From NCBI GenBank assembly GCA_963995525.1, contig OZ023214.1:49852578-49916577 (forward strand): a stretch of DNA of 64,000 bases. Reading direction: 5' to 3'. A program made the position numbers and the translations under genes. This stretch comes from Escarpia spicata. Its lineage: Eukaryota; Annelida; Polychaeta; Sabellida; Siboglinidae. This document shows, in pieces, positions 1 to 64,000 of the stretch. Position 1 is the first letter of the stretch. The number at the start of each line of letters is the position of its first letter. A model generated the notes under the pieces. It was given only the letters and a program-made list of their open reading frames with translations. It made no database searches and was not told where the DNA came from.

Positions 1-300
1 ATCAGATGATATGATGTAGTGATGTGATGCACTGATGTAATGAGTTGATATGATGTAGTGATGTGATGCGATGATATGATGTAATGATGCGATGATATGA
101 TGTAGTGAATGTGTTGGGATGATATGATGTAGTGATGCGATGAGATGATATGCTATGTTGTGATGTAGTGATGCTGTATTGTGATGTAATCATGTATTGA
201 TGTGATGTAGTGGTGATGTGATGCTGTGCTGTGGTATTGTACTGGAGGATGTGATGTGGTGTTGTGATGTGATGTGATGCTGTGTTGTGATGTAGTGCCT
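1..300. repeat. Degenerate GATGTGATG-type simple repeat
   Basis: Imperfect tandem repeats built from the words gatgtgatg, gatgtagtg and gatgatatg fill the first 300 bases. The open frames through it encode only Ser/Thr/His/Ile-rich low-complexity peptides and are not credible proteins. It runs up to the candidate acceptor at 310-311. Confidence 0.85.
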
Positions 301-311
301 TGGTGTTGCAG

Positions 312-391
312 TAGAGGATGCGGAGGACGTAGAGGAGGAGGACACCCTCAAGAGCCTCGCCTTCCTTCTCGAGAAGGTCGAAGGCTGCTCG
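312..391 (+). CDS. Candidate internal exon of an unrecognised acidic protein
   Basis: An 80-nt segment is bounded by a good acceptor (ggtgttgcag) and a consensus donor (gtgagt). With two bases finishing a split codon it reads 26 codons, beginning EDAEDVEEEDTLKSL and ending LLEKVEGCS: an acidic start followed by a leucine-rich helix-like stretch. It ends in phase 0. It differs sharply from the simple repeats on both sides, which supports a real exon. I do not recognise the protein. The next compatible acceptor is at 1522. It could be a chance non-repetitive island. Confidence 0.45.
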
Positions 392-439
392 GTGAGTCGT
401 GTCATGTGATGGTTCTTATACACAGGGGGCAACCATAAA

Positions 440-1375
440 GTATGTCACACTGGTGATGTGACGAAGTGTTACATAGGAATGGGGGTCTTGTGGCAAAGTG
501 TTACGTGGGAGTGGGGGTCTTGTGACAAAGTGTTACATGGGAGTGGGGGTCTTGTGACAAAGTGTTACATGGAATTGGGGGTCTTTGAGCAATAGTGACA
601 TAGTGGTACATGGGAGTGGGGGTCTTGTGACAAAGTGTTACATGAGAGTGGGGGTCTTTGGGCAATAGTGACAAAGTGGTACATGGGAGTGGGGGTCTTT
701 GGGCAATAGTGACAACGTGTTACATGGGAGTGGGGTCTTTTGGCAATAGTGACAAGGTGTTACTTGGGAGTGGGGGTCTTTGGGCAATAGTGACATAGTG
801 GTACATGGGAGTGGGGGTCTTGTAACAAAGTGTTATATAGGAGTGTGGGTCTTTGGGCAATAGTGACAGTGTTACATGGGAGTGGGGGTCTTTGGACAAT
901 AGTGACAACGTGTTACATGGGAGTGTGGGTCTTTGGGCAATAGTGACAGTGTTACATGGGGGCGGGGTCTTTGGACAATAGTGACAAAGTGGTACATGGG
1001 AGTGGGGGTCTTTGGGCAATAGTGACAACGTGTTACATGGGAGTGTGGGTCTTTGGGCAATAGTGACAGTGTTACATGGGGGTGGGGTCTTTGGGCAATA
1101 GTGACAAAGTGTTACATGGGAGTGGGGGTCTTTGGGCAATAGTGACAAAGGTTACATGGGAGTGGGGGACTTTGGTCAATAGTGACACAAAGTGTTACAT
1201 TCGAGTGGGGGACTTTGGACAATAGTCACAAAGGTTACATGGGAGTGGGGTCTTTGGGCAATAGTGACACAAAGTGTTATATTGGAGTGGAGGTCTTTGG
1301 GCAATAGTGACACAAAGTGTTACATGGGAGTGGTGTGTCTTTGGGCAATCACGACAAAGTGTTACAAGGGAGACA
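440..1375. repeat. Minisatellite with mixed ~32- and ~41-bp units
   Basis: Tandem units follow the pattern agtgttacatgggagtgggg + gtctttgggcaatagtgacaa; a shorter form replaces the second half with gtcttgtgacaa. The array lies between the two candidate exons at 312-391 and 1522-1587, so it would be intronic. The open frames on the minus strand only translate the repeat. Confidence 0.9.
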
Positions 1376-1521
1376 TGACATTTCGGACAATGCGTGACAG
1401 AATGACTGTGTCATCAGTTTCAATTTTTTTAGGCATCATAATAAATAACCATTTAAACTGGCAGTCATACAAACAATATAGCAAATAAAATATCCTTACT
1501 ACTTACACTTCTTTCCTCCAG

Positions 1522-1587
1522 GGGGTAGATCACGTGGAGACGGGCACCATCTTAAAATTTCCCCATGGGTGCTCCAGGCCAGAGTGA
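1522..1587 (+). CDS. Candidate terminal exon of the left-edge gene
   Basis: A strong polypyrimidine tract and acceptor (cttctttcctccag) precede 21 codons and a TGA, starting GVDHVETGTILKF and ending HGCSRPE. The phase (0) matches the end of the exon at 312-391, so the two can be joined without a frameshift. No family is recognised. This is a splice-signal and phase argument only; a long intergenic stretch with a lucky acceptor would look the same. Confidence 0.3.
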   Translation, partial: GVDHVETGTILKFPHGCSRPE

Positions 1588-1740
1588 TATATATCAGCAG
1601 ACTCAGTCTACGTCAATTAGCCTTTAATATTCCCTCATTACTCCTTCATTACCCGCCAGGTGGTACTACTTCCACTAGGAGATCGGTCCCGTGACAGGCT
1701 AATTCCCCCTCAGGAGCAGACACTAGCTCCTTCACTTTCC
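1588..1740. other. Short unique spacer
   Basis: Non-repetitive sequence between the candidate terminal exon and the 34-bp array. I see no open frame, RNA gene or clear poly(A) signal in it. Confidence 0.5.
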
Positions 1741-3858
1741 GCCAAGCTAGACCATATATGGAAGGCACACATGTAACAAGCTAGTCCATGTACGGAAGGC
1801 AAACTTGTAACAAGCTAGACCATGTATGAAAGGCAGACCTGTAACAAGCTAGTCCATGTATGGAAGGTAAACATGTAACAAGCTAGTCCATGTACGGAAG
1901 GTATACATGTAACAAGCTAGACCATGTACGGAAGGCCAACATGTAACAAGCTAGTACATGTACGGAAGGCAGACATGTAACAGGCTAGACCATGTATGAA
2001 AGGCCAACATGTAACAAGCTAGACACCGTGTATGGAAGGTAAACATGTAACAAGCTAGACCATGTATGGATAGCAAACAGGTAACAAGCTAGTCCATGTA
2101 TGGAAGGCAAACTTATGTATGGAAGGGAAACATGTCACAAGTTAGATCATGTATGGAAGGCAGACATGTAGCAAGCTAGACCATGTATGGAAGGCAGACA
2201 TGTAACAAGCCAGACCATGTATGGAAGGCAAACATGTAACAAGCTAGTCCGTGTATGGAAGGTAAACATGTAACAAGCTAGACCATGTATGGATAGCAAA
2301 CAGGTAACAAGCTAGTCCATGTATGGAAGGCAGACATGTAACAAGCAAGACCATGTACGGAAGGCAAACATGTAACAAGCTAGACCATGTATGGAAGGCA
2401 AACTTGTAACAAGCTAGACCATGTACGGAAGGCCAACATGTAACAAGCTAGTCCATGTATGGATAGCAAACAGGTATCAAGCTAGTCCATGTATGGAAGG
2501 CAGACATGTAACAAGCTAGACCATGTACGGAAGGCAAACATGTAACAAGCTAGACCATGTATGGAAGGCAAACTTGTAACAAGCTAGACCATGTACGGAA
2601 GGCCAACATGTAACAAGCTAGTCCATGTACGGAAGGCAGCCATGTAACAGACTAGACCATGTATGAAAGGCAAACATGTAACAAGCTAGACCATATATGG
2701 AAGGCAGACATGTAACAAGCTAGACCATGTATGGAAGGCAACCATGTAACAAGCTAGACCATGTATGGAAGGCAAACATGTCACAAGTTAGACCATATAT
2801 GGAAGGCCAACATGTAACAAGCTAGTCCATGTATGGATAGCAAACAGGTATCAAGCTAGTCCATGTATGGAAGGCAGACATGTAACAAGCTAGACCATGT
2901 ACGGAAGGCAAACATGTAACAAGCTAGACCATGTATGGAAGGCAAACTTGTAACAAGCTAGACCATGTACGGAAGGCCAACATGTAACAAGCTAGTCCAT
3001 GTACGGAAGGCAGCCATGTAACAGACTAGACCATGTATGAAAGGCAAACATGTAACAAGCTAGACCATATATGGAAGGCAGACATGTAACAAGCTAGACC
3101 ATATATGGAAGGCAACCATGTAACAAGGTAGACCATGTATGGAAGGCAAACATGTCACAAGTTAGACCATATATGGAAGGCAGACATGTAGCAAGTTAGA
3201 CCATGTATGGAAGGCAGACATGTAACAAGCCAGACCATGTATAGAAGGCAAACACGTAACAAGCTAGTCCGTGTATGGAAGGGAAACATGTAACAAGCTC
3301 GACCATGTATGGATAGCAAACAGGTAACAAGCTAGTCCATGTATGGAAGGCAGACATGTAACAAGCTAGACCATGTACAGAAGGCAAACATGTAGCAAGC
3401 TAGACCATGGATGGAAGGGAAACATGTAACAAGTTAGTCCATGTATGAAAGACAAATATGTAACAAGGTAGACCGTGCATGGAAGGCAAACATGTAACAT
3501 GCTAGTCCATGTATGGAAGGTCAACATGTAACAAACTAGACCATGTACGAAAGGCAAACATGTAACAGGCTAGACCATGTATGGATGGCAAACATGTAAC
3601 AAGGTAGACCATGTATGGAAGGCAAACATGTAACAAGCTAGTCCATGTATGGAAGGTCAACATGTAACAAGCTAGACCATGTACGAAAGGCAAACATGTA
3701 ACAAGCTAGACCGTGTATGGAAGGCAAACATGTAACAAACTAGACCATGTATGGAAGGTAGACATGTAACAAGCTAGACCGTGTATGGAAGGCCAACATG
3801 TAACAAGCTAGACCATGTATGGAAGGCAGACATGTAACAGGGTAGACCATGTACGGAA
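1741..3858. repeat. 34-bp minisatellite with an 11-unit (374-bp) higher-order repeat
   Basis: About 60 tandem copies of a 34-bp unit (core acaagctagaccatgtatgg + aaggcaaacatgta). Variant units recur at fixed intervals. The ggatagcaaacaggtatc variant begins at 2461 and 2835, exactly 374 bp or 11 units apart, and flanking variants recur in the same order. Because 34 is not a multiple of 3, translation gives several overlapping 63-aa repeat frames on the minus strand; these are not genes. Confidence 0.95.
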
Positions 3859-4073
3859 TGCACCCGCTAATGAGCACCTGTGACACAAGATGTATATGAC
3901 AGTTTGAAGAATGAGAATTGTGGTAAGTAAACTGTTGGAAGTTGGAACACGTGTATGGATGGACGTAGCGTAGTGGCTTCTCGTGAGTGTCGAGTCACGC
4001 GGCTTATCTCATACTGCACCCGCTAACGAGCACGGGTAGAGAGCGGAGTTCAACTCGTGACTCCATTGTCTGT
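3859..4073. other. Unique spacer before the first TATA repeat
   Basis: Contains two imperfect copies of gcacccgctaatgagcac (near 3859 and 4016) and no convincing coding sequence. Confidence 0.4.
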
Positions 4074-4138
4074 ACTGTCTCGTGATTGAAAAGACATAAC
4101 GCCTCTATCGGGTTTGCGTATATAAACCTAACAAAACT
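4074..4138 (+). promoter_or_regulatory. 65-bp TATA-containing repeat, copy 1
   Basis: This segment is identical over 65 bases to 5214-5278 and carries TATATAAA at 4119-4126. About 75 bases downstream an ATG (4201) opens a 20-codon frame, starting MASAHDKACPEDK, that stops exactly before a consensus GTAAGT. The layout resembles a core promoter plus first exon, but no downstream exon was identified. Confidence 0.5.
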
Positions 4139-4319
4139 CTAGTGGAGCATATTACTTTCTACCGACTTCGAACAACGCAACTTCACTCCGACAGCTGAAG
4201 ATGGCGAGCGCTCACGACAAGGCATGTCCCGAGGACAAGATGAATATTATACGTCTCCAATAAGTAAGTGCTGCAAACTTTGTATTTTATCGCTTGACAT
4301 ACGCTTGACCTCCCAAGTA

Positions 4320-5112
4320 TTTCCTCGCCTTCTCTGCCTTCCTATCCTCCTCTGTATCCCTCTCCTCTCTTCCCTCGCCTTCTCTGCCTTCCTATCCTCC
4401 CCTGTCTCCCACTTCTCTCTTTCTTCGCCTTCTCTGCCTTCCTATCCTCCTCTGTCTACCTCTCCTCTCTTCCCTCGCCTTCTCTGCCTTACTATCCTCC
4501 TCTGTCTCCCTCTCCTCTCTTTCCTCGCCTCCTCCGCCTTCCTATCCTCCTCTGTCTCCCTCTCCTCTCTTTCCTCGCCTTCTCTGCCTTCCTATCCTCC
4601 TCTGTCTCCCTCTCCTCTCTTTCTTCGCCTTCTCTGCCTTCCTATCCTCCTCTGTCTCCCTCTCCTCTCTTTCCTCGTCTCCTCTGCCTTCCTATACTCC
4701 TCTGTCTCCCTCTCCTCTCTTTCCTCGTCTTCTCTTCCTTCCTATCCTCCTCTGTCTCCCTCTCCTCTCTTCCCTCGCCTTCTCTGCCTTCCTATCCTCC
4801 CCTGTCTCCCTCTGCTCTCTTCCCTCGCCTTCTCAGCCTTCCTATCCTCCTCTGTCTCCCTCTCCTCTCTTTCCTCGCCTTCTCTGCCTTCCTATCTTCC
4901 TCTGTCTCCCTCTCCTCTCTTCCCTCGCCTCCTCTGCCTTCCTATCCTCTCCTGTCTCCCTCTCCTCTCTTTCCTCGCCTTCTCTGCCTTCCTATCCTCC
5001 TGTCTCCCTCTCCTCTCTTTCCTCGCCTTATCTGCCTTCCTATCCTCCTCTGTCTCCCTCTCCTCTCTTCCCTCGCCTTCTCTGCCTTCCTATCCTCCTC
5101 TGTCTCCCTTCT
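4320..5112. repeat. 50-bp polypyrimidine minisatellite
   Basis: About 15 to 16 tandem copies of a 50-bp unit made almost wholly of C and T (cctcgccttctctgccttcc and tatcctcctctgtctccctc). The plus strand stays open for 298 codons because pyrimidine-only sequence cannot form stop codons; the Ser/Leu/Pro product is not taken as a protein. Nearly 800 bp of homopurine-homopyrimidine tract could adopt triplex DNA. Confidence 0.95.
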
Positions 5113-5213
5113 GTGCTTGAGCTTGTCAAATCTCTTTTGGTGGCTTTCTTTACCTCCTTCTCAGCTAGTGTGTACTGTGCTTGAGCTGGTCTTGTCTCTT
5201 CTCGTGTTTTTGC

Positions 5214-5278
5214 ACTGTCTCGTGATTGAAAAGACATAACGCCTCTATCGGGTTTGCGTATATAAACCTAACAAAACT
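5214..5278 (+). promoter_or_regulatory. 65-bp TATA-containing repeat, copy 2 (promoter of the 51-aa ORF)
   Basis: Exact duplicate of 4074-4138, with TATATAAA at 5259-5266. It lies 400 bases upstream of the ATG of the small acidic ORF. Splice-like signals between them (donor gtgagt near 5294; acceptors gtttcag near 5547 and gttccag near 5623) would allow a spliced leader. Confidence 0.5.
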
Positions 5279-5666
5279 AGTTGACTATTGCACGTGAGTG
5301 TTCAACGATTATTTTACTACTTTATTTATGTTTTCTCTTCAATGTGTTGACCTCTTGTCGTTTCGATTAGCTACGCGGTGTTTGGTTACCGATTGCGTCA
5401 GCAGACGTCTCCATTACGTATTGTATCATAGTCCGTTGATCTAGCTTGCCCTTTTATCATGTGTCGGTTCCCTACGCGGTGTCTGGTTACATCGCTGGCT
5501 TATTCCACTCGCTTGATCATTTTCAACGTTTTCATATATGTTTCAGAGAAGATATTTTCAAAGTTTTCATATATTTAACGTCTCGTTCATACGGTTTGAG
5601 AGTTTTAATGTATGTTCCAGAGACGAAGAGCTCCGTGAGTATCACAGTTATACGTTCTGCAACGTC

Positions 5667-5822
5667 ATGGCGGAGCTGCTCCGGACACGGGGACGTTACG
5701 ATCCCCCCAACCCTTGGGTTGACCCCGACCCTGTTGCATCTATAGACACGGGGGATATGGAAAATTGGTGTTCGGAGACAGACGATAGCGATGACGGTTT
5801 TGAAGATGTAATCGATCGTTGA
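5667..5822 (+). CDS. Candidate small gene, 51-aa acidic protein
   Basis: The ATG at 5667 opens 51 codons: a basic start (MAELLRTRGRYDPP), a Pro/Asp-rich middle, and a strongly acidic tail with ETDDSDDGFEDV. The stop at 5820-5822 is followed within six bases by AATAAA (5828-5833), a very compact 3' end. A TATA box lies at 5259. The frame extends upstream to 5538, but that part (Phe/Arg/Ser-rich) looks like leader sequence. I do not recognise a family. Promoter, ORF and poly(A) signal together make a small gene plausible; the duplicated promoter is odd. It could instead be the last exon of a longer transcript. Confidence 0.45.
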   Translation: MAELLRTRGRYDPPNPWVDPDPVASIDTGDMENWCSETDDSDDGFEDVIDR

Positions 5823-5827
5823 CAATC

Positions 5828-5833
5828 AATAAA
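5828..5833 (+). terminator. AATAAA poly(A) signal of the 51-aa ORF
   Basis: AATAAA begins six bases after the stop codon. A TA microsatellite follows at about 5870-5905. Confidence 0.5.
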
Positions 5834-5874
5834 ACATTCAACTTTCAAACTGTGGTGTTTGTTGGTTATTATAT

Positions 5875-5911
<37 letters not shown>

Positions 5912-6257
5912 CGTTTTCTCTTTGTTCTTTCGTTATTACATCATTCCGTTTATCTCTCATTATACACCTTTCATCACCTTTTAAAACTTTTCTCTTTGAT
6001 CTTTCGTTATGACTCTTTGATCTTTCGTTTCTTTCAATACCTTTCCTCTTTGAACTTTTGTTATTCCCTCTTCAGTCTCTCATATATACACAATAACCCT
6101 TCCATGGCTGCTCATTCCACCGCCAGGAGGCGCTACACACGCTCACACATACGGTCACGTGACTACGCACTTTGCTCAGGGGGGGCGGCTTTCGAAACCT
6201 CCCTAATATCAACCAAAAACTCCTCCGAACCCCCCCTGGATACCCCTTCAAACATAC
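5834..6257. other. AT-rich spacer with TA microsatellite
   Basis: Contains a (TA)n tract at about 5870-5905 and repeated ctctttgatctttcgtt words. No credible coding sequence was seen; the short frames here have no recognisable composition. Confidence 0.5.
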
Positions 6258-8401
6258 CTATATACTACTCACACCAACAGTAGAGCTGGTATGCGAACCG
6301 GTCATGACGTTCCGCAGGGTTGAGCTCTTTCCAAGTGGGTTTCTGTCCTCTAGAGCCAGCAGTAGGGTGTGTGTGTCTTTCAAGTCGCGATGCTGTCTTG
6401 ATTTGCTCATGTCCTTGTGTTGTTCACTTGTGTTATGTTTAACTCCAGTCAGTTCTTGCATTGAGCTGTTAATCGTTGCACATGCTGGCAACAGACAGAT
6501 CAGTCGTTGCTGCTCGGTCATCCCTCTTCCCCTCGTCAGTCCCCCGCTTGTCTTCATGCTGCGCATGTGTACTTGTTCAATCGTGAGGTCCGTTGACAAG
6601 CCCGCCCGTGTGCGGTTACTTCGTCTGACAACATGAAATCCTGAGACAAAGTTGTTGTGTACATCATGATGTTCCTTCTGTAAACTGAGCATGGATTGCA
6701 AATAAAGCCTAGCTGACTTAGCATACAAAGAATGCCCTGAGGCAGCCAGATAAGGTAGCATCTCCGACACAGCTTCAGTATATAGATACCAGTTTCCCAT
6801 GCGCTCTGCCTTTATGAATTTCCGAAGAATCCGGACCATATCCATGTACTGTAGCCAAATCTGTACCGTGCGCTCATTCGACAAAGACACAAAGTGTTGA
6901 TGTAGCAACTGCTTTCTGTCAAAGACTTCAGTTTTGGAGACTTCCTCGACCAACTTCCTTCCAGTCATCAGCTCTCCATACACCTGGCGTGCCACAACTA
7001 AGTCTTGATGGACTTCACCGTCGGCTGCTAATGCAATTTCACTTGTTGGGTCAACATCTTGCTGTTGTAGTGCATCGTGTGGCTTGGGAAGGGGGACCTC
7101 TAAGTAGTTGGAGAGTAGGAGCCCATTCAGAACTGCATCTAACATGAGGTGTGCACGTACTTACTTACTTACTTACTTACTTACTTAAATTTACTTACTT
7201 ACTGCTCTTGAAATGTCCTTTCCTGTCAGGATGTGCTCCACTGTTTTTGATGCATAAATTAACTCCTTCAAACCCGATCCAGCCACAAGGTGACCTATGC
7301 TTCCAAGAAAGCTCATCTCCATGTGGAAAGCACCCAATCTAAGAACTATGCATCGCAATGGGCTTCCATCGGGTCCGGAATGTATGATTGATAATGCTCT
7401 CCACCATAATGGCTGGTCAAAGGTTACGATAGTTGGCATACTATGATGTTGAGCATGTTTGGCGACGTAGTTGAGGGTGGAGTACATCGCTTGAGCTCAT
7501 GTCGATCACAGGTAGAAACACGACAGATGCCTTAGGTGTATCTTCGTGGTGGACAACTTGCATTAGTCCAAATCACGAGGGCCTTGATGGACCGAATAGG
7601 AGCGACATTTGCCACAGCGTATCTAAATTTGCCGTAGGATCCTGGACTGTCTGCATAGTCACGGTCTGGTACGACAGCTCTGCCAAAGCTTGGTTTTCTA
7701 CTAGCTGGTATTGGATGTGTATATGCCCAGTTGTCGATATCTCCTTCGTACTCACTTGGGCTCTAGGGATTGGGCGACTCGCTTTTGTTCCGGGTGTGAC
7801 CGTCGCTGTAATGCCCATGCCATGGAATGTGTCATTCATATCTAGAGTCCTGATGTTGTGGTTATCAGCTACATACTGAATAAACTCTGTGGTGTAGTTG
7901 GTTATGTCAGTGCCTTGATCTACAGTCGCATTATGTCCAAACCGTTTGACCTCTTTGTACGAACTGCAGAATCCGTGATTGTGAAGCGAGTCAATGAGAA
8001 AACAAGATGCAAAGTGATGTTGTAATTGCACTGCTAATGCAAGCTGAAGTGGGGCAAACGACACCCGGGGTCGCGCTGCTTGCACGATGGCTTGTCCAAT
8101 GGATGCTATCTTTACACCAACACCTCTTCCCTTCATGATTCCTTCAAGCAACATCTTCAAACTAGAAGGTAAGTTGCCGAGACAAGCTTCTTCAGATTCG
8201 ATTTCATTTGACGCTGGGTACACATGATGTGTCTACTGCCTTGATGTCCTCCCGGATGAACTTTTCAGCAACCTGTATTATGCAGATTATCTCGCTCTTT
8301 GGATCATCCGATTGACTGGCGTGAAACTCATGCAGTACATTTTCAGCCGTCTGCCGCATAGTCACCACATTTGATTTGTGATTTATAGTAGTGATAATCA
8401 C
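6258..8401 (-). pseudogene. Decayed multicopy invertebrate protein element (function unknown)
   Basis: Four minus-strand frames line up in order as one broken protein: 8401-8204, 8223-7573, 7487-7191 and 7145-6258. Recognisable blocks are KIASIGQAIVQAARPRV, HHFASCFLIDSLHNHGFCSS, NHNIRTLDMNDTFHGMGI, VTFDQPLWWRA and SFLGSIGHLVAGSGL. From memory, the same block order recurs in many predicted proteins of molluscs, corals, lancelets and echinoderms, in numbers suggesting a mobile or amplified element; I know of no assigned function. Frameshifts separate all four parts, and an (ACTT)n microsatellite at 7159-7203 breaks the coding region, so this copy is dead. The last 295-codon frame, with a conserved MRSMKTSGGLTRGRG segment, is still open. 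Confidence 0.7.
7155..7205. repeat. (ACTT)n microsatellite inside the decayed element
   Basis: About ten copies of acttactt interrupt the minus-strand coding relic between its last two frames. Confidence 0.9.
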
Positions 8402-8464
8402 TTGGTCACCGAAATGTTCTCTCCGTCTATTTTACAGAATATGGCTCAGTGTTATTAGATCATG

Positions 8465-9178
8465 TCAGGTACTCGACCATTTTGTTAACCAGGTCTGATA
8501 CAGTTGTCTGTTCATCGTCGTTATCTTGCAGACGTTGAATGACTTGAAGAAATGGTTCAGCTTTGACTTCACAGACAGGACGGCTTGTGTTGATTTGCTT
8601 GGTCTCCTAACTTTCAGCTTTTTCTGGACGTCTTCGTCACGCACAAACATTTGCGGGACAATTTTCTGGTGCGGAAGTTGACGCTGCATGTTTAGTGATA
8701 TACGGCGTCAGCTGCAGGCAGACCATGCACAGCGAGCAACCGGGTCCGAACACTATCAACCCAGGAGTCTCTTCTTGTAGAACATTGCAATGCACTATTT
8801 CCTTGCATTCTCTTGTAGCCACAGTATACACATCTCCTTGACTTTTCCTTCTGTCAAAACATACTGTCGTCCCACGGCATAAGCAATCAGTTTTGAAGTT
8901 AAACGTCTGCTCTGCTGATCACAGCAACGAAATCTGGAGACTTGGTCCGGGTTTCTCATAATCTCTAATTGCGCAATTTTCGTCGGATTTCAATACGAAT
9001 AACGGCATTCCCGATGCACCACTTGTCCAAGAACAGGTTCAATGGAGTCTCTATGTTGTTTGCTAGCTTTATTGATGCCTTGGCTACCTTTCTCGCGAAG
9101 GGATACTGTTGCATGGCCATTACTAAAGGGTTCCTGGCAGAACACATAGAAATCCTTTCTGGTATTGCCATGCTTCAA
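8465..9178 (-). pseudogene. Probable N-terminal remains of the same decayed element
   Basis: Further short minus-strand frames lie upstream of the recognisable part. 8831-8637 has a Cys-rich stretch (GPGCSLCMVCLQLTPYI), 8689-8465 is Lys-rich, and 9171-8965 has ANNIETPLNLFLDKWCIGNA. Strand, order and composition fit an N-terminal part with a Cys-containing domain, but none can be joined without frameshifts and I could not match them to a family. Confidence 0.3.
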
Positions 9179-9239
9179 GCAACGAGATCATCTGAAGAAA
9201 AAAAAAAATGTTTATATAAATGTTGTATATGTGTTAATA

Positions 9240-9491
9240 CTAATACATGCAAGCGTTCAGCGTGACGACATAGCGCAAAACCAGGAACCCATATTCTACA
9301 ACCCTTCATTATCGCTCACTTTTTGATCATACTTTACAAATATGTATAAATACTATTGCGTATTTGCTATTCGTTAACACGATATCATGAGAGAATGTGT
9401 TAACATCGATTTGACTAAACATAAATTATTTAATTGAAGCGTGGGCGCCTACATAAAACGTGAAAGTACCGTTATGCAAGCCTACTTACTT
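9240..9491. other. AT-rich spacer
   Basis: Nothing recognisable apart from AT-rich sequence leading into the TTAA-bounded element. Confidence 0.4.
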
Positions 9492-10192
9492 TTAAGGTAG
9501 GTAGTATGGATTACACCAAAAATCTTTAGTTTTCAACACAGATCAACCATATTTGGTATGCAGATACATAATAACATAGTTAAGGTTTTTTCATGTTTCG
9601 CATAAATTATGCAAATTAGGTATCCAATATTGCCGCCATAATACGGAAAATTAGGTATTTTTTGCCGCGCTCTAACCAAAAACGTATTCAAGTTTGTAAT
9701 TTAGCACAGGGATTACTGTTATGCATATCTACTGCATGAATATCACAGAAATCAGATATGTTGTGTTGTTTACATGAAAAAAGATTTGTTGTCGAAAAAA
9801 ACTATTTTGTGTAACTTTTTCACATAATTAACGCCTATAATTCAGAAACCATTAAATATATTATGATTTCTTTTAATTCATGCAGTAGATATACTCATTA
9901 GGCACTGCGGTGCAAAATGTTTTGTAGTTATACCCAGTATTTATTCTACTAGAGCGCAGCAACTTTAAGTACTCACAGCAAAAATGGTATTCCGAGAAAA
10001 CGATGATAAGGTAATTTTGTATAACCAAATTCTGCCAAAAGCCGTCCGAAGAAACCTCAATATTGCCACTTGTTCAGCTAATATACTAACTGCATATTGA
10101 GGTAAGGATATGAAAGTACATAAATAGCCAAGAAAGTCCTTTTCCAAAAAAAATTCCAAAATTACTTTTTGAATCCATACTACCTACCTTAA
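9492..10192. mobile_element. TTAA-bounded ~700-bp MITE
   Basis: A perfect 21-bp terminal inverted repeat, ttaaggtaggtagtatggatt, occurs at 9492-9512 and inverted at 10172-10192. Its outermost four bases are TTAA on both sides, the target site used by piggyBac- and Kolobok-type transposases. There is no transposase frame inside, so it is a non-autonomous element. If TTAA is the target duplication, the element proper is 9496-10188 with 17-bp inverted repeats. Confidence 0.75.
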
Positions 10193-10880
10193 GCGTCTTC
10201 GCGTGCGTTCTCTGGGTTGGCCCAGTAGATGGCACCTCTGTAGTGTGCTTAGATACATTCATAATAAATTATGTATATCATGAATACCCAGTTTCAATCA
10301 CCATGAAATTGAATACACGCTATATCGAATATTAGCAAAATATGCAATTTCAAATATAGGTATTAATGCTGTTTAACAATTTTTTATGGGAAATGCTGAT
10401 TCCTTGTTTTAAGTCACTTCCCCAATTTTCATTGCTGAAGACTTTTTATATGTTGTGTAGGTACCTTCAATGTAACCAAAACAGTTGAAATTGCTTCTGT
10501 TGCAATTTGTTCCAGGTCCAACCATAAAAGTCCTGGACTATATCAGCATCACCAACTTATAAGGAACTGAGCAGGAACATTATTATATTAGTATATTTTT
10601 AGAAATGTTTAATAGGGTCTAGCCCTAGTGATTCTTAGTTGAAGAGTGCTTGCAAGAGCCATGCAGGCATACCTACTCCAACAGATACGCCCCATTTGGG
10701 ACATTAATTTTTATTGTCGGAAATGTTAGAAACCGTTGTCACGAGATCAGTCATAAGGGTTAGGCGACTCGAGGCGTATACTTGTTTGCGTAACACTAAT
10801 TTAGTTCATGTGACGCGATCGGGATCGGAAAGGAAGTCGAGGCGCTTGAAAACCAGTGACAGTGTCGAAAACTCTAATGT
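10193..10880. other. Intergenic sequence
   Basis: AT-rich intergenic DNA without a credible ORF. The 79-codon frame at 10714-10953 has no recognisable composition and overlaps the tandem duplication that follows. Confidence 0.4.
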
Positions 10881-11765
10881 AAGGGATCAATACACAGTTG
10901 GTTTTCCCATACGCGACCATGTTAACTTTTGGTCTGATTATAAGAAAACGTGACCGACAAAATGTCTTAAACTTCTCACGTGATGTTATCATCATATCAT
11001 TGACATGCTCATAAATTTAAAAAATTGCATACTTCTAGCTCTCGTAAAATGCCTGTATGTGTGACACCCGTCAATATTTGCAAATGCCGAAACATTACTC
11101 CACAAACAGATCACGCAGGCAAATTGCTGCCAAATATCCGCTTATTCAAATCATCTAGAAATCCACCATTTTACAGTCAACACATTCTACAATCACACAT
11201 GGAAATCTGCCTACTCAAATGCACTTATGTCACAACATGTGAATTTTGTAACAAATAATTTCTCAAAAATACACTACTTTTCTTCGTACAGGAAGTCTAA
11301 CTAGAACATGACCCCGTAAGGGCTCAGCACACTGTCAGTTTTCCCATTGGCGACCATGTTAATGTTTTGTGTGATTCTAAGAAAACGTGACCTATCAAGT
11401 TTCTTATACTTCCCACCAGCTGTTATTATCATCTCATGACATGCTGGTCGATTTTAGTCAACATCTAATATCTCTAGCTCTTGCAAAATGCCTGTATGTA
11501 TGACACCCGTCAATATTTACAAATGCATGCAGGCAGTAATCCGGCTAAAGTGTCAACTAGCCAAATTGCTACCAGATACCCTTCCGCGTAATAAAATCAG
11601 CTAAAAAGACACCATTTTATTGTCAACAGCTTCTACAATCACATCTAGAAATCTGACTACTCAAATGCACTTATGTCAGAGCAAGTGAACATTGTAAAAA
11701 ATCATTTCTCAAAAATATAATGCACTTTTTTTCGTAATCAAGCAGGAAGTCCAACAGTGTGCTGA
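10880..11765. repeat. Diverged tandem duplication (~440 bp x 2) upstream of C1orf50
   Basis: Copy 1 runs about 10880-11316 and copy 2 about 11317-11765. Shared landmarks in the same order are ttttcccat.(a/g)cgaccatgttaa, taagaaaacgtgacc, aaaatgcctgtatgt, gacacccgtcaatattt and the closing caggaagtc.aac. The second copy ends less than 100 bp from the C1orf50 CCAAT and TATA boxes. Confidence 0.8.
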
Positions 11766-11830
11766 CCCCGTAAACATCAAACATGTGCGCGTGTTGCTAT
11801 ATTACGGAGTTGTAAAAGTAACATATTCTC

Positions 11831-11855
11831 ATTGGTTGATATAATCGTATAAATA
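11831..11855 (+). promoter_or_regulatory. C1orf50 core promoter (inverted CCAAT and TATA box)
   Basis: ATTGG at 11831-11835 and TATAAATA at 11848-11855 lie about 85-105 bases upstream of the start codon at 11939, so transcription should begin near 11880. A seven-codon upstream ORF at 11898-11921 lies in the predicted leader. Confidence 0.55.
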
Positions 11856-11938
11856 CGAGTGTCTGCGGAACTACGTTTCATCTTACTTTCGGTGACGATG
11901 GAAGGAGGTCGTGTCGAGTGATCGCGTTTAAGAACACC

Positions 11939-19034
<7,096 letters not shown>

Positions 19035-19394
19035 CAGGGTGTTGTTGTCACACTGAAAGATAGTGCCATATAGTAATTGTGCTATATTTCATGGAAATAC
19101 ATGTAGCATCAACATTAAAAACGTATGTTGTATAACTTTTTGTTGCATTGATATAAATGTTGATATAAATGCTGGAATAACCAGCTACAAGAATGGCATA
19201 TTTGACTCAACATAAAAAAATGGAACGCTTCTCGCTGATGCTTATTACGAACTACGAGCCAAGACTGCTGCACCAAAAAAAATTGAAAATGAGTTTCCAT
19301 CGCGAAACGATGTGGGATAGACTAATTTATGTGTTAGTTGTGTACATGATATAAATGTTACAGAATTGTGTTTATGTTGATGTTTTGTGACACC

Positions 19395-19400
19395 AATAAA
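19395..19400 (+). terminator. C1orf50: Likely C1orf50 poly(A) signal
   Basis: AATAAA about 360 bases after the stop codon, followed by a T-rich stretch. Confidence 0.5.
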
Positions 19401-19464
19401 ATTTTGTTTTAATTGCTGGCAGTGTTTTAAACTACAGTCAATAATTTTAAAACCAGAGCAAACA

Positions 19465-19630
19465 GTGAAAATCACAGCCGACAGCGTGAAAACTACAGTC
19501 AACAGCGTGAAAACTACAGTCAACAAAGTGAAAACTACAGTCAACAAAGTGAAAACTACAGTCAACAAAGTGAAAACCACAGTTAACAAAGTGAAAACCA
19601 CAGCTGACAGAATGAAAAACCACAATTGAC
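19465..19630. repeat. 21-bp minisatellite
   Basis: About seven to eight copies of aaaactacagtcaacaaagtg. As 21 is a multiple of 3, both strands give repetitive open frames (KTTVNKV heptads on plus); these are not taken as genes. Confidence 0.9.
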
Positions 19631-19639
19631 AGTGAGAGA

Positions 19640-20417
19640 ATCACTGCCAAGCGATTGAAAACTTTGAAGCTGTTTTACTTGAAATCATAGTTTTAACGTT
19701 TTTGACATTCAAATTGCTGTATGTTTGGAAATAATCGTAAATGTGGATGTAGGTAATATTTAGGTATCCTTGTTTCCCTGTGATTGTGCTCTATTAATAA
19801 TAAATCACAATAAATTTATTATTTCTTCAGCGCCAATAACATCAGACAATCCGAGCTCAGTGGCACAACAAAACCAAAGGATTAAGCATTCTCGTACTCG
19901 TGTGCTAGGCGAATGTCGTCAACAAATGGATGGATGTGCTAAGAAGCTAGGGAGGATAGGCGATATTAAAAAGATAGGGTTTTGATATTCGAATATATGC
20001 AACACAAATAAACATATGTTTTGAGAATCATCTCATTTTGACATGGTGGGTCACATATTTTCAGTATTCCAGTCAGTTTACACACACAATTAGTTAATTT
20101 TGATGTACTTTCATCTAGATCGGTTCCTGAAGTAATGAATAGAATCAATTTTATTTCATGTCAATGTCGTTTTTACTGTGAAATAGTAACGAGATGAAGT
20201 CAACTTATTATAAATACTTTATCTAAACACTTAGATTTTAGTAAACCATATTTAAATTATACCAATAATCCAAAGCGGTGTCAATATTGAGACCAAACAC
20301 TTGTATATCCACGTTTAATTGTAATTTGTAAACGGACTTAGATAACACATCTTGGTGATTCTCAATAATAAAAAACTAAGCAAATTTAATGCTTTGGTCT
20401 TTGCATACAATTTTGTT
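19640..20417. other. Intergenic AT-rich DNA
   Basis: No recognisable gene or repeat. Confidence 0.5.
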
Positions 20418-22431
20418 AGTCCTTTAGGCCAAAAGGTTCTATGGATACTCTGCGTCCGCCAAGTGCCGTTAGCTGCCTTTTGCAACTTTTCTCTTATTTT
20501 GCATAGACATATCTTAAGGTACTTCACGAGAAATCTGTATTTGATTGAATCATTCTAAGGGCCTCCCAGGGCCCCTGAAACTGGTAGATTTTCACATTTT
20601 GCCTAATTTTTTAAAAACTTCAGTAATGTGTTCTCTGATTTTGCATAGACATTTCATGTGATAGTGCCACTATGCACACGAAATCTGTATTTGATTGAAT
20701 CATTCTAAGGGCACCTCAGGGTTCCCAAAATGGTCATTTTTCCTACTATTTCCCTTCTGCTGTAAGCCTCCTGCAGCCACTGATTTCAACTTAGTGATTG
20801 CCTTCAAGATATCTTCCATTGGATGACTGACAGCAAGTTGAAATTAAATGCAAATAAAACTGAATTGATCATTATTGGTACTCGAATGCAGCGTTGTAAA
20901 CTGGATGGTTTTTTCCCTACGCGTATTTTGAATCAGTACATCACGCCAGCAACCTCGGTGCGTAATCTAGGAGTAATCTTTGATAGAAACTTCAATTTCC
21001 GACAACATATATCTCAAACATGTCGCTGCTGTTTTTATCATATTCGTGATCTTCGCCGTATTCGCCGGTATATGTCATTTTCTGTTGCTAAGACTATTGC
21101 AACAGCGCTTGTTAGCAGCAGAATTGACTATTGCAATTCCCTCCTTTATAATATCGCTAGCAAGGATATCACAAAACTTCAGCGTGTCCAAAATTGTCTA
21201 GCAAGAGTAGTTACAAGATCTCCTCGTTTTTCTCGCTCTGTGCCACTTTTGAAGTCTACATTGGCTTCCTGTACGATATCGTATAATTTTTAAGATCTGT
21301 ACCATTACATATCAGGCACTGTCCAATAAGCAACCATCTTATTTGCATTTATTGCTTACTCCTGTAAGAAAATCTATCCAGCTTCGATCATCTAGTTCTG
21401 ACCTACTTTTTGTTCCTAGAGCCAACACTAACATTGGAACTAGGGCTTTTTCTGTTGCTGCACCAACTCTGGAATATGCTTCCTCTTAGTGTTAGATCAG
21501 TTGAAAATATTACAAAATTCTGTCGTCATTTAAAAACGTATCTTTACAACCTTGCTTATCCACCTTAGCTCCCTAGCGCCTTGACCCATCTGTTGACAAC
21601 TGGAAAACTACTTATGGACTTTGAGATTGACCAACCCTTTTGTTTTGATGCGCCTCTGAGCTTGGTTTCCAAGGATTTAGGCGCAATAGAAGTTATCTTA
21701 TTATTATTATTATTATTATTAATAACTGGTTAGTGGACTTTGCCCTATCACTGGGATGGCTGAGTGGAGCGGCCAGATACAGTGTATAAACCTCTATATT
21801 GGACTAGCCTTGGCTCACTGCCTGCTATTGTCCCAGTGTCAAACAGAATGCCTCCATGTGGGCTGTAACTATGTGTAATGGGAATTCCTACTGCACTGGC
21901 AGAACCTGAGAAATTTTAAAACAACAATAGACATAATTATCAATGCAATATAAAGGTTATGATCTAGGATTAAAATAACTTACGTATAAAATAATTTTTA
22001 AAATAAAATAACTTGGGTATACTCGAAAAGGTTAAAGCACATTTAGCCAAAATCATAAGGAATATTATTAAGATGTTTTACTATACATGTTGCAGCTATT
22101 ACTTTGCTCTAATTCAGTCCGTATTATGTCATTCATTGCTACTGTTTTTAAGTCAAAATGCATGCTATGTATATGTACCTTGTGAACAAATAAACTTTGA
22201 TCATAGTTCACCTCTTTCTTCTTTTCCATTCTGGAGGAGGGTGGTAGGGGCAAAATGAGAACAGAAAATATGTGTATCTTCACTGGCATGCATATAGTCT
22301 CCACTAAGCATGTCAATATTTTACTTCCACCATAACCCTTAATGATCTGTAACTATGATTCATCAAAAAACATTTTGTTAATAATAATTACAAACTCACA
22401 ATATAGTCCAAAGGACTCTTGGTCCATTTTC
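20418..22431. mobile_element. Dispersed repeat, copy A, split by a LINE
   Basis: 20418-20784 and 21723-22431 match 54232-54490 and 54490-55343 in the same order. Shared words include gaaatctgtatttgattgaa, ctgccattgtcccagtgtca, ctactgcactggcagaacct and ctggcatgcatatagtctcc. Each copy opens with agtccttt.gg and closes with its inverse (agtccaaaggact at 22405-22417), suggesting short inverted ends. There is no coding capacity. In this copy gaaatctgtatttgattgaa occurs twice (near 20531 and 20680), a local duplication. Confidence 0.75.
20785..21722 (+). mobile_element. 5'-truncated CR1/L2-like LINE with TTA-repeat tail, inserted in the dispersed repeat
   Basis: The frame from 20823 reads the reverse transcriptase C-terminus: MTDSKLKLNANKTELIIIGT, VRNLGVIFDRNFNFRQHI and SSRIDYCNSLLYN; after a frameshift near 21270 it continues with TRAFSVAAPTLWNMLPLSVR. 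The 3' end is a (TTA)n run at about 21698-21722, a CR1/L2-type terminal microsatellite. It differs from the LINE at 15090 and is a separate insertion. Confidence 0.85.
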
Positions 22432-22762
22432 TTAAAGGAAAACAAAAGGCAAAGTTTTGGTGTTAAGCATCTAAAAGAGTTAATACAAACTAACAATTTC
22501 TAACTACAATCACATTTTTAACGTCAACGGTTTACCAGGAAAACATTTTCGAACACACAACTACCGAATTTCTCTGAACCGCTCAAAATTACGTCACCAA
22601 GTCTGTGTAAATTGTCTGCGTGCCAAGGAGCCTCTATTTGAACAGGAAGTGGCAAGCGCATATATTATGTGCCTGCGGGACCGGCAGCGTGCCATGCTAG
22701 CATAAAGCAGGAGTGCTATTGTTCAGCTAAGAATTGCCAAAACAAAAAGTCGTCACGCCAAT
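22432..22762. other. Region upstream of the 44-aa candidate
   Basis: No gene; contains a GC-richer patch (22660-22700) and gcatatatta, which could serve as a weak TATA element for the ORF at 22763. Confidence 0.3.
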
Positions 22763-25700
22763 ATGTTGCTTTTTTCGTTTTCCAAGCAAAAAGGTAAGAT
22801 ATCTGCCTGTAATAAGATACTATACATAAAATACAACTGTCTACTGTAATAGCATATATTATCAAGGACCAAGGTTTATGATACCACACGGCGCTCGAGC
22901 ATGGCCCTGGGTGATGGAGTTTTCCAAGGCACTTAACTAAACAGACTTAATGGTCTTGTATTTTCATTTTGTGTGTACATTTTATTTTTTGGCAACTAAA
23001 GTGGTGTGAAAGCTAATATTTTTTAGCAGAATGTGTACCTCAAATGATGTTGAATTAGGGAGAGAACGAACAAAATATGGTAGTATGATTTAGGCCAATA
23101 TAAAAACAATAGTTAATATATAATGCAGATTTACCGAATGTTTGCTTGACTCATTCAGACTCAGTCGGCAATAGGGTGATGTGCGATATCGATGCTAATC
23201 CTAAGGCTAAGCCAAGGACGCTAGTAAATAATTTGTATAGTTTGTCTTTTTGCAATATGTTTTGAACAAAATATACGCATAAAAGTTATTGAAACGACGT
23301 GGAATTATGGAAAGAACAATTAGGTAGCGTGTCGTTTAGGACAATAATCCTGTTTTAAGTTTAGCTGCGTAAATAATATCGCCAGGGCAGTGACACTGTG
23401 TCTGTGGTCTGTAGGGAAGCTACATAGTTACCGACTGTAAACAATATATATGGCAATGACACTGTCCTTTTTTTTGTATTTGTGCGAGTGTCCGTTGCTG
23501 TTGACGCAGTGTCTCAACCACTAGCTCTACCGTGTTTGCATAACCAATGTGGTGAAATATAGTTTTGCAAAATACTTTGGTGGTGATTTCATGATTTCAG
23601 TTATTGTAGAAATGAATTATCAATTTTAACTTTAGTTACCAAGGCCTATAATCTGATATGGTGTTGTCAAATTAGCTCATAGCTAAACTTGTGGAAATAT
23701 TATTTTTCTGGTGGAAATGAACTAAACAAATGTGGAAAACAAATAGACACATACATGTGCTGTTGAATGACGGAGAATACTAGGTTCTTCTACCATTTTA
23801 GCTTGATATAAATCATACTGAGAAATTAATTAAGGAACTTCTACATTCAAATAAGTGCATTTGCACACATCATGAAATTCTAGCACAATGTGGTAAAATA
23901 TAGTTCTGCAAAATAATTTGGTAGAGATTTCATGATTTCAGTTATTGTAGAAATTAATGATAAATTATAACCTTAGTTACTAGGGCCTGCAATCTGATAT
24001 ATTTGTTTTACACAAAATATGTATATTTATTGTGTTGGAACACACAAACATATATACAAAGCACAATCAAAATATACTGTATACAGTTTGTTCTATATTA
24101 CACATTTATACCTAATAATAATAATGTTTTATTTCAGAAAAGCACTGTGTCCAGACAGAAAAAAGTATATTGATAAAACATCCATATAAAAATAAATATA
24201 TAAATAAAAAGGATACTATTTTAAGTAACTTTATTTTCGTGTGCAATATTTTCGATATTTACATTACAATGATAGCCTGTTGAATTGACTAATCAAGGTG
24301 TTGCAAATGTCATACTGTCTGGCAAACACATGACACCTGTAACTAACTCTGTATATTTTTTTAATTTTACAGTTACCACAAGATATTAAACAAAAGACCA
24401 TTTCCCCTAGCTCCAGCAGAAGAACTGTGATGATATAGGCCTAGTTAGCTTACAAGAGATGATAATGTGTGACTGTGACATTCACGCATACGGACGCACG
24501 GACATACATACATACAAATCTTTTTATAAATAACGTAACTTAGCACAGAACTCTCCTAGGTCATACTGCTGTAACACCGGGATTTCGTGCAGAATAAACA
24601 TTGCATTTTGACCACATTGCTTCTCACGTATTCTTTGTCAGTTTGATAGGTTAGTATTGTTTCAATGTTATGAGCTAAGTTCACTTGGCAGCATGCAGTG
24701 ACATATCTGATTTATATTTGTTCTTAGTTTAATTATCACAACATAATATGTCAGTGTCATCTACGCCACTACACATACCCTGTATTGGTTTCCAGTTAAG
24801 TTTTTTTCTCTAAGAGCAGGGGCGGATCCAGATAGGATAGTCTGGGGAGGACACAAAACCTCCACTGGTAGCCGAAACAAATGGTGTTGAAAATGTTTCG
24901 CTGTTGCACCATAACTTCAGCTTCTCCGCTGAGCGAGACTGGTGAACATCGGAGGACGGGGGTGGGGGGGGTGCTGTTGAACATTTATCGCCGCCATTCA
25001 AAAAGGTCTACGGGCACATAAATCCCAAAGGTCTAAGGGCACGTGCCGCAGGGCCTCCTAGATCAGCATATGAAGAGTATTTTATTTTATATTAAAGTAA
25101 TCGTCAGCAATCTCATGCCCACATGCTAAGCAAATTCACATAACTGACTACCATTTGAAACTAACATCAAGAAAGATCATGTATTCAAAATTAACAAGTA
25201 TACCACACTAATCCACGATATAAACAATAACGGAATAAAATCAGAATTAACATGCATTGAAATAGGTTGCAGAGGCTATATATCTGAACCCAACAAATCT
25301 AAGACTGACAACCTCCTTAAAATCTCTTGGAATAAAACCACCAACAAAACAACTAATTCCATTGTATCCTTGTCTAAACTAGCTCTGCTAACGCCATTCA
25401 CCCTTTCTAAATGTAAAGACGACCACAATGGTTTAACCCAAGACTAATTTTAATATGATAACCATCACCCTAATATGACAGTAATTACAAAATAAAATTC
25501 CCCTCAACAGCAAGCAATCCTTTACATAAATGTGTTCATTTTCAGTATGACTTACTTTAACCGTTAGTCATTATTTACCGTAGCCTGTTACAGTATACAC
25601 ACATGTACTTGGGTTATCGTTTCACACTTTATTGTATTCTACCGTATGAATAAAGTGATACTCTCTCACTACAGAACAAATTATAATGGTTCCACTTATA

Positions 25701-25897
25701 TTACAGTATTATATATATATATATAAGTTTTCATAACTTTATATGTCACTTATTTACAACGTCAGATGTTTATTTGAGCCTAATTTATTTCAGGTCTCTC
25801 AGATGGGCTGCATACAGACAGTTTACCTGGTGGATCCATGGCAAGCTGGGACGGAGGGTACAGAGAGTTCTACCAGCATGCGCCAGCCATGGAATAA
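22763..25897 (+). CDS. Candidate two-exon gene for a 44-aa protein
   Basis: An ATG at 22763 reads MLLFSFSKQK plus one base and meets a perfect donor (AAG|GTAAGA at 22794). The first good acceptor with a fitting phase that I noticed is at 25791-25793 (ttatttcag). Its exon continues GLSDGLHTDSLPGGSMASWD and GYREFYQHAPAME to a TAA at 25895-25897, giving 44 aa. A poly(A)-like AATAAA lies near 26628. I recognise no family. The same exon is also open in another frame (starting VSQMGCIQTVYLVDP), so the frame choice rests on the upstream exon and its phase. It could be noncoding or part of another transcript. Confidence 0.3.
22800..25790. other. AT-rich DNA with local duplications
   Basis: If the 44-aa candidate is real this is its intron. 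It contains a direct repeat of about 115 bp (23545-23660 and 23885-24000, sharing gatttcatgatttcagttat) and a possible relic of a DNA transposon beginning caggggcggatccag near 24817. No coding sequence was seen. Confidence 0.5.
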
Positions 25898-28370
25898 TCA
25901 AGGTTCCCTGCCCCCGATGGGGGACAACACGAGGGATACCACCCTGGACTTGAAAACTAAACTAGATAATGTACATGTGACCTGTGTAGGTGGGTGGTGG
26001 CAGTATTTACTGTTTCTTTACAAATTGACTGACTCTTGCTGCCAGCAGATCCTCCTTCTCTGGTTTTGGCACATCTGCCCCAGTGACTGTGATCGCATGC
26101 AGTGTGATATTTCTTTATAAACACATCTGTCACTCGATCCATGAGCATTTGTAGGTGGGTACGTGCTGTGGTCTGTTATGCAGTACCCATTGCTTGTGTC
26201 TTTTGGACCACACGACACCAGTCTCAACAGGTTTGTCTGGGCTGGGACGTGCTAGCTTTCATTCCTACAGTGAAGAATAGTGCATGCAGTATTCTAACAA
26301 AATGCCTGCAAATAACTGGTGTAATACACCAGTCTATATGTTGTTAGTAAGCTGCTGTTATTTATTTTATAACTGTAGCATTCGGTGAACTTTAAAATGC
26401 TTTTCTGTGTAAAGTGTTGGTTGTTTTTAGTAACAATATACATGTAATGGCCGATCATGGTAATCACACTGGTACATTAGTAAAATTATACTGATCCTTA
26501 CAAATAAGGCATTCCATCATCACGTTCCTTCACATAATTTATTATCACTTGTTTTTTCTAATTTTTTGTATCTACTGTATATACAGTCACTGTATTTTGA
26601 TATAATGTTTTGAATTTATATTTCTTTAATAAAATTTGTGATAATGACACAAGTGCTCTTATTTATTTCATTACAGACAATTGTATTCTGGTATGTAATT
26701 ACTATATGGAGATGTAATTTATTACACTCAAGTAACTGTACTCATAAATGTACACAGCAACTGATTACAAGGAGTAGGTAGGGTGATACAGAATGGGCAC
26801 TATCCATCTGTGGAGTATTTGCCCCCTCACATCTGAGTAACTGAACTACTGAAAAGTTGGTCATCAGGAACTTTGACTACATAATATTTCTGGTCCCATA
26901 CATAAGTCGGTGGTCCACATATTAACATGTAAACAACATTTACATTATCAGTTTTGGAAGTTTGAATAAACACATTTACTGGTAGTAGTCATGCTGGCTG
27001 GTACTTTTGAGTAGCCATCCTGAAAAAAAACGAGTTGGATGCTTATGAAATGCAATAATTTTGGAAACTGATTATAATGTTAGTTATGCATAGGAGCTGA
27101 TTTAGTGTATTTGGGACTCAAGTTGGTGACTGGAATTCACCTTACAACAAAAATCACTACTTGGGTCGTGGCCCCTTCGCATCATCTACTGATTGAAAAT
27201 CTAAGGGTTAATTGTTGCTTTGGACATGTCTCAGGTATAAAATGAATACATATCAAGTTTGGTACTTACTCCAACAACTGTGCGTCACTGTTGCATGTTG
27301 CACAACACCATCACTGACACAGATGGTTTGATACATTCTGTATCCAAAGAAGGAGGTCCTCGCATATTTGTTATCCAAATTCAAGATATTTTCACAACAG
27401 CTGTTACTTGTTTTGTTATTAGTGTGCAAATAACAAGTTAGTGAAGATGTGTGCACATGGTATGTCATTAAAGATATTTCAACAATACATGATTATTGTG
27501 TTATTGTCATAGTGATGCCAGTTTTTTTTTATTATTGTTATGTTTGTTTAACTGCATTTCACGTGCAGCATAGCATCATAATAATTTACAATTATTTTAG
27601 TTATTATAACGAATTATTATTCGAATTGTTAACCATTATCAACATGAAAATACAACGCAGAAAAACTAACGTATTAGGTTAGCATTATTATACAATGCTT
27701 CCGGTGTCATAATTGGTAAGGGACAAATTACCCAGTAGGCGGCAGCACAAATTGCAGTGGCAATGCGTCTGTAAAATCCGCTAGATGGAAGGCTGTTGTT
27801 TTCGACTCGCTGAGAATTTTATATGTTCTCATAAGTGCTCAGCCGCAATACATAAATTATTGTTATAACAATAACTACTGTTATAGCAACAACAGTATTA
27901 CGAATCTGTACTGCTTTAGTTAATGGAATAAGTTAAGTTTTTTCATTGCGTCTTGAATGTTAATGGAAAAAGTTGCTGTAACATTTTGTGATAACCATTC
28001 AACTGCCCCACACCGTCTCAAATGCTCAGAAATGTGCCCAGATTTCAAGCCTGAACTGACAACCGAACTGCGTACTCACCATTACTGTTAGACGAAATCC
28101 ATTTGTGAGCCTCTCGAAAATTGGATCCTGCAAGCTCTATTATTATTGTATCTATGGTAAGTGTGCTTGTATGCACACTACGAATGTTGTTCGTTTTAAG
28201 ACGTTTAAGTCATATAATTAGTTACTATGAAAACAGGTATTATAATTGCATATTATATGAAACAAAGTTTATATATAGCCTGGTGTTGAGGAAATGATAT
28301 ATAGTGTATTGGGCATGTTGATTCACTGGAATCTTATATAAAGGATGGTCGGCAAGAATGCAATTTTAAT
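25898..28370. other. Intergenic region upstream of NADK
   Basis: AT-rich; no recognisable gene. AATAAA near 26628 may end the 44-aa candidate transcript. Frames here are short and unremarkable. Confidence 0.5.
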
Positions 28371-28860
28371 GGCGTTGTCGCGCTTACATTTATCCGGGCG
28401 TTAAATAATATCCGGGTGACGTTTCTACGCGTGCGCGATTCTAGGAGAATGTATTTAGCACCAACTACGACTGTCGCGTTTTCATTTATCCGGGCGTTAT
28501 GTATATATATATATATTATATATATATATATATAAAATTACATGTATGTCTATATATACATTTAAATTATAAAATGTTTGCTTCCCACAGACATCAACAA
28601 TTTCTGTCGTAAAACAGTTTCCTGTCACGCACACGTCACGTGACTTACTCTTATACTTGGTCACAAATCTGAAACAGCAAATTAAAATTATGTACTCTAA
28701 CTATAACGCTCGTATTACGATAACAAACGAAACATATTTAACTACTGGATATTATTTATCACTACGTGATCTACTGGTGCCAAATATTATGCCTTACGTA
28801 TGCACATAAACATCACCCGGACAAAATTTAACGCACGGATAAATGTAAGCGTGACAGCGT
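28371..28860. mobile_element. ~490-bp MITE with ~50-bp inverted ends next to the NADK promoter
   Basis: The left end gcgttgtcgcgcttacattt (28372 on) and the inverse of the right end (about 28808-28858) match over about 50 bp with a few differences, including the shared cttacatttatccg and gcgttaaat. A third partial copy of the end, catttatccgggcgtta, lies inside near 28484 in the left orientation, next to a (TA)n tract. No transposase is present. Confidence 0.65.
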
Positions 28861-28948
28861 CTTCCGTCATAATAGTGGCGCCACATGGTGGGTGGCTAGG
28901 CAGTCGGCGAAGATCAAGTTTGTCGGGTCAATAATTTCCTGGCACATC

Positions 28949-28984
28949 ATGGCGCGTCATGCACAACATGTGTCGATCTCCTGA
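28949..28984 (+). promoter_or_regulatory. NADK: Upstream ORF in the predicted NADK leader
   Basis: An 11-codon ATG ORF (MARHAQHVSIS) ends 116 bases before the NADK start codon. No TATA box is evident nearby, so whether it is in the mRNA depends on the unknown start site. Confidence 0.3.
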
Positions 28985-29100
28985 TTCGGGATATATTTAG
29001 TTTAGCGTTATTAGTCACGTTTCACACTTGAGTAAAGGAAGTCAGTTGTGGACGTTGTCTGTGATAAAATGTGTTGATTTCTAACGGCTCAGCCTTCACC

Positions 29101-29663
29101 ATGAGTAGTGAAATGCGTACGAACGCCGGTGATATAAAGACTGAACAGGTTCAAGTTCAACCAGTTATCGCGAGCATGGCTGCGCTGTCGACATCGACCG
29201 TTGGCGTTGCCCCAGTTCACATAACTACTGCACCCTCGGCGACCACTCCATACGCAGCTACACCATTCAACCGCACGTCGAATTCAGCAACAACCATCTC
29301 AACAACAAATAACCACTGTGAGAACAATGTAACGGCAACGGCCCGTGCTCGGGGCAAATGTTCAGACTCCGTGCCCACGGGGGCGTGGCGTTCTGTGTCT
29401 GTGGCTGACAATCACAATGGGGATTGGCACGAAAACAACGTAGTGGCTCAGGTGACCTGGGCCAATGAGTTTGAACACGGGGGTTTTAATGCACATCAAC
29501 ACCGCCGAGAGCATTCGAGTAATAGCATGAGCGAAGTTGAGGAAGAGTTAGCCGACAACATGGAACGCAGTGACGACAATCATGACACAGACACCGCCGA
29601 TAGCAATGGGGACCTAGACGGTGTCGGAGCTTCTCAGAAACGAGCAAATTTTCACAGACAAAG
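29101..29663 (+). CDS. NADK: NADK exon 1
   Basis: Starts at the first ATG of a long frame in good context (ttcaccATGa), [13 protein letters not shown]. Residues 1-100 are rich in Thr, Ser, Ala and Asn; residues about 145-180 are acidic; it ends ANFHRQ plus AG. Its phase (2) fits exon 2, where AG+G makes Arg, giving [10 protein letters not shown], which parallels the basic RTRSL segment before the catalytic domain in other NADKs. Low complexity makes it hard to confirm by homology; an untested alternative first exon is possible. Confidence 0.7.
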
Positions 29664-32600
29664 GTAATTTGTTTCTCATTTGTCGCAAGTTAATTATTAT
29701 ACATCACACATACATATAAGGCAATCGGAACATAAACTGCCAAAATGACAGTTGGCTCTCTACATGATAGAGTACACACACTTGTAAGTTCTTGAGTCAC
29801 GTGCTCTGTGTTTACGTTGTTCTGTGTTTACATTGCTCTTTGTTTGTTACTATATGGCACTATCTTTCAGTGTGACAACAACACACTGTCATGAGTTAAT
29901 GAGTGCGAGACCAGCATGCAATATTCTGTCTATCAGTTCTGATTAATTGTCCTTATCATACGTTTTCCACGGGCATCCATGATTGGTCAACATTGAGTTG
30001 ATATCCACCAATCAAGATGATCCCCATTCCTGCAGAAACAACACTAATTAAACACATGACAGAATACAACTGACATAACATTATATCAAATATAAAAATG
30101 CCTCAAAAAGGGAACCTCATATAGACCTGTTCAATCGAACACCATCTCCATTTCTCTGGGAAGCATTCAGCCACACTGCAGTTAATGCGTGAAGACTATT
30201 CACACATTAATACCCACCCTCTCTAGCCAAGTACTCATTTATACAGCTGAGTGAACTGGAGCAATGCAGAGTGAACGAACTTGACCAAAATTTGAAACGA
30301 CAACAAAGGATTGACTAAGAGTCCGATGCTTTTATTAATAACAAATAATTATTACGATGATAGGAATGAGACAATTGTTTCCTTGCTATTTGTTTTATAA
30401 TGTTGCAAAAACTGTTTATGTTTAATATGGTGTATATATATATATATATAACATATAACACTGCTGTAAAATTTTGGCATCAGTTTGTCATTGAAGATGC
30501 CACTCAACCACCAGGAACACTACCAATGCAAAGCCAGGAAATGTTGTAACAAAAATCATAATAAACTATATAATCTGATAATGTTTTGTTAAAGGAAATA
30601 AAAATAAGGCATTACCTAAAATCCTTTTTCCATGTGTACACAAAATTTAACATTGTATGTAACATTTGACAACATTAAACAAATACAGAAAAATACATTT
30701 GTAGCATCAATTCGATTTTAAGCCCGTCTGTGAAGTGATTCCTGCGGAAAATAAAATTTTAATGAGCTAGGCGATAACGTGGTATCGTGACGTCACTTAT
30801 GACACACACTCGCATCAGGCCGACCCTTTCCATGCATTCAGAGCATGTTTGCAAGGATAGCTTTTGGGTCGAAACGAGTGTCAGAATGAGTTATTGTGCA
30901 ATATTCCAACGTAATACAAACACTAGTCATCATAGAGGAACAAGCAGTTATCTTATGGTTCCACATGAATCAAATTTTATTCAAAACAACGAATGCGAAT
31001 GGGCCTACAAGTCGACTAGGTTTCGCCGAGCTTGGCAAGGCTTGGGCTTGTTTTCAGAATGATTATATCGAATGCAACCAACAGGAGATAATCTACACCA
31101 ATAAACATACATAGCAAACAGATAATGTATCCAGCTACAGAAAGTAACGTGCATAATCTCATAATATCACTAGAATGTCGATATATGAAGCAGGAGTTGT
31201 ACAATTTATCATAACAACTTAAATCAGTCAGCGAATTTCTGTTGGTGCCACTAGCTCAGTTGGTAGATGCGTTGGTTTTTTGTTATTTATTTTACAATCG
31301 GGCGACGCCGGTTCAATCCTGACAGCATGCAAACCTTTGATTTTCTTTACACTTTTTTTTTAATGTTTTCACGAAGTAATATAAACTAAATCATTTAGTA
31401 TACTATGATGCACTGTTTGTAAATATTTTTATAATTTTGTAGTAATTATTTATTGGTCACAAAAATGAAAATATGGTCATTATATATAACGATGTTTCTA
31501 AATTTTATTTATCCAGACAGATCACAATCTGTTTTCACGTATATAATTACAATATATTACCGTACAATATATTTACAATTAATAAATTATAGGGTCATTC
31601 CGTGTCAAAGCAATCACTTTTAGGCCATTTTTGCACGACCCAACTCCATTGTTGTTGAAATTTAGCACAGTTGTTGGCTCACATAAGAACATAAAAATCA
31701 CAGATTATAAAAAATCTAGGTCAAGTATAACTGAAGATAGGTCACTGAACTTTGACCCGATTTGCCATTATATTAATGTCCATAACTCTGCTTCTAATAA
31801 AGGTAGAAAAGAAAGCAAGATATCATTGGAAAGCCAGTAAATTACACTTTTCATATAAATAAAAAAGTATAATTAATCATAATATGACCTTTGAACTCCA
31901 ATACCCAAAAAACGTATCCTCCAATTTTTTTTATTTTAATTCTACAGCATACTACATCATTGCTCATGAGTCCCTGAAAATATTAGGATGGGCAAATAAT
32001 AATGTTCAGAGATACAGTAAATTTAGTACAGCCGGGTGACCTATATTTGGTCTGCAGTTCAGTCGATACCACACTGAATGTCAGCGTAACCTTTTCAGAT
32101 TGCATAACAAACATGCTGTAATGTCTCATTCAACATGTTCACATTTTTTACAAGGCCTCTCTTCTGTTTTCTCTTTAGATATCCTGTGCGATCAGTGTCA
32201 GTCGTTGGGTCAACATTGGTAAGGAGATCACTAAGTCAAAGAGTGTCACTTTGTTACGGGTAAAACTATGAGGTTTGGGGTGAAGGAAGATTAGTTGGAA
32301 TAACATTTGTTACATACGCAATCCTCCAGTATCCATCATAGATGGCTTTCAGATATCCTTTGGCGTACGCCAGAATGAGGCCAACACACTGCTGTGACAA
32401 GTTCACAATCTCTTCTCTTCATTGAAGATATAGAATATGGTGCTACTTCCAAGTGATTCAATGATTATGCCTTAAAGAATAGTACCTTCTGTGTTCTTGC
32501 TATTACTTTAGCTGTTTACAAACAGCTTGCAAGAAGAGTTGCTTATTCATAACTCTTCTGTGGTTGAAAATACCTTCCATAGTGCAGGATTTGATAGCAG

Positions 32601-35600
32601 GAATAAATAGACTGACGTGAACTCACAGGACTACATTGGTGTGGTGGTGTAATGATCATATAATTATGGTCTTTGTAGACTGGCTTTTGCATCAAGTCTG
32701 CTGACCATTCCATTCTACCCACATCATAACATATGCCCTTCCTGTGTTATGTTGCATAAAAGTACCACTTTGCATATTTCCCCAAATCCTGCTAGTGGCA
32801 GTAGAGGTTCAGAAAGTGTTCGCATTCCGTATGCTAACTTGCACAACCATCAGGAAAGTTGATGTTTCTTTGCCCAGCTGTACATTTTGCAGTGACAAAA
32901 ATTATGCTGTGTTTTGGAAGAGGTGTACAACAATGGTGTCGCGTATGTTGGAGTAAGAAATTACAACATAACTGTGACACACAATCATTTCCTACTTCAT
33001 GATTGAAGCAATATAATTGGTGTGCACAGTGTTGCCTGTGCATCTACTTATCACATGGCTGTGCTGGTTAGTATAAAAACTGCAAAAAATTTCTGAACCT
33101 CTGCCACCACGAGCAGACTCCAGTGTAGCACTTTTCTCAAAAACGACATGTGATGGTGTGGATGGAATGGTCAAGAGACCACACCAAAAGCCAGTCTACA
33201 AAAAAACATAATATTTTATGCAGTTGTTTGAATCAGCCCATATACCAGCTACTGAGTTCTGCTTTCCAACCACAGAAGAGGATTCCCGGAAGTGTACTAT
33301 GAAGCAGCTATCTTCTTACAAGCTATATGGAAACAGCTAAAACAAAACATCGGCAGGAACACATAATCTACACATCATCAAGTAATTATCACTGAATCAT
33401 TTGGAAGTAGCACTATATTCTACATCATCCCTGAAAAGGGAAGAGGTTGTGACAGCCTGGTGTGTTGTCCTCATCTGGCAGATGCTAAACGGTATGTAAC
33501 AGCCATCTACAATGGACACTGGAGGCTAGCGCATGTAACAAATATTCTGGCTGATCTTCCTTCACACATATGGTCCAACACCATCAAAGTTTTACCCATA
33601 AGAAAGTGACATTCTTCGAGTTAGTATTCTCCTCACCAATGTTGACCCAACGACTGACACTGGTCGCACCTACAGGATCTCCAAAGAAAAAGTAAAACAT
33701 GTGAACATGTTAAATGAGACATTACAGCATGTATGTACACTCATTTAATTATAAGAGACCTTTTAGCATGCTTTTTATGTGATCTGAAAAGTTTATTCGG
33801 AAATTCAGTGTGGTATTGATTGATCTGGAGACCAAACATAGGTTGCCGGCTGTACTAAATTTACTGTATCTCTGAACGTTATTATTTGCCCATCGTAATA
33901 TTTTCAGGGACACTTGAACAATGATATAGAATGCTGTAGAATTAAAATTAAACAAATCGAAGGATACATTTTTTGGGAATCGGAAGTCAAAGGTCATATT
34001 ATGATAAATGATACTTTTATATTTACATAAAAAATGTAATTTTATAATGTAAATATGCACATATTTACTGGCTTTCCAATGATGTCTTACTTTCTTTTCT
34101 ACCTTTATTAGAAGCAGAGTTATGGATGTTACTGTAACGGCCAGTATGCGAATCGGGTCAAAGTTCAGTGACTTATATCTTCATTAATATTTGACCTAGA
34201 TTCTTTATAATTTGCAGTTTTGATGTTCTCATGGGAGCCAACACCGGTGCTAAATTTCATCAAAATTGGAGTCGGTGATGTTTTGAGTGATTGATTTGAC
34301 ATAGAATGACCCTATATATCCATTACATTATATTTGTTTGGATAAATAAAATTTAGAAACATCGTTATATAATGACCATATTTTCATTTTTGTGGCGAAT
34401 AAATAATTACTACAAAAAGTATTTACAAACAGTGCATTATAGTATAAAATGATTTGGTTTATATTACTTTGTGAAAACATTTAAAAAAAAGTGTAAAGAA
34501 AATCAATGGTTTGCATGCTGTCAGGATTGAACCGGCGTCGCCCGATTGTAAAATAAATAACAAGTAACCAACGCGCCTACCCACTGAGCTAGCGGGACCA
34601 GCGGAAACTCTCTGACTGATTTAAGTTGTTATGATAAATTGTACAACTCCTTCATATATCGATATTCTAGTGATATTATGAGATTATACACGTTACTTTC
34701 TGTAGCTGGATACAATATCTGTTTGCTATGTATGTTTATTGGTGTAGATTATCTCCCGTTGGTTGCATTCGATATAATTACTCTAAAAACGAGCCCAACC
34801 TCAGCAAAACCTAGTCGACTTGTAGGCTCATTCGCATTCATTGTTTTGAATAAAATTCGATTCATGTGGAACCGTAAGATAACTGCTTGTTCCTCTATGA
34901 TGACTACCGGTAGTGTTTGTATTATGTAGAAATATTGCAAAATAACTCGTTCTGACGCTCTTTTCGACCCAAAAGCTATACTTGTAAACATGCTCTGAAT
35001 GCATGGAAAGGGTCGGCCTGGTGCGAGTTTGAGTCATAAGTGACGTCACGTCTCGGCATCCCGAAAAGCACGCCAAAAATATGCATGTTTGAAAATGTCC
35101 GGATGCACAGCATAAAATGTGGAATTTCTATTTCATTGATTGTTTTTTTTTTTGGCTTGGTGGATGTGGATATAGATAGCAGGATGTAATATAACATGAA
35201 TTCAAGCAATAGGTGTTTTTATTCCCTTTAAACCTCAATGAACTTCAATATTAACAAAGTTCTGTATTTTAGAAACGAAGACAATATTTAAAAAAATTTA
35301 TCATCAGCAAACAAACGCATATTTTTCCTAAATGTTATATTACCATTTCAGTGATGATAAAACAGTTTTAACGGATTTACCAGGCAGAAAATAATTTATA
35401 GATTTAGTTACGTCGTAACGTTGCTGCCTCGCGCAGACCGCCGTAGTTGGCGGAAGCCGACATGTCGACGGTGGTTGGCGCCCCGTCCCGGGCCGCGCAT
35501 CTTGCATAATTCGGTTTTGAAAACTCGCAATTTATGATTAAAATAAATGTTACACAGATACAACAACATTTCTGAAATTTCATTAATATTCCGTTTATCA

Positions 35601-38006
35601 ACCAGCACCATAGATTTACCGGACAGCCAGTTACAAGTCAAATAACAGGTAGCGATACAAAGTCTACTATTTCCAAAGTTCATAAAATATGATCTGTGAG
35701 CGTAAGCAAGTTGTACATCGGCCAAACTGAACGATTTACGATTGTGTGAAATACAGCCTTGATCAACGATGGCTGATGCGCAGTCTGTCCTACCCGTATG
35801 TCAGAGCTAGGTCAATGCACTCAGCGGATGACCCTGTTAACGCAGGCACTAAACTCAGTCGAACACTGACGTACAACTGGCGGCGGAACGACAAGACGCT
35901 GACACACTAACAAAATTGGAACGCGCGCGATTGCTAGCGAACTTCATTTACGTTTGAATTTCCTCAAATAAAAAGTTTGCAATGTTGCACGCATCACTAT
36001 TTAATGTAAATTTTCACTTGTCCACCGGATAACCACATAGAGTCATTTTACTTGTCCCGGACAAACGGACAAGTGCTATTTCGAACGCTGTATATATATA
36101 TATATGTATTCTTAATTGCACCAGAATCGGAAACAATCCAAGGATCACTGTGGATTTAAGATGGACATGGTGATCAGTTTCCAGATAAATTGATAAAATG
36201 ATTTTGCAAAGTTTAAGTTTGTTTAGTTGTGATGATTCACATACAGTGTATATATATATACATCTGATTTCTGTAAATATTAATTTTCTTTTTTTCAATA
36301 TGTAGATTGTTTGCAGTTTGTACAGTTACCTGACAGATAGATAGTGTGTTGCAGAATTTTTTAATTTATACAGTACGTATTGCGTAATAATGGCATAGAA
36401 ACCTCAATCAATTAATGACAAGTGGTGTGTCAGTACATCAGTGCCAAGGGGCATTACACGTGTGAGAGAGGTGCGTAGAAGAATCTAATGTAGCACACAA
36501 CAAAGATGGAAGCTATTACATTTTCCAGTCCTACCCAGCTGAATAGATTACTTGCTTCATTAATTGGTTTTATGGGTCCACTTTGCACCTGTTTGCCTGA
36601 TTTCATGTTTCCACCCTGTAGGTAAACAGTTTGAATGCATTTCAGCTTGAATGGACACATCAGTAGCACGGTCCCACCTTGTGAGTCATACTAACCTTGG
36701 TTAACAGTTGCGGGTTTCAGTCTGGATAAAGTCATGCATACATGTGCCCTTTATGCTACTACAGTCTACTGCTCCAAGGATACGGAGATTCTAACTGAGA
36801 AATACAATGCAGCAGTTTGTGACATTGAGGAACAACGATTCACATACGAGAGAGCACCAACTAAAAATATTCAAAGAACCATGTCGATAAAACATTTAAA
36901 AACTCATTGATACACCAATGAACAGATGAATGGAATAGCCTCACTCAGTCTGTGGTTGAGATTGCGTCTGTGCAGTCTTTTAAGAGGAAATTAGAAAAAT
37001 CACTCAATTAAATTAGCCCAATTAAATTATACTGTACAGTAAGACTATTACATGTAAGACTAGAACATAGCATTGTCTTTTTTCCAAAGTTTATGACTCA
37101 CAGTGACGGGGGCATTTGTAAAAATATTAGTGAGCCTTGGTGATGGAGGCATGATTTATAAACAATTTTTTTTTTTTATAATGTACCCCAATTGTAATAT
37201 TTAGTAAATATACATTAATTAAAAAAACATGCATACATATTACAGTGTACATATTACATGGATGAATATTATTTTGTATAGATATGAATGCATTACACTT
37301 TATTCGGCAAGAGTTGAAAGTTAATGATGGTCGATAATATGGTGTTTGTGGCAACAAACGCTGTTCACGGTACTCGACAAAAGCTTATAAACAATGTCAA
37401 GGCAGGCAAGAGGTAGACAAGGCACAAGGGTATTAATTAAACTGTTCTCAGTGTCCAGTCATCAATGTAAGATGTGATTTAAATAACTCCATTCAGGCCA
37501 TTGACATTGTTTTGTTTGTTGTCCGCGCGGCCGTTGTCTGTGTTCGGGCGCAGAGTGGAGCTAACCGGAGCGCTATTTGGGCCTCAAAATGCGCTAAGCC
37601 TAAAATGCAATATTTTTTATAGCGTACGGTAAATATGCCTGGGATAATGTGAAATGATTGAATTATCGCAACAACGTGTCAAATTTAGGCAAAACCTTAG
37701 TTAATAACAGCAAAATTGAGGTGGGTCCGGATTCTACACAAGTGCCCCAAAATGTTCTCAGATTTCTCAGACAAGTTTTTGTATGCGTCGTTTGGGCACA
37801 TGCGGCAAAAAAGTATGCCGCTTTCCAGCGTACAATGCCTCATTGACTCGTTTCCACGCTCAAATGGAATCCCTGCAGTTGCAGTGATTATCTTACAGTG
37901 ATCGACAGATGCAGTGATTCAGTCATCCAGACAAGGTTTCAACCAAAGCTGTCAACTGTTCCTCATTTTTTTATATAATCTTAATACTAGAATACAAATA
38001 AATATA

Positions 38007-38088
<82 letters not shown>

Positions 38089-41000
38089 CACAAATGTTTA
38101 TATATATAACAAAACATTCAAACTGTCTAGAGCTATTAGCATATATCGCGGAGACATACACCTTACTCTGAAATACATTGAAATGAAGTTGGCGGTTTCC
38201 CACGCCCTTGACTGTAAAGTGGGACCAGGTAGATCTGATTCAGTGAACTTCCTGCTGGTAATTATCACCTGTGGGTGCTTCCTGGTAATGGAAAGTGGAA
38301 CCTCGCTTCAGCAAGATTGTCATCCGGAGCAAAAAACAGATGGAAAATTTGTAAGGAAGCTTTTGTTGTATCGAGAATCCAACGTGATGCTATCTGTATG
38401 TTACCCACATAATATACAACATATTATTATGTAGCAAGATGTTTAAACACCCTGATTGACAGTTGAGCTGTGAATCTGTCTCTGTGATTGACAGTTGCAG
38501 TGATCTCATCCTGATTGACAGTTGGAGTGATCTCATCCTGATTGATAGTTGCAGTGATTCACTCAGTGACATAGCATGACTTGTGAGATTTTACTCCAAT
38601 CAGGCCACATAGGAGTGGTTTATCAGTAGAGATTTCTTTCTCTAGAGATAGAGTTAGTAAATCAACTACTGTACGGGCTACACATTTGCCCCCTGTGTGT
38701 GATATTATGTATTATATATCACTTATCCGTGTCTGCAGCTGAGCTAATGTTTTGAAATAACAAAGAAATTTGTTGATGGTCACAGAGAGCTCTTTAGTTT
38801 ATTGAAACATGTTGTGGTCAGAATTTAATGCATTTAGTTAAATAAACATGTTTTGTTATAATAAACTGAATAAATTATTTTTAAAATGTATAGAAATCCA
38901 AAGGTAAAATCTTGTATTATTAATCTCAAGATTAGACTGTTATGGAATGTGACCTTTCGTTGGACTTGCTCCTCTTTGACTATCCCTGTTGCTGGATGGT
39001 GATGGTAGCATCCAGAACATTATCAGCCATGTGAGGTGAGCCTACCAAGTTCACTGTACGATTGATGGAACTTGCACCTGCTTTGAGAGCGGGGAGCTGA
39101 GGTAAATCTTGTTATAGGCAGTAAAAGTCTGCAGAACGTTGGGTATTTCTAGTCCTTTCTATTGCATGGCCGAGTCAATGATAGGATTAAACATTCTTTG
39201 CAGTTCTAATCATGATAATGCCTAGCAGCACTACCATGTGTTCCTTGAAATGGAAATGCACGTCGTTCTGTTGTTGACAAATTAATTTGCTAGCATATTC
39301 ATTCACCTTATACCTATAAGTAACTGAATGGTTATGAAATCTATATTTTCTAGCTTAAACTATTGTGTGAAGTTTTTCTTGGAATTGTCAAGTTCTGAAG
39401 CTTCTTACGACAACATGTTAATCATATAGTCGAAGTGCATCCTTAATTTGGTTTAGGTGCATGTGTACGTAAAATTGAGTTGGATTTTACATAGAACAGG
39501 TTATTTGGTAGGTAATAAAATTACCGGTGCTACACATTGATCTCGGTGTTTGAGAAAACTACCACAATACTGTGTTAACTATTCCCATAAACCCCAAAAA
39601 ATTATTGATATAATTAATGGCAATATTAACATAATTGTTGACATTTACCAATTTGTACAGTGTGTATGAAAGGGAGGGGGGGGTAAGGCCTGCATTTAAA
39701 TTATAAAAGTGGGAATTGCATAACCATAATGATTGTAAATTATATACAGGCTGTAAATGTTTGTAAACAAATCCAGCCTGCATGTTAGAAATAAATTTAC
39801 ATGTCCTTGAAATCGAATAATTTATTATTAAACTTCATCAGTATTGCATAAGGTAATTCCTTGTTCCGTAATTCAACTATGAAAAATGGGGTGTACTATT
39901 GCATTTTCAGTACTTGTTTATAAAACATTATGCATCATACAGACATACACTATGAAATGATCAATCTTTACTGATGTATGTAGGTTGCAACATGTCTTTT
40001 TATACTGGCAGTGCTAGTTTTACAATTTCAACAAACTGCTTCCTTGTAGACGTGTCTGTGTATGAAATATGCCAATAAAAAATTGTAAGAAAATGAAACT
40101 GTTAAACAGTTAGAGAGATGTGTAGTTGTTGTGCCCGGCACTGCCAGCCTGGGGCGACTGTGAAGTTATGGGCATCACTTGATGTAGGCCGCACTCAGAG
40201 TAATGGTGGCAACGTGACACGTTTGTCACCTTCTGTAAACAGGCACTCCTTCTAGGACAGCTCAGGTAGGAAACGTCCTAACTCTAGGTCACTACTCGGT
40301 AATGTACAGGCAAGTTTATCAACAAGACATTGTTATGAAATTGTAGTTTTGTGTTTGGATGTAGTAATGCAATCATGCGTGTGAGTGATGCTGTTTAAGC
40401 TGTTATCACAGTGATGTCTTGGCTAAGTATATCTTATAATATGTTTACTCATAACAATGATAGTTTTGGGCTCATTCTGACAAGTAACGTAGTTTTTGTT
40501 TAGCAATTTTGGCTAACTGGTTGTTTTTTATTAGCAGTTATGACTTTTGCCAAGCAACAAAATGGATGCCAAACATGTGTAGCTGTCAGATATTCCGTCA
40601 CACCGTATTTTTGTTGAAATGTCTGACTCCAAATGTTTATCTATGACAAAAACATAGAACAAAGTTGTTTAAGTTAAAACTGCAGATTGATTTGATTTAT
40701 GCCACTGTTGTAATGTAATTTGCACATAAACAATTTTGGTAGGCAAAACTTGACGGAGTTCATGTGCATAAATTACAAGTGGTTATGATTAGGACTAAGC
40801 AGATAGTGCAACACAATCCTACAGAGTGATAGTTAATAAACAAATTTAGGTGATTGTTTTCCTGGTTAGTATTGGTTAGACCGGACACTAAGCAACAACT
40901 TTCTTAGTTCTAAATCATTTGCCAAAGAGAGGTGACGGTTTCGCAAAGTCTTTGTAGCAGATGTTTTACCAGAATTACATAACTTTAAGCAGTTGTTTGC

Positions 41001-44000
41001 AATGCTACTATTACTTATTTTTTAGGGGATTAGCTCTATTTAATGCTTTCTCAATTTGTATTCAGATCGTAAGATCTGGTGCAAATGTAAATCAAGCGCC
41101 CAGACCCTTCTTGAATACAATATTTATTCAAAGAATTCAATTAATAACAACCAGAACCAAAGACGATCTCACTTATAGAAACATGTAAATTTGCAATCTT
41201 GAGCTTGTTACACACGGCACCTCTGGGCCCTACCTGAACCAAGGGTCTGTCATCCTGTTACACTTACTGGCCAAAAGCCACGAGTCCCATCCTCCTCCCC
41301 TATTTATCCCTTTTTCCTTGGGCGGGAAACCTTCATCACATGACTCATTTGAATTCCCTGCCATGCCCTCTGTTGGGAATTCATCAGTGAATTCATCAGT
41401 GCTGCCCTCTTGTGGGAATGCAGTCAACCACATCACAGCCCTACCATACACTTACAGATCCTGGAAGTCTGGTGTCCGAGACGCAAACATCTAGGAGGAG
41501 TACCATAACAACCATTCAACTATGATATGCTGGCTTTATTGTAGTTAGATTGAGCTGTATGTGTGTGGTCCTAGTCAGGTGGGAAAATAATTCTAATTCT
41601 GAACTATTCATGTGTCATTTAAAACCATAGGATACCTGATCAAATCTCATATTTGTGTATAATATGGATATCATTTTGTTGAGTGTATAATGTAGATTAA
41701 TACTTTCTGTTTCTATAAGCTGTATCGTCTTTGTGTAACAGTCATGATAAAAACACCTCAATTACTGTTGACGTCACATTCTCATACACCTTATCATTTA
41801 TTTGGAGTATCTATATCTGATCTCATGACAGATATTTAATAATTTCAGCCAAATCAGAATTATTATCAGGTAAAAACACATGTTCACTGATCTATAGGTA
41901 ACATCCTCGTGCGCCAGGGGTCGCTGCTGCTGATTATGTCAGTGCCAGCCAGCAGTACCCCCTGGCTGATCGCTTTGCGAAACTCTGAATTTAAGCTCGG
42001 CCTATGAAATCGCTAAATAGATCAGTGAATCTCGGCAGGTCAGGTGGTCATAATAAAACTAATTTCAAACTCGTGTTACATGCAATGTTTAGGAAGTAGA
42101 AGCAATTATTCGAATACACAATACCAATCAGCTGCTCGTGCTAATGGGCGAACGGGTCATTATATATTGGGATTCCCAGAAGTCGTTTATCCGTCTTCAA
42201 ATTGGGCAGGTATTTGCGCTGTTCTCACGGGTGATGCAGTCGCGACTGGCGAAGTCAATTACTAGTTTGACTCGGCTAACTTCCACACTTCGCGGGATCA
42301 GCCAGGGCTAGTTTTGCCTGGCAAACAGCCCTGGCTTGCGAGGATGATAGGTAACGGTAGTCTGGTTTCTAAATTTTTATGGGTATTTTAAAGAGAGATC
42401 TAAAAAGGGTAGGGGTGAACAGCCAAGGGTGGGAAAGAATGACAATGTTTTGAGGTAGTGATGACTTGATAAGTGGGTGAAACAAATTAAGTGATGTGGA
42501 GGTTTTGCTTTCTGACCCCGAGAAGGGATTAAGGGGTTATATGATTATATTATTAATGTTTTACAAATGTATACATGTTCATCATCTTTTCTCTTTGAAG
42601 ACATTGGATCTCACTGTTTGGTCTAAACTGAGCACAATTTTAGATTATAATTATAGAAATTGGTATAAATAAAAACTTTCTGAGCACAGCCTGAGGATAA
42701 CTGGCAAGAAAAAGTATGGGCAGTTGGCAATCTCTCGAAGGCAACGATTATTGTTGTAAATTGAGATTAATAGATTTGACAACACAAGAACCATGTGCGT
42801 CAGAGTTTCATAAACATTCCTTTTTGCTAGAGTGATTTCCTTCAATAGTCACACCAGCCCTTGAGGTGATATAACCGCATTGAAAAGATCAGATGTTGAA
42901 AGGAACGCATGTATGCACATTTGACGTCACTGACCAAAAACAGTTAAATCATCATCAGTGCAGAGGGTTGACATATGCACATATGTTGTCAAATTACACA
43001 TGCACATCGCCTAAAAACTTGTCTGCGGTTGTGCAAATTTTTTGATGTCTAATGTGGCATTATAACATTTATATTAAAAACAAGATTCACCTTTTTCATT
43101 TTTCATAGAAATCATGTCGCACTTTTGTTGAACTTTGCAATTATAAATAATTGTAAGTAGAAATAACTTTTAAGTTGAAGGGACAACGTCTTGGTAAGTG
43201 ATGTTAGTTTGTTGAAATGTTAGAAGTTTTTATTTTGCAAGCGTGGGAAGTGACATTATGGAGAAGAAGTCATATATAAGCGGCCGCAGTCGAGAGTGGG
43301 TCATTATGACATAGAGGGAGGGCAAGTCTGTAGAGACAATATTTTCTCGGTGAACATCAGTGACTGGGAGTGCGTCTCTAGAACTACACTGTTGGCAAGT
43401 AAATTGTTGAACACTAGGTGGTTGGAATATTTTAGTGTCATTGTTGCACCTTGCAGTTTGTAATTATTAACTTTGTGTTCATGTTATTGTGTCACCTATG
43501 TTGAAAATCGTGTCATTTTTAATGTAGTAACATATATATATATATATACAAACATTTAAAAATACAATTTGATAAATTTTATCATTTACATTATCGAATA
43601 TGTCACCTGAAATATATCATGTTTACATTGTGTGTTGAACTGCATTTATAAGTTACAGATAAATGTAAAGTTATAATATATTATATATAATTTGGTTCAT
43701 TTAAACATATTTGGTTGGTTAGAATATATATAATTAAATTTATACTATTTACTGAGATGTTCGCAATCATGATCCTGCTGTATGCAGGTCTTTAGAGTAA
43801 GTTATGTGACTGTATTAAAAAAAGCCTTGTCATATGAATGGTCTCAACTCTCAAGTTTGTGTTAAGATATTACGTTCCCATCCTCACTTAGCTAGATTTA
43901 TATATCCTGGTACACATCTGTATTGAAACTTAACATTAATTAAGGGATAATACTTGTAGGTCCACTTCATTTAGTCAACAGGTGAACTGCGTGATGTCAT

Positions 44001-47000
44001 TGATGTCACAAACTTGCAGTGGACATTGATTTACTCTGCCCACCCACAACATCAACCATATTGCTGTTGAAGTGTGGGTCAAGAGGTCACGGCAATCAGT
44101 ACGATGACATGAATATCTTTATTAAAATTATTTGTGTCATGTAATTGTGTTGCCAAGTACACCTTTACACCCACTTGACTGACGTTTATTTGAAACAAGT
44201 ATCAAACAAATCAAAGCGATGTGAATGTCATATGAAGTAGATACTTGTAGCAGAAATAATTGTGTTTGTGGATCTAAAAGGGAATTCATCACAGCAAGTG
44301 CAGTGGTTGGATATTATGAATGTTATTCTTGTGTACGACGATATTGCAGGGTAACATTTATCAAGTGACATAATTTGCATACAGGACAAAATATTGGGTC
44401 ACCATTTGCGGCTGTGAAAGCACAAGATGCCTTATTAGCCATAGTTGACCGGTCAAGGATTCGTGGTTCATTTGACTGGACGAAGATGAATTGACTGTAC
44501 TGTGGATGATAGCAATTAATTTTCATGTAAATATTGACAAATTTGTAAGACTACTGCTTCGTTCATTGTGGGTATGTTCACGTAGATGCGTGCATGTTTA
44601 TGTTTTTACACGCAAGTGTCATGTTCAGATGCGAGTGTATGTATCAGTGTCCTACTGGGTTTGTTTGTTGTCGTGCCAGGCATGCCAAGTCCATGTACGG
44701 CGTGCGACCAAACTGCAACTTTGGTCCGAAAGCAAGCATCATGAAGACACATAAGGCAGTCATGTGAGTAGATCCATTCACACCACTCCTGTCCATATTA
44801 TGAAGACACACAAGACAATCATGCGAGTAGATCCATTCACACTATTCTGTGCATATCATGAAGACACATAAGACAGTCATGTGAGTAGATCCATTCACAC
44901 CACTCTTTCCTTATCATGAAGACACACATGACAGTCATGTGAGTAGATCCATTCACTCCACTATGTCCATATCATGAAGACACATAAGACAGGCATGTGA
45001 GTAGATCCATCCACACATCACTTCTAATAACAAGCCAAATCATGCAACCTATTGCATTGCACTCAGTTTCAAAACAAAATTGCACATTTTTGTCATATAT
45101 ATATATAATCACAGTTCTGATTACTGCAAAAACAAATCAACTGAGTAGAGGTGATTGAAAGTTTGCACACAAGTTTTAATTTAGTAGGAAGCTACCAATC
45201 CCTCATTTGAGGACTGTCAATAAAATAAGTTCCTGACTCACGTATTTATTTCCAATCAGAACGTGACAACAGGTAACCATATTGTTGAGCATTCTTCATG
45301 ATGGTTCATTTTTATGCAAACAATTTCTTTTTGATATACTCAATGCATATTGGATATCAAAACGAAATTGTTTGCACAGGAACGAGATTGTATAACACAT
45401 GTCCCCTGGTTGCTACAGAACCATTGTTTGCACAGGTAACCATGTTCAGGAATGAGGTTGTGTAACACATGTTCCCCCGGTTCCTACAGAACCATCCAGG
45501 ACCCCGCATGTCAGCGCCTCAACTGGTACAAGCCTCCTCTCACAGTGCTTGTCATCAAGAAGATCTTTGATGAGAACATCCGACAGTCCTACATCGACCT
45601 CATCATCTGGCTCATCAAGGTATGAAGACTTGGTCTTGCAGCCATGATACAGGGGACTACAGGTTTAGGGTTAGATGGTGGATGGGTCAGTGGCTGGTGG
45701 GGAAGACATGTCAGAGTTGCTTGCAACGGTTCATAGTCACCCGTTTGAGACTACTGATTATGGGCACATGCACTCAGAAAAACTGAAATTATTTCAGTTT
45801 TATTTACCATAGACATTTAATTAGGTTTCCATTCTGTAGCATAGTAATTTATTAACATTTCATACGCAGCATGTAACTGCTAGTTATTAATGAAAAATAT
45901 TGTTTTAAATTAATTGTTGAGAATTATTTAAGTATTTTATTTTTGTCAAACTTTATAAATTAATATTTAGGTAATAAATTGATGTATATGTCACATAATT
46001 GGCTAGTTACACTAGGAATTATTTCTTCAGATGTAGTGAAAATTTGATTTGAATCGGATCAAAAATTATTTGTTTATTTGTATTCATGCAACCCGAGTAT
46101 ATCACATGATTCACTCACAGCCCATTCTCTTGATTTAATAGGATTCAATAACAGGCACATATTTGCATTAATCTGGCCTTGAGAGTGTTAATGGTGATCT
46201 TATATACTGAAAGCTGTTAACACCAGGACACGCCACCAGGACATCCGGTATGTCATGAGAAATAGTGTCCTCGGTGATATGTTGGAGACGTTTGCACTTT
46301 TAAAAAGTTGCTTAATTTGAATAATGATTTCTGTTTGTTTAGTGATTGATTTTCCTTAAGAACTAATTATCTTAGTGGAATGTTCCTCGCGTGTGTTGTG
46401 ATGTTTTAACGGTTGGTGTTTACTTTGTGGCTCTATACTCTACTTCATAGATTGTAATTCATATATTAATGGTATGGTGCTTGCCTTTTGACAACTATGT
46501 GCCTAAATATAGTTTTCATGAATTAATGATTTGGTGTATTTAAAACACAACCAATCTTTTTGGAAGTTGAGACCCATTTACCTAATGTGTATAGAAAGGG
46601 TTACATAGATAACATCACAGAGAAATGATCTCTATCAGCAAGTAAGTGTTTTTCTTACACAATATTGACATTCAGTGTGAGCTTGCCATTTATTTTGGTG
46701 AATCATTTCAACCAAATCAGGAAGATTTGGTTAGTCATAGATTGCTCTGGCCACATATCAGGAAGTCGTTGTGTAGCCAGTCATTCCACTGCCTTTCTTT
46801 GTGGCGCCCTTCGCTTCAGGTGACTGTGCAAGAAAGAATGTTGACGATATCTAATAATACCAGGTTCAATTGTGTATAAATTTATATCATTATATGACTT
46901 CTTACAAATACTAGGACCAATTATTAAGCCATATGAATACCAGGGTTAAAGAAGACAATTAAGTTTTAATGTGAAGTACCTTGAATATATGGTTAATGGA

Positions 47001-50000
47001 ACTATAAGTGTAATTATATTATTATTATTATTGCTAGTATTATTATGAGTAACAGCACATTTTAAATGACCGCAATCAGTGATGTCATATCAGGCATAAG
47101 GGCCTGCTTATTGCCCTCTCTGTGGCATATATACAAGTATATATTAGCTAATTAGTTATAGCCATAATAATACAATAATAATACATTTTTATTTCCACAA
47201 TGGTATTATAATACAAACACGATTTTATGGTTTAAGTGTATTCACAATTATTGTAGAAAAGGAGCAGAAGTTTAACACTTATGAAGAGCTTTCCCTTTCA
47301 AAACAGTAATCACAGAATATATTAACAGTTTGATTTATAATAACGCAGTAGTGTGAACATAGTAAAGTAGTATTTTTTGGTTTCTTGCAACCACTTTGCA
47401 AAATAAAACAGTATCAGTTCATTAATCCATCATTTATCCTTGTTATATATATTCAATTTTGCTTAAATATAATAATTATTTTTGATAAATTTTATAAATA
47501 ATTTGTTTACTGCTCGATTGTTTTTGAAGCAGTATCTTTGATTATATTTTATTAGTGTGCAACTCATTCAAATGAAGCCGCTGCAGTTGAATGTACAAGT
47601 GATCACTCTTTTTATAGATGTCATGGAGCACTATAAACTGTATGAATCTTTTGTGTGCGTACGTTTGAATGTCAGATTATCTAATTCTGAGTGGGTTCTT
47701 TGTTTAAACACGTCATGCACATATTAGGTTAACATCCTCTTTTAGCAAGCTGTCAGTTATGCATCAATTTAAATGAATATATTTCACCTTAGGTAAATTG
47801 CACAATTTGCTCCATTTATTAAATTGTTAAATCTAATTCTAAATTCAACCAATTTTATTTCAAAATTTTACTGGTTTCTAAATCCAATCAATTTCTAATA
47901 ACAACCAATTTCTAGCTTCAACCAGGTACTATATTTAACCAGTCAGCCATGGATAACCAACCATTGGGATAAAACCTTTGAAGTTGAACTTGATCAAGTT
48001 AAGTTAATTACAAGGGTCTTGCGAATTAGATGACATGGTCACTTTTGGAGAGAAAAATACTGTGTGAGATGCCTGGCTAGTTTCCAGTCCATGGTCTCCA
48101 ACCAGCTCATGGACCACAGAGAGAAAGATTTTGTCACGCAGTCAATGTAGACTACCCACTGCCCCAGATGTGCACCTGGGTTTGTTAAGCTGTGTCCACT
48201 TCATCCACAGTTCTATTCTCTCTTTGATGTCCACTACAGGTCATTCAACGGTCATCCATGGTCTAGGTTATATGTTGTCAACAGATGGTTGTGGAGAAAG
48301 CATTCTGGAATGGCCGGATTGATAGACAGTTATCTTGGGTCATCTTGCTATATTTCTATGCAACAAAGCTCTGTATAATGTAGAGTCTAAAAATGTATAA
48401 TGCATTTACATTCTGCACTTGAGCTGAGAGGTGCATCAAATTGAAAGGAGTTACGCAATCTCAAGATCTGTATGTTAACTGATGAATGAAGAGCTGAATG
48501 AATGGGAGCTATCTAAGAAGGGCTAAAATTATAACTGTTCAGGTGACTGCGAAATGGTATTACATTTCCTGCTGCCCTTACACAGGAAGTGGATTTCAAA
48601 GAGTTGCTGCAGCAATGGAGAAAATCCTTGTTCTGATGTTTGCTTCAACTCAACTAGATGATTGAAACTGTCTGAGACATGTGATTGTAGGTAGTTGACC
48701 GTGGCTGGATGCCTGGATATGTCTTCCCTTTTTCTTATAATGATTGAAAGGTATAATACTTTTTGTTCACTTAGAAACTTGATGCTGAAAAGTTAGAAGG
48801 TCAATAGTAGCTTGACATGCCAAAATCTCTTTCATTATGTTATGTGAAAATGTCCTGTAATAGTGACATTGCAGTTTGAAGTTTAACTTTCCAGTTAACC
48901 TGTTTCCAAATGCATTCACCTCAGTCATCTAACCCTTGGACAATTTAATTGAATGCTTTCTGCCTCACTTCATAAACCAGTACCTTGTGTACACATGGTT
49001 GCACAGCTGAATACTTCCTAGTTCAAGACATGTAAAACACTGCACACCTGCTCATTATGGGCTAAATTAGGACAATTACTTGAGTTTGTGCCTTCATGCA
49101 GACATTGGTAATTGACATTTTTCAGGTTGGGTTATTTTCTTATAGATCTAACTAGTGTGTTGAGGAAGGGAGGTGGTGCAAGTCATCATCATGATGATCA
49201 AAGCTCTTATCTTTCCAGGAGAAACAGATGCTGGTGTTTATTGAGTCAAAGGTTCTGCATGACCCACAACTTCAGCGGGATCCATGCTTTGCCGAGGTCA
49301 CCAGCAAACTGTGCACGTTCAAGGAAGGTTTGTCTCTGCTCAGTTCAGACATCTCAGATGGTAGCAACATTATGGTTGTGCATACAGATATTATAGATAT
49401 GAAAATAGTTATAGTAGATAGTTATTTGTAGTGAGTTTTAATAATATTATAATTGATATGTATTTTACTAAAAGTGTTCACATTTTTAACCCATGTAATT
49501 TTTTTTAAATATAAAATGGATAAAAAATTATTATATCAGGAATGCATATAATAATTTTATATTGTACATCTTTCTTCCTCAGTGAGTGTGTGGGTATGTG
49601 CATGTGTATGTGTGTGCGCTCGTGCGAGCGTGTGTGCATGCATGCATATATATGCTTGAGTGCGTGAAAGCATTTGTATTACGTGTGTAAATGTATATAA
49701 TCGTCAAAGGTTGTAAATGTAAAACTCTGAAAACTGGGTTACATTATATGTATTGCCAATCATAGATATATATATATATATGTATATAAATCCATATATG
49801 ATGATGGTAGATTATAGCATGAGTGTTATAAGATGTCGTATGTTTCAGGTGAGGATGACCTGACAGACAAGATTGACCTGATTGTATGTCTGGGGGGAGA
49901 TGGAACACTCATCTATGCGTCCTCACTATTCCAGGTGAGACACACGTCTCGTAGTTGCTGCGGCTCCATGTCACATTTACATAATGGCTGGAGTCTTAGA

Positions 50001-53000
50001 GTATTATATTTATAGGTGAACATCAATGTTGTCTTTAAGTGAACAAGGATATTGTCTGTGGTTTGTGGAGATATCTATGTGAGAAATATCTTGTCAGGGG
50101 GATATTTTAACAACATGAATCATGTCTGTAAGGATCGTTGTGTGAACATGACTCTTGTTTGTGGTGATTTCTGTATGAATGTCTGTGGGATAATTATGTG
50201 AATATTATTGGTGGTGATCTCTTTGTGAACATAGCGATGTATATGTAAACATGTCGTTGTTTGCAGCAAAGTGTGCCCCCAGTGATGGCGTTCCATCTTG
50301 GCTCTCTAGGATTCCTCTCTCCATTTGAGTTTACGAATGCGACAGATAAAGTCACACAAGTACTAGAAGGTTGGTTTCAAGTGCAATTTATCAGCTCACC
50401 ATTACATGAGTTGATAGATAACCTTTTACTAACGTGTTGTAAGAACTTATATACACGGAATATAGAGTGCTATCAAATATACCTCAGATGCCAGCCAATA
50501 TATGCTAAGGGCACGGGAAATACCAAAGGCTAGTAAGCCAGCACAGCATCAAAATTATTATCATGTGTGAAATTTCCCCCGTGCAGGTTTAACTCGAAAT
50601 GTCTTGTGTAAGAGTCCAGCAAGGTTCAGTTTGTATTTGGATTCCTACCGGTTTTTATATAATTTTTTATAATCATTGTAACAAATTTTGTCAGTGGTTA
50701 GGCAGTTAGTGATGATCAATCTGATACGATGATGGCTTCTTGTATATACTTGTATAGAATTCATTTTAGCAGAAAGACAATTCAGTACAGTATTTACAGT
50801 TGTCATTATCCTCAAGCTTAGCACCTCACTAAAATTGTACTTTCAAATTAAGATGGTCGCTATCATATTTTATAATCAACATTTCTATTCAACCAGCTTT
50901 TGCCACAATTGATAAAATGAGCTGTGTAGTGTTAGTCTTTATTGTGATCAATGTATAAGCAGTGTGTGAGATTGACAACGAGTGATGTTTGTGACATGTT
51001 CTTGGTGATTCCAGGCAACGTGCCACTGACTCTGCGTACGAGACTCAAGTGCGTCATCTGCAAGAAAGGCAGCAAGCAGCAGGACAGCAGCTGCTCCATC
51101 AAACACGTGGAGAGCAAGCAGCACATTCTGGTAGGTCATAACCACAGTCGTCTTACTTTCAATCTCTCGCTATTGCAATCTGTTCTGCATTTACCATGAG
51201 CAGCTTTTGTGGACAGGCATTTATATACTGGCACCAATGTCACCAACCAGGACGGGCATTTAAAGGTCTCTTCTCAATGAGATTTGTCAACTGTCTCCAT
51301 TTATACCAATTTCATAACAAATTGAACCTATCTAGCATCCACTGCACCATAAGGTGAGTAGCAGACATGTTTTAGATTTCCTAATGTACTCCACCTTGTG
51401 GCTCACAACATTTGTTTCCAGTTTGTCCTTTGCAGCTCATAAAAAAACATCCACTTCCTTTCCTCTTATTAACTGTTCTGGTGGAACTCTTGCCCCAGTG
51501 GGGTGGGGATGAAAGCACCCTCTGGCTATTGCACCCCCATACTCTATCCTAGGGTGGTACATGCTAGCCATCTCCAACTAAGTAATTTGGGTTTTTGAAA
51601 TCAAACAAACTAATAAATTGTTTAAAGTCATGATGGACCGAGGACTTTCATTACTGTATATTTGTATGTCAGGTGATGGATGAGGTCATAGAGGACCGAG
51701 GACCATCTCTCTGTATATATTTGTGTGTCAGGTGATGAATGAAGTCATAGAGGACAGAGGACCATCTCTCTGTATATATTTGTGTGTCAGGTGATGAATG
51801 AAGTCATAGAGGACAGAGGACCATCTCTCTGTATATATTTGTATGTCAGGTGATGGATGAGGTCATAGAGGACCGAGGACCATCTCTCTGTATATATTTG
51901 TGTGTCAGGTGATGAATGAAGTCATAGAGGACAGAGGACCATCTCTCTGTATATATTTGTGTGTCAGGTGATGAATGAAGTCATAGAGGACCGAGGACCA
52001 TCTCTATGTATATATTTGTGTGTCAGGTGATGAATGAAGTCATAGAGGACAGAGGACCATCTCTCTGTATATATTTGTGTGTCAGGTGATGAATGAAGTC
52101 ATAGAGGACAGAGGACCATCTCTCTGTATATATTTGTGTGTCAGGTGATGAATGAAGTCATAGAGGACAGAGGACCATCTCTCTGTATATATTTGTGTAT
52201 CAGGTGATGAATGAAGTCATAGAGGACAGAGGACCATCTCTGTATATATTTGTGTGTCAGGTGATGAATGAAGTCATAGAGGACAGAGGACCATCTCTCT
52301 GTATATATTTGTGTGTCAGGTGATGAATGAAGTCATAGAGGACAGAGGACCATCTCTCTGTATATATGTGTGTGTCAGGTGATGAATGAAGTCATAGAGG
52401 ACAGAGGACCATCTCTCTGTATATATTTGTGTGTCAGGTGATGAATGAAGTCACAGAGGACCGAGGACCATCTCTCTGTATATATTTGTGTGTCAGGTGA
52501 TGAATGAAGTCATAGAGGACAGAGGACCATCTCTCTGTATATATTTGTGTGTCAGGTTATGAATGAAGTCATAGAGGACAGAGGACCATCTCTCTGTATA
52601 TATTTGTGTGTCAGGTGATGAATGAAGTCATAGAGGACCATCTCTCTGTATATATTTGTGTGTCAGGTGATGAATGAAGTCATAGAGGACAGAGGACCAT
52701 CTCTCTGTATATATTTGTGTGTCAGGTGATGAATGAAGTCATAGAGGACCATCTCTCTGTATATATTTGTGTGTCAGGTGATGAATGAAGTCATAGAGGA
52801 CCGAGGACCATCTCTCTGTATATATTTGTGTGTCAGGTGATGAATGAAGTCATAGAGGACAGAGGACCATCTCTATGTATATATTTGTGTGTCAGGTGAT
52901 GAATGAAGTCATAGAGGACAGAGGACCATCTCTCTGTATATATTTGTGTGTCAGGTGATGAATGAAGTCATAAAGGACAGAGGACCATCTCTCTGTATAT

Positions 53001-56000
53001 AGTTGTGTGTCAAGTGATGAATGAAGTCATAGAGGACAGAGGACCATCTCTCTATATATATTTGTGTGTCAGGTGATGAATGAAGTCATAGAGGACAGAG
53101 GACCATCTCTCTGTATATATTTGTGTGTCAGGTGATGAATTAAGTCATAGAGGACAGAGGACCATTTCTCTGTATATATTTGTGTGTCAGGTGATGAATG
53201 AAGTCATAGAGGACAGAGGACCATCTCTCTGTATATATTTGTGTGTCAAGTGATGAATGAAGTCATTGAGGACCATCTCTCTATACATATTTGTGTGTCA
53301 GGTGATGAATGAAGTCATCGAGAACAGAGAACCATCTCTCTGTATATATTTGTGTGTCAGGTGATGAATGAAGTCATAGAGGATCAAGGATCATCTCTCA
53401 TGTATATATTTGTATATCAGGTGATGAATGAAGTCATAGTGGACCGAGGACCATCTCTGTATATATTTGTATATCAGGTGATGAATGAAGTCGTGGTGGA
53501 CCGGGGGCCATCTCCATACCTGTGTAATCTTGACCTGTACATAGAGCACAAGTACATCACGTCAGTTCAGGGCGATGGTAAGTTAGAGTTTCGCATGGAA
53601 AATCAGTTTGTGATATTAAAAGTTCTATTGAGCACCACATAGTGTAATCAGTGCTGCTCTAAATGCACAATCAATCATGTCGGAATCTTAGCAACTTATA
53701 TTTCATCATCAAAAACATATCGACAGGTTTCATTGTGTTGATCTTTCTCTAGAAGTTTAATCAAATTTAACCTAATAACGATTGCACTGATGTTTTGGCA
53801 AAACATAGTGACATATGAATTTGTATTTTCCTTTAGAAATCCTTGAAAATCAACACTTGTTAATGACATTTCTTTGGTGTCATTCTAAAGTTAGGTATGG
53901 GTTGTGGTATTTTGCAGGGTTGATCATCTCAACACCAACAGGTAGTACAGCCTACGCCGCAGCGGCTGGGGCGTCAATGGTTCACCCCAGTGTTCCAGCC
54001 ATCATCATCGCCCCAATATGTGCACATTCCCTCTCATTCCGGCCAATCATTGTACCCGCAGGGGTCGAAATAAAGGTACGTTGTGGGGCTATTGACTGTT
54101 TCATACAAAAATGTTTGTTGGAAACCATTGAGATAAATACTTTTTGTTCAGTGCAGTTAGATGGGGATTTGATGTTGTATCATGGATGCTGATTGGCTAT
54201 AGTTTACTGTGTGATATGTTATTGGATTTTTAGTCCTTTGGGCCGAAGGTCCAATGGTGTAATGCCATCACTCCATGTCCACCGTCAGCCGTGCTCTGCC
54301 ATATCTCAGAAACTGTTCAGCAACTTTTTCTCTAATTTTGCACAGACGTATCTTAGGGTACTGCCACTATACACAAGAAATCTGTATTTGATTGAATCAT
54401 TCTAAGGGCACCTCAGGGCCCCTCAAAATGCTAAATTGTCCTACTTTTTCCCTACTGCTGTAAGTCTCCTGCACTGATCTCTATTTATAACTAGATAGTG
54501 GTCTTTGCCCTATCTCTGATCACTGGGGTGGCTGACTGGAGAGATTATGCTGAAACCATGTGTATTGGACTAGCCTAGGCTCACTGCCTGCCATTGTCCC
54601 AGTGTCAAACAGAATCCTCCTTGTGGGCTGTAACTATAATGTGTAATGGGAATCCCTACTGCACTGGCAGAACCTGAGAAACTTTAAAACAGCAAGACAT
54701 AAATATCAATGCAATATAAAGATATTATCTAGGATTAAAATAACTTATGTATAAAATAACTTAGGTATACTCAAAAAGGGTAAAGCATATTTAGTCAAAA
54801 TGTTAAGGAATATTATTAAGATGTTTTACTATACATGTGTAAGCTATTACTTCACTCCAATTCAGTCAGTATTATGTCATTCATTGCTACTGTTTTAAAG
54901 TCAAAATGCATGCTATGTATATGTACCTTGTGAACAAATAAAGTTTGATCATAGTTCACCTCTTTCTTCTTTCCATTCTGGCAGAGGGTGGTAGGGGCAA
55001 AATGAGAATAGAAAATGTGTGCTGAGATTGCAGCTCACCAACTCTCCTGCAAGGTTTCTACAACCACTGGAAATCGGCCTAAATAGCAGAATATCAGGAT
55101 AAAATTCTACAGTATTTTTTTACATTAACTAATATATACAATCTTCACGAAATGGTCTACTCGAATATTTTATTTCTACGTGTACCTTCACTGGCATGCA
55201 TATAGTCTCCACTAAACATGTCAACATTTTCCTGCCATCATAATCCTAATGATCTGTAACTATGATTCACCAAAAACCATTTCATTAATAATTACAACTC
55301 ACAATATAGTCCAAAGGACTTCAGGGCCTCTTGGCCCATTTTTCATAAAATGAAACAGTACTTGCTTGTAATAGTCACTAAATGTCTCGGCACGTAAGTT
55401 GCTTCTATATTCAGTTATGTTAACATTGACAAGGTAGCTAAGTTACCTGCCTGAATCTTTTTTCTCTCAGTAATCATGTTATGCTGTTGGCACATGACAG
55501 CCGTTCTAAGAATATCGTGAGAAGATTGTAGCCGGTGTCCCTGTTGATCTCATATTACAGTGGAACAGACATTGAATATCCCTCAACCTTACATGTGATA
55601 CCTATCAGGGAAACTGACCATGATCTTCTGAGAACATGGACTGGGGACATACCACAAACCATACAACACCGTTAGATCCACAGTGACGAATCGCAGGGAC
55701 AAAACCCCCCAAGAACAACATGGGCAGGGTGATATATGAAATAGCATGTCCATACTTGTCACATGGGTGAATCTAGCAGGACCGGCTACAATCTTCCCAC
55801 AATATTCTTAGAACTGTTGTCATGTGACAATCACCAACAATGTCACATGACTACCAAGAATGGCACAGTACAACTCTGACGATAACACAGGGTGTCAAAA
55901 ACTCTGTTGAACTAAAGAATGATTCAGACAGGTAATTTAACCAACTTGTCAATATTCACCAAATGTTTTACTTTATTTGAATAAAAAATTCACTTGTTAG

Positions 56001-57379
56001 AATGCTTACATCGTGGTCTCGTTACAATATTAGAATGCTGTTTAACTAGCTAATTCAACCACTTTATCAACAACAATGCCTATTGGTTGTGCTGGAATTT
56101 ATCCTGATGTCTTGATTGCCTGTTATGTGTTTGATGTGTGCCATGTTGATTGGTTGTTATATGCTGGGTTTTGATTGGCTGTTTCACAGATTGTAGTGTC
56201 ACCAGACGCCCGCAACAATGCCTGGGTGTCCTTTGATGGCCGCAGACGACAGGAGATCTTCAAAGGGGACACGTGAGTTAGCACCATTAATAAATTACAG
56301 TTCAGTGATAGAAGCTATTTTTGTTTTTAAAAGATCGAATCATAACAGGCAGTGCTTTCTGTGAGAATAGAAGATATATCCAGTTTTAGGTATTTTGAAT
56401 CTTCGCATTGTTCACAAATGTTTTAATTTGCACAGATTTAACAATCTGAAGAAACAGCCCCTTGAAACACAAACATATCTATGACACTTAGACTAATAGA
56501 TGTTAGATTGAATTGCTAAAATAATTGTCAAAAATGTTTGTTTTGCTTCCATTGTTTATTCTTTATGCAAGGTAGTATAATGGCCTTCAGATGAATACTG
56601 TACAAATACTACCAGTTATCACGTTTAAGGCTGTCTTATTCAAAACTTAATGTCCTATTTACACAAGACCTTCATGATATTCTTGTTGTAAGGCATCTTA
56701 CTGATTCGTAATGTTGTTCGACCTTGGAGTTGGTGAGGTTTAGTGAATCAGGGGCCTGTTTCACTAACATTCTTGTGGGCTCACAGCCTCATTTTGCTCT
56801 TTAAACTGGTTTTCACTCCTCGACAGTGTCATCTTGTAATACTTAAATCTGTCAACACTACAGCACGCCGCGGGGACATTATTGCCAAAATGTTGGTAGT
56901 ATGGCGCTTTTGCATTTTAACAGTTCCTTAACAATGACTTATGTTTTAATAATGGATTTTCCTTATGAGTTCATCACTTTAGTGGAATACCTACCTGCCC
57001 ACATATTGTCAGCCAGCGGCCAGAAATGTATACATCTCAAGAGCATAAATGTTGTAGTCATCCAATATATACATGTCCCTGTTAATAGCTATTTTTCAAC
57101 GTGAAAACATACGTAGAAAGTGTATACAATCTCAAAATGACTGGCACTTTGTTCTCCTATGAACAATAAGTAAATTAATGATTGGTCCCTTCTTGCAGAT
57201 TGCGTATCGGCACGTCCATCTACCCTGTTCCGGCCATATGCAACGAGGACCAGATCAGCGACTGGTTTGACAGTCTCGCGCGCTGTCTACACTGGAACGT
57301 ACGCAAACCACAGCTCGGGTTCAACAACTCAGGCTGTCACCTAGACACCATGCAGGAGGATGAAGTGTCACGGATGTGA
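29101..57379 (+). CDS. NADK: NAD kinase, complete eleven-exon gene
   Basis: NAD kinase phosphorylates NAD+ with ATP to make NADP+, usually in the cytosol. Exons: 29101-29663, 44680-44763, 45490-45619, 49219-49327, 49849-49934, 50267-50369, 51015-51130, 53478-53577, 53918-54075, 56190-56272 and 57199-57379. All phases agree and sum to 1713 nt (570 aa). Human NADK is about 446 aa; the excess is in the N-terminus. Hallmarks are [20 protein letters not shown], the GGDGT ATP/NAD motif (about residues 311-315), [30 protein letters not shown] (from about residue 435), [26 protein letters not shown] and LHWNVRKPQ. No key motif is lost. Three of its exon edges have been copied into tandem arrays. Confidence 0.95.
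29850..30336 (-). pseudogene. Inverted, damaged copy of C1orf50 exon 5 plus its SINE
   Basis: The minus strand matches 18509-19077 almost throughout: SINE body, intron end, acceptor ttctgcag, exon 5 and the first 3' UTR bases. The copy lacks about a dozen bases of the CPHTF region, gains an in-frame TAA where Glu-Ser stands in the parent, and has lost the SINE B box. It lies antisense in NADK intron 1, 190 bases after exon 1. The retained intron sequence means a DNA-level duplication, not retroposition. Confidence 0.85.
31245..31325 (+). mobile_element. tRNA-like pol III promoter segment, left palindrome arm
   Basis: A box tagctcagttgg (31252-31263) and B box ggttcaatcc (31310-31319) are present, but the T-stem and anticodon arm do not pair, so it is a tRNA relic or SINE head rather than a tRNA gene. 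Confidence 0.5.
34515..34600 (-). mobile_element. tRNA-like pol III promoter segment, right palindrome arm
   Basis: Inverted counterpart of 31245-31325: B box ggttcaatcc on the minus strand at 34533-34524 and A box tagctcagtgg near 34591-34581. Confidence 0.5.
36920..37010 (+). pseudogene. LINE reverse transcriptase C-terminal relic
   Basis: The plus strand reads [19 protein letters not shown] then KRKLEKSLN and a stop, the W.SLP..VV.A.SV.SFK..L pattern at the C-terminus of many animal non-LTR retrotransposons. Nothing of the upstream domains remains. Confidence 0.55.
38013..38086. repeat. (CA)n microsatellite
   Basis: About 37 uninterrupted CA dinucleotides; the open frames here are poly-Thr-His or poly-Val-Cys artefacts. 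Confidence 0.98.
38445..38575. repeat. Short minisatellite, ~29-bp units
   Basis: Four copies of a cctgattgacagttg(g/c)agtg-atctcat unit in NADK intron 1. Confidence 0.8.
41902..42346. mobile_element. 445-bp MITE with 8-bp target duplication
   Basis: Terminal inverted repeats catcctcgtgcgccaggg (left) and ccctggcttgcgaggatg (right) match at most positions, and the 8-bp direct repeat ataggtaa abuts both ends (41894-41901 and 42347-42354). An 8-bp duplication with CA/TG ends fits hAT- or P-type transposition. No transposase is inside. Confidence 0.8.
43272..43281 (+). promoter_or_regulatory. Possible internal TATA promoter in NADK intron 1
   Basis: catatataag directly before a GC-rich gcggccgc, 1.4 kb upstream of exon 2. 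It could start a short NADK transcript lacking exon 1, but no first exon with a matching donor was clear. Confidence 0.2.
44680..44763 (+). CDS. NADK: NADK exon 2
   Basis: Acceptor cgtgccag, donor gtgagt. Encodes [20 protein letters not shown] then MKTHKAV; the NFGPKA core is typical of animal NADKs just before the IQDP segment. Begins and ends in split codons (1 and 2 bases). Its last ~30 bases and donor are repeated downstream. Confidence 0.88.
44733..45020 (+). repeat. NADK: Tandem array of the NADK exon 2 edge and its 5' splice site
   Basis: Five units of 58-59 bp follow the pattern catgaagacacataagacag, tcat, gtgagtagatccattcacac plus about 14 bases. The first contains the true exon end. 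Donor-like sites lie at 44764 (real), 44823 (GC instead of GT), 44881, 44939 and 44997. Confidence 0.92.
45380..45489 (+). repeat. NADK: 71-bp duplication of the NADK exon 3 acceptor
   Basis: ggaacgagattgtataacac ... gctacag aaccat (decoy start 45419) precedes ggaatgaggttgtgtaacac ... cctacag aaccat (real start 45490). Translation from the decoy reaches a stop after 12 codons. Confidence 0.85.
45490..45619 (+). CDS. NADK: NADK exon 3
   Basis: Encodes [20 protein letters not shown] then [20 protein letters not shown]. Matches the start of the catalytic region (first Rossmann strand). Ends in phase 0, donor gtatga. Confidence 0.95.
45620..49218 (+). other. NADK: NADK intron 3
   Basis: AT-rich, 3.6 kb. 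A stretch near 46225-46390 resembles 56830-57000 in NADK intron 10 (aacac.a...cacgcc, ttttccttaagaact, cttagtggaat), a probable old dispersed repeat. No other element was recognised. Confidence 0.5.
49219..49327 (+). CDS. NADK: NADK exon 4
   Basis: Acceptor ctttccag; encodes [20 protein letters not shown] to KLCTFKE plus one base. Donor gtttgt is weak but phase and homology fix it. Confidence 0.93.
49328..49848 (+). other. NADK: NADK intron 4
   Basis: Contains a TG/CG alternating purine-pyrimidine stretch (49585-49665) and a TA microsatellite near 49768; otherwise AT-rich. Confidence 0.6.
49849..49934 (+). CDS. NADK: NADK exon 5 (GGDGT motif)
   Basis: Encodes [20 protein letters not shown] then [13 protein letters not shown] is the nucleotide-binding motif that defines NAD kinases and related diacylglycerol kinase-fold enzymes. 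Confidence 0.97.
49935..50266 (+). other. NADK: NADK intron 5
   Basis: Degenerate tandem words of the tgtgaacat and tgtttgtggtgat type run through this short intron up to the acceptor. Confidence 0.5.
50267..50369 (+). CDS. NADK: NADK exon 6
   Basis: Encodes [20 protein letters not shown] then [14 protein letters not shown] plus one base; highly conserved block. Donor gttggt. Confidence 0.96.
50370..51014 (+). other. NADK: NADK intron 6
   Basis: AT-rich; nothing recognised. A 90-codon frame continues from exon 6 into this intron and is read-through only. Confidence 0.6.
51015..51130 (+). CDS. NADK: NADK exon 7
   Basis: Encodes [20 protein letters not shown], a linker [14 protein letters not shown] and QHIL, phase 0 at the end, donor gtaggt. 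The linker is the variable region of animal NADKs. Confidence 0.93.
51131..51625 (+). other. NADK: NADK intron 7, non-repetitive part
   Basis: Unique sequence before the acceptor array; no element recognised. Confidence 0.5.
51626..53477 (+). repeat. NADK: 59-bp array of the NADK exon 8 acceptor and first codons
   Basis: A partial unit and 31 units precede the real exon. Each has an acceptor-like tttgtgtgtcag followed by gtgatgaatgaagtcatag, aggacagaggaccatctctc and a tgtatata spacer. Unit starts include 51673, 51732, 52261, 52667, 53014, 53302, 53361 and 53421. Most units are 59 bp, three are 52 and two are 57; the unit beginning at 53361 is 60. I count 29 of 31 with an intact AG; 53014 and 53250 have AA. 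Each encodes [12 protein letters not shown], the start of exon 8. Confidence 0.95.
53478..53577 (+). CDS. NADK: NADK exon 8
   Basis: Encodes [20 protein letters not shown] then [13 protein letters not shown] plus one base; matches the conserved NEVVIDRG block. It differs from the array units upstream (gtcgtggtggaccgggggcc), so selection has kept the coding copy distinct. Confidence 0.95.
53578..53917 (+). other. NADK: NADK intron 8
   Basis: Short AT-rich intron; nothing recognised. Confidence 0.6.
53918..54075 (+). CDS. NADK: NADK exon 9 (TGSTAY motif)
   Basis: Encodes [40 protein letters not shown] and [12 protein letters not shown]; contains the second diagnostic NADK motif and the substrate-binding loop. 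Donor gtacgt. Confidence 0.97.
54232..55343. mobile_element. Dispersed repeat, copy B
   Basis: Same element as 20418-22431, without the LINE. It carries about 165 bases (55018-55183) absent from copy A. Ends agtcctttgg and, inverted, agtccaaaggact (55308-55320). Confidence 0.75.
55491..55826. mobile_element. ~336-bp MITE with ~50-bp inverted ends
   Basis: Left end cacatgacagccgttctaag then aatatcgtgagaagattgta; the inverse of the right end reads cacatgacaacagttctaag then aatattgtgggaagattgta. No coding capacity. Confidence 0.75.
56190..56272 (+). CDS. NADK: NADK exon 10
   Basis: Encodes [20 protein letters not shown] then QEIFKGD plus two bases; conserved AWVSFDGR block. Confidence 0.96.
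56273..57198 (+). other. NADK: NADK intron 10
   Basis: AT-rich; part of it (56830-57000) resembles 46225-46390 in intron 3. Confidence 0.5.
57199..57379 (+). CDS. NADK: NADK exon 11 (terminal)
   Basis: Encodes [40 protein letters not shown] and a 24-residue variable tail to TGA (57377-57379). Matches the conserved WFESLAQCLHWN end of animal NADKs. Confidence 0.96.
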
Positions 57380-58830
57380 AGATCCCTCTCATAGGGAAAC
57401 AAAAGGCAACTGTGTGGGCCTGTACACCTAAACGTTGATACAATCCAACCATTTGCAACTACAATCAACAATATCATGCCTGCGGTTTACTCAAAATTTA
57501 TTTTCAAAGTGAGATTCTAGTGAAATCTCCCTACTGAGACACGACCCCAACGCTTGACCACTAAGTGCCTAGAGCCTCTTTGACCTCGATGCTGTTGTGA
57601 CGCGTCGAATGCCCCTGTTTCCTCAATATGTATATGAATATGCCAGCTTACATTGATTTCTCATATTCTCTTCAATTCAGAGTTAACTCATAACAAGTGT
57701 TATAACGTCATAAGTTCACCAGGCGGATGTAAAATTTTTTAGTAGTTATAGCACCAAAACAAATTCGGCGTCGCAATCTATTGGCAAATTGCGAAGAGTA
57801 CGCTTTGGTGACATTGGGCTTTGTATCACAATGGCGCTGTCCATGTAATTTAAATTGTTTCTTCAACAAGGTTATTCTAGTAAATTGCTGGCATAATATT
57901 TTTGATTGTAGTTACTGGTGGTTAATTAACTCATTTAAATGCAGATGCCCCAAAAGATGTTTTTGTTTCCCTTTAAGGAAATGTTGTGAACATGCTGCTG
58001 TGCTCATTACATATCACAAGGAGGTGGACTGCATCGCAGTTTTTAACCATTCCGTCATACGGGACTTAGACTGCACTACGTGGGACCTCGCTCCTGAATC
58101 ATGGTATGTTTTCATTTGAAAATCAGTTATTCTCTATTTAGGTTACTGCTAGGAGCTTGGTTTAGACGACAGTGTTTTAGGTTATTGGAATGAGCAGAAA
58201 ATGCACAATACACGATGAAAGCGCGGTTTCATCAAGTGTGGGCCCAAGTAGTCGTTTTATACAGGCACTTCCAACTGTGTCCAACGTATCTTATGAATAT
58301 GACACCTACACAGGTCTAGCATACGCAAATTTGGTCATAGCCTATCTGCCTACTAGTACCCGATAGGCACTGCTTCACGTACACATAGAATATCTGTGTA
58401 ACACCCTTGTTTTACCTCAATTCCACTGAAGTCATCACCCATGATACATCTTAGTTAAAAGCAACACATCGAAAAGCCATTCCATAACCAATGTTGCTTG
58501 TTTAACATGTTCATTTAAATCAAAATCCAACTTTAAACCAACCATATTTTCTCTGTGCTTCATTTCTTCACACAGCTTCGAGCCACTGCCATTTTATACA
58601 AGTTGATTCAAATCAACAATTAGCTGTCTGATATTGATGGAAATGTTCAACAAGTTTGAATTGAATGCTTGCTGTGTATGAATTTTCTTCTTAACATGAC
58701 TACGAAGTTAAAATTGCATTCTGCATTAAACTACAATTTTTTTTTATTTTTAAGAAAGATACTTTCTACCGTATACAGCCTGTATATCACTTTGGCATTT
58801 GATATTAGTCATTAAATTATTCTTTTGTAT

Positions 58831-58926
58831 AATTACCAGTCCCCAGGTGCGGCCAGCAGAATAATTACCAGTCCCCAGGTGCGGCCAGTGGAATAATTAC
58901 CAGTCCCCAGGTCCGGCCAGTGGAAT
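58831..58926. repeat. 32-bp repeat, three units
   Basis: Three near-identical copies of aattaccagtccccaggtgc + ggccagcagaat. Confidence 0.9.
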
Positions 58927-59829
58927 AACAAACATATGGCACACAGATATAATTTTCATATTTTGCAATGTTTTATCTTAAAATTGCATATTTTGTGAAA
59001 CAATGTTTATACAGAGTTGAGGAAAGTGATATATTGTTTACTGGCAATTTGTATTTAAAATAGGGATGCTCTCGTAATGCAACTAAGTTACTTTCTATGT
59101 TATATAGGCACTGAATTGTGGTATTTGGCCTTTCCGCTTGCTAAATGGTACTGTGAGCAGGCAAAATTAACCCACACTGTGAATGATGATGACGTGCACG
59201 CCAATACAGTTAACTTTAATTGTGTCAAGAAGGAAATTCATAATCGAGTTAGATGTCTGTTCACTTATTGTTTTTCTCACAGAAATGCATTGTTTATCAG
59301 AATGAATAATATAGGATATTGTTAAGATATTAAGATATTAGCCACAGTTCTTGTTCAACCATTCACAGAATTGATTGATTTGGCATATCATGAATAATTG
59401 TGAATCTCGAAAGGTATATTTGAATTGTCATCAAGGAAAACTGATATATTAATTCCTTAGACCAGATGTCTTTTTCACTACTGTCCTTCGTTATCAGCAC
59501 ATGCATGCGCATACCAGTCACACATATACATACAACATAGTTAAAAATAAAATAATTAAATATTTGTTAGTTAAATAAATACGACTATAATATAATAGTA
59601 TTAAATAAATGTGGGACCTCCTTTACATGTTGAATGTACATTAGCAAGTATTTATTTTTATTATATAATCTCATGTGCGCAGATGTTTGTTACTTTATAT
59701 ATTGATGCAATAACCAAGTGATGAATGAATGTTTAGTTTGGTGTAAGTATTTGGTTCCAGATGTAGTATGTATTTTAATACAGAATATAAATTTATTGCA
59801 AGAGGGTAAAATGTGCCAATCAACAATTT

Positions 59830-59835
59830 AATAAA
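59830..59835 (+). terminator. NADK: Possible NADK poly(A) signal
   Basis: AATAAA followed by GT- and T-rich sequence. Other AATAAA words occur near 59546, so the site is provisional. Confidence 0.35.
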
Positions 59836-59934
59836 TTGGTGTCAAATACATCTGCTGGTTCTTTCTCTTTGTACATTTTATACACAGGAAAATATTTCCT
59901 TTCAAGCGTTTATATAGAAAACACCTGTGTATGA

Positions 59935-60175
59935 CTGGGGTGCAGCAGCACAGTGTTTAGAACAGCTGGACGCAACCAAGAGGACCAGAGACTTAATTCT
60001 CTCACTGCTGTTTTGAAGCCTCAGCAGTTTTTTTCATGCAAATTTGCTCCAGTTCAATCAGCTGTGTAAATGAGTACCTGGCTACAGACAGTGGTGGATC
60101 ATTAGTCTTTGTGTATTAAGTGCAAAATAGCTTAATGCTTCCCTTTCAGGTTGGAAGGCTGATACAATGCAGAGA
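59935..60175 (+). mobile_element. Diverged SINE copy between NADK and TAF10
   Basis: Shares ttgctccagttcaatcagct, aaatgagtacctggcta and cttaatgcttccc with the SINE at 18485-18805; the tRNA-like head is degraded. Confidence 0.55.
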
Positions 60176-60321
60176 AAATAACATTAATTTATATCTCTAT
60201 AATATATACAGTTCAGTTAATGAAAGGTAGGTGAAATCATTATAATTAATGTTATTTATAAAGTCATGATCATTTCTAATATACTAAAAGACAAAAAATA
60301 TACAAACTATCAATAAATGTC

Positions 60322-60327
60322 TTTATT
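60322..60327 (-). terminator. TAF10: Likely TAF10 poly(A) signal
   Basis: AATAAA on the minus strand, about 256 bases after the TAF10 stop codon. Confidence 0.55.
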
Positions 60328-60582
60328 CAAGAATAACTAACAATGACGGTGTACAAGTGGTGATAGTTGTTGTCTGATGATGCTGATTTGTGGCATATTC
60401 CTTGCTCGGTTCATGCAATATAGTCTTCATGAATTTATAAACTGTCTTTGTGCTTTTGAGTAAGATGAACTACTTTAAATATCTTCCACATTTGAAAGTT
60501 GCACCTGGTGCTGCCCCTGGGGATGAAAAGCAGCAAAGGTTGTTGTCATCAGCTGAGTGACATGTCAATATCGCTGGTGGTG

Positions 60583-60672
60583 TCACGTGTAATAATGTGG
60601 CTTCTTCACATTGATTCCATACTCGGCCAGGGCCAATGTGAGATCTTCCATGCTCAGTGTTAGTCGTTTGTC
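60583..60672 (-). CDS. TAF10: TAF10 terminal exon
   Basis: Acceptor atattgcag on the minus strand, 29 codons and TGA (60585-60583). Contains TLSMEDLTLALAEYGINVKK, the conserved C-terminal helix and tail. Confidence 0.96.
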   Translation of the reverse strand, partial: DKRLTLSMEDLTLALAEYGINVKKPHYYT

Positions 60673-63126
60673 CTGCAATATATCAAAGAGAGTGTCAGGA
60701 GGAAGCTGGTGAGGAGTTGGATGAAGTGGTCTCGGACTGTTCCACGGAGATAATGAGCTCGTAAGGAAAATCCATCATTAAACAGAATCCGTTGATACAT
60801 TTAAGATTTAAGTTGATACATTTCAAAATGCAAAAAGCCACCATGACTGAGGACACTATTTCATGACACACAGGCGACAGCGACTGAGGACACTATTTCA
60901 TGACACACAGGCGACAGTGACTGAGGACACTTTCCCTGACACACAGGTGACAGAGGATACTATTTCATGATACACAGGCAACAGTGACTGAGGATACTAT
61001 TTCATGACACACAGGCAACATTGATTGAGACACTATTTCTCTCACACAGGCGACAGTGACATGACACTATTTCCCTGACAGTGACTGAGGACACTATTTC
61101 CCTGATACACAGGTGACAGTGACTGAGGACACTATTTCCCTGACACACAGGCGACAGTGACTGAGGATACTATTTCCCTGACACACAGGCGACAGTGACT
61201 AAGGATACTATTTCCCTGACACACAGGCGACAGTGACTGAGGACACTATTTCCCTGATACACAGGTGACAGTGACTGAGGACACTATTTCCCTGACACAC
61301 AGGCGACAGTGACTGAGGATACTATTTCCCTGACACACAGGCAACAGTGACTGAGGACACTATTTTCCTGACACACAGGCGACAATGACTGAGGACACTA
61401 CTTCCCCGACACACAGTTGACAGTGACTGAGGACCCTATTTCATGACACACAGGCGACAACGACTGAGGACACTATTTCCCCAACACACAGGCAACAGTT
61501 ACTGAAGACACTATTTCCCTGACACACAGGCGACAGTGACTGAGGACACTATTTCATGACACACAGGCAACAGTGACTGAGGACACTATTTCACGACACA
61601 TAGGCAACAGTGACTGAGGACACTATTTCATGACACAAAGGTGAAGTGACTGAGGACACTATTTCATGACACACAGATGACTGAGGACACTATTTTCATG
61701 ACACAGGTGACAGTGGCGCCACCTGGTATTGAGTTTTTAATATATTAAAATAACTGTTGAGGAGCAAAAACAATCTTAAAGAGAAAAATGAGGCATGTGA
61801 GCTGATGAGAATGTCGGAGCTGAACAACTGGAAGAGGAATGGCTAATGGAGACAGGAGAAGCACTTGGTGAACACAAGGAAGGAATGGACGGACTAATGA
61901 ACTGAGAGTGGGGGAGGAAGACTGCCTGAAACGGGAGGAATGTGTGAACAGAGATTCGGCGGGATTGGGAGGGGAGAATGAGAGATTGGGAGGGGAGAAT
62001 GAGAGATTTGGAGAGGAGAATGAGAGACTGGGAGGGGAGAATGAGAGATTGGGAGGGGAGAATGAGAGATTGGGAGGGGAGAATGAGAGATTGGGAGGGG
62101 AAAATGAGGGATTGGGAGGGGAGAATGAGAGATTGGGAGGGGAGAATGAGAGATTGGGAGGGGAAAATGAGGGATTGGGAGGGGAGAATGAGAGATTGGG
62201 AGGGGAGAATGAGAGATTGGGGGATTGGAGATGGGTGGTGGGAATGGCACGTAAATGGGATTATTGATCGAAGGTGAAGGAACAAAATTTGGGAACCAGT
62301 ATCAGGGTCAGTATGACCCTGGACTTCAGGGACAAAGTGGACAGTAATGTACGACTAAATCAAAAAGATCCGAATAATTTCTGACTCCCACTTTGGTGTT
62401 AGTAGAGTCATGGTAAGACGGTGAAATATTACAATGTATGTCTTTATGTGTTGAATGTTGCATATTTTCAAAGATTAGTTATCAGCTTAGCATTTGTAGT
62501 TTCAGTCAGATTTCTAAACTATATTGTGTGAAACATTTGACATATACATTGGTTGCAGAACAGATAAAATAAACACTTAGAAATGGACATTACAAATTGT
62601 GTAGTAGTGATCAGTTTTCAACAATGTTAGTGTTACTGATCCAACAAAACAAGTTAGAATTTTTTAAGATCTTTTGAAGTCTGCAGAGCAAATTTTGCAA
62701 ATGCTAACAAGTGCGTAACATATCAAAACAACTGCAACAATTAATAATATTATAAGAACATTTTCTACGTACCAAAACATATTAATAAATATATCAAAAC
62801 AATAATGATTTCATAATATAGATACCATCTGCTAATAATTCCCTAATCATGCCATCTTCATGACGTAAACAAAACAAATATGCTCAACAATAGAAAAGTA
62901 AGAAATCTCAATGACACTTTTTGTAGTTTTTCACAAATCGTGTAGATATCTCTGCCTGCACAAAACAGGCAAGGCAGCCATTGCCCGACTGGATAATGCT
63001 GCCACCTGGTGGCATACCTTTGTGTGTTTCTTGGTCTGTCCTGACATCCTCATCTTGCAGTGCTGAAGGGCGTCGTTGGCAATGTCTGAGATGAACATCT
63101 GTCCTGCCAGTGAGATCAGTCGCACT
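60583..63126 (-). CDS. TAF10: TAF10, last two coding exons (5' part outside window)
   Basis: TAF10 is a histone-fold subunit shared by the TFIID and SAGA transcription complexes in the nucleus. Exon 63126-63018 reads VRLISLAGQMFISDIANDAL then QHCKMRMSGQTKKHTK, the core of the histone fold; exon 60672-60583 reads DKRLTLSMEDLTLALAEYGI then NVKKPHYYT and stop. The ends match human TAF10 closely (human ends SEYGINVKKPHYFT). Phase joins at 0; the upstream side of the first exon needs two bases from an exon I could not find before 64000. Two minisatellites fill the intron. NADK lies tail to tail with it. Confidence 0.95.
60840..61715. repeat. 38-bp minisatellite in the TAF10 intron
   Basis: About 23 copies of cacacaggcgacagtgactg + aggacactatttccctga, with shorter variants lacking parts of the second half. 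Confidence 0.95.
61950..62225. repeat. 21-bp G-rich minisatellite in the TAF10 intron
   Basis: About 13 copies of ttgggaggggagaatgagaga. Because 21 is a multiple of 3, four overlapping frames stay open on the two strands; the heptad proteins are artefacts. Each pair of units supplies four runs of three or more G, so the plus strand can form G-quadruplexes. Confidence 0.95.
62270..63017 (-). other. TAF10: TAF10 intron, non-repetitive part
   Basis: AT-rich; nothing recognised. Confidence 0.6.
63018..63126 (-). CDS. TAF10: TAF10 histone-fold exon
   Basis: Minus-strand acceptor cattgcag and donor gtatgc; 36 codons after one split-codon base. Contains FISDIANDALQHCKM, the diagnostic TAF10 segment. 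Confidence 0.97.
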
Positions 63127-64000
63127 CTGCAATGCACAACAAATATATTATAAACTGCGAGGTATCCTATTTTCATGTGAATATTTTTTATTTATCATAC
63201 CCCATGATATTAAGTGGGTCTCAATGATAAAAATATACGTGCAACTTGTTTCCCATAAGACCTGAAAAAATGTATTACTTTTTTTAGGTATTCAATATTA
63301 GTGCTTTCAGCAATATTTAAAAAAACCTCCAAATTTGTCCAACTTCAAAATACCAATTCCAAACAGTTAAACCAATTCCATGTTGAAATAATAATATGCG
63401 AACAGATCAATCATAGGCACATTTAATGCAAAAATAACATACCGTATTCGTTCTATTAAGCATACAGTACGCTTAGCAAATATTTGAGACATGGAAATAT
63501 GTCAAATTTTTTGTTCCAATAAACGTAAGGGGTGTGCACCCATTTTCTTTGGTTCCTGTGGTTCCTGAGTACAGTCATCGCAGCAGACATTACGGGCTAA
63601 CGATTTATGCATTTCACATACGAGCAACAGGATACCACAACACTGTAAAAATATGTTAATTTTGTTGGATGTTGTTTCATTACCAAGCTTTGAATCTAGT
63701 GTGATATTGGTAGAAATTAAAACACATTGATGGATGCAACAGTCAAAGTTGGCATTGAGATCACAGTCATGGCATCGGATGCTACTAAAAAGGGGGTGTA
63801 CGTTAATTAGGGCATGTACGCTTAGTAGAACGAATACAGTATTTATTTAGCATGTGTGATTTCAAACATCATCTTTATTTTAAAGTTTGAAAATATTTTA
63901 AAGAAAGGATGTAGTCTTTACATACTATGAACAAACATTACAAAATTGAAAAGGTAAGTGAAAAGCAACTGCATTTTTTCACGACTTCCAGTTACATCTT
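63127..64000 (-). other. TAF10: TAF10 upstream intron to window edge
   Basis: AT-rich; I searched the minus strand for the preceding TAF10 exon (YTPTIPDAVT region) and did not find it. Confidence 0.5.

Follow-up and report, generated by a model that had tools for sequence, protein, structure and literature searches.

Mirage-like minisatellites at exon boundaries of an NADK gene, including an array of 31 acceptor copies in intron 7

Described repeats at exon-intron boundaries

Arrays termed "mirages" have been described in the amphioxus Adh3 gene and globin genes BflGb6 and BflGb9 (PMC3087553) and in TnC and PGBD5 (PMC3902484); they are known from cephalochordates and are further characterized by length instability among alleles or in soma and by leaving regular splicing undisturbed. 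An array of this kind was found in intron 7 of an NADK gene in the window, the whole stretch of 64,000 nucleotides that was analysed. The initial annotation had held that no comparable case had been described, which was wrong because the anatomy is the same. As in amphioxus, a minisatellite-like tandem duplication crosses the border between intron and exon, versions are seen at acceptors as well as at donors, splice signals are present in many but not all units, and concerted evolution is accompanied by diverged boundary units. Unlike the amphioxus mirages, the host gene is NADK, it contains two mirages, and it groups with an annelid; the intron 7 array has 31 copies, whereas BflGb6 haplotypes have 6 and 3 (PMC3087553). 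The present locus adds the second mirage and an old exon 3 duplication in one gene, the annelid-grouping host, the 31 copies, the AG|GT junctions between units and the effects of the decoys on the reading frame.

Other systems share some features with this locus. In human UBC, tandem AGGT dual-specific sites bound the repeat units, and introns with such dual sites are 8.4-fold enriched in tandem-repeat genes (PMC10809524). The NADK units likewise meet at AGGT, a sequence able to be donor or acceptor, but UBC units are coding and stochastically spliced, whereas those of NADK are intronic, mostly 59 bp long and out of frame. Minisatellite expansion at exon-intron boundaries is also seen in human duplicated genes, where it was associated with cryptic splice sites and with intron gain (PMC2812944). 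In contrast to NADK, these repeats lie in recent paralogues, with 30-bp units present in about 4 copies on average; arrays of whole acceptor modules are not described in that source as far as it was compared. In ratchet points of recursive splicing, an acceptor and a donor adjoin within an intron, as in the NADK array, but these points sit in long introns (PMC8605326), whereas the NADK intron is 2.3 kb long and contains 31 copies with a weak regenerated donor. The earthworm metallothionein gene is likewise an annelid gene with intronic minisatellites, and its exon 4 duplications are absent from the transcript; however, its monomers of ~180 bp lie in intron 1, and no splice-site unit is described in the part seen (PMC12783039). 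Intronic minisatellites near alternative exons of C. elegans (PMC4039745, in part) were judged to have no bearing on the NADK array.

The NADK gene and the array in intron 7

The coding part of NADK was placed at 29101..57379 on the forward strand, to which all features below belong, from a tblastn exon map of exons 2-11, a GT-AG model and PDB matches. The model comprises 11 exons and 570 codons with GT-AG introns and without an internal stop, and the gene is apparently intact. Exon 1 (29101-29663) was placed visually rather than by tblastn, its reading frame and its likeness to P0002 serving as guides. Exons 2 to 7 (44680-44763, 45490-45619, 49219-49327, 49849-49934, 50267-50369 and 51015-51130), exon 8 (53478-53577, 100 bp, acceptor ttgtatatcag, donor GATG|gtaagt) and exons 9 to 11 (53918-54075, 56190-56272 and 57199-57379) were located by tblastn. 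Numbering starts at the ATG exon, and untranslated exons further upstream are possible. PDB chains named NAD kinase (8kgc, 9cr3) matched residues 182-553 of the model with E of about 1e-140. In a protein search that scored 8000 candidates sharing most words, none of the best 120 of 7993 matches was more than 68% identical, and no Branchiostoma-like match was among these 120. In a tree built without an amphioxus row, the protein joined that of Paralvinella, an alvinellid annelid, with support of 99/92. The host is probably an annelid worm.

Intron 7 (51131..53477) is 2347 bases long, and 1852 of these (79%) belong to the array. A decayed partial unit, recognized in the sequence, forms the left edge (51626..51671) and is followed by 31 tandem units (51673..53477), each with GT at its start: 25 of 59 bp, three of 52 bp, two of 57 bp and one of 60 bp. 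TRF reported a 59-bp unit in 31.9 copies at 51657-53514 with 93% matches. Both TRF and the unit-by-unit cut therefore bore out the initial annotation, which had counted 31 units of about 59 bp upstream of 53478.

The acceptor copies 5' of exon 8 end just before 51673, 51732, 51791, 51850, 51909, 51968, 52027 and 52086 (copies 1-8); 52145, 52204, 52261, 52320, 52379, 52438, 52497 and 52556 (9-16); 52615, 52667, 52726, 52778, 52837, 52896, 52955 and 53014 (17-24); and 53073, 53132, 53191, 53250, 53302, 53361 and 53421 (25-31). The cut gave AG in 29 copies and AA in two (53014 and 53250), the same number of intact decoys as counted earlier. A stricter acceptor pattern caught 29 of the 31 copies; the other two (51673 and 51850) were read off the sequence printout.

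Each unit joins the last 22 intron bases to the first 37 bases of exon 8. Its consensus is identical to the gene at 20 of these 22 and 31 of these 37 positions, in agreement with the earlier description of the unit as a 3' splice site joined to the opening 12 codons of the exon. The likeness ends after 37 exon bases, only 7 of the following 22 being matched. Chance likeness was ruled out, since the best ungapped match of the 37 bases elsewhere in the window (1-51600 and 53601-64000, both strands) was 25/37.

Units 5-26 have a mean pairwise identity of 95.4%, and 11 of the 31 units are identical to the consensus, which fits the recent expansion proposed from unit uniformity in the initial annotation. 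The outermost units are diverged (unit 1 shows 86% and units 28-31 show 85-92% identity to the consensus). Divergence does not strictly follow the edges: no difference from the consensus is seen in units 2 and 3, and departures from it also occur internally, in units 17 and 19 (88%, with a 7-base deletion) and in unit 4 (93%). That the unit coincides with an exon boundary and that its outermost copies have diverged count in favour of a mirage. Special conservation of the decoy AGs was not supported: among the 25 units of 59 bp, the change per site was 1.3% in CAG, compared with 2.5% in the intronic part and 1.8% in the exonic part, one AA site being omitted from this count because it heads a 52-bp unit. 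A clear branch-point motif was not present in each unit; the sole candidate was a weak GTCAT at -44.

The array, examined in a single assembly, could be partly an assembly artefact. Near-identical units are difficult to assemble, and one mirage of the amphioxus draft was aberrantly assembled, according to the accessible part of PMC3087553. However, the private variants (the 52-, 57- and 60-bp forms, the two AA losses and the differing outermost units) occur in order across the units, the gene contains a second mirage, and an artefact could change how many copies there are, but the unit itself would not arise from it. Inflation of a few true copies by assembly or sequencing was therefore considered highly improbable.

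Further boundary duplications in the gene

A second mirage, overlooked in the initial annotation, lies elsewhere in NADK, at a donor site. It consists of 4.8 copies of a 58-bp unit across the exon 2 donor (44738..45016; TRF) and is seeded by the last 26 bases of exon 2 and the donor AT|GTGAGT. Like the intron 7 array, it joins an exon end to the adjoining intron. GT is present in four of its five donor copies and GC in one; if exon 2 were extended to one of the other four donors, whichever it was, an immediate stop would follow.

An old two-copy duplication of the exon 3 acceptor and the first 6 exon bases was found at 45369..45495 (45369-45424 and 45443-45495), with a local score of 36.5 versus a maximum of 15.5 over 300 shuffles. 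Use of its decoy acceptor, before 45419, would give an early stop. Its exon overlap of only 6 bases, too few to count as spanning in the boundary scan, weakens this case. Both it and the second mirage count in favour of the mirage reading of intron 7.

TRF gave only two arrays with a period above 30 in the gene, and each of them ends where an exon boundary lies, which occurred in 0.4% of 20000 random placements, a test on two arrays with a criterion fixed after the data had been seen. In the boundary scan, a score of at least 18 was obtained for 3 of 20 exon boundaries and 36 of 400 random gene positions, or 7 of 371 random positions outside both arrays. Duplication at all NADK exon boundaries was thus rejected. 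The presence of a second, donor-type mirage in NADK, in a host that is probably not an amphioxus, suggests that minisatellites across exon boundaries are more widespread among some invertebrate genomes and might give rise to new introns.

Expected use of the decoy acceptors

The pyrimidine fraction was 0.56 at the true exon 8 acceptor and at 29 of the 31 decoys, and 0.50 at the other two. By these simple measures, a stronger true acceptor was not supported, as the true site resembles the decoys in its pyrimidine content and in its AG-free stretch. Therefore, position rather than strength should decide which acceptor is used. Use of 27 of the 29 AG decoys gives a stop 9-117 bases past the junction, with three exon junctions further downstream.

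From these data, the array is probably a mirage and a tolerated passenger that is spliced out as intron, not a regulatory device. A tandem duplication of a 59-bp segment across the exon 8 acceptor would have seeded the minisatellite, and slippage or unequal exchange would have expanded it. The array is expected to be removed as an ordinary intron because the last acceptor, only 100 bases from the well-matched exon 8 donor, would be favoured by exon definition. Mistaken use of the 27 decoys would presumably be silenced through early stops and NMD. The 31 similar 3' splice-site modules differ mainly in their distance from the exon 8 donor, and the array thus forms a natural dose series for 3' splice-site choice (first AG, exon definition and re-splicing). 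It also illustrates the load of superfluous splice signals that can be present in an enzyme gene.

GT directly follows all 31 decoys, and 29 of the 31 junctions read AG|GT, placing acceptor and donor motifs side by side; for this reason, re-splicing after a wrong splice is possible in principle. The CAG|GTGATG joints might make the units GT...AG cassettes: after a decoy splice, GTGATG would stand at the joint, and a second splice to an AG further on could excise the remainder and recover the exact exon 7-exon 8 junction, by analogy with recursive splicing and the UBC dual-specific sites. The pairing of CAG|GTGATGAA with U1 (-8.2 kcal/mol) is stronger than that of 7 of the 10 true NADK donors and surpasses 98.7% of the 1724 gene GTs outside the array, true donors included; AGGT dual sites have a precedent in human UBC, as the available part of PMC10809524 reports. 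However, the donor regenerated after the exon 7 splice, CTG|GTGATGAA, is not strong: at -5.2 kcal/mol it is weaker than every one of the 10 true donors, a level that 9.9% of the 1724 GTs match. These energies rest on a simple duplex model. AG|GT requires no selection because GT belongs to the Val codon with which the exon, conserved at its start, begins, and the exon 2 mirage has AT|GTGAGT as its donor instead of AG|GT. Self-correction of this kind was accordingly regarded as unlikely.

The two units adjoining exon 8 (60 and 57 bp, 53361..53477) contain the only AG decoys, two of 29, with an in-frame, stop-free reading (+39 and +19 codons). Exon 8 started at the two nearest decoys would measure 157 and 217 bases. 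These decoys might be alternative acceptors giving a minor NADK isoform with 19 or 39 additional residues, or the NADK level might be set by unproductive splicing. Only 3 of the 31 units have a length that is a multiple of three, and the last two are both among them, for which the chance under shuffled unit order is 0.65% (0.66% in 200000 shuffles), but this test was picked after the data had been seen. Moreover, edge units may be older and merely retain another length, the insert would fall in a highly conserved kinase segment, and the motif was repeated in one of 192 NADK matches (a moth prediction) fetched from the 7993 and 1095 found. This possibility appears quite improbable.

A broader proposal, which we consider rather unlikely, is that the spliceosome may enter the array anywhere and walk AG|GT steps to exon 8, the array erasing itself and the two in-frame steps yielding longer NADK isoforms. 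If this were true, NADK could carry any copy number, and in mirage-prone lineages there would be a route for moving exon boundaries and for the origin of introns.

Rfam at gathering scores gave no match and the tRNA scan found none. Pfam matches at E 0.01 or better were obtained for three of nine ORFs, two of them above the cut-off, and none bore on the array. In a reverse-transcriptase search, the only match with a named organism among the best 120 of 4483 was from the annelid Ridgeia piscesae, with 55% identity.

The NADK gene and the array in intron 7

NAD kinase is usually an essential enzyme. Exons 2 to 11 of NADK were located by tblastn with five fetched NADK proteins as queries, and exon 1 was chosen by eye on the basis of an open frame, a donor and resemblance to the N-terminus of one of these five, the Logan protein P0002. 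Because the resulting GT-AG model (570 codons in 11 exons) contained no internal stops and its residues 182-553 matched PDB chains named NAD kinase (8kgc, 9cr3; E about 1e-140), the gene hosting the array was apparently intact.

Tandem Repeats Finder reported a 59-bp unit in 31.9 copies at 51657-53514. When the array was cut at each acceptor, 31 acceptor copies were found upstream of 53478, 29 with AG and 2 with AA, which bore out the count in the initial annotation; 25 units were 59 bp long, three 52 bp, two 57 bp and one 60 bp. The array made up 1852 of the 2347 bases of intron 7 (79%). The unit had been described as the acceptor plus the first codons of exon 8, and alignment of its consensus with the true boundary agreed with this: 20 of the 22 last intron bases and 31 of the 37 first exon 8 bases were identical, after which the resemblance stopped (7 of the 22 following bases). 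This was beyond chance similarity, as the top ungapped match to the 37 exon bases elsewhere in the window (positions 1-51600 and 53601-64000, both strands) was 25/37.

As judged from the sequence, this is the anatomy of a mirage, an already known kind of element, so the claim that such an acceptor array had no described precedent did not hold. According to PMC3087553, the mirages in amphioxus BflGb6 have 6 and 3 units, fewer than the 31 in NADK; the array also lies in an enzyme gene, and NADK holds two mirages. Two other papers describe earthworm metallothionein with intronic minisatellites and exon 4 duplications missing from the transcript (PMC12783039), and human minisatellites at exon-intron boundaries tied to new introns (PMC2812944). 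No annelid mirage was found among the literature matches listed, and the NADK mirages probably lie outside cephalochordates.

A Branchiostoma source was disfavoured by inference, since no protein was more than 68% identical to the window NADK among the best 120 of 7993 matches; by the same measure the source species itself was absent from those 120. A tree of 29 rows, with no amphioxus sequence, grouped the window NADK with that of the alvinellid Paralvinella and a Logan protein (99/92); because of this composition, annelid placement is likely, short of proof. In P0243, the Paralvinella palmiformis NADK prediction, most of exon 8 was missing and NELVVDRG joined directly to VIIATTTG, which reflects either a faulty gene model or alternative splicing of this exon in a relative; the close Logan protein P0002 kept the complete equivalent. 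Of the 192 NADK proteins fetched, one had tandem copies of the exon 8-equivalent segment: the predicted NADK P0001, an unnamed product of Plutella xylostella, carried three, with intron-like residues between them.

Drift of the units

The motif NExxxDRG was present in 191 of the 192 fetched proteins, and in all 191 the second residue after NE was V and the third was I, V or L. Since these positions are occupied by I and E in the consensus of the units (VIEDRG), the units have drifted as non-coding sequence and exon 8 has not, in line with the earlier view that the true exon keeps distinct codons. The unit adjoining exon 8 reads VIVDRG.

The reported uniformity of the units was also evident: mean identity was 95.4% for units 5-26, and 11 of the 31 units equalled the consensus. 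Likeness to the consensus was 86% in unit 1 and 85-92% in units 28 to 31. This edge pattern was imperfect, as units 2 and 3 equalled the consensus and internal units 17 and 19 (7-base deletion) and 4 reached 88% and 93%, respectively. The GGATGAGG form was common to separate units 1 and 4, and an identical 52-bp form to units 17 and 19; such shared oddities would, as expected, fit copying of unit blocks. In the 25 units of 59 bp, a set that left one AA site outside, change per site was 1.3% at CAG, 2.5% at intronic and 1.8% at exonic positions, so that CAG was not clearly more conserved than the rest of the unit. No sign of selection on decoys was seen in the unit comparison.

Use of the acceptor copies

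Use of 27 of the 29 AG decoys would bring in a stop codon 9-117 bases past the splice point, ahead of three further exon junctions. The other two, 53421 (+57 bases) and 53361 (+117), were in frame and free of stops. Only three of the 31 units were divisible by three, including both last ones, for which the chance was 0.65% (0.66% in 200000 unit-order shuffles) in a test chosen post hoc. These last units may mark the decoys likeliest to be used, or they may reflect merely the age of edge units.

Two simple measures did not favour the true acceptor over the most frequent decoy form, shared by 18 of 31 copies: the pyrimidine fraction was 0.56 in both, and the AG-free stretch was 27 bases at the true site and 29 at the decoy. 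Only the last acceptor copy is followed, 100 bases downstream, by the donor GATG/gtaagt (the slash marks the junction), whose pairing with U1 (-9.1 kcal/mol) ranked second in strength among the 10 NADK donors. Under exon definition, pairing with the exon 8 donor would pick the last copy, and products mis-spliced at decoys would be cleared by NMD.

A less likely alternative is that mis-splicing to one of the decoys would be corrected by another splice removing the remaining units. GT directly followed all 31 decoys, and because 29 of the 31 junctions read AG/GT, most units have the form of GT...AG cassettes of about 59 bases. The pairing of CAG/GTGATGAA with the U1 5' end (-8.2 kcal/mol) exceeded that of 7 of the 10 NADK donors and was stronger than that of 98.7% of 1724 GTs in NADK outside the array. 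However, CTG/GTGATGAA, the donor regenerated after exon 7, reached only -5.2, below all 10 true donors. PMC10809524 describes arrays of dual-specific AGGT sites used in human UBC.

Other repeats in NADK and the window

A second array, at 44738-45016 (58 bp in 4.8 copies), copies the donor AT/GTGAGT together with the 26 bases at the end of exon 2; four of its five donors have GT and one has GC. The true donor is expected to be the first copy, because an exon 2 lengthened to any of the other four would run into an immediate stop. A diverged duplication in two copies, 45369-45424 and 45443-45495, spanned the acceptor of exon 3 and 6 exon bases, with a local score of 36.5 against a maximum of 15.5 in 300 shuffles; splicing at the decoy it contains, before 45419, would likewise give an early stop.

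With 40-base probes, scores of at least 18 were obtained at 3 of the 20 NADK exon boundaries and at 36 of 400 random NADK positions (7 of 371 once positions inside the two arrays were excluded). Random placement of the two long arrays within NADK (20000 trials) made both finish at exon boundaries in 0.4% of cases (singly, 6.8% and 5.8%). As this criterion was fixed after the two arrays were seen, their association with boundaries is only suggestive.

Dense minisatellites occurred in 1-5109 (41 bp x 20.5, 34 bp x 51.4 and 50 bp x 15.8); in the last of these (4320-5109), three plus-strand frames were open between stops for 291-325 codons. Minisatellites downstream of NADK (58829-58928 and 60844-62221; units of 32, 37-38 and 21 bp) were linked to no placeable exon. 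Retrotransposon-like remains included a Pfam reverse transcriptase domain (15717-16325), a second such fragment below the Pfam cut-off (20784-21290) and a GIY-YIG domain barely above it (17270-17530). Similar translated stretches (NNLGIL...) at 22007-22255 and, within NADK intron 9, at 54755-54898 probably represent an interspersed repeat. A 446-bp unit was present in about two tandem copies at 10879-11717 (77% matches).
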